Below the pieces are notes generated by a model. The model was not told the DNA's origin. It made no database searches and saw only the letters and a list, made by a program, of their open reading frames with translations. DNA of 64,000 bases from Sphingomonas sp. Leaf208 (GTDB lineage: Bacteria; Pseudomonadota; Alphaproteobacteria; Sphingomonadales; Sphingomonadaceae). This document shows positions 1 through 64,000 of this stretch, in pieces; within the stretch, counting starts at the first letter, position 1, and every line of letters begins with the position of its first letter. The translations under genes and the position numbers were made by a program. Where the stretch lies: positions 1 through 64,000 of the forward strand of contig NZ_LMKH01000002.1 in assembly GCF_001421415.1 (NCBI RefSeq). Direction: 5' to 3'.

Positions 1-167
1 TCGAGTTTGAACTCTCGGCTGAACTTCCGTCGTTGCATTTACACCCTCCGGTTCCGAAAACACCTTATCTCGGTGTCCACGAAACCGGCAGCAGCTCAAT
101 CCCCTCAACTGGCAGGAACCAGTGGCTAAGCCCATGCGCTCCGAGCGGCACCACTAAGGAAACAGCG

Positions 168-584
168 ATGGATGAGTTTGCGCGCATGATGAGTATGGAG
201 GGTGTGCGTCCTCTTGATACCCCAAAGGAAACATCCCGACGGGTCGTCAAACAGCCATCTCCAGTTTCGAGCCAACCGTTAGTAACTATGCCAGAAGTAG
301 GGGCGGGCGGTTATGCATGGGTTACAGGAAAACGTGCGCGCACTGCACTCGAGACGGCGTTGGAACGCTTGGCCAGCGAGATCCGCAGCGGACGGCGCGG
401 CTGGGCAACCGGCATTCTTCAGGATGGCAGGACAGTCACATTGCCTGCTTCGTCAGGAGCGGCGTCACTGCTTGGCACCGCAGATCGCCAATCGTTACGC
501 CTAATGATTGTCGGCGGCGACGGCTGGACCTTCGTAATGCATCCGATGATGGGAGTCGCTACGCTCGATAACGATCCTGCCTAG
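168..584 (+). CDS. Hypothetical protein, about 138 aa
   Basis: I do not recognise a family. The ATG at 168 is chosen because AAGGA lies at 156-160 with good spacing; the frame is open further upstream but without a comparable ribosome site. The first 50 residues are polar and rich in Pro and Ser. After them come a predicted helix with regularly spaced Ala, Leu and Arg and a compact C-terminal part with alternating hydrophobic residues. There is no signal peptide or membrane segment, so it is probably cytoplasmic. It stands alone, and the next gene is on the opposite strand. The frame is well kept to its stop, but coding status rests on length and ribosome site only. Confidence 0.5.
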   Translation: MDEFARMMSMEGVRPLDTPKETSRRVVKQPSPVSSQPLVTMPEVGAGGYAWVTGKRARTALETALERLASEIRSGRRGWATGILQDGRTVTLPASSGAASLLGTADRQSLRLMIVGGDGWTFVMHPMMGVATLDNDPA

Positions 585-679
585 CCCGATGAACAAGCGT
601 CAGGAAAGGGAACGCGGGGTGGTGCGGCTTGAACGTCGCGAACTAGGTTATCCTGACTGAGGGGCGGCGGTCCGCGTTA

Positions 680-1069
680 CTATTGCTGATCCGTCCCTCG
701 TTGAACCCTTTCGTTGGATTGTTCTTTCTGCCACGGCCAGCGCCCGTCAATCTCGACCTCGAGCGAGAAGCTCAGGAACGTCCTGATAAGAACAATGCCA
801 GCAAGAACGAGCAGACTTTCGATTGTCGGCTCGACCGCTACCGTGTTGATGATGTCGGCCGCGACCAGGAACTCGAGGCCAAGAAGGATTGATCGGCCAA
901 GACCCGACCGAAAGTCGGCGACTAGCATTGCTCGGCTGGTTTTGCCCCGGGCCAGACCGAGCAAGAAGGCGGCCAGCGTTCCGAATGCCCCTACAACGAT
1001 AATGGCGGTACCGACGATCTCGACGGCGCTCGTTGCTAAATGGATCCACTGGGCTTCGTTCCTGATCAT
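680..1069 (-). CDS. DUF1622 family small membrane protein
   Basis: A 129-residue protein with three predicted membrane helices, at about residues 12-38, 58-78 and 82-100. A basic stretch (ARGKTSRAML) sits between the first and second helices and the C-terminal tail is polar. The pattern, including the central R-x-x-L-G-x-x-I-L-L-G-L-E-F-L-V-A-A-D-I block, matches DUF1622 proteins of the inner membrane, whose function is not established. It is encoded opposite to both neighbours and is probably its own transcript. Length is normal for the family. Confidence 0.75.
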   Translation of the reverse strand: MIRNEAQWIHLATSAVEIVGTAIIVVGAFGTLAAFLLGLARGKTSRAMLVADFRSGLGRSILLGLEFLVAADIINTVAVEPTIESLLVLAGIVLIRTFLSFSLEVEIDGRWPWQKEQSNERVQRGTDQQ

Positions 1070-1344
1070 GATGCTTCATGCCTGAGCGGCTGCAAAGGCA
1101 CAAACTACCAGAGGGGCAGGTTGGCCAGTCGGACCGGTTGGAAGCGTCGCGCCTGCTTTAACGAATACGGCGTGGATAGATCGGGCCTATCCACGCGTTG
1201 CTGCGCCGCACAATTTGGACACCGTGATATGCCTGCTGCCAACATCACCTGCCCAGCAAGCGGGCCACGTCGGTCCGAAGCTAGGCGTGCCGTTACTCGA
1301 GGTTCGCAAAATCCTGACAGCCTCGTTGGTCGCGGAGCTTGGTC

Positions 1345-2805
1345 ATGAACGCATCGTTAGCACCACCGGCAGTGCGCCGTCCGCTCATTCTAGCGGCGGT
1401 AATGCTTGCTTCGTTCATGATCGCGATCGAGGCAACGATTGTATCGACGGCAATGCCCCAGATCGCAGGTCAGCTTGGTCAGCTTCAATACTATGCCTGG
1501 GTCTTCTCTTCATTCCTGCTCGCGCAGACCGCTACTACGGTGGTGTTCGGCAAGCTAGCGGATCTATATGGGCGGCGGTCGGTGCTGCTGGTTGGCATCG
1601 GCATTTTCCTCCTTGGATCAATTTTGTGTGGGTTCGCCTGGTCGATGCCGGCACTCATCGCGTTCCGTTTAATCCAGGGGCTGGGTGCTGGTGCTATCCA
1701 GCCTGTCTCCATCACTGTCATCGGTGATCTTTATGCGGCGCACGAACGTGGCAAGGTGCAAGGCTGGCTGGCAAGCGTCTGGGGCGTGTCATCAGTGATC
1801 GGTCCGCTTGCGGGCGGGTTGATCATCCAGCATGTCAGTTGGGCGTGGATCTTCTGGATCAATGTGCCGATCGGATTGGCCGCAGCCGCCGGCTTCTTCC
1901 TGTTTCTGCGCGAGACGGTCACGACGCACGAGCGTAGCGTCGACGTAGTAGGGGCGGGCCTGTTCACGGTCGCGATCGCGTCGCTGATGGTCGCGCTGAC
2001 AGAGGCCGGGGCTTCGGACGGGCGCTTCGCGGTGCTAGCTGCGGCAGTCTGCCTTGTCGCGGCCGCGTTGTTCGTAGTCCAGGAACGGCGTGCTCGCGAT
2101 CCGATGGTTGCTTTCGCGTTGTGGACGCGTCGCGCGATCGCCACCACCAATGCTGCAACGCTGTTCAGCGGCATGGCGGTGATAGGGCTGACTACCTTTT
2201 TGCCGATGTACGTTCAGGCCGTCATGGGCCGCTCGCCGCTCGAAGCAGGGTTCATGTTGACAGCGATGGTACTGGGCTGGCCGATTACAGCGACGCTTGG
2301 TGCCCGTAACTTTGGCCGGTTTGGCCTACGACGAATCCTGGTTTTCGGTGCCGCGCTACTGCCAGTAGGCGCTGTACCGTTCGTATTGCTGTCACCCAGC
2401 ACTTCGCCTCTGGTGGCAGGTCTCGGTTCGCTGATCATGGGTTTCGGTATGGGCTTCCTGAGCACTGCGGCAATCGTACTCATCCAGGACAGTGTCGGGT
2501 GGACGGAACGTGGCGCTGCTACAGCATCAAACCTCTTCGCTCGTAATCTCGGCAGCACTCTTGGAGCCGCAGTGCTGGGCACGGTGCTTAACGCCAGCCT
2601 CGCACGAGACCATTCGGGGTCGTTGCAACAGGTACAGGAGCTGCTGCACGGCCAAGGGGCCATCGTCGGTGCAGCGGCAAGCCGCGCCAGCCTAGCTCAT
2701 GGGCTTCACCTGACCTTCTGGGGCGTGTTGATCATAGCGCTGCTTGCTGTGTTACTTTCAGTTTTCGTTCCCCGCGTGACATTCGGGACCCGACCGCCGA
2801 AGTAG
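1345..2805 (+). CDS. MFS multidrug efflux transporter, DHA2 (EmrB/QacA) type
   Basis: A 486-residue inner-membrane protein with the 14-helix layout of the drug:proton antiporter family DHA2. Typical motifs are visible: ASFMIAIEATIVSTAMP in helix 1 (motif D1), GKLADLYGRRSVLL after helix 2 (motif A), and RLIQGLGAGAIQP in helix 4 (motif B). It would export drugs or other hydrophobic compounds using the proton gradient. ATG 1345 is preferred because GGAG at 1334-1337 is well placed; a TTG two codons upstream would also be in frame. No regulator or membrane-fusion partner lies beside it, so the substrate cannot be guessed. Confidence 0.85.
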   Translation: MNASLAPPAVRRPLILAAVMLASFMIAIEATIVSTAMPQIAGQLGQLQYYAWVFSSFLLAQTATTVVFGKLADLYGRRSVLLVGIGIFLLGSILCGFAWSMPALIAFRLIQGLGAGAIQPVSITVIGDLYAAHERGKVQGWLASVWGVSSVIGPLAGGLIIQHVSWAWIFWINVPIGLAAAAGFFLFLRETVTTHERSVDVVGAGLFTVAIASLMVALTEAGASDGRFAVLAAAVCLVAAALFVVQERRARDPMVAFALWTRRAIATTNAATLFSGMAVIGLTTFLPMYVQAVMGRSPLEAGFMLTAMVLGWPITATLGARNFGRFGLRRILVFGAALLPVGAVPFVLLSPSTSPLVAGLGSLIMGFGMGFLSTAAIVLIQDSVGWTERGAATASNLFARNLGSTLGAAVLGTVLNASLARDHSGSLQQVQELLHGQGAIVGAAASRASLAHGLHLTFWGVLIIALLAVLLSVFVPRVTFGTRPPK

Positions 2806-3270
2806 TTGGCATTCTAACTGCACCTGAACGAGCGTCTGAAGTTGGAAAGCTCAAGAGGACTGTGGAATGTACACCCGTGGGTCAGTCCGCATGTTGGAAT
2901 TCTTCACTGCAGAACTCGTATAACTTAACGCACGGCACACCGGAAAAAGTGAAGAAATGCGGGTACAACTATAGCGTCGCGTTAGGAAAGTATGTTTCCG
3001 TCAGCTACCGGGTTGATGATGAGTGCACGAGTCATTCGCCAGCATCAGGGCAGTAACGAGAATGCGGAGCGGACTACCGGACGCCGGTGAGAAGCTGCCG
3101 GCATTTTCGAAAGCGCTGGCCGGGGAAGACATCGGCCCTTGCCAATGAGCCGATCGACCCCTTGTCGAGCGCAGACGGATGTCAATGTATCTCACGCCAA
3201 TAACTTTCATCTGAAAATTGATCGTCGTCTCTCGGGCGCCCTGGCTGGCCGTGAAGGCGCACAGCTCTTA
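2806..3270. other. Intergenic region without a supported gene
   Basis: About 465 bases lie between the efflux pump and the 3' end of the esterase. The only structure I see is one copy of the dispersed two-part repeat at 2824-2885. The short open frames here lack ribosome sites and any recognisable protein pattern. Confidence 0.5.
2824..2885 (+). repeat. Dispersed two-part intergenic repeat, copy 1
   Basis: It contains the first half-unit (TGAACGAGCGTCTGAAGTTG) and, about 40 bases further on, a diverged second half-unit ending in GTGGGTCAG. It lies just after the stop of the efflux pump. Confidence 0.6.
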
Positions 3271-4794
3271 TCAAGGATAGGTAAGATGCCCTTGGATGCG
3301 TTCCTCAGAGGTGAACGTCGACATGGGCAAGCCTGCGGCATTGAAGAGGTTACCGGGCACGACGCCGCTCCAGTTGTAGCGAACGTAGCGGGGGTTCGAT
3401 ATTGCCCCGGTTACGACCACGCTCTCGCCATCGATACGCGCCGTGGCAGAGGCGAATTTGCGATCAGGGCCGGCGATCTCAAAACCCGTAACTCGTGCAC
3501 CTCGGCTAGTCAGGCCTTCTGCATGATCGAACCAAACCCGCTTCCCGCCCGGTTCGCCGCTCGTCTCGCGGAAGAGCGGGCTCTGATATGCGACGCGCTC
3601 GCCATACGCGATGCTGCGTGCCGCGAGCGCAAGTCGCGCGGCAACGGTTTGCTTGTCGCCCGGATGCACATTGCCCGGGTCGCCGACGTCGGTCGTCACC
3701 GCCATGGCGGTGTTGGTCAGGGCAAGCGCACGACGCTGCGCATCGCGTACCAAACCCCACTTTTCGTCGGGTGAGTTGAATGAAGAGATCTGCGCAAAAA
3801 GGAATGGGAAAGCCCCCTGCGCGAAATTGTGACGCCAGTCGGTGATCAGTCCCCGGAAGAGGTCGGCGTAATATGGCGCGCGCGCGACGTTGCTGTTCGT
3901 CTCGCCCTGGTACCAGATAACGCCCTTGATGCCGTAGCCCGTGAAGGGTGCAACCATTGCGTTGTACAGTGATGACGGCCGGTACGCATCCTCAGGGGGG
4001 TGCCATGGGCGCGTGGGAGGCTTACCGCCCGACGCAAGGATGGCAGCATCCTCGCGAGCCTCAGCGACGGTGGCTAGGTCCGCGTCGGCCTGGTCCTGCT
4101 GGAATCGAGCACGTGCGTCGATGGCGGGGGCCAGCGTTGCGTCGGTCGCGAACGCCTCGGTCGACACCCAACTGTCAGCAGGGGTGCCGCCCCAGGTCGA
4201 GTCGATTACACCTACCGTCACGTGCTCGCGAGCTGCGATTTCGCGGGCAAAGAAATAGCCGACGGCCGAGAAGTCGGTGGCGGTCGCGGGCGTAGTAGTC
4301 GTCCAGGTTGCATCGATGTCGCGTAGCGGGATGGAACTGCTCTTGTGTTCGATACGGAGGAGCCGAACGTGCGGGTCGGTCGCTGCCGCGATCTCCGCGG
4401 CGGCATTCTTTAGCGGCGCGCCGTCGAAGCCCTTTAGCGGGAACTCCATGTTCGACTGGCCCGAGGCGAACCAAACGTCGCCAAGCATCACATCTTGTAC
4501 CTGGACCTTACCCTCCGCTGTGCCTCCATCGACGACAAGGACATAGGGTCCGCCAGCAGCTTCGGGCTTCAACCACGCATCCCATCGGCCGAGGCGGTCG
4601 GCGACTGTCATTACGCGTTGGTTATGCAACGACACGGCAACGTTCGCGTCCGCACGCGCCCAGCCCCAGACGTGCAGCGGCCTATCACGCTGCAACACGC
4701 TGTGGTCGCTGAACAGACGCGGCAGCTTCAGCTGTGCGGCCGCAGGTGACGTTGCCGTGGCAGCGAGGAGGGCGGTGTAGAGCAGAAGCTTCAT
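3271..4794 (-). CDS. Sialate O-acetylesterase-like SGNH hydrolase (carbohydrate acetylesterase)
   Basis: A 507-residue secreted esterase. The N terminus is a signal peptide (MKLLLYTALLAATATSPAAA). FSDHSVLQRD and the block FASGQSNMEFPL carry the catalytic Ser of the SGNH hydrolase fold; IWYQGETNS is the conserved Gly/Asn block, and a DxxH-type motif is expected near GNVHPGDK. Family members remove O-acetyl groups from sialic acid or from other sugars, including acetylated hemicelluloses. Given the glycoside hydrolase neighbours and no sialic-acid genes, deacetylation of a plant glycan is the likelier role (inference). The start at 4794 has AGGGA 11 bases upstream; an ATG at 4803 is closer to that site but with too little spacing. 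It is divergent from the cupin-like gene at 5019. Confidence 0.82.
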   Translation of the reverse strand: MKLLLYTALLAATATSPAAAQLKLPRLFSDHSVLQRDRPLHVWGWARADANVAVSLHNQRVMTVADRLGRWDAWLKPEAAGGPYVLVVDGGTAEGKVQVQDVMLGDVWFASGQSNMEFPLKGFDGAPLKNAAAEIAAATDPHVRLLRIEHKSSSIPLRDIDATWTTTTPATATDFSAVGYFFAREIAAREHVTVGVIDSTWGGTPADSWVSTEAFATDATLAPAIDARARFQQDQADADLATVAEAREDAAILASGGKPPTRPWHPPEDAYRPSSLYNAMVAPFTGYGIKGVIWYQGETNSNVARAPYYADLFRGLITDWRHNFAQGAFPFLFAQISSFNSPDEKWGLVRDAQRRALALTNTAMAVTTDVGDPGNVHPGDKQTVAARLALAARSIAYGERVAYQSPLFRETSGEPGGKRVWFDHAEGLTSRGARVTGFEIAGPDRKFASATARIDGESVVVTGAISNPRYVRYNWSGVVPGNLFNAAGLPMSTFTSEERIQGHLTYP

Positions 4795-5018
4795 GATCGG
4801 CATTATCCCTGACGTGCGGCGCTGACTGTCGCGACGTCTTAGCCACAGACTATCATCAAAGAAGCGCATGACCAGTTGGCATGCAGCTAGCAGTCGCACC
4901 TGCCGTGATGCGGTGGCAACGGCGCGGCGCTGCGGCAACCGTGACATGCGTATTGGCGCAGCGAACGGTCTTCAGCTTAGAGGGAACCGACGCTAGAAGG
5001 CGGCGAGGAGAGCCGGTT

Positions 5019-6056
5019 ATGACGATTTACGCCAAGGTCGATGAAACCGGCCCGGTCGATGCGGCGCGGTTCGCCGATGAGATCGCGACGCGCGACCGGC
5101 CTATCGTATTGCGCGGTCAGGCGAAACGGTGGCCTGCCGTTGCGGCAGGGCTCCGCTCCGACGAGGCATTGGTCGATTACATGAAGGCGATGGACCGCGG
5201 ACGGCCGGCCGAAGTGCTGATCGGTCCGCCGGAGATCGATGGTCGGTTCTTCTACGATGCGTCGATGCAGGCCTGCAATTTCCAGAAGCGGTTCGGCTCG
5301 CTCAGCGGGCTGCTCGACAAGCTGCTGTCGCTTCGCCGGGAGGCGGAGCCGGTCGCGCTCTATGCCGGCGCTGCCGCGGCGGACGATCACCTGTCCGCGT
5401 GGATTGCAGACAATCCCCTGTTGTTCGAATTACCGGGTGCCAAGCCGCGGATCTGGGTCGGCAATCGCACGCATGTCGCGACGCATTTCGACGAGGCGAG
5501 CAACGTTGCGGTAGTCGTGGCGGGTCGGCGGCGTTTCACGCTGTTCCCGCCCGAACAGGTCGGCAACCTCTATGTCGGCCCGTTCCACTTCACGATAGCG
5601 GGGCCCCCGGTCAGCATGGTGGATCTCGAGAAGCCGGATCTCGATCGCTATCCTAGATTCGCGGACGCCTTAGGCCACGGGCTCGTGGCCGATCTCGATC
5701 CCGGCGATGCGCTCTTCATCCCGCCTATCTGGTGGCACAGCGTCAAGGCGACTGCCGCGTTCAACGTGATGGTGAACTATTGGTGGGCCGAGCCGCATGC
5801 GCTCTCGCCGATGGGTGCGCTGAGCCATGCCGTCCTCGCGATCCGCGATCTCGACCCGGCCCAGCGCTTGGCATGGCGGCACTGGTTCGACCATTATGTG
5901 TTCGACGACGCGGCGCCGGATGCCGGCAATCATCTGCCGGCGCATGCTCTGGGCGTGCTCGCGCCGCCATCCGAAATGCGCAATGCCCGGTTTACGGCGC
6001 AGATCGCCGACGCCCTAAGTCCGCCACCAATTCCCGCTGCGCGCAAATCCAGCTGA
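5019..6056 (+). CDS. Cupin-like (JmjC-type, cupin_8) protein
   Basis: A 345-residue cytoplasmic protein of the cupin-like family related to JmjC oxygenases. The expected iron ligands are visible: HFD in THFDEASN (HxD) and the distal His in PIWWHSV, followed by FNVMVNYWW. The segment GRRRFTLFPPEQ is characteristic of the sphingomonad and caulobacter members encoded beside TonB receptors. Such proteins are presumed Fe(II)/2-oxoglutarate oxygenases, but I know of no assigned substrate for this clade. The start is set by AGGAGA at 5007-5012. It converges on the GH2 gene and resembles the cupin gene at 55774 throughout, so the two are paralogs. Confidence 0.82.
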   Translation: MTIYAKVDETGPVDAARFADEIATRDRPIVLRGQAKRWPAVAAGLRSDEALVDYMKAMDRGRPAEVLIGPPEIDGRFFYDASMQACNFQKRFGSLSGLLDKLLSLRREAEPVALYAGAAAADDHLSAWIADNPLLFELPGAKPRIWVGNRTHVATHFDEASNVAVVVAGRRRFTLFPPEQVGNLYVGPFHFTIAGPPVSMVDLEKPDLDRYPRFADALGHGLVADLDPGDALFIPPIWWHSVKATAAFNVMVNYWWAEPHALSPMGALSHAVLAIRDLDPAQRLAWRHWFDHYVFDDAAPDAGNHLPAHALGVLAPPSEMRNARFTAQIADALSPPPIPAARKSS

Positions 6057-6102
6057 AGTGCTCTGCCAAGGAGGGTTCCGAAGGAATGCCCCGTCCCGCG
6101 AG

Positions 6103-6128
6103 ATCGGCGCAACCGAGGTTGCGCCGAT
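6103..6128. terminator. Perfect inverted repeat between convergent genes, likely bidirectional terminator
   Basis: Arms of 12 bases (ATCGGCGCAACC and its exact complement) are separated by two bases. It lies between the stop of the cupin-like gene at 6056 and the stop of the GH2 gene at 6135. There is no clear T tract, so termination is inferred from position and stem strength. Confidence 0.6.
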
Positions 6129-6134
6129 AGGTTG

Positions 6135-9100
6135 CTATTGCGCCTCTCCACTGCTGGCGGTTTTGGGTGCGAACGTGATGAAGCGATCCGACTGCGCGAC
6201 GTTCCATCCGCGTAGCGTCAGCGCGGCCGCCGCTTGGCCCGTGGCTTTGGGGTAGCGGATGACAATGCGCTTTTCCTCGCCGGGCAGGAGCGCAACGTAA
6301 TTGTCGCTGTAGAACGCCGGCAGGACACGTTTGCCCTGCGCATCGACCAGCGTCAGCTTGGCGTTCAGCGCCGGAACCGCGGTTCGATTGGCCAGCGTCA
6401 CCGTCACGACGTTGTCCGCGCCGTCGATCGCCTGCGCTACGACGGAGCCGGTCAGCGCGACGCTCTGCAGCGTGTTCAGCATCCGGTAGGCGGCTTCGTC
6501 TTTCCCGCGCCAGTAGAAATTGTCGGCAACCGTCTTGCCCGCCCGATCGATCAATTCGAGCTTGACCAGGAGCATCGGGTTCGACGCGAACAAGCGATCG
6601 AGCGGCACCGCTGCGAGCGGCGTCGCCATGTTGGCACCCGCATCGACGCGATCCTCACGCGTGAAGAGTTCGGCGTTGTCGAGCCCGACGACACGCGTGC
6701 GGACTTTTAGTCCAGGTTGCGCCTCGCGAGTCGTATTGAGCACGACCAGTTCGTTGCCCGGCAGGTTGAGCTGAACGTGAAGCGGTTCCGCAGCCTTCTT
6801 CGCACCGTAATAGGAGGCTTGGGTGTCGTAGTCCCAGCTGTAGATCTGCCACGTATTCGACGGCCATGCCGGATGCGTCATCCACAGCAGTCGACCAGAG
6901 TTCTTGGTCCACAAATGACCGAGAAACCCTTCGTACATCGCCTTGTGCGTCTCGAGGTTCATCATCTGCGACTTGCGCTCGAAATCGGCGAAGCTGGTAC
7001 CGGGCCCGAACATGGTGTCGAGCGTGGACATGAACGTCTTGGTGTCGCCGTTCCCCGCAAAATGCCAATCATGATAGGCCAGCGTGTCGCTGAGTGGCCA
7101 GGTTTCGCTGTCGGGCATGTTGGCGCGTACAGATTCCAGCGTGGAGAGCGACGGCGTACCCGTCTCCACCGAGAAACCGGTGGCGAGGCCGGTGAAATAG
7201 CCGACCGGTGGACGATAGTTGTACGGTCCCGACCCCTGCAGGTTGACGACGTTGGAGCTGCCCGTGAACCAACGTGTGCCATCCTCGCGCGCGATGAGGT
7301 CGTCGAGGCCTTCGTTCAGGGCCGGGTAGGGCACCCCCTCGTTGCGACCGAACCATAGGATGATCGACGGGTGGTTGCGGTAGCGGCGAACCACGTCGTC
7401 GGCGTTCTTCAGGAACAGTGCCGGATCTTCCGGCTCGACCTGGAAATTCTGGGTCGATTGCCAGAAATCGTTGAGGATCATCATGCCGTTCTCATCGGCC
7501 AGGTCGTAAAACTCCTCTTCGGTATTGTTGCCCATCCAGTTGCGGATGACGTTCATGTGCGCCTCCTTCTGGAGACGGAAATAGGGGGCGAGGCGTGCGC
7601 GTCCGATGCGCTTCATCGCATCGTCCATGCCCCAATTGCCGCCGCGCGCGGCGATCTGCACGCCGTTCACGCGGATCGTCAGATGCGGTTCGGGCATCGT
7701 CGCCTCGACCGGTGTTACCGCCGGGGAACGCTCGCCCTGCGGCGTCAGCGATTCTGCCCAGCCGTTGGGGGATTGCTTGATGGCCTGATGGCGAACATCG
7801 ATCAGGCGCTCGCCGCGCAGGCTGCCATCCGTGAACTGGAGGTTGACCCGGCGCAGCGCACCAGCCGCATCGAACAGCGACAGGTCGTAGCTGACTTCGC
7901 GAATACCGAACTTGTCGGTGCGCGTATCCGAGAGCTGGCCGTCGGCCAGCGCTTCCAGCGACAGTTGGTAAAGAGCCTGCTCGCCATAGCCGTTCGGCCA
8001 CCAAAGTTTTGGATTGGCGACGTGAAGCTGCGCGAACTCCTTAGGGTTGAAGACGACCTTCGTCTCACCGGGCGGCGCGATGACCGTCTTCTCCACTCGG
8101 ACGCCCCCAAACGTTGCACGCACGGTGACGCTTGCGGCTGTCGCACCAGCGTTCTGGACCGGTACGGTGATATAGACGTCAGCGCTGTCAGTACGGGGCA
8201 GAGGCAGATCAGTGACGATCTTGGGATCGAGCAGCCGGACGGTCCCATGCGCGAGCAGCTCCACGGGTCGCCACAGCCCCGTGTTACGGTCCCGAATACC
8301 CGGTATCCAGTCCCAGCCTTCGGTTGCGACGAAGGTTGGGCCATCGATGGCAAGCTGGCCCCCGTTCTCGCCGACGCCGCCGCTGATCGACTGCTCGTGC
8401 GGAATGCCGGGATGCGGTGGCGGCGAGACGCGGACCGCGACGACATTCTCGCCGGCGACCGGCACGAGGTCGAACTGGCCGCGGATGAAGGCGCCGTGGG
8501 TGTCGCCGAGCTTGCGGCCGTTCGCCCAGACGTCAGCGGCGTAGTTGATGCCACCGAAGACCAACGTCAGGCGTTTGCCCGCGGCGGCTGCCGGCACCGT
8601 AAAGCTGGTGCGGTACCAATAGTCCTGACGTGCCAGGCTCTCGGGAATCTTGAGGTTGTTGAGCCCGTAATATGGATCGGGATAGACGCCGCGGTCGACC
8701 AGCGTCGTCAAGACGGTGCCCGGCACGGTCGCCGCACGCCACGTGCCAGTGGCAGGGCCCGGACGCGACAGGGTGGCGGCATCCTCACGGACCTCGGGGG
8801 CTGCAGCAAGCTGCCAGCCGTTGACCAGCCAGCGGCCGTCGTTTTCGCGCGCCAGTCCTGTCGGGGGCAGAGGCAAGTGCACGATCGGGGCCGTAGTCGC
8901 GCTCACGCGGGCCTTCGGCAAGGTCCAGGCATCTTGCTGCTGAGTGAGGCCGATATTGGCCTGCTTCTGGAACGGCCAGCCGACGCCGACCTGCCAGAAT
9001 TGCACGAGGTCGAAATCCGGCCGCGCTCGGATGGCGGCCGTGATCTCGCTGGCGCTCAGGGCCACGCCGTTGAACTGCGCCGTAACCAGCGATCCGCCAA

Positions 9101-9620
9101 AATGGCGAGGCGCTTGAGCACCGTTCGTCACCGGTGCAACGGCGAGGCGGGCGACGACTTTGCTCGGGTGGTTCGCGACGGACGCGACGACGCGGCCATC
9201 GACATAGAGGGTCAGTGTCCGTCCATTCGCCACAGCGGCGACATGCGTCCACTTGCCGGCAGCCAACGCCGGTCCGCCGGTTACCCGTGTCGCTCCGTCC
9301 ACGGCAGTCGCGCGCCCATTGGTAAGGTCGAGGCAGCGACAGGCCTCCAGCGGATTACCGACGGCCAGCAGCAAACCGTCCGCGCCGGCTTCGCTTGGGC
9401 GAACCCAAGTGGACAGCGTCCAGGGGGCATTGGCTTGGACAGCTGCGTCGGCGCCCGACAGATCACGCTCCACCCCGGTCCCGCCTTCTAGGATGGCAAC
9501 ATTGTAGGGGCCGGCATTCGCGATCGTCGGCCCCATGGTCGGCATCATGGCTTGAGCGGCCAGCGAAGAGGATAATGCGGCACCGAGCAGAAGCGCGGCT
9601 GTTAGTGGCAACGATCGCAT
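6135..9620 (-). CDS. GH2 family glycoside hydrolase with N-terminal LamG domain (exo-beta-glucosaminidase / beta-mannosidase type)
   Basis: A 1161-residue secreted enzyme. Order of parts: signal peptide (1-23); a LamG/concanavalin-like domain (about 40-215, with WTLSTWVRPSE and GKWTHVAAVANGRTLTLYVDG); a GH2 sugar-binding domain (about 250-430); an Ig-like domain; a TIM barrel; and a C-terminal Ig-like domain (FYSDNYVALLPGE) like that of exo-beta-D-glucosaminidases. The likely acid/base is Glu 761 in WFGRNEG and the nucleophile Glu 819 in FSVETGTPS. This subgroup cleaves terminal beta-linked glucosamine, mannose or galactose; the exact sugar cannot be read from sequence. Start 9620 is set by AGGAGA upstream and the signal peptide. 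It follows the sugar kinase in one operon. Confidence 0.85.
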   Translation of the reverse strand: MRSLPLTAALLLGAALSSSLAAQAMMPTMGPTIANAGPYNVAILEGGTGVERDLSGADAAVQANAPWTLSTWVRPSEAGADGLLLAVGNPLEACRCLDLTNGRATAVDGATRVTGGPALAAGKWTHVAAVANGRTLTLYVDGRVVASVANHPSKVVARLAVAPVTNGAQAPRHFGGSLVTAQFNGVALSASEITAAIRARPDFDLVQFWQVGVGWPFQKQANIGLTQQQDAWTLPKARVSATTAPIVHLPLPPTGLARENDGRWLVNGWQLAAAPEVREDAATLSRPGPATGTWRAATVPGTVLTTLVDRGVYPDPYYGLNNLKIPESLARQDYWYRTSFTVPAAAAGKRLTLVFGGINYAADVWANGRKLGDTHGAFIRGQFDLVPVAGENVVAVRVSPPPHPGIPHEQSISGGVGENGGQLAIDGPTFVATEGWDWIPGIRDRNTGLWRPVELLAHGTVRLLDPKIVTDLPLPRTDSADVYITVPVQNAGATAASVTVRATFGGVRVEKTVIAPPGETKVVFNPKEFAQLHVANPKLWWPNGYGEQALYQLSLEALADGQLSDTRTDKFGIREVSYDLSLFDAAGALRRVNLQFTDGSLRGERLIDVRHQAIKQSPNGWAESLTPQGERSPAVTPVEATMPEPHLTIRVNGVQIAARGGNWGMDDAMKRIGRARLAPYFRLQKEAHMNVIRNWMGNNTEEEFYDLADENGMMILNDFWQSTQNFQVEPEDPALFLKNADDVVRRYRNHPSIILWFGRNEGVPYPALNEGLDDLIAREDGTRWFTGSSNVVNLQGSGPYNYRPPVGYFTGLATGFSVETGTPSLSTLESVRANMPDSETWPLSDTLAYHDWHFAGNGDTKTFMSTLDTMFGPGTSFADFERKSQMMNLETHKAMYEGFLGHLWTKNSGRLLWMTHPAWPSNTWQIYSWDYDTQASYYGAKKAAEPLHVQLNLPGNELVVLNTTREAQPGLKVRTRVVGLDNAELFTREDRVDAGANMATPLAAVPLDRLFASNPMLLVKLELIDRAGKTVADNFYWRGKDEAAYRMLNTLQSVALTGSVVAQAIDGADNVVTVTLANRTAVPALNAKLTLVDAQGKRVLPAFYSDNYVALLPGEEKRIVIRYPKATGQAAAALTLRGWNVAQSDRFITFAPKTASSGEAQ

Positions 9621-9702
9621 GGATAGATCTCTCCTGAGTTCCCGGCTCGATATTCTACCGGCCGGTTGATTCTTATGTTCGTCGTGCCAGACCTTGGGTC
9701 GG

Positions 9703-10653
9703 TCAGGCGTCCCCAGTCCACAGTCGTGCAGCGCCGCGCACGCCTGACGCGTCGCCCCAGCGCGCAGGCACGATACGACCCTCCCATAGGTCCGAGAAGG
9801 CATAGCGGCGGACGATGGAGGGAAGTTCTTCATAGATTTCGGCGACGTTCGACATGCCTCCGCCCAATACGACGACCTCGGGGTCCAGCAGGTTGGCAAC
9901 CATGGCCAGTACGCGTCCCAGCCGGTCGACATACGCATTCAATGCAGCTCGGGCGGCGGGATTCCCGGCGCGGGCGGTTGCAACGATCTCCGGCGCGCTG
10001 AGCGAAAGACCATGTTCTGTCCTGGCGGCACGCGCGAAACCCGTGCCGGAAACCCAGCTTTCGATACATCCCGTCAGGCCGCACCAGCATGGCGGCGGAG
10101 ACAGTTCGTCGCTGCGCGGCCAGGGTAGAGGTAAGTGCCCAATCTCGCCGGCAATGCCGTGGGCGCCGTCGAGACACGCACCCGAGAGTACGATGCCGCC
10201 ACCGACGCCCGTACCGATCACCAGCGCGAACACGCTGCGCGCACCGGTCGCTGCGCCATCGGTGGCCTCGGACAGCGCGAGGCAGTTCGCGTCGTTTACC
10301 AGCCGCACCGGTCGGCCGAGAACAGAGGTGAGGTCTTCGGAGAACGATCGACCGTTCAAGTAAAGAGAGTTGCTGTTGCGCATCACGCCGGTACGTGGCG
10401 ACGGCGATCCGGGAGCGCCGATGCCGACGGTACATGCCGTGCCCCCCGCGATGTCGGCAGCCACGACGAACTCGGCGATAGCGGCTACCGCGGTATCATA
10501 CGTGCCGGGATTGGGAACTCGCTGCTGCCACAGCGTCTCACCGTCTGCGCCTAGCAACACGGCTTCGATCTTGGTGCCACCAAAGTCGATACCTAAAGCC
10601 GGTACAGATGCTGGCTGCGGCTCGATCGCCCGAGCAGCGATACTGTTTTGCAA
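9703..10653 (-). CDS. ROK family sugar kinase (fructokinase/NagK-like)
   Basis: A 316-residue cytoplasmic kinase. IDFGGTKIEA is the N-terminal phosphate-binding loop. LVNDANCLALSEA contains the catalytic Asp and GTGVGGGI the second phosphate motif. CWCGLTGCIESWVSGTG is the zinc-binding ROK signature. The family phosphorylates glucose, mannose, fructose or N-acetylhexosamines at O6. No ATG exists near the N terminus; the TTG at 10653 is preceded by AGAGGAAG at good spacing and is the only reasonable start. It is the first gene of an operon with the GH2 enzyme and divergent from the TBDR at 10913, which suggests it activates a sugar released in this locus. Confidence 0.85.
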   Translation of the reverse strand: MQNSIAARAIEPQPASVPALGIDFGGTKIEAVLLGADGETLWQQRVPNPGTYDTAVAAIAEFVVAADIAGGTACTVGIGAPGSPSPRTGVMRNSNSLYLNGRSFSEDLTSVLGRPVRLVNDANCLALSEATDGAATGARSVFALVIGTGVGGGIVLSGACLDGAHGIAGEIGHLPLPWPRSDELSPPPCWCGLTGCIESWVSGTGFARAARTEHGLSLSAPEIVATARAGNPAARAALNAYVDRLGRVLAMVANLLDPEVVVLGGGMSNVAEIYEELPSIVRRYAFSDLWEGRIVPARWGDASGVRGAARLWTGDA

Positions 10654-10851
10654 GGCAATCTTCCTCTCTTTAGTCGCGTGACCGCTGCCCGGCCATCGTC
10701 AACCAAGCATGCCAGCGATCGTTATAAACGCAAATTGATTTTGTTATTGACCGGATCTACCGGATGTTTAAACACGCGATGTCGAGACAACGGGAAGTTG
10801 CGACTGGCAGGCAGGAGAGGGTGGGGCGATGAGTCGCCGATCGGCTCGATC

Positions 10852-10863
10852 TTAGCATGCTAA
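10852..10863. promoter_or_regulatory. Palindrome TTAGCATGCTAA, possible operator
   Basis: A perfect 12-base palindrome in the 259-base divergent region between the ROK kinase and the TBDR, 50 bases before the TBDR start. The nearby ROK regulator at 15743 is the natural candidate to bind it. Operator function is inferred from position only. Confidence 0.35.
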
Positions 10864-10912
10864 AACGTTCGCCAGTTCCTGGCGATTTCGGGTGCTGAGG
10901 GAGACGGTCGAA

Positions 10913-13900
10913 ATGTTGCGTGCACGTTCCAAGAATATGTTGATGGTCGCGGCCTCCGTGACGGCGCTGGTGAGCAGTGGCACCGCACTCGCCCAGCAAA
11001 CGTCCACGACGCAGGGGGTGCTGCAGAACGCGCCTACCGATCAAGCCGCATCGCCGTCAGCGGCTGCTGCCGATCAGACAAGCGAAGCGCAGTCCCCAAC
11101 CACGCCCGCTAGCGACGCGGCTGCTGAAACGCAGGACATCGTCGTCACCGGCATTCGTGGATCGCAGCAGCGTGCGGTCAACCTCAAGCGCGATGCCGCG
11201 TCGGTCACCGACTCCATCTCGGCCGAAGACATCGGCAAGCTGCCCGATGTGACGATCTCGGACTCGCTCCAGCGTATCCCTGGCGTGCAGATCCGCCGTG
11301 ATGCCGGTGAGGGCGCGGCGATCAATATTCGTGGCCTGCCGCAGGTTACGACGTTGCTCAACGGCGAGGCCTATCTCGGCGCTCAGTCGATCACGACGAT
11401 CCAGCCGAACTTCAACGATATCCCGTCGCAGCTGTTCGCGGGCGCGGACGTCATTAAGTCGAGCACGGCCGATCTGCTCAACGCGGGCATCACCGGCACG
11501 GTAAACCTGCGCACACGCCGCCCGTTCGATCTCAAGAAGGGCTTTACCGTCGCTGCCGCTGCCGAGGGCGCTTATGGCGACAAGACCAAGGAGTTCGATC
11601 CGAACCTGAATGGGCTATTCGGCTTCCGAGGCGAGAAGTTCGGGTTCCTGGTGTCGGGCGCGTATTCGAACCTGCATCTTTCGAACTCCCACAACGGGAT
11701 CCAGGAAGGCTACGGGGCCGCGCTGCACAACGAGCAGTTCAATACTGCGGCCAACCCTACTGGCGACGTCAACCTCAGCAACGGCTTCTCACCGGCCAAC
11801 CGACCAAAGGGTACGATTGTCGGCACCGGCCGCGACGTGAACGGCGACGGCGACGCGAACGATGCTTTCATCGTTCCTCAGGGCTTCACCGCCTGGGACA
11901 AGGTCAACCAGCGTGAGCGGATCGGCATCAACGCCTCGGCGCAGTGGGAGATCAGCGACGCCCTGACGCTGAACGCCGATGCGTTCTTCACCCGCCAGAA
12001 CGAGAATGATCGCACCGCCGGCATCCAGATGCAGAACGTCAACTGGCAGGCCGGGGAATTCGTGCCGGGCCAGTCGCGCAACACCGGATCGACCGTGTCG
12101 CTTAGCAATGGCGGCGTGACGCGCGATTATGATCTGAATACGACCCAGATCTATAATTACGACCTCGGAAATTTCGACTCATATGCGCAGAATGACAAGT
12201 TCAAGTCTCAGTCGCAGAACTACAATGCCGAGCTGAAGTACGATAATGGTGGCCGTTTCAAAGCGAGCCTGCGCGGCGTCTACGGCAAGGCCTATTCGAA
12301 CTACGACCAGAGCTATCTGCAGTTCAGCCCATCGAATGGCGCGCAGTGGCAGCCGGGCGGGATCGGTCATTATCCGACCGGCGACGTCGCGTTCAATCCG
12401 GGTGGTTATGCGGTCAACACCATTGCGGGTACGGCATCGTTGCCAGCGACGGTCGATTTCACCGGTAACCAGCCCGTCTTCACCTTGCCGTCGCAGCTGA
12501 CGACAGCGCTTGGCAACATCGACAACTACGCGATGAAGACCACGTCTTCGGAGGGTAACTATCGCCGCAAGGGCGACCTGAAGATCATCCGCGGCGACGT
12601 TTCGTACGAGGCCAACGACAATGTCAGCCTGAGCGCCGGCGGCCGGTACAGCGAGCGCACGGTCGACGACTTCGAGTTCGATCGGGCGGCACCGCTGTAT
12701 GCAGGGCAAGCGTCGCAGCCGGGCGGCTGCCTGGTCAAGTGGAAGGCGTTCGACGTCCCACTTAACGATCCGTCCTGCCATGCCGGTTCGGGCACGTTCG
12801 ATACCCCAGGCTTCAGGCCCTACACGTCGGGCGTGGTCCGCAAGGCCAGCGATCCGATTTTTAACGGCCAGGTCAAGCAGTTCAACCTGCCGGGGGCCGG
12901 GCTGCCGCCGATCTACGTGCTTGATCCAAAGGTCATGGATAACGCGCTGGCGTTCCAGAACAGCTTCTACCCCGGCAACGTCGAGATTCAGAACCCGGGT
13001 GCGTCGTTCAACGTCGGCGTGAAGCAGATTTCGGGCTATGCGCAGCTCAACGTCAAGGGTGACGTGTTCGGCATTCCCGTATCCGGCAACGCCGGCCTCA
13101 AGGTCATCAACACCAAACTCGACATCACCCAGTTCGTGACCGGTTCGCCGCGGCCCTACGGCGTCGCAAACACGGTCAACGGGACGGTCGAGACCAAGCG
13201 GAGCTTCACGGATTTCCTGCCGGCATTCAACCTGGCGTTCAGCTTTGCCGACAACCTGAAGCTGCGCCTCGCCTACTCCAAGACGATGACGCTGCTGGAT
13301 CTCAACCAATGGGGTGGTGGACTCAATCCGAACTACGCGATCGATACGAGCAACCCAGGATCGCCCGTCTTCCGCGTCACCGGAGGCAGTTCGAACGGCA
13401 ATCCGCAACTCGATCCCTGGCGCGCCACGAACGTCGAAGGCTCGCTGGAATACTATATCGGCCGCAGCAGCTTGTTGAGTGTCGGCGCCTTCTACATCGA
13501 CGTCGCCAGCTTCATCCAGTCTGGTAACATCGTGCGAACCGATCTGCCGGACAATGACGGCGTGGTCCGCAACCGGACCGTGTCGATCAGCACCCCGGTT
13601 CAAGGCGACGGTGGTACGCTCAAAGGTGTCGAAGCGGGTGCCAAGCTGTCGTTCAACGACTTCGGCTTCATTCCGACGGTGCTCTCCAACTTCGGCATCG
13701 ATGCGAACATCACCTATTCGCCGTCCGATTCGGGCGCGGTCGATCTCAAGGGAGACTCGATCCCGTTCCAGGACAATTCGAAGATCCAGACCAACCTTGC
13801 CGGCTTCTACCAGGACAATCACTTCCAGGCTCGCGTCGCCTGGAACTACCGTTCGAAGCGCGCCGTCCAGCAGGACTTCGGCGGCATCCAAGGCCTCGAA

Positions 13901-14092
13901 CTGTATCAGCAGCCGACGAACTACATCGATGCCTCGATCAGCTACGACTTCACGCCAAATCTGACGCTGTACGCACAAGGGTCGAACCTGACCGGCGAGT
14001 ATGAAAAATACTATCTGACCTTCCCGGATGAGAAAGCGTACAACAACATCTATGAACGCCGGTTCATGGCGGGCGCGCGTTTCAAGTTCTGA
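10913..14092 (+). CDS. TonB-dependent receptor
   Basis: A 1059-residue outer-membrane receptor. After a signal peptide (ending near TALAQQ) comes a low-complexity linker, then the motif AETQDIVVTGIRGSQQRAV, which resembles a TonB-box region. The plug domain follows (SISAEDIGKLPDVTISDSLQ, NIRGLPQVTTLLNGE). The beta-barrel makes up the rest and ends with aromatic Phe (RFKF). Size and plug motifs fit the large Xanthomonas/Caulobacter-type carbohydrate receptors. The ATG at 10913 has GGGAG 8 bases upstream; a GTG seven codons earlier is less well placed. It leads a set of genes that continues to the GH27 enzyme, so it probably imports oligosaccharides processed by this locus. Confidence 0.92.
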   Translation: MLRARSKNMLMVAASVTALVSSGTALAQQTSTTQGVLQNAPTDQAASPSAAAADQTSEAQSPTTPASDAAAETQDIVVTGIRGSQQRAVNLKRDAASVTDSISAEDIGKLPDVTISDSLQRIPGVQIRRDAGEGAAINIRGLPQVTTLLNGEAYLGAQSITTIQPNFNDIPSQLFAGADVIKSSTADLLNAGITGTVNLRTRRPFDLKKGFTVAAAAEGAYGDKTKEFDPNLNGLFGFRGEKFGFLVSGAYSNLHLSNSHNGIQEGYGAALHNEQFNTAANPTGDVNLSNGFSPANRPKGTIVGTGRDVNGDGDANDAFIVPQGFTAWDKVNQRERIGINASAQWEISDALTLNADAFFTRQNENDRTAGIQMQNVNWQAGEFVPGQSRNTGSTVSLSNGGVTRDYDLNTTQIYNYDLGNFDSYAQNDKFKSQSQNYNAELKYDNGGRFKASLRGVYGKAYSNYDQSYLQFSPSNGAQWQPGGIGHYPTGDVAFNPGGYAVNTIAGTASLPATVDFTGNQPVFTLPSQLTTALGNIDNYAMKTTSSEGNYRRKGDLKIIRGDVSYEANDNVSLSAGGRYSERTVDDFEFDRAAPLYAGQASQPGGCLVKWKAFDVPLNDPSCHAGSGTFDTPGFRPYTSGVVRKASDPIFNGQVKQFNLPGAGLPPIYVLDPKVMDNALAFQNSFYPGNVEIQNPGASFNVGVKQISGYAQLNVKGDVFGIPVSGNAGLKVINTKLDITQFVTGSPRPYGVANTVNGTVETKRSFTDFLPAFNLAFSFADNLKLRLAYSKTMTLLDLNQWGGGLNPNYAIDTSNPGSPVFRVTGGSSNGNPQLDPWRATNVEGSLEYYIGRSSLLSVGAFYIDVASFIQSGNIVRTDLPDNDGVVRNRTVSISTPVQGDGGTLKGVEAGAKLSFNDFGFIPTVLSNFGIDANITYSPSDSGAVDLKGDSIPFQDNSKIQTNLAGFYQDNHFQARVAWNYRSKRAVQQDFGGIQGLELYQQPTNYIDASISYDFTPNLTLYAQGSNLTGEYEKYYLTFPDEKAYNNIYERRFMAGARFKF

Positions 14093-14109
14093 TCTGCGGG
14101 TGAGACTGT

Positions 14110-14146
14110 AAGCGCCTGCCATCCTGTTAGTGGGTGGCGGGCGTTT
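14110..14146 (+). terminator. Stem-loop after the TBDR, terminator or attenuator
   Basis: Two 15-base arms (14110-14124 and 14132-14146) pair fully if three G-T pairs are allowed, with a 7-base loop; the second arm ends in TTT. It separates the TBDR from the halogenase-like gene and could reduce transcription of the downstream genes relative to the receptor. Confidence 0.55.
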
Positions 14147-14178
14147 GCGTGGCAACGCGCAGGATGGGGGGATTGAGC

Positions 14179-15750
14179 GTGACAGATGGAGCAGGAACAA
14201 CGCATCACTCAGGACCGCTGCGCTCGATCGTGATCGTCGGCGGCGGCACTGCGGGGTGGATGGCGGCGACGCTCCTCGCGCGCAGGCTCGATCGTCAGTC
14301 CGTGACCATCACGGTCGTCGAATCCAGCGATATCCGCACGGTGGGGGTGGGCGAGGCGACCGTTCCCGGTATCCGCGATTTCTTTCGAGAGATCGGCGTC
14401 ACCGAGCAGGAGGTCATGGCGGCTGCGCAAGGCACGGTGAAGCTCGGCATCGAGTTCGTCGACTGGAAGCGCGAAGGCGAGCGATTCTTCCACCCCTTCG
14501 GCTTGTACGGGATGCGATCGCGGGGGGTGGCGTTCCACCATTACTGGCGCAAGCTGAATGCAGCTGGGCAACCTACGCCGCTGTCCGACTTTTGTCTTGC
14601 AACCGCGCTTGCCGAACGTAACCTCTTCATGCGACCAACCGACAGTCCGGTGCATGATCTGCTATTCTTCGATTGGGCAGTCCATTTCGACGCAGGCCTG
14701 TTTGCCAAGTTCCTGGCAAAAAAGGCCGGCGAATGGGGCGTGAAACATGTCGACGCCAAGATCACCGATGTTCTCGTCGATCAGGTCACAGGTTTTATCT
14801 CCAGCGTCGACACCCAGTGTGGCAAGACGATCGCGGGCGACCTCTTCATCGATTGCTCGGGCTTTCGGTCGCTATTGCTCGGCGACGCGCTGGGCGTACC
14901 GTACGAGGATTGGACGAATCTGCTTCCATGCGATCGCGCGGTCGCGATGCCGTGCGAACGAGCAGGACCGCTTACCCCATATACGCGCAGCACGGCACTG
15001 ACTGCCGGATGGCAATGGCGGATTCCGCTGCAGCACCGGGTCGGTAACGGCTATGTCTATGCGAGCCGCCATATTTCGGATGACGAGGCCGTTGCGACGT
15101 TGAAAGGTCGGCTCGAAGGCGAAGCGCTGGCCGAGCCAAACATGATCCGCTTCCGTACCGGTCGTCGGACCGCATTCTGGCAAGGAAACTGTGTCGCAAT
15201 CGGACTCGCCGCGGGATTTATGGAACCGCTGGAATCGACGAGCATCACGCTCATCCAGACCGGCTTGGAGAAGTTGCTCGCCTTGCTGCCTGATAGGAGT
15301 TTTGATCCGGCGTTGGCGGATGAGTATAACCGGACCACGGGCCTCGAATATGCGCGTATCCGCGACTTCCTGGTGCTGCATTATTTTGCGAATGGCCGGC
15401 AAGGTCAGCCGATGTGGGATCGCTGCCGAGGCACCGCGCTACCCGAGCAGCTGGCACGCAAGCTGACATTGTTCAAGGCTCGCGGGCACCTCGTGCGCTA
15501 CGAATGGGAATCGTTTCAGGACCCAAGTTGGCTTTCCATGTATGCTGGATTTGGCATCGATGCCGCGGCGCACGACCCGCTGGCGGATCATTTCTCCCTG
15601 TCAGATCTCGAGGCAGCGTTCGAACGGATGAAGGGTTCGATACGTGACGCCGTTGCGCTTGCCGAACCGCACGAGACGTTTCTCAAGTCCTTTGCCCCTG
15701 CGTCGACTCCTCCCGCATCCCGGTCAATGAACTTTGCCGCGAATGGATAG
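14179..15750 (+). CDS. Tryptophan halogenase-like flavoprotein
   Basis: A protein of about 523 residues of the flavin-dependent halogenase family. Visible marks: the FAD-binding GGGTAGW near the N terminus, VGVGEATVPGIRDF, a Lys in TVKLGIEFVDW at the place expected for the catalytic Lys, and WQWRIP, the W-x-W-x-I-P signature of halogenases. The block AAGFMEPLESTSI is also typical. It is cytoplasmic, with no signal peptide. Members next to TonB receptors in Caulobacter, Xanthomonas and sphingomonads have no known native substrate as far as I know. I prefer GTG 14179 (GGGGGGA just upstream); ATG 14164 is an alternative. Its stop overlaps the ROK regulator start. Confidence 0.82.
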   Translation: MTDGAGTTHHSGPLRSIVIVGGGTAGWMAATLLARRLDRQSVTITVVESSDIRTVGVGEATVPGIRDFFREIGVTEQEVMAAAQGTVKLGIEFVDWKREGERFFHPFGLYGMRSRGVAFHHYWRKLNAAGQPTPLSDFCLATALAERNLFMRPTDSPVHDLLFFDWAVHFDAGLFAKFLAKKAGEWGVKHVDAKITDVLVDQVTGFISSVDTQCGKTIAGDLFIDCSGFRSLLLGDALGVPYEDWTNLLPCDRAVAMPCERAGPLTPYTRSTALTAGWQWRIPLQHRVGNGYVYASRHISDDEAVATLKGRLEGEALAEPNMIRFRTGRRTAFWQGNCVAIGLAAGFMEPLESTSITLIQTGLEKLLALLPDRSFDPALADEYNRTTGLEYARIRDFLVLHYFANGRQGQPMWDRCRGTALPEQLARKLTLFKARGHLVRYEWESFQDPSWLSMYAGFGIDAAAHDPLADHFSLSDLEAAFERMKGSIRDAVALAEPHETFLKSFAPASTPPASRSMNFAANG

Positions 15751-16993
15751 GCCCTCCAATTTCAACGTTTCCGGAAAAGCGACCAGCGCCAGCGTTACTG
15801 CAGACGACCGGTCGGTCAGGCTTGGGCCGAGTCTGTCAGGCACGAACCTGGAACGTGCAGGTGACTATAATCAGCGCGTCGTAACGCAGATCATTCGACG
15901 CAATCCTGACATCACGCGAAACGAAATCGCGGTGATGACCAATTTGACTACGCCGACGATCGCCAACATCGTAGGGCGATTATTCGAGAACGAACTGGTG
16001 ATCGATGCCGGTCGACGCTTGGGCGGTCGAGGCCAGCCGGCGACGCGCCTTCGGATCAATCCGGAAGGAGGCTATGCCATCGGCCTCAACATCGATCGCG
16101 ATCATGTTACTCTAGTATCACTCGATTTGGCGGGCACGGTGCGATCTCGGTTTACCCGACAGATCGCATTCGCATCGCCTGAAGACGTCGTACGGGTCGT
16201 CGAAAAAGGAATCGCGACAATCGTTCGTACCGATGCGGTCCGTTTTGACCGGGTGCTTGGGATGGGTGTGGCACTTCCCGACGATCTCGGCCGTGTCGAC
16301 CTGCCGCATCGCCCGCCCGGGTACGAGCAGTGGAGCGATGTCGATATCCAGGCGATGCTCGCACCCATCGTTCCCTGGTCGATCCACATCGACAACGATG
16401 CCGCTGCAGCGGCTATCGGCGAGGCGCAGTTCGGCGACGGGCATCATGCGAACTTCTTCTACATTCTCGTCAGCGCGGGGCTAGGCGGCGGGGTCGTGAT
16501 CGACGGCGCTTATTACCGCGGCGCAAACGCCCGCGGCGGGGAAATCGGCTTTCTGCCGCTCGCCACTGATCCGACCAAGGTGCTGCAGGACGTCGTCTCC
16601 CTGTCGGCATTGTCGAGCTATCTGGAGACTGCAGGACTGGACCCGGCGGGCATGGATCCGACGCAACCGTTTCCCGCAGCGTGCAAGCCGCACGTCGCCG
16701 CGTGGCTCGAGGACGCATCGGACGCGCTCGTACCAGCGCTGATGGCCGTGAACTGCCTAGTCAATCCGGCGATTGTTCTCGTTGGAGGGCGGCTGCCGGA
16801 CGATATCCTCGATCAACTCGCTACGGATACCTACCGAAAACTGCGAACGGCAGCACCCAATATCCCTATAATTGCGCCGATCGCTCGGGCGAGTCTGTCG
16901 CGAGATAGTCCGGCAATAGGCGCCGCGATCCTGCCTTTTCTCGACCGCATCCTGCCGTCGGACGGGATACTCATCAAGACGCAATCGGCTTAG
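15743..16993 (+). CDS. ROK family transcriptional regulator (NagC/XylR-like)
   Basis: A 416-residue repressor-type protein. An N-terminal winged helix-turn-helix (about residues 35-95; VVTQIIRRNPDITRNEIAV, TTPTIANIVGRL) is followed by a ROK sugar-binding domain (IHIDNDAAAAAIGEAQ, VSAGLGGGVVIDG). The Cys-rich zinc motif of ROK kinases is absent, as in some regulators, and the domain is unlikely to phosphorylate. It is expected to release DNA on binding a sugar. The ATG at 15743 overlaps the last codons of the halogenase-like gene, so the two are co-transcribed. It probably controls this utilisation locus. Confidence 0.87.
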   Translation: MDRPSNFNVSGKATSASVTADDRSVRLGPSLSGTNLERAGDYNQRVVTQIIRRNPDITRNEIAVMTNLTTPTIANIVGRLFENELVIDAGRRLGGRGQPATRLRINPEGGYAIGLNIDRDHVTLVSLDLAGTVRSRFTRQIAFASPEDVVRVVEKGIATIVRTDAVRFDRVLGMGVALPDDLGRVDLPHRPPGYEQWSDVDIQAMLAPIVPWSIHIDNDAAAAAIGEAQFGDGHHANFFYILVSAGLGGGVVIDGAYYRGANARGGEIGFLPLATDPTKVLQDVVSLSALSSYLETAGLDPAGMDPTQPFPAACKPHVAAWLEDASDALVPALMAVNCLVNPAIVLVGGRLPDDILDQLATDTYRKLRTAAPNIPIIAPIARASLSRDSPAIGAAILPFLDRILPSDGILIKTQSA

Positions 16994-17001
16994 CCAAACG
17001 A

Positions 17002-18261
17002 ATGACCAGACGTATTGCTTTAATGAGGAAGTACTTTTTGAAAAAGCTGGCGCATCTAGTTGTACTTGCCTTTCTGCCGTTTGCGGTCGGCGTGGCGCGC
17101 GCGCAGGATCAGTTTGTCGATCCAAACACGCTGCGTCCTTCGTTGGACCCGAACCGCAAGGCCAATGGGTTGGCACGAACGCCGCAGATGGGATGGAACA
17201 GCTGGAACAAGTTCGGCTGCAACATCGATGAGAAGACGGTGCGTCGCATCGCCGACACCATGGCGACGAATGGCATGCGCGATGTGGGGTACGAGTATGT
17301 CGTTATCGACGACTGCTGGCACGGTGAGCGCGATGCCAAAGGCTTCATCACGGAAAGTCGAGAGAAGTTTCCATCGGGTATGAAGGCACTGGCCGATTAC
17401 GTCCACGCTCGCGGCCTCAAGTTCGGGATATACTCCGATGCCGGCGCCAAGACGTGTGGCGGCAAGCCCGGCAGCCTTGGACATGAATATCAGGACGCAC
17501 TTACATACGCCCGGTGGGGCGTAGACTACCTGAAGTATGACTGGTGCTCGACTGGCACGTTGAACGCCGAGAGCGCTTACGCGCTCATGTCTGATGCCCT
17601 CAAAGCCACGGGGCGGCCAGTGCTTCTGGCGATGTGCGAATGGGGCAACAATCGTCCTTGGGAATGGGGCAATAAGATCGGCAACTCGTGGCGCACCACC
17701 AGCGATATTCGCGACGCCTGGAAGGGGCGAGACAAATGGTCGATCGGCATGGTCGACATTGTCGACGCGAACGAGCCGCTCTATCCGTATGCAGGGCCTG
17801 GGCACTGGAACGACGCCGACATGCTCGAGGTCGGCAACGGCGGAATGTCCGATACTGAGTACCGCTCCCATTTCAGTTTGTGGGCCATGATGACCTCACC
17901 GCTGATTGCCGGTAACGATATCACCAACATGAGTGCAGCAACGCGCGACATTTTGTTGAACAAGGAGGTAATCACGGTCAACCAGGACCCCCTAGGTCAG
18001 CAGGGTCGCCGTATACGCGATGATGGCGATCTGGAGGTCTGGTCAAAGCCGTTGAGCGATGGAAGCCGCGCCGTGATACTATTCAACCGCTCCGAAAGTC
18101 CTGCCAAGATCGAAGTTAATTGGCCAGAAATAGGTCTGACCCGCTCGGTACGTGCAGACGTACGCGACGTGTGGAGCCATCGGTCGATAGGCAAGGTTGC
18201 CGACCGCTACGCCGCACTGGTGCCAGCGCATGGCGTGATCATGGTTAAGGTAACCCCCTGA
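17002..18261 (+). CDS. GH27 alpha-galactosidase
   Basis: A 419-residue secreted enzyme. The signal peptide (VVLAFLPFAVGVARAQ) is followed by the family start RTPQMGWNSWNKFGCNIDE, then VVIDDCWHGERD and YLKYDWC, which contains the nucleophile Asp (about residue 180). Around residue 230 lies WRTTSDIRD with the acid/base Asp, and GPGHWNDADMLEVGN follows. A beta-sandwich C-terminal domain completes the usual GH27 layout. It removes terminal alpha-1,6-galactose, for example from galactomannan or raffinose-type sugars. ATG 17023 gives a more typical signal peptide and is an alternative start; neither has a clear ribosome site. It is only 8 bases after the ROK regulator and so in its operon. Confidence 0.9.
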   Translation: MTRRIALMRKYFLKKLAHLVVLAFLPFAVGVARAQDQFVDPNTLRPSLDPNRKANGLARTPQMGWNSWNKFGCNIDEKTVRRIADTMATNGMRDVGYEYVVIDDCWHGERDAKGFITESREKFPSGMKALADYVHARGLKFGIYSDAGAKTCGGKPGSLGHEYQDALTYARWGVDYLKYDWCSTGTLNAESAYALMSDALKATGRPVLLAMCEWGNNRPWEWGNKIGNSWRTTSDIRDAWKGRDKWSIGMVDIVDANEPLYPYAGPGHWNDADMLEVGNGGMSDTEYRSHFSLWAMMTSPLIAGNDITNMSAATRDILLNKEVITVNQDPLGQQGRRIRDDGDLEVWSKPLSDGSRAVILFNRSESPAKIEVNWPEIGLTRSVRADVRDVWSHRSIGKVADRYAALVPAHGVIMVKVTP

Positions 18262-18701
18262 TCGCGCCACGAGGTTCTAATATGCGTCGTCGGCCAGACG
18301 AACACCGGATGCTAGTTTGCGACGAACCTGCCGTTCGAGAGGTTGCGTTAAGCCCAGCAGCAAAGCCGTCAGTTTGACCATTTAGCGTTGCTGGGCAGTT
18401 GCGAACCATGAACGAATTTCCGAACTTGGGACGCACAAGAAGGACGCCGAGCGCCCGCTTGTGGGTCGATTCCGAGGCATTTGTCTGGCTCGTCATGTGA
18501 AACTTGGTGACCCACGTATTTCGACGGTCAAGATGCTCAAAAATCGGTCGCTCGCGAACGTCCGATTTGAACCTACTGTAACAGCTTGCGAACCCGTCAG
18601 CTGACATTCACTCTGTAGAGAATTAAACTTGCATCGTATTTTCGTTTAGGGCATCGATTAGGCATCGGCACCAAAGAGTGCCATTGCCATAGGAGAGGAT
18701 T
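18262..18701. other. Intergenic region with dispersed repeat and presumed TBDR promoter
   Basis: About 440 bases without a supported gene. It contains repeat copy 2 (18408-18470). Close to the next gene is a small hairpin (GGCAC / GTGCC, 18667-18682), then AGGAGAGG as ribosome site of the TBDR at 18702. I see no protein-like frame. Confidence 0.5.
18408..18470 (+). repeat. Dispersed two-part intergenic repeat, copy 2
   Basis: First half-unit TGAACGAATTTCCGAACTTG, second half-unit with CCGCTTGTGGGTCG. It lies in the gap after the alpha-galactosidase. Confidence 0.6.
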
Positions 18702-20933
18702 ATGCGGCTTCGTTCGTGCTGGCTCGGTGTGTCCGTGCTCGCTCTGCTCTCGACGGGTCAGGCCGTCGCTCAGTCAGTTCCAGCCGATCCCGGCGCTTCG
18801 ACCGAACAGACGGAAAGCCCCGCGCCGCAGCAGGGCGACATCATCGTCACCGCGCGCCGCCGCAACGAGAACCTCCAGACTACGCCGTTGTCCGGCTCTG
18901 TCCTGTCAGGCACCGATCTGGCGAACAAGGGCGTGTCGAGCGTCGACGCGCTCCAGTTCGCTACACCAAGCGTGGTGGTGAACAATTTCGGTCAGGGCAT
19001 CGACTTTAACGTCCGCGGCATCGGCAAGGGCGAGCACAACACGCAAACCGCGACCGGAGTCATCACCTACCGTGACGGCGCACCGACGTTCCCGGGCTAT
19101 TTCGCGCAGGAACCCTATTACGACGTCGCGAACATCCAGGTGCTACGCGGTCCGCAAGGCACGATCGTCGGCCAGAACGCTACCGGCGGCGCAGTGTTCG
19201 TCAACAGCAACGACCCGATCATCGGTGGCGGCTATCGTGGCTATATCAACGCGAATGTAGGCAATTATTCGGACGTTGGCGTACAGGGCGCGGTGAACAT
19301 CCCGGTGAGCGACACGCTGGCCGCGCGGTTCGCGGTCTATGGACAGCGACGCGACGGCTTCTACGATATCACCGGGCCGGGTGGATCGAAATATACCGAC
19401 AACAACGGCGACGTGCGCCAGATCGCCGGCCGCTTCAGCCTGTTGTGGAAGCCGACGTCGCGGCTGTCGATCCTGTCCAAGACCGACGTCGACTATCTCG
19501 ACATGGGGGCCTATCCCGCCAGCCCGTTCACCAATCAGTTCCGGTACCTGCCGGTTGGCAGCACGACGCCGAACCCCAATTACCGCGACTTGTTCGACAT
19601 CACCGCGAACTCCCCGCAGGAGGCGCGTGACAAGTTTTACCGTTCGATTCTGCGCGTGAACTACGAGTTCGACAACGGAATCCAGCTGCGATCGGTCAGT
19701 GCTTATGCGAGCGGCAACACCAAATATCGCTCCGACCTGGACGGCACCGCGACAGCGAACCGGACGTTCTTCGACAGCGTTGACGAGCGCCAATATTCTC
19801 AGGAATTGACGCTGATCTCGCCTGATACGTCGCGCGTCTCGTACCTTGTCGGTGCGTTTGGTGTCTGGAACAAATACGACTTCAAATCACCCTACCAGTT
19901 CGTGATCGGTGCTCCGCTCGGGAATCCGCTGACCGAATACCGGTTGCAAGGTATCAACCCGAACCGTTCGCTGGCCGCCTTCGGGCAACTTGGCTTTGCG
20001 ATCACGCCCAAGCTAAAGGTCGAGGTCGGGGGCCGCTACACGACCAGCCGCAGCCGCAACGATATCGATGTTCTGCAGTACGGCACGCCTATCGTCGCAG
20101 AGCAGAAGACCAGCTCGAATGATTTCTCGTACAAGGCCTCGCTCGGCTGGGAGGTCAGCCGCGACCATTATCTCTACGGTTTCGTCGCGACCGGGTTCAA
20201 GCCGGGCGGGCTCAACGTACCTGTTGGCTTGGGCAACCCTGCGCCGTTCGGTGCCGAGCAGGTCACATCCTACGAAGCCGGCTGGAAGGCGAACTTCCTC
20301 GACCGTCGTATCCGGACCAGCATCAGCGCCTTCTACAACGACTATGAGGCTTTCCAGGTTACGATCGGCAACCCGACCATCCCGGTGTTCGGGCTTCAGG
20401 TGAACGTTCCCGGTAAGACCAAGATCTACGGGATCGAGGCCGAAGCCGACGTGAAGTTCGGCAATCTGACGTTCGACGTCGGCATGAACGTGTTGCGCAG
20501 CGAACTCGGTCAGTTCTTCGCGACCGATCCGCGCATCCTGGCAGTTGCTGCCTGCAACGTGAACACCGGGCCCGCCAGCGTATCGTGTCGTAACCTGAAG
20601 GGTGTCGACCAGAGCTATGCGCCGAACTTCACGTTCAACGTCGGCGCCAGTTACGAGATCGCGCTGGGCGGCGGCTCGACGCTGACGCCGCGCGCGAATT
20701 ATGGGCACATCGCGCCGCAATGGGCGACCTTGTTCCAGAACCGCGCGCTCGGCGATCGACTGGACGCGCGCAATATCGTCAACGCACAGCTCGCCTATAA
20801 TCGCGGCACGGTCACGCTGACCGCTTACGGGACGAACCTCACCGATCAGCATTATCCTGCTGCGCTCAACAGCGGGCTCTATTTCGCGGGATCGCCGCGG
20901 CAATATGGCCTGAAGCTCCTGAAGGCGTTCTGA
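18702..20933 (+). CDS. TonB-dependent receptor (smaller, 743 aa)
   Basis: A 743-residue outer-membrane receptor with signal peptide (cleavage near AVAQS), TonB-box-like GDIIVTARRRNENLQTTPLS, a plug with FNVRGIGKG and QVLRGPQGTIVGQNATGGAV, and a beta-barrel ending in LLKAF. The RGPQGT-x-x-G-x-N-x-x-GG signature is typical of receptors for siderophores and small organic compounds in sphingomonads rather than of the large glycan receptors. The ribosome site AGGAGAGG is clear. It is followed after 5 bases by an acyl-CoA ligase, and a carboxylesterase faces it, so an ester or carboxylic acid substrate is a reasonable inference. Confidence 0.9.
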   Translation: MRLRSCWLGVSVLALLSTGQAVAQSVPADPGASTEQTESPAPQQGDIIVTARRRNENLQTTPLSGSVLSGTDLANKGVSSVDALQFATPSVVVNNFGQGIDFNVRGIGKGEHNTQTATGVITYRDGAPTFPGYFAQEPYYDVANIQVLRGPQGTIVGQNATGGAVFVNSNDPIIGGGYRGYINANVGNYSDVGVQGAVNIPVSDTLAARFAVYGQRRDGFYDITGPGGSKYTDNNGDVRQIAGRFSLLWKPTSRLSILSKTDVDYLDMGAYPASPFTNQFRYLPVGSTTPNPNYRDLFDITANSPQEARDKFYRSILRVNYEFDNGIQLRSVSAYASGNTKYRSDLDGTATANRTFFDSVDERQYSQELTLISPDTSRVSYLVGAFGVWNKYDFKSPYQFVIGAPLGNPLTEYRLQGINPNRSLAAFGQLGFAITPKLKVEVGGRYTTSRSRNDIDVLQYGTPIVAEQKTSSNDFSYKASLGWEVSRDHYLYGFVATGFKPGGLNVPVGLGNPAPFGAEQVTSYEAGWKANFLDRRIRTSISAFYNDYEAFQVTIGNPTIPVFGLQVNVPGKTKIYGIEAEADVKFGNLTFDVGMNVLRSELGQFFATDPRILAVAACNVNTGPASVSCRNLKGVDQSYAPNFTFNVGASYEIALGGGSTLTPRANYGHIAPQWATLFQNRALGDRLDARNIVNAQLAYNRGTVTLTAYGTNLTDQHYPAALNSGLYFAGSPRQYGLKLLKAF

Positions 20934-20938
20934 CGACC

Positions 20939-22519
20939 ATGCAGAGCTTCGGACTGACGGTAGACAAGTTCCTCGACCACGCCGGCAAATGGTTCGGCGA
21001 TCACGAAGTGGTCTGGGCGGAGAAGGGCGTTCCGGTCGCACGCTTCGGCTATGCGGACCTGCGCGAGCGGGCCAACCGATTGTCGGGCGCGCTGGTCGCG
21101 CTCGGCGTTCAGCCGGGCGACCGGATCGGCACGCTGGCCTGGAACACGCGGGATCATCTCGAAGTCTATTACGGAGTGATGGGAATTGGCTGCGTCTGCC
21201 ACACGCTCAACCCGCGACTGACTCCGGCGCAGTTGGCGGCGATGATCAACGAGGCGGACGACCGTATCCTGGCGGTCGCGACCGACATGATGCCGCTGAT
21301 CGCCCAGATTCTCCCGCACTGTCCCGGTGTCCGGCACGTCATCGAACTGGACGATGACGAGGCAGAGCCAACGAACGGCACGACCTGGTCAAAACAAGCC
21401 TTGGTCGCGGCGCATGGCACGCCCGTAAACTGGGGCGCGTTCGACGAGAACGCGCCTGCGGGGCTCTGCTACACGTCGGGCACCACGGGGCGGCCGAAGG
21501 GCGTTCTCTACACGCACCGATCCAACTATCTGCACACGCTTCGGGCTCTGCAAGCTGATGTCGTGGGACTGACGGCACGCGACGTGCTGCTGCTCGCGGT
21601 CCCGATGTTCCATGCCAATGGCTGGGGACTGCCGTTCGCGGCGCCCGCGGCGGGCACAAAGCTGGTCCTGCCCGGTCGGCATCTTGACGGCGCCAGCCTA
21701 GCGCAGATCATGCGCGACGAGGCAGTGACGGTGGCGGTCGGCGTGCAGACCGTATGGCTCGGGTTGGTCGATCATCTCGATCGCACGGGCGAGGACCTAC
21801 CATCGCTGGAACGCGTGATCATCGGCGGGTCGAACTGTCCCGATGCATTACTCGATCGTCTCCAGACGCGGCTCGGCGCGCGGGTGCAGACGAGCTGGGG
21901 CATGACGGAGCTTTCGCCGATCGGGACGATATCACCGGCCACCGCCGCGCCGGGATCGTCTGGGTCCGCAGGCCCGCCGCCACTCGGGCTGGACCTCAAG
22001 CTGACCGATGTAGACGGCGTTGGCCTTCCCGAACAGCGCGGCATGCAGGGGCATCTGAAGGTGAGGGGGGCGAGCGTCCTGGATCGATATTTCGACGCCG
22101 ATACGGTGGCGCTCGACGACGAGGGCTATTTCGACACGGGCGATCTCGCGACCATCGACTCGGCCGGCAACCTCACCATCTGCGGCCGTGCGAAGGACCT
22201 GATCAAGTCGGGCGGCGAGTGGATCAATCCTGCCGAGATCGAGGCGATCATCGGCGCGCATGCCTCCGTACGGCACGTCGCTGTGATCGGGCGACCCGAT
22301 CCGCGCTGGGGTGAGCGTCCGTTACTGGTTGTGGAGGGTGAACCGAGCAACGACGCCCGCATGTTGCTGGACCTGCTACGCGGGAAAGTCGCCGACTGGT
22401 GGATCCCCGACCGCGTCGCAATGGTCAGCATGATGCCGCTCGCGTCGACCGGCAAGATCGACAAGACCCGGCTCCGCACCGACTATGAGCAGGGGCTGAT
22501 CGTCGCCGAGCAGGTGTGA
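20939..22519 (+). CDS. Acyl-CoA ligase (AMP-binding, long-chain fatty-acid-CoA ligase type)
   Basis: A 526-residue cytoplasmic adenylate-forming enzyme that activates a carboxylic acid with ATP and couples it to CoA. YTSGTTGRPKGVLYTHRS is the phosphate-binding loop, SWGMTELSP the A5 motif, YFDTGDLATID the A7 motif and GRAKDLIKSGGEWINP the hinge region. The catalytic Lys is in STGKIDKTRL near the C terminus. All core motifs are intact and the length is normal. Substrate is unknown; context (receptor, esterase, beta-oxidation-type dehydrogenase) suggests an imported acid entering CoA-dependent degradation. It starts 5 bases after the receptor stop and is translated with it. Confidence 0.88.
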   Translation: MQSFGLTVDKFLDHAGKWFGDHEVVWAEKGVPVARFGYADLRERANRLSGALVALGVQPGDRIGTLAWNTRDHLEVYYGVMGIGCVCHTLNPRLTPAQLAAMINEADDRILAVATDMMPLIAQILPHCPGVRHVIELDDDEAEPTNGTTWSKQALVAAHGTPVNWGAFDENAPAGLCYTSGTTGRPKGVLYTHRSNYLHTLRALQADVVGLTARDVLLLAVPMFHANGWGLPFAAPAAGTKLVLPGRHLDGASLAQIMRDEAVTVAVGVQTVWLGLVDHLDRTGEDLPSLERVIIGGSNCPDALLDRLQTRLGARVQTSWGMTELSPIGTISPATAAPGSSGSAGPPPLGLDLKLTDVDGVGLPEQRGMQGHLKVRGASVLDRYFDADTVALDDEGYFDTGDLATIDSAGNLTICGRAKDLIKSGGEWINPAEIEAIIGAHASVRHVAVIGRPDPRWGERPLLVVEGEPSNDARMLLDLLRGKVADWWIPDRVAMVSMMPLASTGKIDKTRLRTDYEQGLIVAEQV

Positions 22520-22529
22520 CGGCGTGCCG

Positions 22530-24161
22530 CTAGTCGCAAGTCGCGACCGGCGGCAGGTTCGGCGCGGCCAACCCGACGTTCCAGTTCCACCCGATCTTGC
22601 CGGTCGCGCGACGCCGGCACATCACGCTCTCGTTCAGCGCAAACATCCCCGGCATCAGAGTCTGCTGCACCACCGGTGTTGCGCCGAAATGCATATAGCT
22701 CTGGTTCGCGTCATAGGCGGGCCACCGCGCGGCGTTGCGCGCGACAGGCTTGCCGTCGCGAACGAAGCTCGCCCAGTAATCGATCATCGCATCCGACAAT
22801 GCCCGTTCGCCCTCGGTATCCGGCACCTTCGGCCAGCGCGGCGGCGTGCCGTCGAAATTGCCGAACACGAACGGCAGTTCGCTCGCATGAAAGGCATGAA
22901 GACCGGCTTGGTCAGCAGCGGGATAGCCGTGATCAAAAAGATAAAGATACGCCGGGACGCCCAGCGCCGCCTGCTTCCGCACCAGCCGCTCCGCAGTCCA
23001 GCCATATAGCGCGTCGCGTGTCGTTGCGAGAATGCTCTCTGGATAGCTGCTGGCGGGATAAAGCCGCAGGAACGCATCGGACAGGTCACCGTAGCGGTCG
23101 CGGATCGTGCGCTCATACGCCTCCGCGGTCTGCGGCGGCTTGGGCGCGAGCATCTTCAGCGAGCGGATCTCCCCCTGGTTGAAGCCGGCGAGCACGGGCA
23201 CGGCCGCCTGCTTGCCCTGGTCGAACGCGTCCACCATCTGCTGCGGCAGCACCGCGCCATCGACCACGCCGAACGGCGCGAAGCCGAGCTTGGCGGAGGT
23301 ATCCGTAAGCGCTTGCGCGTCCATTGCGCGGAGGCTCTCGACGTCCGGCATCTGCAACGCACCGGACAGCAATTGTCCGCCGCCTTCGCCTGACGGCGCA
23401 CCGAACACGCTTTTGCGCAATTCAGGCATCGAGATCATGTATGAACTCTCCGCGATCGCCTTGGCGAACAGACCGTGCGCCGCGGGCGACGTCATCAGGT
23501 ACAGCGCGCTCAGACCGCCGGCGGACTCGCCCGCGATCGTCACGTTGCGCGCATCGCCGCCGAACGATCCGATGTTGTCGCGCACCCATTTTAGCGCGGC
23601 GATCTGGTCGAGCAGGCCGTAATTGCCCGATACGCGCTGCGACGACTCACGGCTCAGCCACGGATGTGCAAGCCAGCCGAGCACTCCCAGCCGGTAGTTG
23701 ATCGAAACGACGATCACCCCGCGCTCGGCGAACTTCCGGCCGTCATAGGTCGGCTCGCGGCTAGATCCGGTGACGAGTGCACCGCCGTGAATCCACACCA
23801 TTACCGGCGCATTCTTCGCGTTGGCGGGCGTCCAGACGTTGAGCGACAGGCAGTCTTCACTGACGGGCATCGGCGGACCCGAATAGATCGTCGTGGTGCC
23901 GCCCTGGGGCTGCACGCATGCCGGCCCGAAATCGATCGCCGGACGCTCGCCCGACCAGCGCGGCAGCGCGACAGGCGCACGCCAGCGCAGTTTGCCGATC
24001 GGCGCGGCTGCATAGGGAATGCCTTTGAAGACGCGGACGTCGCCTGCGGCCGTGCCCAACACGCGGCCTGCAGGCGCATCGACGACGGGCGCTCTATCTG
24101 CTGCAAAGACGGGCGTAGCGCTCGCGAGCAGGAGCGAAACCAGACCGTGATACGCCTTCAT
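22530..24161 (-). CDS. Carboxylesterase type B family esterase
   Basis: A 543-residue secreted alpha/beta hydrolase with a signal peptide (LLLASATPVFAAD). Family marks: GIPYAAAPIGKLRWR, EDCLSLNVWTP, the oxyanion block VWIHGGALVTGS, and the nucleophile elbow GESAGG. A C-terminal His occurs in HASELPFVFGNF. It hydrolyses carboxylic esters, probably outside the cytoplasm. Its ATG overlaps the stop of the MFS gene (ATGA), so both form one operon. It converges with the acyl-CoA ligase with only 10 bases between stops. One possible logic is that the ester is cleaved here and the acid goes to the ligase. Confidence 0.87.
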   Translation of the reverse strand: MKAYHGLVSLLLASATPVFAADRAPVVDAPAGRVLGTAAGDVRVFKGIPYAAAPIGKLRWRAPVALPRWSGERPAIDFGPACVQPQGGTTTIYSGPPMPVSEDCLSLNVWTPANAKNAPVMVWIHGGALVTGSSREPTYDGRKFAERGVIVVSINYRLGVLGWLAHPWLSRESSQRVSGNYGLLDQIAALKWVRDNIGSFGGDARNVTIAGESAGGLSALYLMTSPAAHGLFAKAIAESSYMISMPELRKSVFGAPSGEGGGQLLSGALQMPDVESLRAMDAQALTDTSAKLGFAPFGVVDGAVLPQQMVDAFDQGKQAAVPVLAGFNQGEIRSLKMLAPKPPQTAEAYERTIRDRYGDLSDAFLRLYPASSYPESILATTRDALYGWTAERLVRKQAALGVPAYLYLFDHGYPAADQAGLHAFHASELPFVFGNFDGTPPRWPKVPDTEGERALSDAMIDYWASFVRDGKPVARNAARWPAYDANQSYMHFGATPVVQQTLMPGMFALNESVMCRRRATGKIGWNWNVGLAAPNLPPVATCD

Positions 24162-25482
24162 ATGCGGGACTCCTGACGGGACAGCGTGCGCGCGAGCCAG
24201 AGGAACAGGCCGATCGCGACTGCGTAGAATGGGGTGAGCGTGTAGAGCGACAGCTGCAGCGGATTGGTCGCGCCGCGTGCGGCGAACCAGTCGCTGGCGG
24301 CACCGACCCAGGTCGGCCCCAGGCCGAGGCCGATGAAGTTCATCACCAGCAGCAGCAACGCACCCGCCAGCACGCGCTGGTTGGGCGCCGCTTCCTCCTG
24401 CACCAGCGTCACCGAGCAGGAGAGGTAGAAATAGTTGAAGAACATCACGATCGTCAGCAGGACAAGGGCCAGCGGCCAGGTCGGTGCCCAGACGAACGCC
24501 AGGTAGAACGGCATCGACACCGCCAGGGACGCTGCCGGCGCGATCGCGAAGACGCGGCGCGATCCGCGGGTGAAGCGGTCGATGATCCGCCCCGACGCGA
24601 TCATCCCGCCGCCCATTCCGACCACGATCGCGACGGCGTACCAGATCGCGATCTCGGGCAGCGTCATGCCCTTCTCCCGGATCAGGAACAGTACCGCGAA
24701 ATTGCCGAGGCCATAGGTGACGAACTGCGTTGCGCCGCTGCCGAACGCGGCCAGCGTCATCACCGGGTTTGCGAAGAACGCCTTTACCGTGCCCCAGAAC
24801 GGCGCACGGTCGCGCGTGACTGCATCGCCGTCGGTCGCACCGTCCCGCGCCGGCTCGCGGATTATGAACGGCAGGGCGATGGCGGCGACGATGCCGACGA
24901 TGCCGATCGTGATGAACGCGTCGCGCCAGTCATAGGCCGCCGCGATCGACGCGCCGAGTGCGATCCCGAGCGCCGCACCGATCGGTGGGCCCAGATTGTA
25001 GATGCCGAACGCCACGCCGCGCTTGCCCGGTGCGAAGGTATCCGTAATCAGCGCATAGGAGGGCGGGACGCCGCCCGCTTCGCCGAACCCGACCAGCATC
25101 CGGCCGGCCATCAGTTGCGGATCGTACGCGCCATGCCGCACGCGATCGTCGCCGCGCTCCAGATCGCGCAGGCGAGCGTCAGGATGCCGACCTTGCTCGT
25201 ACGGTCCGCCAGCCAGCTGACCGGGATCGCGATGAAGCAATAGAACATTGCGAAATACAGTCCACCGATCGACCCGAGTTGGCCATCGGTGATATGCAGC
25301 GAATCTTGGATCGGCTTGGCGAGGATACCCAGCAGCTGTCGGTCGAGGAAGTTCAGCACGTAGACGAACGTCAGCATCGCCAGCACGATGCCAGGGCGTC
25401 GGGCACGCTTGGTAGCCGGGCATTGCGCCAAAGGTATCATCGGCTGCGACTCCGACGTCGCAACGCTGCTCAGGATCGCCAT
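24158..25482 (-). pseudogene. MFS transporter (spinster-like), interrupted by a single-base frameshift
   Basis: The two parts of one 12-helix transporter are in different frames. The N-terminal part (from ATG 25482, ribosome site GGGAGAGG) reads MAILSSV, then FLDRQLLGILAKPIQD and LADRTSKVGILTLA, and meets a stop at 25111. The remainder, from QLMAGRMLVGFGEAGGVPPS to the stop at 24158, is one frame off. The break lies between 25114 and 25130, where one base appears to be missing. Without it the protein would be about 441 residues, normal for the family. It overlaps the carboxylesterase start. Either the gene is recently broken or the base is a sequence error. Confidence 0.8.
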
Positions 25483-25626
25483 CAACCTCTCCCACTTGGC
25501 GTGGATTATGCGGCGAGAATGATGGACCTTTTCGAGGCTGTCAATGGACACTCTCTCGCGTGTGAACACCCGGATGCGAGCGAGCAGAGCTTGACGCATG
25601 CGGCATTAGGCGGGAGTGATCGGGAC

Positions 25627-26298
25627 GTGACGCAAACCGAAAAACCCGCCCGCCGCTCGCGCAAGGCCGATCAGCGTGCCGAGACCATGGAACAGATCTT
25701 CGACGCGGCAGAGGAACTATTCTCGAAGCACGGCTTGCACGGCGTCACGCTGAAGGATGTCGCCAAGCAGGTCGGTGTTCACCATACGCTGTTGAACTAT
25801 TATTTCAGCGACAAGAAGGCGCTGTTCGACGCGGTATTTTCGCGGCGCGCCGCTGTAACCAGCGAACGCCGGATGAAGGCGCTGGACGACTATGAGCGCG
25901 CGGCAGGCGACGCGCCGACCGTCGAAGGCGCGCTCCATGCGTTCCTCGACACCGATCTCGACACCTATATCGAGGGCGGGGAGGGCTGGAAGAACTATGC
26001 CAAACTCGGTGCGCAGGTCGCGAACACGCCCGAATGGGGCGCGGACCTGATGGACCAGCATTTCGATCCGGTCGTCTTGCGCCTCATCGAACTGCTCAAG
26101 CGCGCGCTGCCCAATTGCCCCGAGGACCGCATCTTCTGGGGCTATCACTTCGTCACCGGCGCGCTGATGCTCACGCTCGCGCGCACCGGCCGGATCGACA
26201 AGCTGTCTGGTGGCCTTTGCCATTCGGACGACTTCCCCGCGGTGAAGGAGGTCATGGCTAATTTTATGGCTGCCGGCTTCCGCTCTATCTGCAGCTAG
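25627..26298 (+). CDS. TetR family transcriptional regulator
   Basis: A 223-residue regulator. The N-terminal helix-turn-helix spans about residues 20-65 (IFDAAEELFSKHGLHGVTLKDVAKQVGVHHTLLNYYFSDKKALFDAVF). The C-terminal ligand domain is helical. The start is probably GTG 25627, with GGGAG about 10 bases upstream; no ATG is available before the DNA-binding domain. It is divergent from the MFS/carboxylesterase operon and ahead of the SDR gene, so control of this catabolic cluster is likely. The effector is unknown; related regulators respond to acyl-CoA or hydrophobic compounds. Confidence 0.85.
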   Translation: MTQTEKPARRSRKADQRAETMEQIFDAAEELFSKHGLHGVTLKDVAKQVGVHHTLLNYYFSDKKALFDAVFSRRAAVTSERRMKALDDYERAAGDAPTVEGALHAFLDTDLDTYIEGGEGWKNYAKLGAQVANTPEWGADLMDQHFDPVVLRLIELLKRALPNCPEDRIFWGYHFVTGALMLTLARTGRIDKLSGGLCHSDDFPAVKEVMANFMAAGFRSICS

Positions 26299-26330
26299 TG
26301 ACCGCCGACGCAAAGCACACAATTGCATCA

Positions 26331-26368
26331 CGCCTCTTATTCGCTATCACGTGAGCGAATAAGAGGCG
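26331..26368. promoter_or_regulatory. Long perfect inverted repeat between TetR and SDR genes
   Basis: Two perfect 15-base arms (CGCCTCTTATTCGCT and its complement) flank an 8-base spacer that contains CACGTG. It lies 14 bases before the SDR start codon at 26383 and 32 after the TetR stop. It could be a regulator-binding site over the SDR promoter or a stem-loop at the transcript end; there is no T tract. Confidence 0.55.
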
Positions 26369-26382
26369 TGAGAGGATTGGCG

Positions 26383-27252
26383 ATGCTTGATGGAAAAACC
26401 GCGATAGTCACGGGCGCGGGCGGCGGTTTGGGTCGAGCCCATGCACTCTACCTCGCCAGCAAGGGCGCGAAGATACTGGTGAACGACGTAACCGCGGTCG
26501 CCGCCGAACGCGTCGCGCAAGAATTGCGGGATAGCGGCGGGACGGCGCTGGCATACGCGGCATCCGTCACCGACGAGGCGGCGAGCGAGACGATGGTCAG
26601 CACGGTGCTCGACGCGTGGGGGCATATCGACATCCTCGTCAACAACGCCGGCATCCTGCGCGACAAGAGCTTTGCCAAGATGACGATCGCCGACTTTCGC
26701 ACCGTGGTCGACGTCCACCTGATGGGCGCGGCGATCTGCAGCAAAGCCGTCTGGGAGCCGATGCGCCAGCGTGGTTTCGGCCGGATCGTCATGACTACCT
26801 CCTCATCCGGGCTGTACGGAAATTTCGGACAGGCGAATTATGGTGCGGCGAAGATGGCGCTGGTCGGCCTGATGCAGACCCTGGCGATCGAAGGCGAGAA
26901 GTACGGTATCCGCGTCAACTGTCTGGCGCCAACCGCTGCGACGGGCATGACCGAGGGGGTGCTGGACTCGGAAAGCCTGAAGATGCTCGCACCGGAGCGC
27001 GTCTCCCCGGCATTGTTGTCCTTGTTAGGCGATGACGCACCCACGCGCGCGATCCTGTGTGCAGGTGCAGGCCATTTTGCGGTCGCGAATATCACGCTTA
27101 CTCACGGAACCTACGTAGGTGCCGCGGATGACGCTGGCGAACAGGTCATCGAACGATGGAACGAGATAGCCGATCGGACTGACGAGGCCGTCCCCGCTTA
27201 CGGGTTTGTACAGGCAGAACGCGAGGTTGAAGCGGCGAAACGGGTCGGATGA
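26383..27252 (+). CDS. SDR family dehydrogenase, 3-hydroxyacyl-CoA dehydrogenase type
   Basis: A 289-residue cytoplasmic short-chain dehydrogenase. TGAGGGLGRAHAL is the nucleotide-binding glycine motif, NNAGILRDKSF the structural motif, and SSSGLYGNFGQANYGAAK supplies catalytic Ser, Tyr and Lys. The RDKSF block and overall length match the (3R)-hydroxyacyl-CoA dehydrogenase part of multifunctional beta-oxidation enzymes, with a C-terminal extension. Ribosome site AGAGGA precedes ATG 26383. Location beside an acyl-CoA ligase, esterase and TetR regulator supports a role in CoA-linked degradation. Its stop codon lies within a dispersed repeat. Confidence 0.82.
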   Translation: MLDGKTAIVTGAGGGLGRAHALYLASKGAKILVNDVTAVAAERVAQELRDSGGTALAYAASVTDEAASETMVSTVLDAWGHIDILVNNAGILRDKSFAKMTIADFRTVVDVHLMGAAICSKAVWEPMRQRGFGRIVMTTSSSGLYGNFGQANYGAAKMALVGLMQTLAIEGEKYGIRVNCLAPTAATGMTEGVLDSESLKMLAPERVSPALLSLLGDDAPTRAILCAGAGHFAVANITLTHGTYVGAADDAGEQVIERWNEIADRTDEAVPAYGFVQAEREVEAAKRVG

Positions 27253-27309
27253 ACAAACGTCCGATATTGAGGAGCTGATAATGCCTCTCGAACGTCCGGA
27301 ACTGGGTCT
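27248..27309 (+). repeat. Dispersed two-part intergenic repeat, copy 3
   Basis: First half-unit TGAACAAACGTCCGATATTG, second CGAACGTCCGGAACTGGGTC. The TGA that opens the repeat is the stop codon of the SDR gene. Confidence 0.6.
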
Positions 27310-27337
27310 AGCGTCACCTAACGAGCCGAAATTATTC

Positions 27338-28000
27338 TTAATCTTCGGCCCAGCGCCTGAGCAGGTTGGACTGCGTCTTTGCCAGCAAGTCCAGTTCGGA
27401 CGTCTTGCCAAGGCGGTCGAACAGGGCGTGCCGTGCCGTTTCGAGATCGAACAAGAGTTCGCGGGCATCGGCATCGCGGATCAGGCTGCGCACCCAGGTT
27501 ACGGCGGCTAGACGCTCGCCGGAGACGACGGGCGCGACTCGGTGCAGCGCCGTCGTCGGATAGACCACGGCATCGCCCGCCGCGAGTTTTACGTCCTGTT
27601 CGCCCGCCGCGGACTCGATCACCAGTTCGCCGCCTTCGTACGTGTCGGGTTCCGACAGGAAGATCGTGACCGAAACGTCGGTGCGCATGCCGCCCATGAT
27701 CGCGTCGTCGACATGGCTGCCATAGGCCATGCCCGGTTCGTAGCGGCTGAACAGCGGCGGGCGAACCACGTGCGGCCGGGTCGCCATCCGGAACAGTGGA
27801 TTCGCCAGCAGTCGATCGATCACGAGGTCCTGCATGTTCGCCAGCAACGGGTCGGCACGGTCGACCTGTTCGTTGCGCTTGACCGGGCGGGCCTCGCGAC
27901 CGGCCGTCCGGCGCCCGTCGACATAGCGGGTCTTGCCAAGATTATCTCGTAGCGACTGGAGATTGTCGGCGTCCAGAACGTTGGCAATCATGATCAACAT
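27338..28000 (-). CDS. piuC: Fe(II)/2-oxoglutarate-dependent PKHD-type hydroxylase
   Basis: A 220-residue cytoplasmic oxygenase of the PiuC/YbiX family. SRYEPGMAYGSHVDDAIMG holds the HxD iron ligands, TTALHRVAPV the distal His, and GERLAAVTWVRSLIRD the Arg that binds 2-oxoglutarate. Length matches the family (about 225). In other proteobacteria the gene sits with TonB siderophore receptors and is iron-regulated; here no receptor is adjacent. Start 28000 is taken from the family pattern (MLIMIANVL); an ATG three codons inside is also possible. It is divergent from the Glu/Gly-rich gene at 28091. Confidence 0.87.
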   Translation of the reverse strand: MLIMIANVLDADNLQSLRDNLGKTRYVDGRRTAGREARPVKRNEQVDRADPLLANMQDLVIDRLLANPLFRMATRPHVVRPPLFSRYEPGMAYGSHVDDAIMGGMRTDVSVTIFLSEPDTYEGGELVIESAAGEQDVKLAAGDAVVYPTTALHRVAPVVSGERLAAVTWVRSLIRDADARELLFDLETARHALFDRLGKTSELDLLAKTQSNLLRRWAED

Positions 28001-28090
28001 CAGGGTTCTCGCAGCATCGACAGGATGTCGGACCGGCGCCCTACCAGTCCCAACCAATGCGGCCAACGCGTTGGCGAGTAAGGAATTAGT

Positions 28091-28399
28091 ATGCGTACGA
28101 AATTGTGGATGGGCGTCGGTGCCTTCGTGGTCGCGCAATCCGGCCAGGCGATCCTGACACAGGCGGCAGCCAAACCACTGGCGCCGTCGGTCGACCAGGT
28201 CGGCGAAGGCGGCGAAAACGAGCGCGGCGAGGGTGAAGGCGAAAGCGAGGGGCGCCACGTCGTGCGCTCGACCAAGTCGCGCCAGGTCGTCCGCAATCCC
28301 CGTCGCGCGCGTGCCGCGCAACAGCATGCCGGTCAGCGCGGCGAAGGCGAATATGAGGGCGGTGAAAACGAGAGCGGCGAAGGCGAGGGCGAACGCTGA
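28091..28399 (+). CDS. Small secreted Glu/Gly-rich protein
   Basis: A 102-residue frame with a signal-peptide-like start (MRTKLWMGVGAFVVA, ending near AAAKPLAPS), then GEGGE-type repeats around residues 38-52 and 83-101 separated by a basic stretch. AAGGAA at 28079-28084 supports ATG 28091. I do not recognise a defined family. Acidic Glu/Gly repeats of this kind could bind metal ions in the periplasm (inference). It precedes the cytochrome gene by 19 bases and faces piuC. The antisense frame also reads as a hydrophobic protein, because Glu/Gly codons invert to Phe/Ala codons, so coding on this strand is probable, not certain. Confidence 0.55.
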   Translation: MRTKLWMGVGAFVVAQSGQAILTQAAAKPLAPSVDQVGEGGENERGEGEGESEGRHVVRSTKSRQVVRNPRRARAAQQHAGQRGEGEYEGGENESGEGEGER

Positions 28400-28418
28400 T
28401 CGCCGGACATAAGCGAGG

Positions 28419-29709
28419 ATGAGCCGGTCCGGCATCACGCGCAAGCTCATATGGGCGGCGGCAGCGTTGTGCGTCTGCGTCCTGATCTTCGCGATCTTCG
28501 CATACCGACCGGCAATCGCAGCCGTGACGCGCCCCGATCCTCGTCTGTTCGATCCGGCGCTCGTTGCGAGCGGCGCTAATCTGGCCCGGCTGGGAAATTG
28601 CGTCAGTTGCCACCAGTCTGCAGGTGGGCGTCCGTATGCAGGCGGGTATCCGGTCAAGACGCCGTTCGGAACGATCTACGGCAGTAACATTACGCCCGAC
28701 CCGGCGACGGGAATCGGTGCGTGGTCTCCGGCCGCGTTTCGACGCGCGATGCATGAGGGCGTCGGGCGTGACGGCAGCCATCTATATCCCGCCTTCCCAT
28801 ACACCCATTATGCGAACGTGACGGAGAGCGATTTGGGGGCGCTCTACGCGTTCCTGATGACCCGACCGGCCGTGCGTTCGGTGCCGCCGGCCAACACGAT
28901 GATCCCGCCGCTTGGGTTTCGTCCCGTTCTTGCCGGTTGGAAGCTGCTGTTCTTCCGACCGCAGCCGATCACGCCCGACGCCAGCCAGTCTGCCGTCTGG
29001 AACCGGGGACGCTACATCGGCGAGACGCTGGCGCACTGCACCGCCTGTCACAGTCCGCGTGGGCTTTTTTCAGCAGGAGAAGCGCGGCGCGCAGGCTTAT
29101 GACGGCGGTTGGTCGGGTGGTTGGTATGCGCCCCCGATCAATGCGCATTCGCCTGCGGTACAGGCCTGGACGGTAGAGCGGCTCGATGCCTATTTTCGCA
29201 CCGGGCTGAGCACCGTGCACGCCGCCGCAGCCGGCCCGATGGGGTCGGTAACCCATAACTTGGCCCGTGCAGCGCCGACCGACGTTCGTGCGCTCGCGAT
29301 CTATTATGCGTGGCAGATGCGCGACGCGCCTGCTGCACGGTTAGAGCCGCCGCTGCCCGATCGCCAATCCTTGGCGTCGCAGGGTCACCCGGACGGCGCG
29401 CGGCTCTACGAGGGGGCCTGCGTAGTATGCCACGAGCCGGGCGCGGCGATGATGGTTGCGGGACGTCCAGCCTTGCCGCTCGGTACGCCGCTGCACGAGG
29501 ACAACCCGCGTGATACGATCCAGATTGTCCTGAAGGGTCTCCATCCGCCCGTCTCCCCGCGTGGGCCCTATATGCCGGCGTTCGCCGATGCTCTCGACGA
29601 CCGGCAGGTGGCGGAAATCGTCGCGTATCTCCAAATGCGCCACGGTACCGGACCGGCGTGGGAGAACCTCGAGAAAGACGTCGCCAAGGCACGCAAGGAG
29701 GGCGAATGA
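28419..29709 (+). pseudogene. Three-heme cytochrome c subunit of a molybdenum dehydrogenase, frameshifted
   Basis: The first frame (28419-29102) has an N-terminal membrane anchor and two heme sites, CVSCH and CTACH, then runs out of frame. The second, one base off, continues with EKRGAQAYDGGWSGGWYAPP, the third heme site CVVCH and the C terminus to 29709. The join lies in the run GGGCTTTTTT at 29061-29070, where one base seems extra. Together they give a protein of about 429 residues, the usual size of the cytochrome partners of isoquinoline 1-oxidoreductase-type enzymes. It would pass electrons from the FeS subunit to the respiratory chain. Its end overlaps the FeS gene start. The homopolymer makes a sequencing or assembly error quite possible. 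Confidence 0.8.
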
Positions 29710-30197
29710 TCGACCTGACCGTCAATGGCGTGACGGAGCTCGTGGATATCGATCCCGCGACACCGCTGCTCTACGTGCTGCGCGACGATCTGGGGCTCCA
29801 TGCTGCGAAGTTCGGGTGCGGGTTGGGCCAGTGCGGCGCGTGCACCGTGCTCGTCGACGACCAGCCGGTGTTCTCCTGCGTCCTCCCCATCGGCGCGATC
29901 GGCACGCGAAAAGTCACGACGGTCGAGGGACTGGGCACGGCCGCCAAACCGAGTGACGTCCAGCGCGCCTTTCTCCACGAACAGGTGGCTCAGTGCGGCT
30001 ATTGCATCCCCGGCATGATGGCGCGTGCGGAAGGACTGCTGCGCAAGACTGTGACGCCGACCGAGGACGAACTGCGGACGGCAATGGCACCCTCGCTCTG
30101 TCGGTGTGGGACACACATGCGGATTTTGCGCGCGGTGCGGAGGGCAGCGGTGATGCGCGGCGGCGGCGTGGTCGATGCCGCGGAACCCGTGACGTGA
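29706..30197 (+). CDS. (2Fe-2S)-binding subunit of a molybdenum hydroxylase (IorA type)
   Basis: A 163-residue protein with two [2Fe-2S] domains. The N-terminal plant-ferredoxin type domain has CGLGQCGACTVLVDD and a later Cys in VFSC; the C-terminal domain has QCGYCIPGMM and LCRCGTHMRI. This is the small subunit of the xanthine oxidase family, isoquinoline 1-oxidoreductase subgroup. It carries electrons from the Mo site to the cytochrome. ATG 29706 overlaps the cytochrome stop by 3 bases, and its own stop overlaps the Mo subunit start, so the three are translationally coupled. Confidence 0.9.
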   Translation: MIDLTVNGVTELVDIDPATPLLYVLRDDLGLHAAKFGCGLGQCGACTVLVDDQPVFSCVLPIGAIGTRKVTTVEGLGTAAKPSDVQRAFLHEQVAQCGYCIPGMMARAEGLLRKTVTPTEDELRTAMAPSLCRCGTHMRILRAVRRAAVMRGGGVVDAAEPVT

Positions 30198-32416
30198 GCG
30201 GCGAGGCGTCACGCCGCGACGTGCTGTGCGGCTTGCTCGTCGCATTCTCGCTCGCGCCGTCCACCGCGTTGGCGCAGACCGGTGGCGGCGAGGGTAGTGG
30301 CGGACCGCCGACAATCGCGCCTGACCTACCGGGGACACTGGCCAAGTTCCCCGATCTCGACGCCTGGATCCGGATCGCACCGGACGGTCGCGTAACCGTG
30401 TTCACGGGCAAGGTCGAACTCGGCACCGGTGTGAAGACCGCGATGGCGCAGCTTGCCGCCGACGAACTCGACGTCGCGATCGACCGGATCGACCTCATCA
30501 CCGCGGACACGGGCCTGACACCGAACGAGGGCGTGACCGCGGGGAGCCAGACGCTCGAACAGAGCGGCGCCGCGATCGCCAATGCCGCCGCCAATGTCCG
30601 TCTGTTGTTAGCCGAGGCAGCCGCGACGCGGTGGGGCGTGATGGCGACCACGCTGTTCACGCGCGACGGTTCGGTGCTCAACGGGCAGGGAAAGCGCGCG
30701 ACCTATGCGGAGTTGGCCGCATCCATCTCGCTCGCAGTGCGCGCAAGGGCGGACGTACCACGCAAGCGTCGGGAGGCTCGGCGGCTGATCGGGCGGCCGG
30801 TACCGCGCGTCGACCTGTCAGCCAAGCTGACCGGTTTGCCAAGCTATGTGCATGACATGCGGCTGCCCGGCATGGTGCACGCCCGGGTCCTGCGCGGACC
30901 GTCATCCGGCACGCAGCTGACGCCCGATCTTTCTGCGCTGCGCCGGCAACCGGGTGTCGCCAGGGTCGTGCAGGTCGGCCGTTTCGCCGCAATCGTCGGG
31001 CCGCGCGAATGGCCGCTCGAGCAGGCGCTTCGCGTGGCCAATCGCGGCCGCTGGGTGCGCGATCCGTCGGTGCCGGCGTTGTTCCCGATGCCGGCCGGGC
31101 TGCTGGACATGCGGCGGGAAAGCCAGGTGATCGACAACCGCCGCGATAACCCCGGAGCGCGCGGCGTCCAGCGGCTGTCTGCGCGCTATGACAGGCCCTA
31201 TCTGATGCACGGCGCGATCGGGCCGTCCTGTGCGGTGGCACTGTTTGCCAAGGACCAGCTGACGGTGTGGACGCATAGTCAAGGCGTCGAGCCGCTTCGT
31301 CAGGCGATCGCCGAACTGCTCGCGATACCCGCCGACCGCGTCCGGTGCGTCCACCGCGAGGGGGCAGGGTGCTACGGGCATAACGGTGCGGACGATGTGG
31401 CCGGGGACGCTGCGCTAATCGCCCGCGCGATGCCCGGCGTCCCCGTGCGGCTGCAATGGAGCCGCGAGCAGGAACATGGCTGGGAACCGCTCGGCCCGGC
31501 GATGGTCGCGCAGGTTGACGCGACGCTCGATGCATCGGGACGGATCGTCGACTGGCGGCATCAGGTGTGGAGCAATACGCACAGCACGCGACCGGTCGCG
31601 GCGGGCGATCTTCTCGCCGGTGCCGAAGTCGTACCGTCGTTCAAGCCGACCCCGCCGAAACCGATCCCGCAGCCCAATGGCGGCGGCGACCGCAACGCAA
31701 TCCCGCTGTACCGCTTCCCCAACCAGACCATCGTCAGCCATTTCCTGCCCGACATGCCGGTCCGCGTCTCGGCGCTGCGGGGCCTGGGCGCGCACCTGAA
31801 CATCTTCGCGCTCGAAAGCTTCATGGACGAGCTGGCGGCGGCGGCGGGAAAGGATCCGGTCGCGTTCCGGCTGGCGCACTTGGACGATCCACGCGCGGCT
31901 GCTGTGATCCGGCAGGCCGCAGCGCGGTTTGGCTGGGCGCGATACCGATCCGCCCCCAATCGCGGGCGGGGCTTCGCCTTTGCCCGCTACAAGACCCACG
32001 GGGCCTATTGCGCCATCGCGCTCGACGTAGAGCATATCCCCGACGAGGGCCGGCTGATCGTCCACCGCGCAGTCGCTGCCGTGGACAGCGGCGAGGCCGT
32101 CAACCCGGATGGCATCCGCAACAAGGTGGAGGGCGGGATCGTCCAGTCGCTGAGCTGGACCGCCTTTGAAGCGGCCGGGCGCGACGGGGCGCGCCGGACC
32201 GATTACGACTGGAGCACCTATCCGATACTCCGGTTTGCCGATGCGCCACGCAGCGTAACCGTAGAGGTCATCGATCGGCCGGGCACGCCTTTCCTCGGGA
32301 CCGGTGAATGTGCCCAGGGACCGACCGCGGCTGCGCTGGCGAATGCTCTGGCTTCAGCGACGGGGGGGCGGCTGCGAAGTATGCCTTTGATCGGCCGGTC
32401 GTTGCCGCAGACGTAA
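30194..32416 (+). CDS. Molybdopterin-binding subunit of a molybdenum hydroxylase (IorB / aldehyde dehydrogenase type)
   Basis: A 740-residue large subunit. The start is GTG 30194, overlapping the FeS stop by 4 bases. EASRRDVLCG followed by a hydrophobic stretch is a twin-arginine signal, so the folded enzyme is exported to the periplasm, fitting a cytochrome partner. FTGKVELGTGVKTAMAQLAADEL is the first Mo-domain motif. GTGECAQGPTAAALANAL near the end contains the catalytic Glu. Relatives oxidise N-heterocycles or aldehydes; the substrate here cannot be stated. No maturation (XdhC/CoxF-type) gene is in the window. Confidence 0.88.
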   Translation: MSGEASRRDVLCGLLVAFSLAPSTALAQTGGGEGSGGPPTIAPDLPGTLAKFPDLDAWIRIAPDGRVTVFTGKVELGTGVKTAMAQLAADELDVAIDRIDLITADTGLTPNEGVTAGSQTLEQSGAAIANAAANVRLLLAEAAATRWGVMATTLFTRDGSVLNGQGKRATYAELAASISLAVRARADVPRKRREARRLIGRPVPRVDLSAKLTGLPSYVHDMRLPGMVHARVLRGPSSGTQLTPDLSALRRQPGVARVVQVGRFAAIVGPREWPLEQALRVANRGRWVRDPSVPALFPMPAGLLDMRRESQVIDNRRDNPGARGVQRLSARYDRPYLMHGAIGPSCAVALFAKDQLTVWTHSQGVEPLRQAIAELLAIPADRVRCVHREGAGCYGHNGADDVAGDAALIARAMPGVPVRLQWSREQEHGWEPLGPAMVAQVDATLDASGRIVDWRHQVWSNTHSTRPVAAGDLLAGAEVVPSFKPTPPKPIPQPNGGGDRNAIPLYRFPNQTIVSHFLPDMPVRVSALRGLGAHLNIFALESFMDELAAAAGKDPVAFRLAHLDDPRAAAVIRQAAARFGWARYRSAPNRGRGFAFARYKTHGAYCAIALDVEHIPDEGRLIVHRAVAAVDSGEAVNPDGIRNKVEGGIVQSLSWTAFEAAGRDGARRTDYDWSTYPILRFADAPRSVTVEVIDRPGTPFLGTGECAQGPTAAALANALASATGGRLRSMPLIGRSLPQT

Positions 32417-32541
32417 CCGTTAGACCCTGCACTTCAGCCAAGACTTCATACCTACCGACTTGGGATCGGGTGCCGCTCGACATCGTTACCTCAGCGTGTC
32501 GCGAGCGTTCCCTCGCGAGAATAGCTGAAAGGCCGATGCCG

Positions 32542-33828
32542 ATGAACGCTGCCGAAGTCTTCACGACGCTGGACGTCGAGTTGAAGCCCGATCCGTCGCG
32601 CACCGTTATCCGGCCATTCAGCTTCGGCTATCCGCAAGCGTTCGAGGCGGACCGCCCGCCCCGCAGCCAGGTCGTCGTGGACCGCGTCCGGGCGCTGGAC
32701 GATACGATGCGCCAAAGGATGCGCGACCTGCTGCTGACCCCCATGCGCGAGCGCCACCGCAACGCCGAGCAGGTCCTGCTGCGTCGTTTCGATGAGGTAC
32801 GGCAGGACATAGGGGACGGCGACTTCAACAAGGACGAACGGCTGATCATCGGCGCCTATTTCAGCCAGGAATACGCGTTCGAGTCCGCCGCGCTCTTCAA
32901 CCCCAGCATCGTTTCACTGACGGATGAAGAACCGTCCGTGCCGGGCGCGGTCCGCTTCGTCATGTCGCTGCGCGGCATCGGCGAAGGTCATATATCGTCG
33001 ATCACGTTCCGTACCGGCGAGTGGGGACCGGGCGATCGGCTGGTGATCGATCCGGCCAGCGCGCACGGCGTCCCGCCGCGCATCGAGCGGCAGGATGACG
33101 GGTGGGTCCGCCTGCTCTGCGAAGACAGCCGGGATGCGTCCGAAACCGTCATCTTCCCGGTCTTGCCGAGCCAGCGACAGGGCATAGAGGATCTGCGACT
33201 GGTCAACTTCACCGATCACGACGGGGTCCGCAGCATCATCGGCACGTACACCGCGTTCGACGGCAAGGACGCGCGCCAGGAAATCCTGCGCGGGGTCGAC
33301 CTGCGCCGGGTCGAGATGAGAGCGCTCGCCGGCGCCATGACCGGCTACAAGGGAATGGCGCTGTTCCCGCGACGGATCGACAACCAGTTCGTGATGCTGG
33401 GCCGCCAGGACAGCGAGAATATCTGGCTGCTGCGATCGAACGACCTCTACACGTGGGAAACCGGAACGCCGATCATGGCGCCGAAATACCCCTGGGAGTT
33501 CGTGCAGCTGGGCAATTGCGGATCGCCGATCGAGATCGACGAGGGCTGGCTGGTGTTCACGCACGGCGTCGGCATGGTCCGGGGATATTGCATCGGTGCC
33601 TGCCTGCTCGACAAGGAAGATCCGTCGAAGGTGCTCGCCCGCACGGCATCGCCGTTGCTGTTTCCCAGCGCGGAACAACGCGGGGGCTATGTACCGAACG
33701 TGACCTATAGCTGCGGTGCGCTGATCAGAGATCGCCGCATCTTGCTGCCCTACGCGATCGGCGACGAGTATTCGGCGTTTGCCGTGGGAGACGTGGATGA
33801 CCTGCTTTCGGTCATGATCGACAATTGA
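32542..33828 (+). CDS. GH130 family glycoside phosphorylase/hydrolase
   Basis: A 428-residue protein without signal peptide, hence cytoplasmic. The family pattern is clear: a five-bladed propeller core with GTYTAFDGKDARQEIL, TGYKGMALFPRRIDNQFVMLGRQDSENIWLL and NCGSPIEIDEGWLVFTHGVG. GH130 enzymes mostly phosphorolyse beta-mannosides, giving mannose 1-phosphate, and some are hydrolases. This suggests that mannosides entering the cell are split here, in keeping with GH92 and GH2 elsewhere in the window. ATG 32542 fits GAAAGG at 32527-32532 better than ATG 32536. It is 125 bases after the Mo subunit and probably a separate transcript. Confidence 0.85.
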   Translation: MNAAEVFTTLDVELKPDPSRTVIRPFSFGYPQAFEADRPPRSQVVVDRVRALDDTMRQRMRDLLLTPMRERHRNAEQVLLRRFDEVRQDIGDGDFNKDERLIIGAYFSQEYAFESAALFNPSIVSLTDEEPSVPGAVRFVMSLRGIGEGHISSITFRTGEWGPGDRLVIDPASAHGVPPRIERQDDGWVRLLCEDSRDASETVIFPVLPSQRQGIEDLRLVNFTDHDGVRSIIGTYTAFDGKDARQEILRGVDLRRVEMRALAGAMTGYKGMALFPRRIDNQFVMLGRQDSENIWLLRSNDLYTWETGTPIMAPKYPWEFVQLGNCGSPIEIDEGWLVFTHGVGMVRGYCIGACLLDKEDPSKVLARTASPLLFPSAEQRGGYVPNVTYSCGALIRDRRILLPYAIGDEYSAFAVGDVDDLLSVMIDN

Positions 33829-34208
33829 TCCGGCGTGGCGCAGGCTGGCGTTTTGAGCAGTGGAACCTGGCAATTTCACCAGCTACGATTGAGCGACAGA
33901 TATCGCGTTTGGAAGTTGGTAAGCGGCCATTCCGGTTTCGTCTCCCTGACAGCCGGTTTGATAGCCGAGTATGGATTCTGCCCGTCCTTGGCGTGCAACG
34001 GCAGCATGCGCGGTAGACAGGAACGCGAGAAGGAAAGGAGCCATCCGGCCGAGTGACCTTCGCATTGCTGGCAAAACCGCTGAAACCGATCTGATAAATC
34101 CTGCTGGCCCGTGAGCAGGCGGTCTCGACGTAGATCGCCATGAAACGGGCGGGGCAGAGGAATAGCATCTTTCGCCGCCGCGTCTTGGCATGACAGCCGT
34201 CGGAGTCG
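33829..34208. other. Intergenic region, nothing recognised
   Basis: About 380 bases between the stops of the convergent GH130 and MsrA genes. Short frames exist on both strands, one with a signal-peptide-like start on the minus strand, but none has a ribosome site or a recognisable pattern. Confidence 0.4.
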
Positions 34209-34709
34209 CTATCGCACCCCGTTACCCTCGGATAGAACATGCCGGGCGAAGTCTCGCCGGATCCCAACCAGCTTGGGGTCGATATAGCGTTGGCAGAACG
34301 GTCGGGTCGGATCGGTACGGTAATAGTTGCGGTAGCGCTCTTCCGATGACCGGAACCCGACGAGCGGCAGCACCTTCGTCCGCACAGCGCTGTCAACTTC
34401 GTGCCTGAGCCGGGTAATCACCGTATCCGCCAGATGCCACTGGTCAACATCTCCAAAATAGACAGCGCTGCGGTAACGCCCATTCGGCGAATAGCCGCTG
34501 TTCGCCGAATGGGTGCGCAGATGGACCTCAATCAGAATGTCGAGCGAAATTACCCCGGGATCGAATCGGACCATCACTCCTTCGGCCCAGGCATCGTCGG
34601 GTGCGGTCGATTGCAGAAAGCCTTGATTGACCTGGGAGACGCCGCGCAGGATTTGAAACACGCCTTCGGTGCACCAATGACACCCGCCGCCGAAGCCCGC
34701 CGTCTCCAT
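34209..34709 (-). CDS. msrA: Peptide-methionine (S)-S-oxide reductase
   Basis: About 166 residues. It reduces methionine-S-sulfoxide in proteins. GFGGGCHWCTEGVFQ holds the catalytic Cys; the family usually has Phe where this has His (GCFW), and the following Cys is of the kind seen in MsrA subgroups with a local resolving Cys. The rest of the fold is recognisable (VRFDPGVISLDILIEVHLRTH, YRSAVYFGD, RYRNYYRTDPTRPFCQRYIDPK). ATG 34709 is preferred because GGAG lies 8-9 bases upstream; ATG 34724 gives five more residues. It appears to be a single gene, and no MsrB is adjacent. Confidence 0.85.
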   Translation of the reverse strand: METAGFGGGCHWCTEGVFQILRGVSQVNQGFLQSTAPDDAWAEGVMVRFDPGVISLDILIEVHLRTHSANSGYSPNGRYRSAVYFGDVDQWHLADTVITRLRHEVDSAVRTKVLPLVGFRSSEERYRNYYRTDPTRPFCQRYIDPKLVGIRRDFARHVLSEGNGVR

Positions 34710-34882
34710 GCTCACATTCTCCATCCGGTCCGGCGAGATGCCCTTCCGCTTTCTGCGTTCAATTGCGGTAACGTGTAGCGCTGGTCGGATAGTGGCCTGG
34801 CATCGGCCGGGCCGTCTTCCCGACCGGGCTTGTCCGCCGACGGCGCTGACCGATACCGGCCCGATTATAACCGCTAGACAAC

Positions 34883-34946
34883 ATCTGAACGAACGGCTGG
34901 TTTCGAGATACGCTCACGTCACGCTGAACGTCCACTTGTGGGCCCA
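34883..34946 (+). repeat. Dispersed two-part intergenic repeat, copy 4
   Basis: First half-unit begins TGAACGAACGGCTGG, second TGAACGTCCACTTGTGGGC. It lies between msrA and the efflux pump. Confidence 0.6.
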
Positions 34947-34955
34947 GATATAAGG

Positions 34956-36374
34956 CTAGCGTCTGCCACGCTCTTGAGCGAGTGTCAGAAATGCAATGAC
35001 GCCTGCCGTCAAAGCTGAAAATGCTGCGAGCAGGGCTGCGGTATGGAACGCCTCGGTCAACTGTACGACCGATGCGGCCACAACGGCACCGGCCAGCGCC
35101 GTTGCGATCAAGCCGCCGGTTCGCGCGATCGCGCTGTTGAACCCCGATGCGGTGCCGGTGTGGTGATCGTCTACGGACGACAGAACTGCGGTCGTAAGCG
35201 GAGCGACCGCGCCGGCCATCCCGAGCGCGATCACCACCAGACCGGGCAGCACGTTACTCCAATAGCCGGCCCCCGGGTCGACGGTCGCCATCAGCGCGAA
35301 ACCGACACCGGTAACGATCGGACCGATCGTCAGCGGCCAGCGCGGTCCGATCCGCTCGCTCAATCGTCCGGCAAAGCGCGATGCGGTGCCAATCATGATC
35401 GAAAAGGGGAGCAACGCGAAGCCCGCCTGGGTCGGCGTGTACCCGCCGCCGACGATCAACAGATACGGCAGCAACACCAGCAATCCGCCCAGCGCACCGT
35501 ACAGCAGCAGAGTCAGCAAGGTCAGCCCGACGAATGGGCGTGATGCGAACAGCGTCAGCGGCATCATCGCGCGGTCGCCTAAACGGTGCTCCTGGCCGAC
35601 GAACGCGACCAGCAGAACGATGCCGATGCCCAGGCCCGCACCGATTTTCGGCGACAGGACATGACCGCTCGACCACAGGGTCAGCGCCCATGTCAGGATA
35701 CCGAGCGCGGCGGTTACCAAGATCGCGCCGAGCCAATCGAGTGGTTGCTCGCCGGGATTGCTCTCCTCGACATAGCGTAGGGCAACCACGATCGCTGCCG
35801 CCGCGACAGGCAGATTAAGGTAGAAGATCGTCCGCCAGCCCAGCGTATCGACCAGCCAGCCCCCAAGCGGTGGACCGACGGCGCTGGCTATCGCGCCGGC
35901 TGCGGCCCATGTCCCGACCGCTCGCCCCCTTGCTTCGCCTTCGAACGAACTGCCGAGGATCCCCAGGCTGTTAGGCATCAGGATCGCGGCGCCAATGCCC
36001 TGCATTCCGCGCGTTACCAGCAGGATCGAAAGCGTCGGCGCCAGTGCGCAGCCAATCGACGCAAGCGCGAACAGGACTGTGCCGAGCACCAGCATCCGCC
36101 GGCGCCCGTAATGATCGCCCGCTGCGCCACCCAGCAGAAGCAGCGCCGAGAGCGGCAGCAGATACGCGTTGATGATCCAGGGAAGGTCTGACGCGCCGCC
36201 GCCAAGATCCTTGCCGATTGCGGGAAGCGCGACGTTGGTCACCGAGCCGTCGATAAAGGCGAGGCTTGAGGCCAGCATCGTCGCGGCGATCGTCCAGCCG
36301 GGATAGCGAACAGCCGTGGTCCGTGCTGTCCCTGCAGAAGGGGGGTCGCCAGACCCCGGCGGTGGCGCATTCAT
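34956..36374 (-). CDS. MFS multidrug efflux transporter, DHA2 (EmrB/QacA) type
   Basis: A 472-residue inner-membrane antiporter with 14 predicted helices. LAFIDGSVTNVALPAIG is motif D1, GGAAGDHYGRRRMLVLG motif A, RGMQGIGAAILMPNSLG motif B, and AIASAVGPPLGGWLVD motif C of drug:proton antiporters. The ATG at 36374 overlaps the stop of the upstream glycosylase (ATGA), which decides the start over an ATG 8 codons upstream. Co-transcription with a DNA-repair gene suggests response to an alkylating or toxic compound, but this is only an inference. Confidence 0.85.
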   Translation of the reverse strand: MNAPPPGSGDPPSAGTARTTAVRYPGWTIAATMLASSLAFIDGSVTNVALPAIGKDLGGGASDLPWIINAYLLPLSALLLLGGAAGDHYGRRRMLVLGTVLFALASIGCALAPTLSILLVTRGMQGIGAAILMPNSLGILGSSFEGEARGRAVGTWAAAGAIASAVGPPLGGWLVDTLGWRTIFYLNLPVAAAAIVVALRYVEESNPGEQPLDWLGAILVTAALGILTWALTLWSSGHVLSPKIGAGLGIGIVLLVAFVGQEHRLGDRAMMPLTLFASRPFVGLTLLTLLLYGALGGLLVLLPYLLIVGGGYTPTQAGFALLPFSIMIGTASRFAGRLSERIGPRWPLTIGPIVTGVGFALMATVDPGAGYWSNVLPGLVVIALGMAGAVAPLTTAVLSSVDDHHTGTASGFNSAIARTGGLIATALAGAVVAASVVQLTEAFHTAALLAAFSALTAGVIAFLTLAQERGRR

Positions 36375-36943
36375 GGTTCGGTTTGACGGAAACAGCATGT
36401 CTCGTGGTCGTTCACGAGACCGCAGGCTTGCATCCAGGCGTAGACGATGACGGGACCGACGAACTTGAACCCGCGCTGCTTAAGCGCCGCGGATAGCGCT
36501 TCGGAGGCAGGCGAGCGGGTCAGCGCCTTGGCACCGTCGCCGATCACCGGCGCACCATCGACGAAACTCCAGACGAAGCCGCTGAAATCTTCGCCGGCGT
36601 CGCGCATTGCGAGATAGGCGCGGGCATTGCCGATCGTCGCTGCGATCTTGGCGCGGGAGCGGACGATACCGGCGTTGCTGAGCATCGCCGCGATGTCCGG
36701 CTCGCCGAACCGCGCGACGGTGTCCGGATCGAAGCCCGCGAAAGCGGCTCGGAATGCGTCGCGTTTGCGCAGGATCGTGATCCAGGCCAGCCCGGCCTGG
36801 AATCCGTCGAGCATCAGCTTTTCCCACAGCGCGCGCGGGTCACGTTCGGGCACGCCCCATTCGTCGTCGTGATACGCCGCAAGCAAAGGGTCGCCTTGCG
36901 CCCATCGGCAACGAGATAGCTCGGCGCGGGTCATGCCGGGCAT
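36371..36943 (-). CDS. tag: DNA-3-methyladenine glycosylase I
   Basis: A 190-residue base-excision repair enzyme that removes 3-methyladenine. The family core is complete: RCRWAQGDPLLAAYHDDEWGVPERD carries the first zinc ligands (Cys, His), MLDGFQAGLAWITILRKRDAF the substrate region, and VNDHETCC near the C terminus the second pair of ligands (His, Cys). Length matches E. coli Tag (187). Possible starts are 36934, 36943 and 36970, with no clear ribosome site for any; 36943 is a compromise. Its stop overlaps the efflux pump start, so both are one operon. Confidence 0.88.
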   Translation of the reverse strand: MPGMTRAELSRCRWAQGDPLLAAYHDDEWGVPERDPRALWEKLMLDGFQAGLAWITILRKRDAFRAAFAGFDPDTVARFGEPDIAAMLSNAGIVRSRAKIAATIGNARAYLAMRDAGEDFSGFVWSFVDGAPVIGDGAKALTRSPASEALSAALKQRGFKFVGPVIVYAWMQACGLVNDHETCCFRQTEP

Positions 36944-37150
36944 TGCCGGGTCGTTGCTGTTGATTTGCATACTGGCCGGGACGATGCTCGCTCGGTGCCG
37001 GTGTGTCGATGCCGTTTGCCATCGCCAGCGCGGATCAGGTCTTGATGGCGTTAAGCAGTTCGGCGTTGATCTGGTCGAACCGGACTGATCGCAATCCTCG
37101 CTTTCAGGCCCTCTAGGCCGCTGATCGGCCGCCGAGCGTTGCCGCCCAGC

Positions 37151-37216
37151 CAGATGAACGAATGGATGAAGTTGGGATGCGGGGAAGGGCGTCGGAATGT
37201 CCGCTTGTGGGTCAAT
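37151..37216 (+). repeat. Dispersed two-part intergenic repeat, copy 5
   Basis: First half-unit TGAACGAATGGATGAAGTTG, second with ATGTCCGCTTGTGGGTCAAT. The stop codon of the GH74 gene (minus strand, 37212-37214) lies inside the second half-unit. Confidence 0.62.
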
Positions 37217-39476
37217 GCGCACCGGCACCCACGGGCTGCGGCAAAGGATCTCCGTAGAAGATGCCTCGGCCATCGGTCGCCAAGTAGACGCGGCCGAAGA
37301 GGCGAGGATCGCCCGTGATGACTCGGTATCTAAGACCCCATTGGTGCGCGTCGTCGTTAATCCGGAACCAGCGCGCGCCCGCGTCGGTCGAGCGCCACAG
37401 CCCGCCGAACGTCTTCGTGACCCCGAAGGCGTAGAGAGTCGGCACGTGCCCGCCGGGCGCCGCCTTGCCGAGACCGAAGCTCACGAAATACATGTCACGC
37501 AACACCGGATCGACTGGCGTGGACGCCACGAACGTTCGGGCACTGTCGCTGGTGTGGAAGAAGCGGCCGCCTAGGATCAGCCAGAGCTCGCCGGCCGTCC
37601 CCGGCGTTGCCGTTGCCATTGGTTGAAACTCCCGTGCCGCCGGGCGCGAGCTGGCAATGCCGGCCGGGAGTCCCTGCGCGGGTGCCTGCGTGAACGTCTT
37701 CGCCCCGTCACGACTGACGAAGATACGCGCGCGAGCATAGTCGATCGCGTACCAGGCAAGGGGGTCGACCTTGTCGGCGACCGCATAGGTGCGTTCCGGT
37801 AAACCCTTGGGTCGCCACCAGATCCGCCCCCTATCGGCCGTGGCGAGCGTCACTAACCCAGACACCAGGAAGGTGCTTCCATCCGCCGAAACAGTGATTG
37901 GTGCCTGGCCATCGGCGTCTATCCGCCGTGGCGCGGCGGACCCGATCGCGATTGGCGACGCCAGCATCTTATGCCAGCTGCGGCCTCCATCCTCCGACCA
38001 GCCGAGCGACGCCCCCTCAGGATCGGGGGAATAGCCTGATGCGCTCCGAACGATGATCTTGGGCGCCACGCCGGCATAATCGACATTGTTGGTCTGCGGC
38101 AGGTCGGGATCGGCAAAGGCCCGCTCCGGCGCGCGGTCGAGCCGATCGTGGACGAAGCCGTGCGTGTCGCCGATGCCGGAGATCAAGTGGGGCCCCTCGG
38201 GCGGACTGACGAGGCTGAGCGGCACCGCCTCTTCGATCCCGGCGACCCAGGGTCGCCAAACCATGTCGGCCTTGTCCGCTTGCTTGGTCCGGAACACCGT
38301 CAGCCCCGTGGCATAGGCAAGCGTGGCACCGTCGAACGGATCGAACGCCAGACCCGCGATCCAGCCGCCAAACCCGCCCTTGTCGAGCCGGAGCCAGGGC
38401 GCCGGCGAGAGATCGCGCAAACTCCGCTCCCGCAGGCTCGACCAGTGCGCGCCGCTGTCGGACGACAGCCAGACGGTATCGCGATGGTTCCAGCGATCGA
38501 CCGTCGACACCGCCAGCCGGCCGGGATGGAGCCGATCGAGGCTGAGCCCCATGTAGCCGCCCTCGGCCTCGTCACCGCGCGCAGGCGTGATGTTCGTCCA
38601 TCCGCCCGACCTCGGGTCGAGCTTCCAAACCTCACCTAGTGCGATCCCGTTCGGACCGATGTCGGAGCAGTAATCGATGTAGAGCAAGCCCTGTTGGTCT
38701 ACGGCCGCCTTGACGGGCAGCATGGTCGAGGCCGGACCTCCGGTGATGGCGCTCCAGCTTCGACCGACGTCGGTCGAGCGGTACAGATGTTGCACCGTTG
38801 CGTCTGCGACGCCGGCATACATGGCGCGCGACCGGCCAAGGGCAGTTTCGCCCGGCGGGCCGAAGACGACGAAGGAGACGCCGCCATGGGTGTGGTTCGC
38901 GGCGGGACGGCCAAGCCCCTTCCACGGGAAGCTCTCGACCTTGTGCCACGTCCGGCCGCTGTCCTCACTGTCCCAAAGACCGTCGTGCCGCGATCCGAAG
39001 AACAGGTGCGTCCGCCGATCCGGATCGATCGCGAGGCGCTCGCCCAGCCCGCGACCATCCTCGTTGCCGCCCATGCTGAAGGGAACCGGCGTTATTTGCC
39101 AGGAAGCGCCGCGATCGGCGCTCCGCATGATCGCCGCAGGCTGGCCGGAGTACATGCCCACGGCGAGGTAAATGATGTCTGGGTCTACCGGGTCCGGCGC
39201 GATGCTTTCGACGCCCATGTAGCTGTTCTGCGCTTGGCCGTCCTGAAGCGCAATCCAGCGCTGCGTAAGGGCATCCCAGCGATAGGCGCCACCCACATCG
39301 GTGCGCAAATATGCAAGGTTCCTTTCGGCGACGCTGAACACGATGGCGGGCGAGAACCCGCCGCCACCAATTACGACATTGTTCCAATGGTACGGCAGTT
39401 GGGAGGGAACAGGCAAAGTGGGAGCGGCAGCGAGCGAAGCTGCCGCTAGTCCGAGAAGCGAGATAACGAGTTTCAC
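37212..39476 (-). CDS. GH74 family xyloglucanase-type glycoside hydrolase
   Basis: A 754-residue secreted protein with signal peptide (MKLVISLLGLAAASLAAAPT) and the double seven-bladed propeller of GH74. The N terminus YHWNNVVIGGGGFSPAIVFSV leads to AYLRTDVGGAYRWD with the first catalytic Asp (residue 60). The second Asp is probably that of NNVDYAGVAPKIIVRS in the middle. Repeated Asp-box-like segments (SADRGASW, SEDSGRTW, STDVGRSW, SSDSGAHW) mark the blades. GH74 enzymes cleave xyloglucan or related beta-1,4-glucans. No partner gene is immediately adjacent; alpha-galactosidase, GH3 and esterase genes elsewhere in the window could complement it. Confidence 0.85.
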   Translation of the reverse strand: MKLVISLLGLAAASLAAAPTLPVPSQLPYHWNNVVIGGGGFSPAIVFSVAERNLAYLRTDVGGAYRWDALTQRWIALQDGQAQNSYMGVESIAPDPVDPDIIYLAVGMYSGQPAAIMRSADRGASWQITPVPFSMGGNEDGRGLGERLAIDPDRRTHLFFGSRHDGLWDSEDSGRTWHKVESFPWKGLGRPAANHTHGGVSFVVFGPPGETALGRSRAMYAGVADATVQHLYRSTDVGRSWSAITGGPASTMLPVKAAVDQQGLLYIDYCSDIGPNGIALGEVWKLDPRSGGWTNITPARGDEAEGGYMGLSLDRLHPGRLAVSTVDRWNHRDTVWLSSDSGAHWSSLRERSLRDLSPAPWLRLDKGGFGGWIAGLAFDPFDGATLAYATGLTVFRTKQADKADMVWRPWVAGIEEAVPLSLVSPPEGPHLISGIGDTHGFVHDRLDRAPERAFADPDLPQTNNVDYAGVAPKIIVRSASGYSPDPEGASLGWSEDGGRSWHKMLASPIAIGSAAPRRIDADGQAPITVSADGSTFLVSGLVTLATADRGRIWWRPKGLPERTYAVADKVDPLAWYAIDYARARIFVSRDGAKTFTQAPAQGLPAGIASSRPAAREFQPMATATPGTAGELWLILGGRFFHTSDSARTFVASTPVDPVLRDMYFVSFGLGKAAPGGHVPTLYAFGVTKTFGGLWRSTDAGARWFRINDDAHQWGLRYRVITGDPRLFGRVYLATDGRGIFYGDPLPQPVGAGAH

Positions 39477-39760
39477 GCGGTCACCCTCTCCGATTTTCCC
39501 AAGTTAGCGAAGCAGGATCGGGACGGATAGTCGAGACGTCACATATCGGCCTAGCCCTTGCCAGAAACGCTACACTCGGTTCAGGTGCTGATTCGTGGTT
39601 CAAAAACAACTGTGAACTGGTTCGTATCGTCGGATTAACGTCCGTCCGCTTTCGGCGCGGTACGGTCAATCGCGAACGGCCGTATGTGGGTCAGCGCGCC
39701 TTCGGCGACGTGGTCCCAATCTTTGTCGAGGGTTTACTATGTGGGGAGTAGACCGGCTGC

Positions 39761-40296
39761 ATGAGAGCGAACTACTATCCAGGCGACGGTGCATCGCCAT
39801 ATGATATGAACCGGCTAGCCGACTTTTACCGCGACGCTGCTCATAGGTCCTCGGGTTCAATCCAGATCGGTGATCCGCTCAGCGCGGGACCGATGTGTCT
39901 ACTGGCAATACATTCGATCGAGCTCAACCTCTCGGCGTATCTCCTGCTCCACGGCGTCACTTGGGCCGCGATCGCAAGATGGGCCACGATCTAGCGGCGC
40001 GTCTCGAATGCGCGGAAGGCAAGGGGTTGGTGCTCCGCCAACGAACTGCCGCTTACATCAGCGCGATGGCGCGGGACCGCGAGTATCTTGTCGCCAGATA
40101 CGGGCCTGATTGCCTCTCCACTGCCTCGCAGATTAACAGACTGTTAGCGACGCTCGAGGAGGTTGCGCGAAAGGTGTCGCTGGCGGTGGCTGACGGTCCG
40201 CCTCCGCAGCCGATCCGCCTTCAGACATCATCCTCAAAGGTAGAGAGACGATCGGGCAACCACATGAACGATCGGCCGAAACCGGAGGGCGGTTGA
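39761..40296 (+). pseudogene. HEPN-like hypothetical protein, frameshifted
   Basis: The first frame (39761-39994) reads MRANYYPGDGASPYDMNRL and goes on to HSIELNLSAYLLLHGVTWAAI. The second, one base off, continues with KMGHDLAARLECAEGKGLVLRQRTAAYISAMARDREYLVARYGPD to 40296. Joined, they give one protein of about 178 residues like the small helical HEPN-type proteins common in alphaproteobacteria. The break is at about 39970-39980, where one base (probably a C) is missing. No partner nucleotidyltransferase is adjacent. Function is not known to me. Decay or a sequence error are both possible. Confidence 0.62.
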
Positions 40297-40325
40297 GAGG
40301 CGGTGAACGGCCGTAATTGGGTTTT
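40261..40325 (+). repeat. Dispersed two-part intergenic repeat, copy 6
   Basis: First half-unit TGAACGATCGGCCGAAACCG, second TGAACGGCCGTAATTGGGT. The stop of the HEPN-like frame lies within it. A partial unit (GAACGGCCGTATGTGGGTCAG) also occurs at 39672-39692. Confidence 0.5.
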
Positions 40326-40445
40326 ACCCCCAATTATTCGTCGCATGGCCGATCACCCATAATCTTTGCCCGCGCCGCCAACGACAGTAACGGTGAAAGT
40401 AGATCATCCGGGTCAAAGCGTCGACGTTTGGGTTCGCAGGATATG

Positions 40446-42464
40446 TCATCGAGTCGTGACTTCTAATGTCCCCCCTATGAGCAGATCCGCGTGCTGGAGG
40501 CGGAAGTTTGTAAGGGGCCGTCCGTTCAAGCGCGCGCGCGCGATCCGGCCGTTCTCGGGCCCGGAGCGCTGGATTGTCAGCGTGTGCCCATTGCCAAGTT
40601 CGATCGAGCTTCGAGCGAACACGGGTGTCGTCACGATATACCACGGTTCGCCCGGCACAAGCGGGTACAGGCCGAGCGTCGCGAACACGTACCACGCTGT
40701 CATCCCGCCGGCATCGTCGTCCATTCCGTCGGCAAAGCCCTGCGGCGACAGCGCGAAGCTGCGGCCGACGAACGGCATCGGCAGCTTGCCGCTGTTGGTA
40801 TAGGGATGCGCGATCGGCTTGGTCAGGATCGTGTGGATCAGGTCGGCGGTGGCTTGCGGCTGGCCTAGCGCGGCGAACATCCAGGGGACCTGGATGTCGG
40901 GCTCGTTGGTCATGTTGAACAGGCCGGCATCGAAGAAATGGTCCAGTTCGCCGAGCATCCGTTCGCGGCCGACCGTCGCGGTCATCCACGGCAGGTCGAA
41001 GATCGGCGCCCAGCGATATTGCCACAAGGTGCCCTGATACAGCCCGCGCGCCTTGACCACGTCGCCGTCCGCGCCCGGCGTCTGGAACACCGATCGCCAC
41101 ATCGGGCGATAGCTCTGCGCCTTGGCGGTGAAGGTCCGCGCGAGATCGGTGCGGCTGAGATCGCGTGCGAGTTCGGCGGTCGCCCAATCGTCATACGCCG
41201 CCTCGATCTGCTCGTCCGGCGTGCCGCGCTTGAGCGTGTCGCTGTCCGCCGCCATTCCCGCCAGCGCGGCGTCCACGTCGATCGCGATGCCCTTGCGGTG
41301 CATGTCGAGCAGCGCGATCCCGGCGTGCTCGGTGCGGACCGTCAGGAACGGCTCGTGCGGGGTCGACCATTGCGCTTTGCCGCCCGCGTAGAGTGCGACC
41401 AGCGATTGAGCGATATCGGCGCTGCGCTCGGGCTGGAGCAATGCGAGCAACGGCATCTGGGTACGGTAATTGTCCCATAGCGACCAGTTGGCGTAGCGCG
41501 TCCGACCTTTAAGCGAAGTCTGTACCGCGCCCTTATTGTCGCGGTGGCGGCCGTCGGGATCGTCGATCGCGACCGGGGTTTCCATGACGCGGTAGAGCGA
41601 CGTGTAGAACAGCGCGCGCTGGTCTCGCGAGCCGCTTAACGTGACGCGGCCTAGGATGCGGTTCCAGGCGGCGCGTGTTTCGCCCGCGACGGCGGCAAGG
41701 GACTTGCTATCGACTTCCGTGTCGCGAACCGATGCTGCACCGCGTCCGTCGACGGTCGACAGGCCGGTACGGATTTCGATTGCGTCGCCCGCTTTGCCGG
41801 TGATGTGGAGCGTTGCCAGATCGTTTGTACCAGCGGTCAGCGTCTGGTGGATCGGCCGTCCGTTGACGAGGATCCGGCTGGCGGTGTGGAGATGATAGGC
41901 ACCTTGGTCACAGACCGTCCCCGCAACAAGGTCGGCGCGGAGGTCGTCGCTGGCGAGGCTGTCCCAGCTAGCCGCGAGAGGTTTTGAATAGCTGTGTCGC
42001 GGGTCGATCCGCAGGTCGACGGTGCCAGCTCGGGGGAGGGTGAAGCGCAGCACGCCGGCACCCCGCGTCGCTGTCATCTCGGCTTGGATGCCGCGGTCGT
42101 AGCGGACGCGGTAGGTGCCGGCGCGCGCGGTTTCGCTGGGTTTGTCGATTAGCGCCGGGCCGGTCTGGCCAGCATAGCGCAGCGAGATCATCAGGTCGCC
42201 GCCTGCGCCGCCGCAGCCGACACCGACGCCGCGGGTGTGCGAGAAGCCGAGCAATGTGGTCGCGGCGTGATCGTAGCCGGCATGGTTGGCCGGGCTGGTG
42301 TCGGGGCCGAGCTGCATCATGCCGAACGGTGCGACGGCGGCGGGGGAGAGTTGGCCGAAGTCGGCGAGCGTGCCCACGAACGGGTCGACTAGGTCGGCGG
42401 GGGTGTCCTGAGCGTTGGCCGCAGCGGGGGCCAGAAGGAGCACGAGGAGCAGCGGATATTTCAA
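40446..42464 (-). CDS. GH92 family alpha-mannosidase
   Basis: About 672 residues with a signal peptide (LLLVLLLAPAAANAQ). GH92 marks: DLVDPFVGTLADFGQ, APFGMMQLGPDTS, TTLLGFSHTRGVGVGCGGAGGD, WSLWDNYRT, FNMTNEPDIQVPW (with the likely acid Glu) and GFADGMDDDAGGMTAWYVFATLGLYP near the end. These calcium-dependent enzymes remove alpha-mannose, often alpha-1,2, from mannans or N-glycans. The frame is open to 42623, but that extension is made from inverted repeat sequence (see 42472-42561) and has no inner Met; TTG 42464 just before the signal peptide is my best start, without a good ribosome site. It is last in an operon with a YdcF-like gene and a TBDR. Confidence 0.82.
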   Translation of the reverse strand: MKYPLLLVLLLAPAAANAQDTPADLVDPFVGTLADFGQLSPAAVAPFGMMQLGPDTSPANHAGYDHAATTLLGFSHTRGVGVGCGGAGGDLMISLRYAGQTGPALIDKPSETARAGTYRVRYDRGIQAEMTATRGAGVLRFTLPRAGTVDLRIDPRHSYSKPLAASWDSLASDDLRADLVAGTVCDQGAYHLHTASRILVNGRPIHQTLTAGTNDLATLHITGKAGDAIEIRTGLSTVDGRGAASVRDTEVDSKSLAAVAGETRAAWNRILGRVTLSGSRDQRALFYTSLYRVMETPVAIDDPDGRHRDNKGAVQTSLKGRTRYANWSLWDNYRTQMPLLALLQPERSADIAQSLVALYAGGKAQWSTPHEPFLTVRTEHAGIALLDMHRKGIAIDVDAALAGMAADSDTLKRGTPDEQIEAAYDDWATAELARDLSRTDLARTFTAKAQSYRPMWRSVFQTPGADGDVVKARGLYQGTLWQYRWAPIFDLPWMTATVGRERMLGELDHFFDAGLFNMTNEPDIQVPWMFAALGQPQATADLIHTILTKPIAHPYTNSGKLPMPFVGRSFALSPQGFADGMDDDAGGMTAWYVFATLGLYPLVPGEPWYIVTTPVFARSSIELGNGHTLTIQRSGPENGRIARARLNGRPLTNFRLQHADLLIGGTLEVTTR

Positions 42465-42471
42465 CCACGAC

Positions 42472-42561
42472 GGCGAAGGCCGGGCCCCAATTGGAAACGC
42501 GGTCGTAATGGAGCGCGATCCCAAGTTACCGCCGTCCCCTAATTGGGCCCCGGCCTTCGCC
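42472..42561. repeat. REP-like inverted pair upstream of the GH92 gene
   Basis: The block GGCGAAGGCCGGGCCCCAAT at 42472-42491 recurs almost exactly, inverted, at 42541-42561. Such GC-rich inverted pairs resemble REP/BIME elements of intergenic DNA. They lie between YdcF-like and GH92 genes and could form a large stem-loop in the mRNA. Confidence 0.65.
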
Positions 42562-42619
42562 GGGGTGGAACTAGAGAAGGTGTTTGTCGTGCTAGAGAAT
42601 GCGTGCCTGAAATAATCGC

Positions 42620-43768
42620 TCATGGGTCGAGAGGATCGCGCGGATCTTGGCGTAGGGATAGCCGCGACGGTTCAAATTCGAGGTCGTACGCCGACAGCCG
42701 CCGCCCGACCGTGCCCGGCAGATACCCGAGCTCCGTGCGGTTGCGGTCGGTGAAGGTCCGGCTTTCGATGTATTTGCTCTGCTCGGCGTCGGTCACGATC
42801 AGCGTCGGTAGGTCGAGTGGGATGCCAAGCGCCACCATCCGCCGCGTCGCGTTGCGCAGGTTGGTTGTCGTATGCCGCGCATACGGCTCGAGAATGACGC
42901 AGTCAGACGGGATGCCATAGCGCTCGACCAGTGCGCGACGGATCTCAACCGCTTCGACGAACCGGGTGCCGCGCGGATGCACCGCGCTGCCCGAGACGAG
43001 GATGAACGGTGCGAGACCTTGGCGATAGCGTTGCGCCGCGAGCAGCGCGTGGAGCTTGCTACGTGGGCTGAGCGTGGTGCCGACGTCCTCGGGGCCGACG
43101 CCGGGGACGATCAGCAGCGCATAGCGGAACGCCTTCCAGTCGGTCCGCGGCGCGAGTGCGCGCGCACCGGCATTCTCACGCTGGTCGAGTGGTTCGAACC
43201 GCGTCGCGGCCGTCGCATCGTTGGCGTCGAGCAACGCCACCGCCAACCGCACGCTCGCTGCGATCGTCGCCGGCGGCGCATCGGACGCGGCGCGAGCGGT
43301 ATCGATCGCGACCTTCACGCTATCGGTAAAGAAGGGCGTGTCGGTGGCGAAGATCGGGCCGTCGATTTTGGGATAGCGGCCCGGCAAGCCGAGGCCGTAG
43401 ACCCGGAGCACGACGTTCAGTGCATCGAGTTCCTGGTTGATGCCGGCCGCTACAGAAAGGTCGGCATTCGACTTCGGCTGCGTGCCTTTCTTGGACAGAC
43501 TGGGGACGACCATCGCCCGGTCCTGATCGGTCCAGATCGTCGCCTCGATCACGCAGGCGGGTACGTCACTGCACGCGGCAATCCGTCGCGCTCGCGTATC
43601 GAACGTCACGGTCGGCAGCCGGCCCAGCGCGCCGAGCATCGGGAACAGTCGCTCAGACAGCGTGTCGACCACCGTGTCGCTGACGGCCACCGGTGCAGGC
43701 GTCTCCGCCCACACCGGTGCAGCCGCCGTCATCGCCAGCGCCGCGACCATCAAACGCAAGCCCGTCAC
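42620..43768 (-). CDS. YdcF/ElyC-like (DUF218) protein, secreted
   Basis: A 382-residue protein with signal peptide (LRLMVAALAMTAAAPVWAE). The C-terminal half is the DUF218 fold: YALLIVPGVGPEDVGTTLSPRSKLHALLAAQRYRQGLAPFILVSG, then EAVEIRRALVERYGIPSDCVILEPYARHTTTNLRNATRRM. DUF218 proteins include the envelope protein ElyC and vancomycin-resistance SanA; the biochemical role is unclear. The N-terminal half (about 25-170) I do not recognise. The GTG start at 43768 overlaps the TBDR stop (GTGA), so it is translated from the TBDR message, and GH92 follows. A glycan-locus DUF218 protein is unusual; a role at the periplasmic face is inferred. Confidence 0.8.
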   Translation of the reverse strand: MTGLRLMVAALAMTAAAPVWAETPAPVAVSDTVVDTLSERLFPMLGALGRLPTVTFDTRARRIAACSDVPACVIEATIWTDQDRAMVVPSLSKKGTQPKSNADLSVAAGINQELDALNVVLRVYGLGLPGRYPKIDGPIFATDTPFFTDSVKVAIDTARAASDAPPATIAASVRLAVALLDANDATAATRFEPLDQRENAGARALAPRTDWKAFRYALLIVPGVGPEDVGTTLSPRSKLHALLAAQRYRQGLAPFILVSGSAVHPRGTRFVEAVEIRRALVERYGIPSDCVILEPYARHTTTNLRNATRRMVALGIPLDLPTLIVTDAEQSKYIESRTFTDRNRTELGYLPGTVGRRLSAYDLEFEPSRLSLRQDPRDPLDP

Positions 43769-46308
43769 CAGGACTTGCTGACCACGAGGCGGACGTTGCG
43801 ACCGAAGATTGGCCGGCCGTAGATCGCGTCCGCGGTACCCTGGCCGCTCAACTGATCGGTGCGCGTATTGCCTTCGGTAAGGCCCTTCGCGTTGAACAGA
43901 TTGTCGCCGACGACCTGCATCTGCCACGTGTCGTGCGTCAGCGTGAGCCCAGCGCCGACCGTCTGATACGAAGGCAGGGCAGTGTTGTTGAAGAAGTCGA
44001 CGTAGCGTTTGCCGGTATATTCGTAGCGGCCGTACAGCTGCACGGAATTGCCCGCGACGTCGAAGTCGACCGAGGGACGGATGTTGCCATAAACCTTCGG
44101 CTCGCGGACGATCTGGTTGCCCTCGACGTCGCCCGCGCTCGCGCCGTTGGCGTTGACGAGGCTCTTATACTGCGGATCACTGATCGTCAGCGCGCCGGTG
44201 ACCGCGAAACCGTGCGGGAGCGCGAGGTTGCCGTCGATCTCGATGCCCTTGATCTCCGCCTTGCCGACGAACGGCACCGACTGGTCGTTGCGACCGGTGA
44301 CCGGGTCGAGCGCGACGAACGACGCGTTGAGCGGATTGTAGCGCGTGTAGAAGCCGATCAGGTACAGATACGACCGGCCGAATGCGGCCTTCAGTCCGAC
44401 CTCATACTGGTTCGCCTTCGACGTGATGATCGTCGGGTTGATCTGATACGTCACCTGCGTAGATGGCGGCGTTTCGAGGTGCGAGGCGCGCGCATAGGCA
44501 CCGAAGTGCTTGGTGACGTCGTAGTTGATGCCCCCCGTCCAGTTGGTAATGCTGGGGCTGAGCTTCGAGTTGATGATCTGGCCGGTGAACGCGCGGACCG
44601 CGTTGTCGGCGAGCGTGTTCGGATCGCCGAGGTTGGCAGAGGTGGTCGCGAAGGCATAGCCCTCGAAGCTGTAGCGCTCGTGGCGGATGCCGCCGTCGAG
44701 GGTCAGGCCCTTGACCAGTTCCCACGTGTCGTTGGCATAGAGCGCGTACATCGAGGCGTCAGTGTTGCCGCGGTTGAGCGTGGTCGTATAGCGCAGCACG
44801 CCGTTGTCGGTGACCGAGCCGACCGCCTGGCCCGCGGCGTTGTACGCGATCAGATCGAGCGTGCGCGGCTTGCCCTTCACCTCAAGCAGATAGTCCTGGT
44901 ACGCGACCTCGTTGGTCTCGCCGTACAGGCTGCCATACACGCCGACGCGCAGGTCATGGGTGCCGAACCCGGTCGCAATCGACCGCGTGACGCTCAGGTC
45001 GCCTTGTGTCGAATAGTATTTTGAGACGACGTCGCGGAACTGCGCAGGGACAACCAGGCCCGACGCGGTGTTCGGGTCATAGACCTCGGCGCCATTGGTG
45101 CCGGCGATCGCATAGCCGAGCCGGGTCACGCCCGCGCCGAACGCGGTCCGTGCCGCGCCGAGGTTGCTGGCGGCATAGGCATTGGCATCCGACGGGTTGC
45201 TGGTCGAGTACAGCGCGTTGAAATGGAGTTTGCCGACGCTGACGCCGCCCTTCGCCGCGACCTTCCAACCGTCGTAATCGGCGTCGTACTGCACGCCGAC
45301 ATTGCCGAACTGCGTGTGACGCCCGTTGCCGAGATCGGCGTCAACGTTGCGCGTCGTGCCGTTGGCCTCGCGGAAGCGGATGTTCGCATTGCGCAGCGCG
45401 GGCGAGTTCATCGTGCCGCTGAAGAAGTCGATATACTGGTTGAGCGACTTGCTCGGATCGCGCGGGTCGGCGGTCGGGATCGGCAAATAGAACACGTTGT
45501 GGTCGTTCAGGTAATTGCCCGACACGCGCAGCGATCCGTTGCTAAAGTCGTGCTTGATGTTGGCGCGGACCTGGCCACCGCGATCGTTCGGGAAGCCGTT
45601 ATCGCGGTAGCCGTCGTGGCGGCGGAGGAACCCGCCGATCGCGTAATAGGTCGAGTCGTCGATCGGGCCCGCTTGGTACCCGTCGAGCCGGTAGAGCCCG
45701 GTGTCGCCGAGCGTCACCTGCGCCTTGCCGCGCGTCGTGTCGGTCCCCGATACGGTGATGTTGTTGACGATCGCCGCGGCGTAGCTCGCATAGACCGGGG
45801 CAGGGCCGCCGCGTACGACCTCGACGCGCTGCGTCATCAGGTCGAACCGGTTGATGCTATCGCCGCGGAAGAAGTTGCCGTCATTCTCGTGGAACAGCGG
45901 CAGTCCGTCCTGCTGGAAGGTGACGAGGCCGCCGTCGCTTGGCAGGCCGCGCAGGCGGATGATGTTCTGGACCTCGCCACCGGTGTTCTCGACCGCGAAG
46001 CCGGGCAATTTGCCGAGCAGGTCGGCAAAGTTGATCGGCGCGAGCTTCTGGATGTCGGCGTTGCTGAGCGAGTTGACCGCGTAGGAGACGTCGAAGCGGC
46101 GCTGCTGGCGGGCAGACCCGGTCACGATAATGTCGCCGCCGCCGGCGTCAGGCGCCGCGGCGTCTGGTACGGCAGTTTCTGGAACAGCATCGGCCGGGGG
46201 CGTGGCGGTCGTAGGAGTAACGGGCGCGGTTTGAGCCCAGGCCGGCGACTGCGTGGCGATGCTCAACGCGAGAATGGCGCAACCCGTGCGCAAGCCAAAT
46301 TTGGTCAT
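43765..46308 (-). CDS. TonB-dependent receptor
   Basis: An 847-residue outer-membrane receptor. Signal peptide up to QSPAWAQT, then a Pro/Ala-rich linker, a TonB-box-like GGDIIVTGSARQQRRF, plug domain (ADLLGKLPGFAVENTGGEVQ, LRGLPSDGGLVTFQQDGLPL, QRVEVVRGGPAPVYASYA) and a barrel ending in VVSKSW with terminal aromatic. It is the first gene of an operon with the YdcF-like protein and the GH92 alpha-mannosidase, so uptake of manno-oligosaccharides is a fair inference. No regulator or anti-sigma gene is adjacent; the promoter should lie in 46309-46430. Confidence 0.9.
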   Translation of the reverse strand: MTKFGLRTGCAILALSIATQSPAWAQTAPVTPTTATPPADAVPETAVPDAAAPDAGGGDIIVTGSARQQRRFDVSYAVNSLSNADIQKLAPINFADLLGKLPGFAVENTGGEVQNIIRLRGLPSDGGLVTFQQDGLPLFHENDGNFFRGDSINRFDLMTQRVEVVRGGPAPVYASYAAAIVNNITVSGTDTTRGKAQVTLGDTGLYRLDGYQAGPIDDSTYYAIGGFLRRHDGYRDNGFPNDRGGQVRANIKHDFSNGSLRVSGNYLNDHNVFYLPIPTADPRDPSKSLNQYIDFFSGTMNSPALRNANIRFREANGTTRNVDADLGNGRHTQFGNVGVQYDADYDGWKVAAKGGVSVGKLHFNALYSTSNPSDANAYAASNLGAARTAFGAGVTRLGYAIAGTNGAEVYDPNTASGLVVPAQFRDVVSKYYSTQGDLSVTRSIATGFGTHDLRVGVYGSLYGETNEVAYQDYLLEVKGKPRTLDLIAYNAAGQAVGSVTDNGVLRYTTTLNRGNTDASMYALYANDTWELVKGLTLDGGIRHERYSFEGYAFATTSANLGDPNTLADNAVRAFTGQIINSKLSPSITNWTGGINYDVTKHFGAYARASHLETPPSTQVTYQINPTIITSKANQYEVGLKAAFGRSYLYLIGFYTRYNPLNASFVALDPVTGRNDQSVPFVGKAEIKGIEIDGNLALPHGFAVTGALTISDPQYKSLVNANGASAGDVEGNQIVREPKVYGNIRPSVDFDVAGNSVQLYGRYEYTGKRYVDFFNNTALPSYQTVGAGLTLTHDTWQMQVVGDNLFNAKGLTEGNTRTDQLSGQGTADAIYGRPIFGRNVRLVVSKSW

Positions 46309-46442
46309 CTATTCGTCCCCACCCCTGTTCAATAAAGGCCGTTGGACGCTCAATGTGACAGTTTTATTAACGGTGCGGAATAACTCGATGAAGTACTTGA
46401 CCAAAAGGTAACGTAGCACTGGTACTGCCAGCGGGGACGGCA

Positions 46443-46593
46443 GCGGCGGAATTATCATCGGACTTGCCGCGCAAGCTTCTTATGTCGCCATCCTCATTCA
46501 GCATCGGAGATTGCCTTAAGCTGTGCAACCGCCGAGCTCGCGCCGTTGCTGGAGCAAATGCAAGAAGCAGCGTAGCTACAGATTTAACCTCAT
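46443..46593 (-). pseudogene. Fragment of a DUF885 peptidase gene (5' end)
   Basis: Read on the minus strand from an ATG at 46593, this stretch matches, base by base with many changes and gaps, the first 50 or so codons of the intact DUF885 gene (from 60523). The counterpart blocks TCATCGGACTTGC and GCCTTAAGCTG are shared on the + strand. Stops and gaps break the frame, and the rest of the gene is missing. Similarity continues past the start into upstream DNA (CAGTCGTA, GAAAGCGCGCCG), so the promoter region was duplicated too. Confidence 0.72.
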
Positions 46594-46720
46594 CTCGTCG
46601 TGTTTTACGGCTGTTCAGGCAGTCGTATCTACCTTGATTGAAAGTGAAAGCGCGCCGCCTCAATTTGGAAAGCCGGGCGAAATTCGACTGCGGCGTATCC
46701 TCGTGCATTCTGCCAACTCC

Positions 46721-46783
46721 GGGTGAATGAACGGCTGATGTTTGGAAGCGCGTAGGGCGATCTGAACGTCTGCAATTGGGTCT
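46721..46783 (+). repeat. Dispersed two-part intergenic repeat, copy 7
   Basis: First half-unit TGAATGAACGGCTGATGTTT, second TGAACGTCTGCAATTGGGTC. It is at the same relative place to the DUF885 fragment as copy 9 is to the intact DUF885 gene. Confidence 0.62.
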
Positions 46784-46889
46784 TGCTTCAGATCGCGGCT
46801 CATAAGTGGACCACTGTAACCATAAGGTTGGTCGACGGTAACAAACACCTAAATATTGGAGCTGCTTTCGGTTAGCCTGTTTCCGTACA

Positions 46890-47909
46890 TTAAGCCGGAC
46901 CCGAACTCGAACGCCCGATAAACGTATATGGTACCTGAACCGATCGCGCGGGCCGGTCGCCTGCCTGTTGGTACGAGGGATCGGCCAGGATATCGATGGC
47001 CACGCTTGCAAGAACGGCATTGGGCTGACGAATGGTGGTCAGCTGAGGCCACGCCATGCGGGAAATAGGCGCGTCATCGAAGCCGACGACGGAGAGGGCC
47101 TTTGGTACGGCAATGTTCCTGTGCGCGGCGCTGACCAAAACACCCAGAGCCATCTCGTCGTTGGCGGCGAACACGGCGCTGGGATGGTCGTTGGTCGAGA
47201 GGATCGCGTCGCCGGCCGCCATGCCCGACCTGAAACTGAAGTCGCCGGCTTGGATCCAGGCATCTCTAACGCCGATTCCAGCGCAACGCATCGCGTCGCA
47301 AAAGCCCGCCAGTCGTTTGCCAGCCGCATCGTGCGATACGATCCCCTGAACGAACGCAATGTCGCGATGCCCCAGCGTGATAAGGTGATCGGTCATATCG
47401 CGCGCGGCCTGGTAGTCGTCGATGTGAATCACCGCGGCCGATGAGCCGGTTCGTGATGAATTCAGTTTCACGACCGGGATGCCGCGGGAATCGAGCAGGT
47501 CGGTGAGATCGGACCAGTCGCAGATCGGCGGGGTTAGAATGACCCCGGCGAGCTGCAAGGCCTGCAACGTTCTTGATACCTCGTCGAGCGTCTCGGGCCC
47601 GTCGCGGTCGATCCTTTCGACGACGAGATGATAGCCGTGATGGCGGCAGCGGGCCATTGCGCCCAGTTGGACCTCTGCAGCGTACCCCGATGCCGGATCG
47701 TCGAAGAACAATCCGATGAGGTAGGACCGCGAACTCGACAGGCTGCGGGCGTAGGCGTTCGGGCGATAACCCAGTTCCTCGACGACACTCAGCACATGGT
47801 CTCGTACCGCTGGCCGAACATGTGCCTCCGCATTCATCACCCGCGAAACGGTCTTGGGCGACACGCCTGCAGCGCGCGCAACATCCTTGATGGTTACCGG
47901 CGGCATCAT
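46890..47909 (-). CDS. LacI family transcriptional regulator
   Basis: A 339-residue repressor. The N-terminal helix-turn-helix VTIKDVARAAGVSPKTVSRVMN is the LacI signature, with hinge region near GYRPNAYARSLSS, followed by a periplasmic-binding-protein-like sugar domain (SYLIGLFFDDPASG, SAVFAANDEMALGVL, ALSVVGFDDAPIS). It binds DNA until a sugar releases it. It starts 8 bases after the MFS stop and is in that operon. A palindrome GACATCGATGTC with a central CG, as LacI-family operators usually have, occurs in the divergent promoter region and before the TBDR, so it probably controls both strands and itself. Confidence 0.9.
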   Translation of the reverse strand: MMPPVTIKDVARAAGVSPKTVSRVMNAEAHVRPAVRDHVLSVVEELGYRPNAYARSLSSSRSYLIGLFFDDPASGYAAEVQLGAMARCRHHGYHLVVERIDRDGPETLDEVSRTLQALQLAGVILTPPICDWSDLTDLLDSRGIPVVKLNSSRTGSSAAVIHIDDYQAARDMTDHLITLGHRDIAFVQGIVSHDAAGKRLAGFCDAMRCAGIGVRDAWIQAGDFSFRSGMAAGDAILSTNDHPSAVFAANDEMALGVLVSAAHRNIAVPKALSVVGFDDAPISRMAWPQLTTIRQPNAVLASVAIDILADPSYQQAGDRPARSVQVPYTFIGRSSSGPA

Positions 47910-47916
47910 CGTGTTA

Positions 47917-49155
47917 TCAATCCCATGTGCGATGCCGCCACCACGCGAACGCCGCGATGAACGTGTAGCAGATGCCAGGGAGCATGAATGACATCCTCAA
48001 GCCGACCGCGTCCGCGACAACGCCGGTCAGCAACGGGATGACGGCGCCCCCGACGACTACCATGCACAACAGCATCGAGGCATAGGTCGCGGTGGAATGA
48101 TCGTCGGGCAGCGAAAGCGCGAAGATCGTCGGATACATGATCGCGTTGCACAGCCCGACTGCAAGCAGCGCCGTGGCAGCCACGGGCCCGTGCAGGCCGA
48201 TCGCCGCCGCCACGAGCGCGACGGCGGCGATCGCGCAGCCGAGCAGCATCGTCGGCGCACCATAGCGGGTGAGGTAGCGGGCGCCTACCAGTCGGCCGAC
48301 CAGCGCACCGGTCCAGTACAGACCTACAAGTTGCCCCGCCGCGACCGGCGAGACGTTCAGAATGTCGGGCATCGCCAGATACTCTACGAGTAGCGTGCCG
48401 ATCGTAACCTCGGCGCCGACATAGGCGAACATCGCGCCGCCACCTGCCAGCAAGCGCCGGTTCGACAACACGCCGACGATGCCCGAAAGCGGGACGCGAC
48501 GCGGCGCTGAGGACGCGCGCAGCAGATCGCGTTGGCAGATGAAGGCTGAGGCAAGCACAAGTGCTACCAGCGCGACCGCAAGGAACGGCAGAACGACCCG
48601 TATGTGGTCTGCCAGTTCACCAAATCGTTGCCGACCCGTCCCGAGCAGCAGCGCGGATCCTGCCAGGGACGCCAGTACGGTACCAAGCGAGTTGAAGCCT
48701 TGCAGCAAGGTCAGTCGCGAGACGGCGCTGCGCGCCGGTTCGACAACCGGGACGACTATGTTGGCGGCGATCTGCAGGAAGGTGACGCCGGCGGCAATCG
48801 CGAGGAGCGCGAGTAGAACGGTCATGTACCCAAGCGACCCAAGCGAGGCAGCCAGCAGGCCGCAACCCAGCGCGATGACGACCAGCCCCGCCGCGATGCT
48901 TCGCATGTAGCCGAACTTCACCACCAGCACGGTGATCGGCACTGCGAAGAGGAGATAGCTTGAATGGAACGCGAACTGCACCAGCAGCGAGCGCGTGTGG
49001 TTCAGGCCTTCGATCATCCGCAACCGGGGCACCAGCAATCCGACAAGCGAGTTGAGGAATCCGCCGAGAAAATAGACGCCGATACAAAGCTGGAACAGCA
49101 GTGTCGCGCGCTGTTCGCCGGTAGCGGGCGCAAGGGGCATGCTGCTGGTGTTCAC
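47917..49155 (-). CDS. MFS sugar transporter (FucP/glucose-galactose type)
   Basis: A 412-residue inner-membrane protein with 12 predicted helices. Features of the fucose/galactose/glucose:proton symporters: GVYFLGGFLNSLVGLLVPRLR in helix 1, FAFHSSYLLFAVP, GVTFLQIAANIVVPVVEP (the family has LQ-x-x-A-N-P) and RLTLLQGFNSLGTVLA. It likely imports the monosaccharide or disaccharide made by the GH3 enzyme, transcribed in the opposite direction from the same region. It is first in an operon with the LacI regulator. Confidence 0.85.
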   Translation of the reverse strand: MNTSSMPLAPATGEQRATLLFQLCIGVYFLGGFLNSLVGLLVPRLRMIEGLNHTRSLLVQFAFHSSYLLFAVPITVLVVKFGYMRSIAAGLVVIALGCGLLAASLGSLGYMTVLLALLAIAAGVTFLQIAANIVVPVVEPARSAVSRLTLLQGFNSLGTVLASLAGSALLLGTGRQRFGELADHIRVVLPFLAVALVALVLASAFICQRDLLRASSAPRRVPLSGIVGVLSNRRLLAGGGAMFAYVGAEVTIGTLLVEYLAMPDILNVSPVAAGQLVGLYWTGALVGRLVGARYLTRYGAPTMLLGCAIAAVALVAAAIGLHGPVAATALLAVGLCNAIMYPTIFALSLPDDHSTATYASMLLCMVVVGGAVIPLLTGVVADAVGLRMSFMLPGICYTFIAAFAWWRHRTWD

Positions 49156-49217
49156 GCCTCATCCTAGCAAGGCGGGGCTGCTGCGCAATGTATGACGACG
49201 GCATCGTGCTTCGCATT

Positions 49218-49229
49218 GACATCGATGTC
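49218..49229. promoter_or_regulatory. LacI-type operator GACATCGATGTC in the MFS/GH3 divergent promoter
   Basis: A perfect 12-base palindrome with central CG in the 134-base region between the MFS and GH3 starts. It is embedded in TTGACATCGATGTCGGA, whose first six bases equal a consensus -35 box. The same 17 bases recur at 51652-51668. Binding here would block both directions. Confidence 0.72.
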
Positions 49230-49289
49230 GGAGTTGGCGATCACGCTGCCAAGCCGCTCGGGAAAATGCGGCATGGGAGGATATCTACG

Positions 49290-51611
49290 ATGAGCACGGG
49301 ATTTCCGCGCATCGCCTGCGCGCTGCTGAGCGTCGCGCCAATGGCACTTTCGGCGCAGGCTCTGCCAGGGGTGGGGTCTGCAAAAGCTTCAGCTCCCAAG
49401 GTGGCTGGCGGAACGGGCGCAAGGACGTCGGAAATCTGGCGTGACACGACGAGAACCGCGGCGGACCGGGCTGACGCTCTGGTAAAGGCGATGACCAGGG
49501 CCGAAAAGCTGCTGTACGTGCACGGCATATTTCCGCCGATGGCGAAGCCGATGACATCCGACATGATTCCGTCCGCCGGTTACGTGCCCGGAGTCCCCCG
49601 TCTGGGTATACCGACGTTGCGTGAGAGCGATGCGTCGCTGGGCGTTGCCAATCAGGTCGAGCAGCGCAAGGGCGATGTGGCCACTGCGCTTCCCGCAAGC
49701 CTTGCCACTGCCGCGAGTTTCGATCCCGCCATCGCCTATGCCGGTGGCGCGATGATTGGCAGCGAAGCGCGGGCGAAGACCTTCAACGTGTTGCTTGCGG
49801 GCGGCGTGAACCTGACGCGTGATGCCTGGAACGGGCGGAACTTCGAGTATCTCGGCGAAGATCCGCTGCTGACAGGCGTCATGGGCGCGGCGTCGATCCG
49901 GGGCGTCCAGTCGAACCATATCGTCTCGACGATCAAGCATTTCGTCCTGAACAGCCAAGAGACCGGGCGAGCCGTTCTCGACGCGCGGATCGATCCGACG
50001 GCACTACGGGAAAGCGACCTGCTGGCGTTCGAGATCGCGATTGCGGATGGAAAGCCGGGCTCGGTGATGTGCGCGTACAATCGCATCGACGGCGACTATG
50101 CTTGCGAGAACAAGTTCCTGTTGACCGACGTCGTGCGCAGGGAATGGAGATATCCCGGGTTCGTCATGTCCGACTGGGGTGCCGTACATTCCACGGAGAA
50201 GGCGGCCAACGCAGGGCTCGATCAGGAGTCAGGCCAGGAACTGGATGCCAAGGTCTATTTCGGCACACCGCTTGCGAACGCTGTCGCTGCCGGGCGGGTC
50301 TCGACGGCGCGGCTCGACGACATGGTGCGCCACATCCTGACCGGGGTCATCGCCAGCGGTCTCTACGACAATCCCACGCCCACATCCGCACAGCCGATCG
50401 ACTATGCCGCCAACGCCGAGATCGCACAGCGCACTGCCGAGGCAGGTATCGTTTTGCTCAAGAATGAGAAGGGTCTTTTGCCGCTTGCCAAGACGGTACG
50501 ATCGATCGTGGTCATCGGCGGTCATGCTGACGTCGGCGTGCTGTCCGGCGGCGGCTCGTCCCAGGTTCGCTCCGTCGGCGGCGTGCCGATCGAGATCCCG
50601 CTCAAAAGTGGCGCGGCAGCCTCGTTCGCCCGGATAACCTATCACTCGTCATCGCCGCTGCGGGCCATCAGGGCTCTGGCGCCGAACGCGCAGGTGACGT
50701 TCGTCGACGGCACCGACCCGGTCGCCGCTGCCAAGGCGGCCCGAGCCGCCGACCTCGCGATCGTGTTTGCAACGCATTGGCAGACCGAAGCACAGGATGC
50801 GCCCTCCTTGTCGCTCCCCGATAATCAGGATGCGGTGATCGACGCAGTCGCCGCCGCCAATCGACGTACCATCGTTGTGCTGGAGACCGGTGGACCTGTA
50901 CTCATGCCATGGGCTACGCGGGTGCCGGCGATCGTCGAAGCCTGGTATCCGGGCCAGCGTGGCGGTGAGGCGATCGCGCGCGTGTTGTTCGGCGAGGTCG
51001 ATGCGTCGGGCCGGCTGCCGATCAGCTTCCCGCGGAACATCGAGCAACTCCCTCGCCCTCGGCCCGTGACTTCGCCGACCGGCGCGACCAGCAACGACGC
51101 CTCTGCCAATGCCGGTGCCGGAGATGCCAGCCTGCTTCCGGCCTATCCCGTCACCTATCAGGAGGGGGCGAACGTCGGGTATCGTTGGTATGCCTCACGC
51201 AAGGACACACCGCTGTTCCCCTTCGGCTTCGGGCTGAGCTACGCCAACACGAAGATCAGCAACCCACGGTTTTCGGGCGGGACCAATGCCAGCGTAACGT
51301 TCGCTGTCACCAATCAGACCGCACGTACCGGCACCGCCGTACCTCAACTCTACGCGACGTCGCCGGACGGTGGCGCGCCTCGGTTGGTCGGCTGGTCACG
51401 TCAAACGCTGGCGGCCGGCGAGACCAGGAACGTGACGATCACAGCCGATCCACGCGCGTTGGCACGGTGGGAGACCTCCGGCTGGCGCTTAAAGGGCGGC
51501 GCGTATGCGCTCAAACTCGCAACGGACGCTCAGACGACGATCGGCGCAGGGACGGTCATCCTGACTGACCGGCGCCTAGCGTCGGCCCGTGCTGCTTTTG
51601 ACACACCTTGA
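49290..51611 (+). CDS. GH3 family glycoside hydrolase (beta-glucosidase type)
   Basis: A 773-residue secreted enzyme with signal peptide (ACALLSVAPMALSAQA). The N-terminal barrel has STIKHFVLNSQETGR and the nucleophile Asp in GFVMSDWGAVHS. The second domain has VVIGGHADVGVLSGGGSSQV. A fibronectin III-like C-terminal domain follows (AVPQLYATSPDG onward). GH3 members remove beta-linked glucose, xylose or other residues from oligosaccharide ends; the exact sugar is open. ATG 49290 is set by GGGAGGA upstream. An operator-like palindrome lies 61 bases before the start, and a TBDR gene follows under the same kind of site. Confidence 0.9.
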   Translation: MSTGFPRIACALLSVAPMALSAQALPGVGSAKASAPKVAGGTGARTSEIWRDTTRTAADRADALVKAMTRAEKLLYVHGIFPPMAKPMTSDMIPSAGYVPGVPRLGIPTLRESDASLGVANQVEQRKGDVATALPASLATAASFDPAIAYAGGAMIGSEARAKTFNVLLAGGVNLTRDAWNGRNFEYLGEDPLLTGVMGAASIRGVQSNHIVSTIKHFVLNSQETGRAVLDARIDPTALRESDLLAFEIAIADGKPGSVMCAYNRIDGDYACENKFLLTDVVRREWRYPGFVMSDWGAVHSTEKAANAGLDQESGQELDAKVYFGTPLANAVAAGRVSTARLDDMVRHILTGVIASGLYDNPTPTSAQPIDYAANAEIAQRTAEAGIVLLKNEKGLLPLAKTVRSIVVIGGHADVGVLSGGGSSQVRSVGGVPIEIPLKSGAAASFARITYHSSSPLRAIRALAPNAQVTFVDGTDPVAAAKAARAADLAIVFATHWQTEAQDAPSLSLPDNQDAVIDAVAAANRRTIVVLETGGPVLMPWATRVPAIVEAWYPGQRGGEAIARVLFGEVDASGRLPISFPRNIEQLPRPRPVTSPTGATSNDASANAGAGDASLLPAYPVTYQEGANVGYRWYASRKDTPLFPFGFGLSYANTKISNPRFSGGTNASVTFAVTNQTARTGTAVPQLYATSPDGGAPRLVGWSRQTLAAGETRNVTITADPRALARWETSGWRLKGGAYALKLATDAQTTIGAGTVILTDRRLASARAAFDTP

Positions 51612-51630
51612 AACAAATCCGCGCCTGCTG

Positions 51631-51665
51631 GACGTCGATGTCACGCTCTGATTGACATCGATGTC
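51631..51665. promoter_or_regulatory. Tandem LacI-type operators before the TBDR
   Basis: The perfect palindrome GACATCGATGTC is at 51654-51665, within the same TTGACATCGATGTCGGA context as the site at 49218. A near-copy, GACGTCGATGTC, lies at 51631-51642, 23 bases away, about two helical turns. Two sites on the same face would allow cooperative binding. Confidence 0.7.
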
Positions 51666-51748
51666 GGACGGCAGCACGGTTGAGTGACGCGGGGTTACAC
51701 CGCCAGAATCATATACCGGTAGGGACATGCCGGTCAGGGAGGATGAGT

Positions 51749-54700
51749 ATGAGGGGATCTATTCCGTCGGCGTTCGCGCGTTCGACGTCGGTGTTCGCGC
51801 TGGTGGCGGGGCTAACGATGCCCGGCTTGGCGAATGCGCAGGCCGCTCCAGATCAGACGCCGTCCGTTCAGGCTCAACAGGGCACGCCACAAGCCGATAC
51901 GTCGCCAGGCGTTCCGCAGGTTGAGACCGGTGCGACCGCGACCAACGCGATGCCCGACCAGGCCCCAGGCGACGAGATCGTCGTGACCGGCGTTCGCGCC
52001 TCGCTCGAGCGGTCGATCGCGATCAAGCGCGACTCGTTCGGCGTCGTCGATGCGATCAGCGCCGAAGACATCGGCAAGTTCGCCAACACCAATCTCGCGG
52101 AATCGCTGCAGCGCATTACCGGCGTGTCGATCGATCGCCGTAATGGTGAAGGCTCGACCGTCACGGTTCGCGGCTTCGGCGCGCAGTACAATCTCGTCAC
52201 GCTCAACGGCCGTCAGCTCGCGACATCGAACATCGTCGCGGTGGGCGGTGATCAGGGCGGCGACGGCGCGGGCGGCTTCGGTCGTTCGTTCGACTTCTCC
52301 AACCTCGCTTCCGAAGGCGTAAAGACGCTGGAGGTCTACAAGACCGGCCGTGCTGCTATACCCTCTGGTGGCATCGGCGCGGCCGTGAACGTCGTCAGCC
52401 GTCGTCCGCTTGATTCCAAGGACACGGGTCTGCTGGGCTCGCTCGGCGTCAAGGGCAGCTACGACAACAGCTCATCAGACTGTTTCGACTGCGGCGCGCG
52501 CGTGACGCCCGAAGTCTCGGGTACCGCCAGCTGGAGCGATCCCAACCAGCGCTTCGGCGTGTCGCTGTTCGGCAGCTACCAGAAGCGCAACTTCAGCTTC
52601 TCCAGCGTCGCGCCGGACAACTGGAACATCCGGTCGCTGACCGACTTCCTCAATCCCGGCAACGGCTTCGTCAACGGTCAGACGGTGATCAATAACCGTC
52701 CGACCAACGGCAACGTGCTGGTCTCCGTGCCGAACGACTCGCGCTATCACTTCTCCGAGGCGAGCCGCGAGCGCATCAACGGGTCGGGCGTCATCCAATT
52801 CCGTCCGACTGACACGCTGACCTTCACTGCAGATGGCCTCTATGCGCAGTTGCGCCAGTCGGAACGTCGCTCGACCCAGTCCAACTGGTTCAACCGCCCG
52901 TTCGGCGTGGTCACGTTCGACGACGCCAGCAACGGCATCGCGACGACGAGCTTCCTGTCCGAAACGATCAACGGCGTGAAGGACGAGGCGTTCGAGCAGG
53001 CGTATCGTGCGCAGAAGAACAAGCTGTACGACTTTGGCGGCAACATCGAATGGAAGCCGACCGACCGCTTCTCGCTCGCTATCGACGGCCACATCGGTCG
53101 CGCGGACAGCTCGCCTGACAATCCCAATGGTCAAACGTCGACCACAGTCGCCTTCAACGCGCCGGTCGTCGCCGCACATTCGCTTACACTCGGCAAGAAT
53201 GGCTTCCCGCAGCAGACGATCGCGATCAATGACGGTTCGGCCAGCACGACGCCAACCGGCCAGTCCTTCATCAAGGGCAACGGCAACGGCGTGATCGATC
53301 TCGGCGACCTGTCGAGCGCTGTGCAGCGTCAGTTCGCATCCAACCAGACGCAGCGGGTCAAGGAACTTCGCGCGGACGCGGGATGGGCACTGAACGATCA
53401 GCTCCGCCTCGACGCTGGTGCTGACTACCGCACCACGAATACGCGTCAGACGCAGTATAACACGCGCCAGGTCCTGGGTGACTGGGGCAATTCGCTGCCG
53501 CCCGACATCGCGCGTCTCGCGCCCGGTCAGGTCTTCCAGTTCTGCAACGTGTGCAAGTTCGAGCACAACGATGGGAATCCGGACGCCAACACCCTGGTGG
53601 CATTCCGCACGCAGGACGCGACGAAGCTCTACAACACGCTGCACGACTATTATCTCGGCGTGACGAACGACGGTGTGAACCACGCCGACAACATCGACGC
53701 GAACGACGACAACCGCGTCCGCGAGAACATCTGGTCGGGCTATGTCCAGGGATCCTGGAACGGCAAGCTGTTCGATCACAATGCGCAGCTGGTTGCCGGC
53801 GTTCGGTACGAGAACACCAAGGTGCGAGCGGTTTCGCTCCAGCCGGTGCCGACCGCGGTCGTGTGGACTGCCGACAACGACTTCTTCGTCTTGAACACCG
53901 CCGATCGGCAGACGTTGTCGTCGCGTGGCGGTTACAGCAACTGGCTGCCGTCGGTGGATGCCAAGTTCGAGGTCGTCGACAACCTCTTCGCCCGCGCCTC
54001 GTACAGCAAGACGATCTCGCGTGCAGGCTATGGCGACCTGTTCGCCTCGACCAACGTCGCCGGTCCCGGCCGCCCGACGGCGATCGGTGGCATTGCCACC
54101 GGCACTGCGCACAACACCGATCTCGATCCGCTGTCGTCGGACAACATCGACGTCTCGCTCGAATGGTATCCGCGCAAGGACGTGTTCCTGTCGGCGGGCT
54201 TCTTCAACAAGAAGGTCCACAACTTCATCGGCCAGACGGTGGTCAACCGCAATCTGTTCGGTCTGCGCGATCCCACCTCGGGCACCGCCGGGACGCGTTC
54301 GGGTACCGCGCGGGAGCAGCTCGCCGGTACGTTCAACGCCGACATCACCGACGTGAACCTGTTCACCTACACGGCGCTGCTGCAGCAGAATGCGGGCAAC
54401 GTCGCGACGACGAACGCCCAGTTCGCGGCAAACTACAACACGCAGAGCCGCGCGTTGAACCAGGGGTTCGTCGATCAGATCCTCGGCCAGTACGATATCA
54501 CCGCCAATGGGCAGGATCCGCTGTTCAACTTCGCGGTGAATACGCCCATCAACAACCAGGACGCGCACATCTACGGCGTCGAACTCGCCGGGCAGTATTT
54601 CCTCGGGGATACGGGCTTCGGCGTGGCAGCCAGCTACACGCTCGTACGCGGGAACATCGGCATCGACATCGCGGCTGATCCGAGCGTCAACACGTTCGCA

Positions 54701-55021
54701 CTGGTCGGTCTGTCTGATACCGCCAACGCCACGCTGATCTACGACAAGAACGGTATCTCGGCGCGCATGTCGTACAACTGGCGCGACAAGTTCTTGAGCG
54801 GCATCAACCGCGGCGGCGATCGTAATCCGGTGTTCACCGCGCCCTATGGTCAGCTCGACCTGTCGGTGAACTTCGACCTCACCTCGCGTTTTGCACTCGG
54901 GTTCGAAGCGATCAACATCACCGAGGAGGGCGTGCGCTCCTACGGCCGCGACAAGAGCAACATCTGGTACCTGTCGGAAGGGTCCGCCCGGTATCTGGTC
55001 GGAGCGCGATACCGCTTCTGA
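51749..55021 (+). CDS. TonB-dependent receptor
   Basis: A 1090-residue outer-membrane receptor. Signal peptide ends near GLANAQA. A Gln/Pro/Thr-rich linker is followed by GDEIVVTGVRASLERSIAIKRD and the plug (SAEDIGKFANTNLAESLQRITGVSIDRR, VRGFGAQYNLVTLNGRQL). The barrel ends YLVGARYRF. This is the large Xanthomonas/Caulobacter receptor type associated with carbohydrate uptake. ATG 51749 is favoured since GGGAGG lies 6 bases before it; the ATG at 51743 touches that site. It leads a gene row with SapC, a cupin-like protein and a halogenase-like protein, and is probably under LacI control together with GH3. Confidence 0.93.
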   Translation: MRGSIPSAFARSTSVFALVAGLTMPGLANAQAAPDQTPSVQAQQGTPQADTSPGVPQVETGATATNAMPDQAPGDEIVVTGVRASLERSIAIKRDSFGVVDAISAEDIGKFANTNLAESLQRITGVSIDRRNGEGSTVTVRGFGAQYNLVTLNGRQLATSNIVAVGGDQGGDGAGGFGRSFDFSNLASEGVKTLEVYKTGRAAIPSGGIGAAVNVVSRRPLDSKDTGLLGSLGVKGSYDNSSSDCFDCGARVTPEVSGTASWSDPNQRFGVSLFGSYQKRNFSFSSVAPDNWNIRSLTDFLNPGNGFVNGQTVINNRPTNGNVLVSVPNDSRYHFSEASRERINGSGVIQFRPTDTLTFTADGLYAQLRQSERRSTQSNWFNRPFGVVTFDDASNGIATTSFLSETINGVKDEAFEQAYRAQKNKLYDFGGNIEWKPTDRFSLAIDGHIGRADSSPDNPNGQTSTTVAFNAPVVAAHSLTLGKNGFPQQTIAINDGSASTTPTGQSFIKGNGNGVIDLGDLSSAVQRQFASNQTQRVKELRADAGWALNDQLRLDAGADYRTTNTRQTQYNTRQVLGDWGNSLPPDIARLAPGQVFQFCNVCKFEHNDGNPDANTLVAFRTQDATKLYNTLHDYYLGVTNDGVNHADNIDANDDNRVRENIWSGYVQGSWNGKLFDHNAQLVAGVRYENTKVRAVSLQPVPTAVVWTADNDFFVLNTADRQTLSSRGGYSNWLPSVDAKFEVVDNLFARASYSKTISRAGYGDLFASTNVAGPGRPTAIGGIATGTAHNTDLDPLSSDNIDVSLEWYPRKDVFLSAGFFNKKVHNFIGQTVVNRNLFGLRDPTSGTAGTRSGTAREQLAGTFNADITDVNLFTYTALLQQNAGNVATTNAQFAANYNTQSRALNQGFVDQILGQYDITANGQDPLFNFAVNTPINNQDAHIYGVELAGQYFLGDTGFGVAASYTLVRGNIGIDIAADPSVNTFALVGLSDTANATLIYDKNGISARMSYNWRDKFLSGINRGGDRNPVFTAPYGQLDLSVNFDLTSRFALGFEAINITEEGVRSYGRDKSNIWYLSEGSARYLVGARYRF

Positions 55022-55032
55022 CCAAACGGCGA

Positions 55033-55058
55033 GAAGGCCGCTGACGACAGCGGCCTTC
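55033..55058 (+). terminator. Strong stem-loop between TBDR and sapC-like gene
   Basis: A perfect 10-base stem (GAAGGCCGCT / AGCGGCCTTC) with a 6-base loop, followed by CTCGTCT. It is 11 bases after the TBDR stop and 18 before the SapC start, so it probably lowers read-through into the downstream genes or protects the receptor mRNA end. Confidence 0.72.
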
Positions 55059-55076
55059 CTCGTCTAGGATCATCTC

Positions 55077-55781
55077 ATGGCGTCCTCGATACTTCTCAAC
55101 AACATCGACCACCGCGACCTGCGTGTCGCGGTCGGTCATCACGCGCGCTACGGCGATGCAATCAACCAGACGCGCGTCTTCCCAGCCGAGTTCGAGGAAC
55201 TGCAGCGCGACTATGCGATCCTGTTGCGGCGCGACGAGCACGGCGCCCTCTTCGCGACTGTTCTTTTAGGGCTCGATCCGGACGAGAACCTGTTTCTCGA
55301 CGGCGAGCGGTGGGACGCGCGGTACGTGCCGGCGGCACGGGCGCGCGGTCCCTTCTCGATCGGCGTGGATGCCAATGGCGAGCCGATGATCCACGTCGAC
55401 CCGAACCATCCGCGCATCGTCGACAACGGCGAGCCGGTGTTCCGCGACCTTGGCGGGAACGCGCCGTTGCTCGATCACGTCTCGGCGATGCTGCAGCGGA
55501 TCTATGTCGGCCTGGAGACCGAAAAGGCGATGTTCGAGGCGTTTGAGGTGGCCGGCCTGCTCGAACCCGCAACGCTGCACCTCGATCTTACCGATGGGCG
55601 GCGGTACGATATTCCTGAACGGTTCACCATCAATGCGGGGCGGCTTGCAGCGCTCGACGGCGATACCCTGGCACGGCTCCACCGCGACGACTTCTTGCGT
55701 CCGGCCTTTTGGATCGCCTCTTCGCTCGGCAACCTTCGACACCTGATCGATCGGAAGCTGCGGAAAGAGCTCCATGGCTGA
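55077..55781 (+). CDS. SapC family protein
   Basis: A 234-residue protein matching the SapC family (ILLNNIDHRDLRV at the start, VFPAEFEELQRDYAILLRRD, LFLDGERWDARYVPAA, then GPFSIGVDANGEPMIHVDPNHPRI). The family was named from Campylobacter S-layer loci, but in alphaproteobacteria it is found beside TonB receptors with cupin and halogenase genes, where its role is unknown to me. There is no signal peptide. Its stop lies 8 bases inside the cupin-like gene, so the two are coupled. Confidence 0.87.
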   Translation: MASSILLNNIDHRDLRVAVGHHARYGDAINQTRVFPAEFEELQRDYAILLRRDEHGALFATVLLGLDPDENLFLDGERWDARYVPAARARGPFSIGVDANGEPMIHVDPNHPRIVDNGEPVFRDLGGNAPLLDHVSAMLQRIYVGLETEKAMFEAFEVAGLLEPATLHLDLTDGRRYDIPERFTINAGRLAALDGDTLARLHRDDFLRPAFWIASSLGNLRHLIDRKLRKELHG

Positions 55782-56808
55782 GAAATTGCACGTATCGCGA
55801 CGCGTGCGCGAGATCGATCACTCCGGTGTCCTCGATCTGGAGGCATTGATAGCGACCGACGAGCCGGTGATCCTTCGCGGGCTCGCCGGCGACTGGCCGC
55901 TGGTCCAGGCCGGACGCAAGTCGCCGCAAGAGGCTGCCGCGTATCTGCGCCGGTTCGATGCAGGCCGCCCCGTCACTGGCTATGTCGGCGATCCGGCGAT
56001 CAGGGGGCGCTTCCATTATGACGAGACCGCGACCGCGATGAACTTCACCGCCGAGCGGATCGCGCTTGGCGTCTTCCTAGATTCCGTGCTTGGTCATCTC
56101 GGCGACGCTGAGGCACCCGCTTATTATATCGGCTCCACCGATCTCGACACCTATCTCCTCGGGTTCCGCGCTGAGAACGACCTGATACCGCACGGCAACG
56201 TGTTCGATCGCCACCCGCCGCTCGCTAGCATCTGGATCGGCAACCGCACGATCGCGTCCGCGCACCATGACATGTCGAACAACGCGGCGGTCTGCGCAGT
56301 CGGGCGACGACGCTTCACGCTGTTCCCACCGGACCAGGTCGCCAACCTCTATCCCGGCCCGCTCGCGCCGACTCCTGGAGGGCAGGTGGTGAGCATGGTG
56401 GATCTCGCCGCGCCCGATCTTGAGGCTTATCCACGCTTCGCGGCCGCGATTGCCGCCGGATCAGTGGCGGATCTGGAGGCAGGCGACGTCCTCGTCTACC
56501 CGGCTTTGTGGTGGCACCATGTCGAGGCGCTCGACGACTTCAACGTGCTCGTGAACTATTGGTGGAACGCGGCGCCCGCCTTCATGGATACGCCGATGGA
56601 CACGATGCTGCACGCTCTGCTGAGCCTGCGCGACCGGCCCCCGCAGGAGAAGCGCGCGTGGCGCGCGATGTTCGATCATTACGTGTTCGGCGATGCGGAG
56701 GCGGTTGCAGCGCATCTACCACCGCCTGCGCGCGGACCGCTCGCACCGCTCGACGAGCCCGGCGCACGTCAGTTGCGCGCCTACCTGCTGCACCGGCTGA
56801 ACCGATGA
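55774..56808 (+). CDS. Cupin-like (JmjC-type, cupin_8) protein
   Basis: A 344-residue paralog of the protein at 5019. ILRGLAGDWPLVQAG is the family N terminus. Iron ligands are predicted in SAHHDMSNN (HxD) and LWWHHVEAL (distal His), and GRRRFTLFPPDQVANLYPGP is the clade marker. It is probably an Fe(II)/2-oxoglutarate oxygenase, cytoplasmic, of unknown substrate. It overlaps SapC at its start (8 bases) and the halogenase-like gene at its end (ATGA), so these three proteins are made together and may act in one pathway. Confidence 0.85.
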   Translation: MAEKLHVSRRVREIDHSGVLDLEALIATDEPVILRGLAGDWPLVQAGRKSPQEAAAYLRRFDAGRPVTGYVGDPAIRGRFHYDETATAMNFTAERIALGVFLDSVLGHLGDAEAPAYYIGSTDLDTYLLGFRAENDLIPHGNVFDRHPPLASIWIGNRTIASAHHDMSNNAAVCAVGRRRFTLFPPDQVANLYPGPLAPTPGGQVVSMVDLAAPDLEAYPRFAAAIAAGSVADLEAGDVLVYPALWWHHVEALDDFNVLVNYWWNAAPAFMDTPMDTMLHALLSLRDRPPQEKRAWRAMFDHYVFGDAEAVAAHLPPPARGPLAPLDEPGARQLRAYLLHRLNR

Positions 56809-58304
56809 GCGAGTTTTCCGAAGCACAGCGTACCCGCGTCGTCGTCGCGGGTGGTGGCACAGCGGGCTGGATCGCGGCTGCGGCAATTGTGCGCCAGCTC
56901 GGGCCCCTGGTCGATGTGACGCTCATCGAATCAGACGAGATCGGCACCGTCGGCGTCGGCGAATCCACCATACCGACCGCGCGCAGTTTCCACGCGTTTC
57001 TCGGCATCGACGAGGCGGCGTTCATGCGTGCCACGCAAGCCACCTTCAAGCTCGGCATCGCATTCGAGAACTGGGGCCAGGTCGGCGACCGTTATTTCCA
57101 TCCGTTCGGCAGCGTCGGCAGGTCGGTGGCGATCGCCGACTTCCAGCATTTCTGGCTGGAGGCACGCGCACGCGGGTTCGGTGGCCCGTACGGCGACTAT
57201 TCGCTCGAACAGCAGGCTGCCGGCGCGGGCCTCTTCGGTCACGACGAGCAGCATTCGCTGGCCTACGCCTATCACCTCGATGCGACCGCCTATGCCCGGT
57301 TCCTGCGCACGCTGGCCGAACCCTGGGGCGTCCGGCGCGCCGAAGGACGCATCGAGCGGGTCGAACGGGACGGCGAGGGGGGCGATATCGCCGCGCTCGT
57401 CCTGGCATCGGGTGAGCGGATCGCGGGCGATCTGTTCATAGATTGCACCGGCTTCCGCGCGCTTCTGACCGAAGGCGCGCTCGGGACCGGCTTTGAGGAC
57501 TGGTCGGAATGGCTTTCGACCGACCGGGCGCTTGCCGTGCAGACGGAGACGGTCGCACCCCCCGTGCCGTACACGCGTGCGATCGCGCATGGAGCTGGCT
57601 GGCGCTGGCAAATTCCGCTTCAGACGCGGACCGGTAACGGCCTTGTCTATTCCAGCGCGCACATGACCGACGACGAGGCGCACGCGACGTTGATCGGCGC
57701 TCTTGATGGCCGCCCGCTGTTCGAGCCCCGACCGCTGCGGTTCCGCTCTGGGATGCGACGCAAGGCGTGGAACCGAAACTGTATCGCGCTGGGTCTGGCG
57801 GCGGGATTTATCGAGCCACTTGAATCAACCAGCATCCATCTGATCATGAATGCGGTGATCCGCCTGATACAGCTGTTCCCATTCCGGGGCGACGATCACG
57901 TCGCACTCGCGGCGCGCTTCAACGCGCAGTCCCGGCACGAGTGGGAGCATGTGCGCGACTTCATCATCCTCCATTACCACGTCACCCAACGTGACGATTC
58001 TCCGTTCTGGCGCGACTGCGCCCACATGACGATTCCTGATAGCCTCGCTGGGCGGATCGCACTCTTCACGAAGACCGCTGGCGCCTGGCAGGGACAGGAC
58101 GACCTGTTCAGGATCGATTCCTGGGTCTCAGTCATGCTCGGGCAAGGCGTCGAGCCCCGCGCGCATCATCGCATCGCGCGCATCATTAAGGAACAGGAGT
58201 TGCAAACCTCCTTTGCAGATCTTTCCAGAGGAATAACGAGTACAATGCGGGCGCTACCGCGACATTGCGATTTCCTAGCGCAGTATTGCCTGGCTGACGG
58301 CTGA
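56805..58304 (+). CDS. Tryptophan halogenase-like flavoprotein
   Basis: A 499-residue relative of the protein at 14179. GGGTAGWIAAAAI binds FAD. VGVGESTIPTARSFHAFLGI follows, then a Lys in QATFKLGIAFENWG at the expected catalytic place, and WRWQIP, the W-x-W-x-I-P halogenase signature. AAGFIEPLESTSIHLI is the conserved C-terminal block. No signal peptide is seen. A flavin reductase is needed as partner but none is in the window. The start overlaps the cupin stop by 4 bases. The native substrate of this clade is unknown to me; whether it halogenates at all here is not shown by sequence. Confidence 0.85.
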   Translation: MSEFSEAQRTRVVVAGGGTAGWIAAAAIVRQLGPLVDVTLIESDEIGTVGVGESTIPTARSFHAFLGIDEAAFMRATQATFKLGIAFENWGQVGDRYFHPFGSVGRSVAIADFQHFWLEARARGFGGPYGDYSLEQQAAGAGLFGHDEQHSLAYAYHLDATAYARFLRTLAEPWGVRRAEGRIERVERDGEGGDIAALVLASGERIAGDLFIDCTGFRALLTEGALGTGFEDWSEWLSTDRALAVQTETVAPPVPYTRAIAHGAGWRWQIPLQTRTGNGLVYSSAHMTDDEAHATLIGALDGRPLFEPRPLRFRSGMRRKAWNRNCIALGLAAGFIEPLESTSIHLIMNAVIRLIQLFPFRGDDHVALAARFNAQSRHEWEHVRDFIILHYHVTQRDDSPFWRDCAHMTIPDSLAGRIALFTKTAGAWQGQDDLFRIDSWVSVMLGQGVEPRAHHRIARIIKEQELQTSFADLSRGITSTMRALPRHCDFLAQYCLADG

Positions 58305-58460
58305 TGCATCACGTAGGCACTGCTTTGGACGGATATTTTACAAGACGGGAATACTCTTATGTGTGGAGAAGGAGCCCACCAAAAAGAGTTTCTGGATCCA
58401 CAAGGCACTGATATCCCTAAGCCATCCACGCTGCTGTTTCCAAAGGCGGCGCTACACCTT

Positions 58461-58530
58461 CTCTGACGATGAACCGCCGTCCGAAGTTGGGAAGCGTAAA
58501 TGGGCACCGGAGTGTCCGGAAGTGAGTCGG
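58461..58530 (+). repeat. Dispersed two-part intergenic repeat, copy 8
   Basis: First half-unit TGAACCGCCGTCCGAAGTTG, diverged second GAGTGTCCGGAAGTGAGTCG. With copy 9 it flanks the DUF885 gene and the remnant on both sides in the same orientation. Confidence 0.5.
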
Positions 58531-58589
58531 CGTCAATCGAAGTTCGAAGGTGCATGCCCGGAAGTCCGCGTGCGCATGTTCCTCGGCAA

Positions 58590-58789
58590 TCCACTGCAAA
58601 AATCGACAGCGGCATCGCACCGGCTTCCTGTACATCATCGAAATGCCTCACTTCGAAGCGATTGCCGGCCATTGCCTTGGCCTTCTCCCGTACGCGCAGC
58701 CGGGCAGCATAGCCGATCTTGTAGCGGCACGCTTGCCCGGGTGAAACGCAATAGCGCTCGACCTCGCGCTGCGAGCACCCGAGGCGAAG
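58590..58789 (-). pseudogene. C-terminal remnant of a second DUF885 peptidase
   Basis: The minus-strand frame reads GCSQREVERYCVSPGQACRY and continues KIGYAARLRVREKAKAMAGN, then RFEVRHFDDVQEAGAMPLSIF. This aligns along its whole length with the C terminus of the intact neighbour (EVDRYISWPGQALAYKLG, then RFDQRRFHDALLNMGSVPLP). It is not identical, so it comes from a diverged paralog, not a recent duplicate. No start or upstream part remains; it begins right after the intact gene's stop. Confidence 0.75.
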
Positions 58790-58798
58790 CCGACCGTA

Positions 58799-60523
58799 TC
58801 AGCGTGATTTCTCTGCCGCGATCCACTTCATCATCTCGGCCTCCATCGCTGGCAGGGGGACTGAGCCCATGTTGAGCAGGGCGTCGTGAAAGCGGCGCTG
58901 GTCGAAGCGGTCGCCCAATTCCCCCTCCGCCTTTGCGCGCAGCCCGCGCATCTTCATCTCCCCGAGCTTGTAGGCCAGTGCCTGCCCCGGCCAGCTGATG
59001 TATCGGTCGACCTCGATCTCGACGTCGAGCTTCGCGAGCGCTGTGTGTCCGGCGAGGTAGTCGATCGCCTGCTGCCGGCTCCACCCCATCGAATGGATGC
59101 CGGTGTCGATGACGAGGCGGGCGGCGCGCCACATCTCGAAGGTCTCGCGACCGAATTCCTCGTACGGCGTGCGGTACATGCCGAGCTTTGTGCCGAGCCA
59201 TTCCGAATAGAGCCCCCAACCTTCGCCATAGCCCGAGAAATATGTCTGGCGGCGGAAGGCGGGGCGGCTGGGGGCTTCCAATGCCATTGCAGCTTGATGG
59301 CTGTGACCGGGGACACATTCGTGCAGCGTCAGCGCAACGATGCTGTACAGCGGGCGTGACTTCAGGTCGTAGGTATTCATGAGGCATGCGCTGAGCCCAC
59401 CGCGACCCGAGGTGTAGACCGGCGCGATCGCGTCGGGCACCGGCTGGATGGTGAAGCGGTAACGGGGAAGGGTGGTGAAGACGTCCTTCAGCTGACCGTC
59501 CATCCGCTTCGCCACATAGGCCGAGAAGCCGAGCAGTTCGTCCGGGGTTCGGGCGTAGAATTGCGGGTCGCTGCGCAGGAAGGCGAGGAAGTCGGCGAAG
59601 CTGCCCTTGAAGCCGGTGGTGGCGATCGTCGTCTTCATGTCGGCGTCGATGCGCGAAACTTCCTTGAGGCCGATCTGATGGATCGCCTCCGGTGTGAGAT
59701 CGAGGGTCGTGTATTCGCGGATCTGGCTTTTGTAGAACGACTCGCCGTCAGGCAGTGCAGAGGCGCTGACCGTCGTGCGCGTGCCGGGCAGGTAGGTGCC
59801 GCGGTAGAAGACGAGGAGCTTCGCATAGGCGGGGGCCGCGGCGGTATCGATCGCAGCCAGTCCCTCTGCCCGCATCGACGCCTGCTGGCTTGCCGAGATC
59901 GAAGCGGGCATTGCCGTGAACGGTTCGGCGAGCGGGTTGTCGGCGCCCGGCTTGGTGAAGGCGGCAATGGTCGCATCGCGCCCAGCGAGCGACACGCGTG
60001 GCGGCGTGAAGCCGCGCTTCAGTCCGGCGCGCATGTTGGCGATGTTCTGGTCGAACCAGCGCGGCACATCCTTGAGCCGGCCGATGTAGCGGCGATAGTC
60101 GTCGGCGTTCTCGAGCGGGGCATAGGGCTTCACTTCGCCCCAGAAGTAGGAATCGCTGTTGAGCGGCGCCTCGTAGGTGCGGAAGTCGATGTTCGCGACT
60201 TCGCCGCGGAGCGACTCCTTGAGGACGGCGGCGTTCAATCGCTCTTCGGAGGAAAGTTGCGTCGCGGGAATACGTGCGATGCGGTCGAGAACTGTGCTCC
60301 AGTAGGTGCGCCGGCGCGCCCAGTCAGCGGGGGCGACGGCGGGGAAATGATCATCGGACTTGCTGCGCAAGCCGTCCGCAATCTGCGCGAGCTCCTTCTG
60401 TCGCCATTCCCATTCAGCGTCGTAGATCGCCTTAAGCTGCGCATCCGCCGAGCTCGGCTGGGCCCAAGCCGTTGCTGGAGCAAGTGCAACAAGCACCGTC
60501 GCGGCCACATATTCAAACCTCAT
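58799..60523 (-). CDS. DUF885 family protein (predicted secreted metallopeptidase)
   Basis: A 574-residue protein with signal peptide (VAATVLVALAPATAWAQP). The block ALTLHECVPGHSHQAAMAL contains the HExxxGH motif of DUF885, and FSGYGEGWGLYSEWLG follows; both are typical of this family, annotated as predicted peptidases with little experimental backing. The C-terminal EVDRYISWPGQALAYKLGEMK and RFDQRRFHDALL are also conserved. ATG 60523 is set by GGGGA just upstream and the signal peptide. A decayed copy of its first 150 bases and promoter lies at 46443, and the tail of a paralog directly follows its stop. Confidence 0.82.
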   Translation of the reverse strand: MRFEYVAATVLVALAPATAWAQPSSADAQLKAIYDAEWEWRQKELAQIADGLRSKSDDHFPAVAPADWARRRTYWSTVLDRIARIPATQLSSEERLNAAVLKESLRGEVANIDFRTYEAPLNSDSYFWGEVKPYAPLENADDYRRYIGRLKDVPRWFDQNIANMRAGLKRGFTPPRVSLAGRDATIAAFTKPGADNPLAEPFTAMPASISASQQASMRAEGLAAIDTAAAPAYAKLLVFYRGTYLPGTRTTVSASALPDGESFYKSQIREYTTLDLTPEAIHQIGLKEVSRIDADMKTTIATTGFKGSFADFLAFLRSDPQFYARTPDELLGFSAYVAKRMDGQLKDVFTTLPRYRFTIQPVPDAIAPVYTSGRGGLSACLMNTYDLKSRPLYSIVALTLHECVPGHSHQAAMALEAPSRPAFRRQTYFSGYGEGWGLYSEWLGTKLGMYRTPYEEFGRETFEMWRAARLVIDTGIHSMGWSRQQAIDYLAGHTALAKLDVEIEVDRYISWPGQALAYKLGEMKMRGLRAKAEGELGDRFDQRRFHDALLNMGSVPLPAMEAEMMKWIAAEKSR

Positions 60524-60657
60524 CGTGTCCCCATTTTCCGCTTGTTGCGGCAGTCGTACCTCCCTCAGTCGGCAAGGGAAAGCGCGCCGGATTTCCTTCG
60601 TCGGCCGCGTGAAATTCAACTGTGCCGTGTCCTCGTTGTCGCATCTTGCCAGCTGTG

Positions 60658-60720
60658 GATGAACGAACGGCTGAAGTTAGGAAGAGTGTATGACGGTCTG
60701 AACGTCCGCATTTGGGTCGT
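60658..60720 (+). repeat. Dispersed two-part intergenic repeat, copy 9
   Basis: Best-kept copy: first half-unit TGAACGAACGGCTGAAGTTA, second TGAACGTCCGCATTTGGGTC. It is upstream of the DUF885 gene. Confidence 0.68.
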
Positions 60721-60799
60721 CGGGGCTGCTTCAGGGAGGCTTTGCGTTACCCTAGCGCTGATAGCCGCAAACAGTCGACGCCTATGACATGCTGTGTGC

Positions 60800-61294
60800 T
60801 TATAGGTTGGCCTGTTCCTCTCCGTTTAAGTTAGCATCGGGACCGTAATAGAGTTCAGCGCACGCTCTGCGCAGGCAGCCGCCCTCGATCTCGATATCGT
60901 CCCGATAGGCGTCCCCGATGAAGCCGAGGGTGTCGACGTGCTTTGCCTCGAAATACATCGGATGGACATCGTTGCGACCAGCACCGTAAACGACGCGGCC
61001 GACTTTCGACCAGATCGATGCCATCGTGCACATGCCGCAGGGCTGGAGTGTCGAGTATAACGTTGCCCCGCGCAGCTCCAGTTCTCCGGTTTGCTCACAA
61101 GCCCGACGGATCGCCATCATCTCGGCATGAGCGGTTGCGTCAGGCAACTCCTTGGTCTGATTGCGTTCGGCGGCAATCACCTTCCCGTCTAGCACGATGA
61201 CGCATCCAAGCGGGGAGGCTGAGGGGTCGGACCCTTTGGAGCGCGCGACGTCTATCGCCATTTGCATCCAGTGTTCGTCGGTATCGGTCTGCAT
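60800..61294 (-). CDS. Nucleoside/guanine deaminase-like (CDA fold) protein
   Basis: A 164-residue cytoplasmic zinc deaminase. TAHAEMMAIRRA provides the zinc His and catalytic Glu, LQPCGMCTMASIW the two Cys ligands. The C-terminal part (VVYGAGRNDVHPMYF, GFIGDAYRDDIEIEGG) resembles guanine deaminases and related nucleoside deaminases more than tRNA adenosine deaminase. It probably deaminates a purine or pyrimidine base. ATG 61294 fits family length; ATG 61333 would add 13 residues. Neither has a clear ribosome site. It follows the PLP enzyme on the same strand with a short gap. Confidence 0.8.
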   Translation of the reverse strand: MQTDTDEHWMQMAIDVARSKGSDPSASPLGCVIVLDGKVIAAERNQTKELPDATAHAEMMAIRRACEQTGELELRGATLYSTLQPCGMCTMASIWSKVGRVVYGAGRNDVHPMYFEAKHVDTLGFIGDAYRDDIEIEGGCLRRACAELYYGPDANLNGEEQANL

Positions 61295-61351
61295 TGCGTG
61301 TACACTAATTGCAGTTGCTGTTAAATTTGGCATGTCGATCCGGTTGCTGCG

Positions 61352-62812
61352 TCAGCTCTGAACCACCCTGAGGGTCGCTTCTGTGGGATCGACCGGATCC
61401 ATCACGAAAGCCCCGGCATCACGGTTCGCGACAAGCCATGCGACGTGTGCAGCAGTGATGCGCTGGCCCGGCACAAGTCGGGGGACGCCGGGCGGCGCGG
61501 GCGCGATCATCTCGGCTGCGATCCTTCCCTCAGCCGCCTCGTAGGCCACCATCGCGGCTAGGCCGTAGAGTGCCGCAGGCCCGGGCATCGCCATGTCGAC
61601 GGACAGGGTGCCGATCCCGGGCACAGGCGAGATTGCCGGCAGGATGGAGGGATCGGAACCGAGCCGCTTCACGAGATCCTGCAAGCCACCGACGAGCTTG
61701 CGGAGATCGGACTTGGTTGTGCCCAGCGACAGAACGGCCAGGATATGCCGGGCGTCGGATAGCCCCATGCTGATCCGGTGATGCTTGTAGAGCCAATCGT
61801 CGATGGCATACCCCGACACACCTAGCGCCGAGACGTCGATCAGTACCTTCGTGACGTCCAGATCGGCGTCTGCCGGCAAATCGTCGCGACCAAACGCGCG
61901 TAGCGGCGCGATACCGGCAATCTTCTTCCGAAGCTTCTCCGCCAGCGCAATGATGCCGTTCCACATCTGCTCCCCGTTCAACGCGTGATCTCGGCGGGTC
62001 GCGTCAAGCGTTGCTAGGATCGGTACCGATGGGCTGGTGGTCTCGAACAGCTCATAGGCCATCCACAATCGCTGGCGATCGATCAGGTCGCCCTTGGCGA
62101 CGATCACCGATCCCTGCGCGAGGGCCCCCATCGTCTTATGGGCGCTGTAGACGGCGGCATCCGCCCCCTTGGTAAGCGGATCGTCCGGAAGCCCCTCACA
62201 GAACGCGAAGGCACCGCCCCAGGCGGCATCGACGATGAGGGGGATGCCGTGATCGTGACAAACAGCAGCGAGCGACGCTATGTCACTCGTGACGCCGTAG
62301 TAGGTCGGGCTGACGACGATGAATGCCTTGGCAGTCGGATTGGCTGCCAGTGCGGCGCTAAGCGCTTGCGGCTCGACGCCATGCTCGATGTCCCATTCCC
62401 CGTCGATCTGGACCGGCACGATGGCGGCATCGAGCCCCGTCGCGAGCGCGTAGGTACGCTCGGCCTTGTGGGCATTCGCCGCGATCAAAATGGTGTCACC
62501 CGGTCCGGCGACCGAGGCCATAACCGTGTGAAGACTCTGGGTGGATCCGCCGGTTACAAACCGGCAAAAGTCGGCATTCCAGGCCTCCGCCGCGATCTCG
62601 TGCGCACGTTGAAGGGCCAGCTTGCCTTCGGTACGATCATCGAGCCCCTTCGGCGTCAGCACGTCGGCTTCAAAAACGCGCTTGCCGAGCAGTGCCCTCA
62701 TCCCGCCAGGAATGGCTGCACCCTGGTTGTGGCCCGGCGCTCCAAATCCGATGACTGGTCTCTTCTCGATCGCCGCCAATGCATCGGCCAACGGCGCACT
62801 CTTCTGATCCAT
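61352..62812 (-). CDS. PLP-dependent amino acid decarboxylase/aminotransferase (Orn/Lys/Arg decarboxylase class)
   Basis: A 486-residue cytoplasmic enzyme of the fold-type I group. PVIGFGAPGHNQGAAIP and RFVTGGSTQSLHTVM are N-terminal marks (GHNQG is typical of the Orn/Lys/Arg decarboxylase major domain). PLIVDAAWGGAFAF has the PLP-ring Asp and VYSAHKTMGALAQGS the Schiff-base Lys. The C terminus (LVPGQRITAAHVAWL) also fits that class. Substrate could be lysine, arginine or ornithine, or another amino acid. ATG 62812 is supported by AGGAGAGGG. No antiporter gene is adjacent, so an acid-resistance role is not implied. Confidence 0.82.
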   Translation of the reverse strand: MDQKSAPLADALAAIEKRPVIGFGAPGHNQGAAIPGGMRALLGKRVFEADVLTPKGLDDRTEGKLALQRAHEIAAEAWNADFCRFVTGGSTQSLHTVMASVAGPGDTILIAANAHKAERTYALATGLDAAIVPVQIDGEWDIEHGVEPQALSAALAANPTAKAFIVVSPTYYGVTSDIASLAAVCHDHGIPLIVDAAWGGAFAFCEGLPDDPLTKGADAAVYSAHKTMGALAQGSVIVAKGDLIDRQRLWMAYELFETTSPSVPILATLDATRRDHALNGEQMWNGIIALAEKLRKKIAGIAPLRAFGRDDLPADADLDVTKVLIDVSALGVSGYAIDDWLYKHHRISMGLSDARHILAVLSLGTTKSDLRKLVGGLQDLVKRLGSDPSILPAISPVPGIGTLSVDMAMPGPAALYGLAAMVAYEAAEGRIAAEMIAPAPPGVPRLVPGQRITAAHVAWLVANRDAGAFVMDPVDPTEATLRVVQS

Positions 62813-63015
62813 GCCGAACCCTCTCCTGATCGAGTGGGTGAAACGCACGGATACTGGAAAGCCCCTTCACGATGGTTGATCTTCTTTACCAAACAAGCAG
62901 TTATCCGCCCAAGGCGGACATGAATCAAACCTTCCGCCTAGCTGTCTAGGGCGCTCATCGATAGCAAAGCCCTTTTCCAACATTCCGTCACCAAGGGTAC
63001 GAAAGAGGAAGAGCT

Positions 63016-63222
63016 ATGAGGAACGAGATGCCGATCAACGTCAACGCGGCGAGTGCGGCGGAGTTGGACGCCATCCCGGCGCTAGCGGGGCACGGGTTCG
63101 AGATCGTCCGCTATCGTGAGGAACGGGGCGGGTTCAGTGACCTGAGACAACTTGATGAAGTACCCGGTCTTACCGGTAAGGCCGATGGCGCGACTGCTTC
63201 ACTGACCGTCGGCGATCGCTGA
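63016..63222 (+). CDS. Small helix-hairpin-helix protein (ComEA-like)
   Basis: A 68-residue protein. MPINVNAASAAELDAIPALAGHG and the spaced second hairpin FSDLRQLDEVPGLTG match the helix-hairpin-helix repeat of ComEA-type DNA-binding domains. There is no signal peptide or membrane helix, unlike full ComEA. The ribosome site AGAGGAAGAG lies just before ATG 63016. It converges with, and at the stop nearly touches, the response regulator gene. Role unknown; non-specific DNA binding is likely. Confidence 0.75.
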   Translation: MRNEMPINVNAASAAELDAIPALAGHGFEIVRYREERGGFSDLRQLDEVPGLTGKADGATASLTVGDR

Positions 63223-63223
63223 C

Positions 63224-63573
63224 TCAGGCGGGCGCCAAGCTTTGGAACGCCGCGATAAGAGCCTGTTCGTTGATTGGCTTGTCGAGAACAACCATCGATG
63301 GCCGACTGACGTGGCATACTCGCGCGTGCCAGTCACGAAGATGACGGGCGTCGGCCCATGCTCTAAGATGATGGCTTCAACCGCGGCAGGCCCGGTACCG
63401 GCTGAGAGATTGACGTCGGACATGATGATGGAGGGAGGCCGCAACCTCGCGGCATCGATTGCCTCATCCTGCGAGGCAGCCTGATCAAAGGATGTCCCGC
63501 CAGCCCGTTCGATCAGCTGGATGATGTGATCGGCGATGAGGAAATCATCCTCGATGACGAGCACATGGCACAT
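63224..63573 (-). pseudogene. Response regulator receiver protein, frameshifted near the C terminus
   Basis: From ATG 63573 the frame reads MCHVLVIEDDFLIADHIIQL, with acidic pocket (EDD), the phosphorylation Asp in IIMSDVNLS and the Thr in VIFVTGTRE. It then drifts into an unrelated tail. One frame over, the correct end appears: PSMVVLDKPINEQALIAAFQ with the conserved Lys (LDKP) and a stop at 63224. The break is between 63303 and 63315, where one base is missing. Restored, it is a single-domain regulator of about 116 residues. It precedes a histidine kinase on the same strand. Read error or recent loss. Confidence 0.8.
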
Positions 63574-63664
63574 ATGACAGATCCCGATAAGCTGAGCTCT
63601 TAACCAATATGGTCACGCAATGGGCCCGCCACGGGGTTAATAAATGTCAGACAAGGTCGAAAGC

Positions 63665-64000
63665 TTAGATCGGCGCTTCGATTGCGAAGCGAACACCTTC
63701 CGGCAGATATTGGATTTCCGCCTTGCCGCGGATGTGGCGTGACAAGACGCGCTCAATCATTCGCGTACCAAATCCAACACGTGTTGGCATGGCAACGATA
63801 GGTCCATCCTGCTCTGCCCAGGAGAAGGTAAGCCGGCGTTCCGTTGCATTGCCGTTCAGATCCCAGCGTATGCTCACCTGCCCCTCCGGTACCGAGAGCG
63901 CTCCATATTTGATCGCATTGGTCGCCAGCTCGTGCAGCGCCATCGACAACGCAAGTGTCACTTCCGGGGTCAGCCGTATCGTCGGGCCGACAGCGGAAAA
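63665..64000 (-). CDS. HWE/HisKA_2-type sensor histidine kinase, C-terminal part (cut by window end)
   Basis: Only the last 111 or so codons are in the window. TLALSMALHELATNAIKYGALS is the N-box of the ATPase domain as found in HWE and HisKA_2 kinases, common in alphaproteobacteria. GFGTRMIERVLSRHI is the G-box region, and the C terminus VRFAIEAPI is usual. The frame stays open to the window edge, so the gene begins outside. It lies just upstream of the response regulator, which suggests a signalling pair. Confidence 0.8.
   Translation of the reverse strand, partial: FSAVGPTIRLTPEVTLALSMALHELATNAIKYGALSVPEGQVSIRWDLNGNATERRLTFSWAEQDGPIVAMPTRVGFGTRMIERVLSRHIRGKAEIQYLPEGVRFAIEAPI

Follow-up and report, generated by a model that had tools for sequence, protein, structure and literature searches.

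A sugar-uptake operon of Sphingomonas sp. Leaf208 whose TonB-dependent receptor is accompanied by SapC, cupin and halogenase-like genes

The DNA analysed here, called the window below, is a stretch of 64,000 nucleotides from Sphingomonas sp. Leaf208. Profile searches and ORF coordinates reveal a four-gene operon on the plus strand, in which a TonB-dependent receptor (TBDR) is followed by a SapC-family protein, a JmjC-like Cupin_8 protein and a flavin-dependent tryptophan-halogenase-like protein. The TBDR (51749-55021) is of the TIGR01782 type (606.9 bits, cut-off 310). The SapC gene (55077-55781) matches PF07277 with 189 bits (cut-off 28.9), the cupin gene (55774-56808) matches PF13621 with 231.8 bits, and the last gene (56805-58304) matches PF04820, Trp_halogenase, with 615.5 bits (cut-off 21). 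The three enzyme genes had been described in a first-pass annotation as coupled behind the TBDR, and the ORF coordinates agree, with an overlap of 8 bases between SapC and Cupin_8 and of 4 bases between Cupin_8 and the halogenase. Ahead of the TBDR lie a LacI-family regulator that probably controls the locus (46890-47909, minus strand; Pfam LacI/Peripla_BP_3), a GluP/FucP-like MFS transporter (47917-49155, minus strand; Pfam MFS_1), which scores 176 bits against TIGR01272 and thus stays below the cut-off of 202.55, and a GH3 glycosidase with both the N and C domains (longest ORF 49188-51611, plus strand).

A palindrome, the putative operator, is shared by these genes. Exact copies of GACATCGATGTC are found at 49218-49229, near the divergent starts of the MFS and GH3 genes, and at 51654-51665, upstream of the TBDR, where a copy with one mismatch is also located (51631-51642). 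The two exact copies are the only ones in the 4.7 Mb genome, and with up to one mismatch the window contains 3 matches against 0.34 expected. Since one copy lies inside the first bases of the longest GH3 ORF, the real start codon of GH3 is probably downstream of the start of that ORF. In all 15 orthologous Sphingomonas loci, the longest TBDR ORF has a copy at its start or just 5′ of it; this copy is exact in 13 loci and has one change in two (L009 and L010). No copy was found at the TBDR start of the Caulobacter locus L016. A relative of the LacI regulator (51-98% identity) accompanies the genes in 14 Sphingomonas loci; L015, on a short contig, is the only one of L001-L015 where none was found. 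Copy number and conservation thus support the LacI-type operator proposed earlier, as a predicted site. The locus therefore holds the TBDR, glycosidase, sugar transporter, regulator and common palindrome by which carbohydrate-utilisation loci are recognised, the regulation being predicted. It is a sugar-uptake operon whose TBDR brings its own enzyme module, and the sequence features suggest that it is probably under LacI control.

The 55-base gap between TBDR and SapC contains a strong hairpin (55028-55064, plus strand), a feature absent from the first-pass annotation. The fold of 55020-55076 has an energy of -30.6 kcal/mol and a z-score of -5.6. The hairpin is conserved: across 11 loci, 5 of the 13 consensus pairs have the sequence changed on both sides with the pairing kept.

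Tryptophan halogenases carry an FAD motif, a WxWxIP motif and a catalytic lysine and glutamate. The window protein has all of them: GGGTAGW, WRWQIP, Lys82 (codon 57048-57050) and Glu340 (codon 57822-57824). It belongs to the PF04820 flavin-dependent tryptophan-halogenase family, and halogenating activity is predicted. In the cupin, the ligands His164-x-Asp166 (codons 56263-56265 and 56269-56271) and His248 (codon 56515-56517) form a JmjC-type Fe(II) ligand set, from which 2-oxoglutarate-dependent hydroxylation is predicted. By family assignment, two of the three enzymes are oxygen-using types. Loss of the lysine or the iron ligands in most orthologs had been named as evidence against a functional module; in the alignments, 105 of 115 halogenase-like sequences retain Lys82 and 42 of 42 cupins retain the HxD...H triad. 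Nine of the ten Lys82 exceptions fall on a single fixed gene of the clusters that have three or four halogenases. The enzymes appear to have no signal peptides, as stated earlier, a judgement made by eye and hydropathy scan only.

SapC is less easily placed. Its family name implies a surface-layer role. The hydropathy scan shows no marked hydrophobic segment at its N-terminus, and it shares the operon with enzymes of cytoplasmic type; both observations weigh against such a role. The AlphaFold2 model, built from 17 sequences, is unreliable (mean pLDDT 52.9), and a search of PDB sequences gave no credible match (best E 0.02). SapC must also have a role apart from the genes studied here, since neither a halogenase nor a cupin or DUF6445 gene is near 28 of the 40 SapC genes sampled; in this count, the halogenase-like flavoprotein in the SapC context of L082 was excluded as a halogenase neighbour. 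Around the 28 halogenase-free SapC loci, no neighbour family occurs in more than 7, leaving aside SapC and an ORF on its antisense strand.

To what are these enzyme genes linked? Among 13 genomes of the genus, at least 32 of 60 halogenase clusters are within 1.5 kb of a listed TIGR01782 TBDR, against about 1.5 expected, and at least 45 of 60 are within 10 kb. At least 24 of 28 Cupin_8 matches have a listed TBDR or a halogenase no more than 5 kb away. These numbers are lower bounds, as they count only the 150 TBDRs listed; the 81 halogenase matches used exclude those with E above 1e-30, and because of this cut-off one three-gene cluster (genome G303, L200) is counted as two of the 60. Fifteen clusters lack a listed TBDR within 10 kb; for five of these, the stretch examined shows no TBDR, whatever its type (L180, L181, L182, L186 and L187, with L186 beginning at a contig end). 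The distances among TBDRs and among halogenases are also correlated, with r of 0.33 for 40 pairs and 0.44 for the 27 pairs of the genus, and none of 2000 permutations was as high in either set. Similar arrangements occur in the gammaproteobacterium Catenovulum and in Caulobacter sp. 602-1. Many TBDRs and flavoproteins are present in these genomes, so one could suppose a chance neighbourhood in which the flavoprotein is a generic monooxygenase unrelated to uptake; given the cluster counts and the distant arrangements, we consider this highly improbable. The co-occurrence is non-random, and the module stands as described before: tied to TBDRs, catalytically intact to judge from its residues, and with no native substrate described.

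Most TBDRs do without a halogenase (110 of the 150 listed TBDRs have none within 5 kb). The make-up of the linked sets varies. Halogenase, SapC, Cupin_8 and DUF6445 genes recur beside TBDRs in variable combinations, and the 15 HMM matches in Leaf208 amount to 14 halogenase genes, since two are pieces of the same gene, with most of the 14 in TBDR-linked sets of varied make-up. The term cassette used in the first-pass annotation fits the four-gene set and is too narrow for the genome as a whole. A second TBDR-halogenase pair is found in the window itself (10892-15750, plus strand; TBDR 10892-14092, halogenase 14134-15750), followed on its 3′ side by an ORF starting like the ROK-type ORF of L031 and then by a Melibiase_2 (alpha-galactosidase) gene. 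Partner TBDRs adjoin GH3, GH13-, GH16-, GH27-type or agarase genes. The stretches L008 and L011-L013 showed no GH3, and a Sphingomonas parapaucimobilis plasmid carries all four genes with no annotated CAZyme in the 8 kb around them. Since the glycosidase context differs, and GH3 or any CAZyme is sometimes missing, it is the receptor that stays constant as a partner, and the module goes with it, not with one particular glycan.

These observations bear on a role proposed in the first-pass annotation, in which the enzymes, once uptake is complete, process a small aromatic compound such as a phenolic or indole that is linked to the glycan or enters along with it. A sugar-uptake operon that has a sugar-type regulator, and whose enzymes look cytoplasmic, would fit such a role, and the related enzyme BrvH halogenates indole (PMC5945002). 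The varied glycosidase context and the CAZyme-free plasmid weaken it, as does the annotated subset of linked neighbours, where no aromatic-catabolic gene was recognised. Moreover, 14 halogenase genes in one genome, mostly near a TBDR, would be redundant for this purpose. We now regard this role as unlikely.

As our leading explanation, we tentatively propose, as a possibility rather than a probability, that SapC, the cupin and the flavoprotein modify their partner TBDR before export. All three proteins, including the Fe(II)-type cupin, would be cytoplasmic, with the freshly synthesised TBDR chain as their substrate either ahead of Sec export or in the course of it. The cupin may hydroxylate the chain, the flavoprotein may halogenate or hydroxylate an aromatic side chain, and SapC may hold or present the chain. 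Trp380, presumably on the outer side of the barrel, would be the best single candidate target, and the outcome would be a receptor changed at its ligand-binding face. The weakest link of this mechanism is the TBDR as substrate, which is uncertain. In its favour are the proximity of halogenases to TBDRs, the correlated distances, the varied glycosidase context, the conserved catalytic residues, the Trp enrichment and the precedents discussed below, including a BrvH site that could take larger substrates. Against it stand the many TBDRs that lack a halogenase, the five clusters with no TBDR in the stretch examined and the SapC genes that occur apart from the module. In its most general form, the proposal is that Proteobacteria have a dedicated post-translational system that modifies their outer-membrane nutrient receptors. 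In it, a SapC adaptor, a cytoplasmic JmjC oxygenase and at least one FAD halogenase would hydroxylate and halogenate, probably brominate, aromatic residues of each partner TBDR (here Trp380) before export and so tune the ligand face, and in clusters of three or four a catalytically dead halogenase would serve as a scaffold. This general form is speculative, and we consider it rather unlikely. The genetics link the enzymes to the TBDR and name no substrate, and they would also suit a module whose substrate is some other uptake-system protein or peptide, or that makes a diffusible halogenated signal or ligand recognised by the TBDR. The four-gene set offers no space for a precursor-peptide gene such as RiPP clusters contain, as the hairpin fills the 55-base gap and overlaps follow, and in the loci inspected no third protein is as constant as the TBDR. 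Such a substrate or signal seems improbable to us.

Trp380 (codon 52886-52888, plus strand) is either a candidate modification target or a sugar-contact residue. After removal of TBDRs with more than 75% identity (145 reduced to 92) and exclusion of two with cupin- or SapC-type neighbours and no halogenase, Trp is found at this column in 36 of 48 linked TBDRs versus 8 of 42 unlinked ones, the most significant enrichment in the TBDR alignment. TBDRs with SapC and cupin in the locus and a halogenase past the locus end were scored as linked, 3 of the 48 are second TBDRs near a four-gene set, and none of the 81 halogenase matches comes closer than 10 kb to any of the 42 unlinked ones on a shared contig. 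A tree-based max-statistic gave p 0.0095 among Trp columns; with no prior for Trp, p was 0.26 over all residues and 0.047 over W/Y/F/H. Other columns, a Thr, a Ser and a Gly, have similar single-column p values. When the three second TBDRs were dropped, the Trp-only p was 0.0094, the all-residue p was 0.23 and the top column was a Thr. In a fresh set, Trp was present in 4 of 8 linked versus 4 of 19 unlinked TBDRs (p 0.15). The association of Trp380 with halogenases is thus only suggestive, and we downgraded Trp380 as a target on account of the phylogenetic null (all residues) and the fresh set.

The all-residue p of 0.26 and the fresh-set p of 0.15 also fit Trp380 being a sugar-stacking residue whose halogenase link comes from shared ancestry and glycan niche, an explanation compatible with the others. 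In Leaf208, the three unlinked TBDRs near GH92, GH43 and UxuA genes all have the Trp, and the three near phospholipase, PI-phospholipase and phytase genes all do not. Against Trp380 as the modification target, maltodextrin-type partner TBDRs have active-looking halogenases, yet not this Trp. Against mere sugar stacking, the Trp is present in 15 of 16 TBDRs grouped as being of the cassette type (L112 has Tyr), and in Leaf208 in 6 of 7 linked TBDRs versus 3 of 7 unlinked ones near sugar genes, numbers too small to settle the matter. We regard sugar stacking as evenly balanced between true and false. The position of the residue comes from a low-confidence TBDR model (mean pLDDT 47.0, residues 373-419 below 50), of which only the strand order around 357-379 was used; in it, a barrel strand ends just before Trp380. 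No PDB sequence matched the TBDR at 0.01.

BrvH-type halogenases have been studied as biocatalysts with no established native substrate, and the receptor neighbourhood offers a short list of testable substrates, including one named residue. Should the receptors prove to be halogenated, outer-membrane proteins would gain a new class of modification, and TBDR specificity would have to be read from sequence in a different way.

The locus resembles CUT/PUL loci in its TBDR, inner-membrane transporter, glycosidase, LacI-family regulator and common palindrome. To our knowledge, the textbook scheme of such loci contains no SapC, cupin or halogenase, and these three terms were absent in a search of the main text of a CUT paper (PMC1790865). 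In the open literature, we found no paper that considers TBDRs as one system with SapC or with a tryptophan halogenase. As far as their available text goes, a metatranscriptome study (PMC11337851) and an iron-limitation study (PMC3377617) do not contain this gene set; the former speculates on a halogenase in the redox modulation of a virus receptor.

For the individual enzymes, FIH and JMJD5 match the cupin best among PDB sequences, and the matches cover the part that carries the HxD...H ligands; we take the matched entries to be human or animal proteins, and unlike the window cupin they have no known TBDR link. Among PDB sequences, the halogenase has its three highest scores with Xcc4156 (6y1w, 574.8 bits), 9luq (526.4 bits) and BrvH (6frl, 433.8 bits), and the codes for Xcc4156 and BrvH agree with those in the accessible part of PMC7336383. 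BrvH is described as having low indole activity and a site that could take larger substrates, and its authors doubt that indole is the natural substrate (PMC5945002, available text). Unlike the TBDR-linked module here, Xcc4156 and BrvH are presented as single enzymes in the available text of their papers, whose main text does not contain the words TonB, SapC or cupin. SrpI, described as a flavin-dependent RiPP brominase (PMC10858898, available text), is similar in being a flavin-dependent halogenase acting on ribosomal peptides, and differs in being guided by a leader peptide; its likeness to the window halogenase is by description alone. QhpG dihydroxylates peptidyl Trp; according to its authors, QhpC undergoes these reactions in the cytoplasm (PMC7876137, available text). 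As in the pre-export model proposed here, an FAD enzyme acts on protein Trp in the cytoplasm before export; unlike it, QhpG is a hydroxylase for one small periplasmic subunit, and the window halogenase is weakly similar to the QhpG NCBIfam profile (30.9 bits, cut-off 240). Together with the genetics, the QhpG, SrpI and FIH precedents favour the other role suggested in the first-pass annotation, in which the enzymes may modify a protein of the uptake system.

The cassette consists of four genes: a TonB-dependent receptor (TBDR) of the TIGR01782 type (51749-55021), SapC (55077-55781), a JmjC-like cupin (Cupin_8, 55774-56808), and a halogenase-like flavoprotein (56805-58304), with a GH3 gene, an MFS transporter, and a LacI-type regulator on its 5' side. 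All four genes are present as described in the first-pass annotation, and the coordinates agree with the translational overlaps it reported, 8 bases between SapC and Cupin_8 and 4 bases between Cupin_8 and the halogenase. The closest relatives of SapC are 15 Sphingomonas records with 74-95% identity, which point to a Sphingomonas genome. Separating TBDR from SapC is a hairpin (55028-55064) that is conserved and shows covariation. The stretch around it (55020-55076) has a folding energy of -30.6 kcal/mol (z -5.6), and at 5 of 13 consensus pairs, compared over 11 loci, at least one sequence is changed on both sides with the pairing retained. The shape of the hairpin is terminator-like but lacks a T run, and a terminator scan did not include it among its predictions; therefore, we can infer only that it possibly sets the receptor:enzyme ratio.

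A LacI-type operator had also been proposed for this locus, and as a sequence feature it is well supported. The palindrome GACATCGATGTC has exactly two exact copies in the whole 4.70 Mb genome, one near the divergent MFS/GH3 starts and one upstream of TBDR, and a further copy at 51631 matches it at all but one position. The copy at TBDR is kept in all 15 orthologous Sphingomonas loci, exact in 13 and with one change in L009 and L010, and is absent from the Caulobacter locus. Of these 15 Sphingomonas stretches, 14 also contain a LacI relative and 11 contain GH3. The simplest reading is that the palindrome is a dedicated putative operator of a LacI-family regulator.

Halogenases occur in 12 of the 13 genomes surveyed within the genus, and their 81 matches group into 60 clusters. 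Measured against the 150 TIGR01782 TBDRs among the matches listed, at least 32 clusters lie within 1.5 kb of a receptor (about 1.5 expected), at least 42 within 5 kb, and at least 45 within 10 kb, so the suggested link between halogenases and receptors is not random. Conversely, a halogenase lies within 5 kb of 40 of these 150 TBDRs, and at least 24 of 28 cupin matches are within 5 kb of a halogenase or a listed TBDR. In the stretches inspected for the remaining 15 clusters, 10 contain a TBDR of some type (two weakly scoring) and 5 contain none of any type.

This genome alone holds 4 SapC, 6 Cupin_8, and 15 halogenase matches (14 genes if two adjoining pieces on contig C23 are one) and 21 TIGR01782 TBDRs above the cut-off. 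A second full TBDR-SapC-cupin-halogenase set is on contig C1 (identity 47, 49, 63, and 59%), and other sets combine TBDR and halogenase with alpha-amylase-type (GH13) genes or an alpha-galactosidase gene, or place three or four clustered halogenases beside a TBDR. A second TBDR-halogenase pair in the window is followed by an ORF with a ROK-type beginning and an alpha-galactosidase (Melibiase_2) gene (10892-18261 altogether); a further Cupin_8 gene (4881-6056) is ~4.8 kb from the nearest TBDR and has no adjoining SapC.

Elsewhere, the cassette is accompanied by GH16, LacI, MFS, GH3, and GH43 in Sphingobium sp. RAC03, an agarase gene adjoins TBDR-halogenase-SapC in Catenovulum adriaticum, and all four genes occur on an S. 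parapaucimobilis plasmid with no annotated CAZyme within 8 kb; Caulobacter sp. 602-1 is a further example. Some TBDR-halogenase sets include DUF6445, which seems to be an additional component of the toolkit. DUF6445 (PF20043) genes near such sets or near halogenases were detected by Pfam at L038:12421-13089 and L035:17945-18727, and by our own profile in L179, L183-L185, and L225. Two halogenases from distant tree branches flank SapC and cupin in L079, L096, L098, L101, L216, and L217; those of L079 and L096 pair a WxWxIP/EST type with a WxWxIG/EAS type. A colony-morphology screen of a freshwater Sphingomonas includes a tryptophan-halogenase gene in its single-insertion hits (PMC11340318).

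SapC itself was found in 111 of 299 Pseudomonadota genomes. Among 40 SapC contexts sampled from the score-sorted matches listed (L073-L112), 12 adjoin halogenases; a TBDR accompanies every one of these 12, and a cupin accompanies 8 of them. In the remaining 28, no halogenase, cupin, or DUF6445 lies nearby (4 have a TBDR somewhere in the stretch), and no partner family common to them was found, which points to an older role of SapC outside this module.

The catalytic residues are largely intact, and the loss in most orthologs that would have counted against the proposed modification system was not seen. The cupin iron ligands (His164, Asp166, and His248) are conserved in 42 of 42 sequences, and among 115 halogenase-like sequences Lys82 is kept in 105 and Glu340 in 108. 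Lys82 is missing from 10 sequences: L082, which is a flavoprotein from a different context, and one gene per cluster in the nine clusters of three or four halogenases that were inspected (L031:15061-16494; L033:12280-13857, in the C23 cluster of this genome; and L194-L200). This gene is always second from the TBDR, with Lys replaced by R, C, S, or A, and its neighbours in the same clusters retain the catalytic Lys. Judged from these substitutions, it appears to be a recurring pseudo-halogenase, a conserved and inactive-looking partner.

Each module family is already known, and the neighbours are already named in existing annotation. In the open-access literature, we found no paper treating these genes as one system. 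We regard the locus as one for carbohydrate uptake that also carries an unexplained oxidative module.

Distances of TBDR and halogenase are correlated (Mantel r 0.33 for 40 pairs, 0.44 for 27 pairs within the genus), and none of 2000 permutations reached the observed r in either set. We screened 92 non-redundant TBDRs for residues enriched in halogenase-linked receptors (n=48) over unlinked ones (n=42). The most significant is Trp380 of the window TBDR (36/48 versus 8/42). Another Trp column, lacking Trp in the window TBDR, is also enriched (26/48 versus 3/42), several other columns gave similar p values in single-column tree simulations, and a Thr column ranks higher when three second TBDRs are dropped. 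When linkage labels were simulated along the tree, p is 0.0095 for the best Trp column, 0.047 for the best aromatic, and 0.26 for the best column of any residue. In a fresh set of 27 receptors, Trp380 occurs in 4/8 linked and 4/19 unlinked ones (p 0.15); it is missing from maltodextrin-type partner TBDRs but present in unlinked receptors close to GH92, GH43, and UxuA genes. Given the all-residue and fresh-set p values and this mixed distribution, we treat Trp380 as a candidate lead and not as a finding. A low-confidence model places it just after strand 357-379, on what is presumably the outer side. The chance that it is merely a sugar-stacking residue is about even, a question separate from the ranking of substrates.

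The receptor is the constant partner across glycosidase contexts, the module enzymes look cytoplasmic, and for both enzyme kinds there are relatives or analogues that modify proteins. For these reasons we rank first, tentatively, that the enzymes would modify the TBDR chain before export. A small aromatic as substrate is ranked lower and seems unlikely, and another protein, peptide, or signal is similarly improbable, which leaves part of the probability unassigned. The protein-modifying relatives or analogues on which modification of the receptor draws are FIH and JMJD5 for the cupin, and QhpG and SrpI for the halogenase-like flavoprotein.
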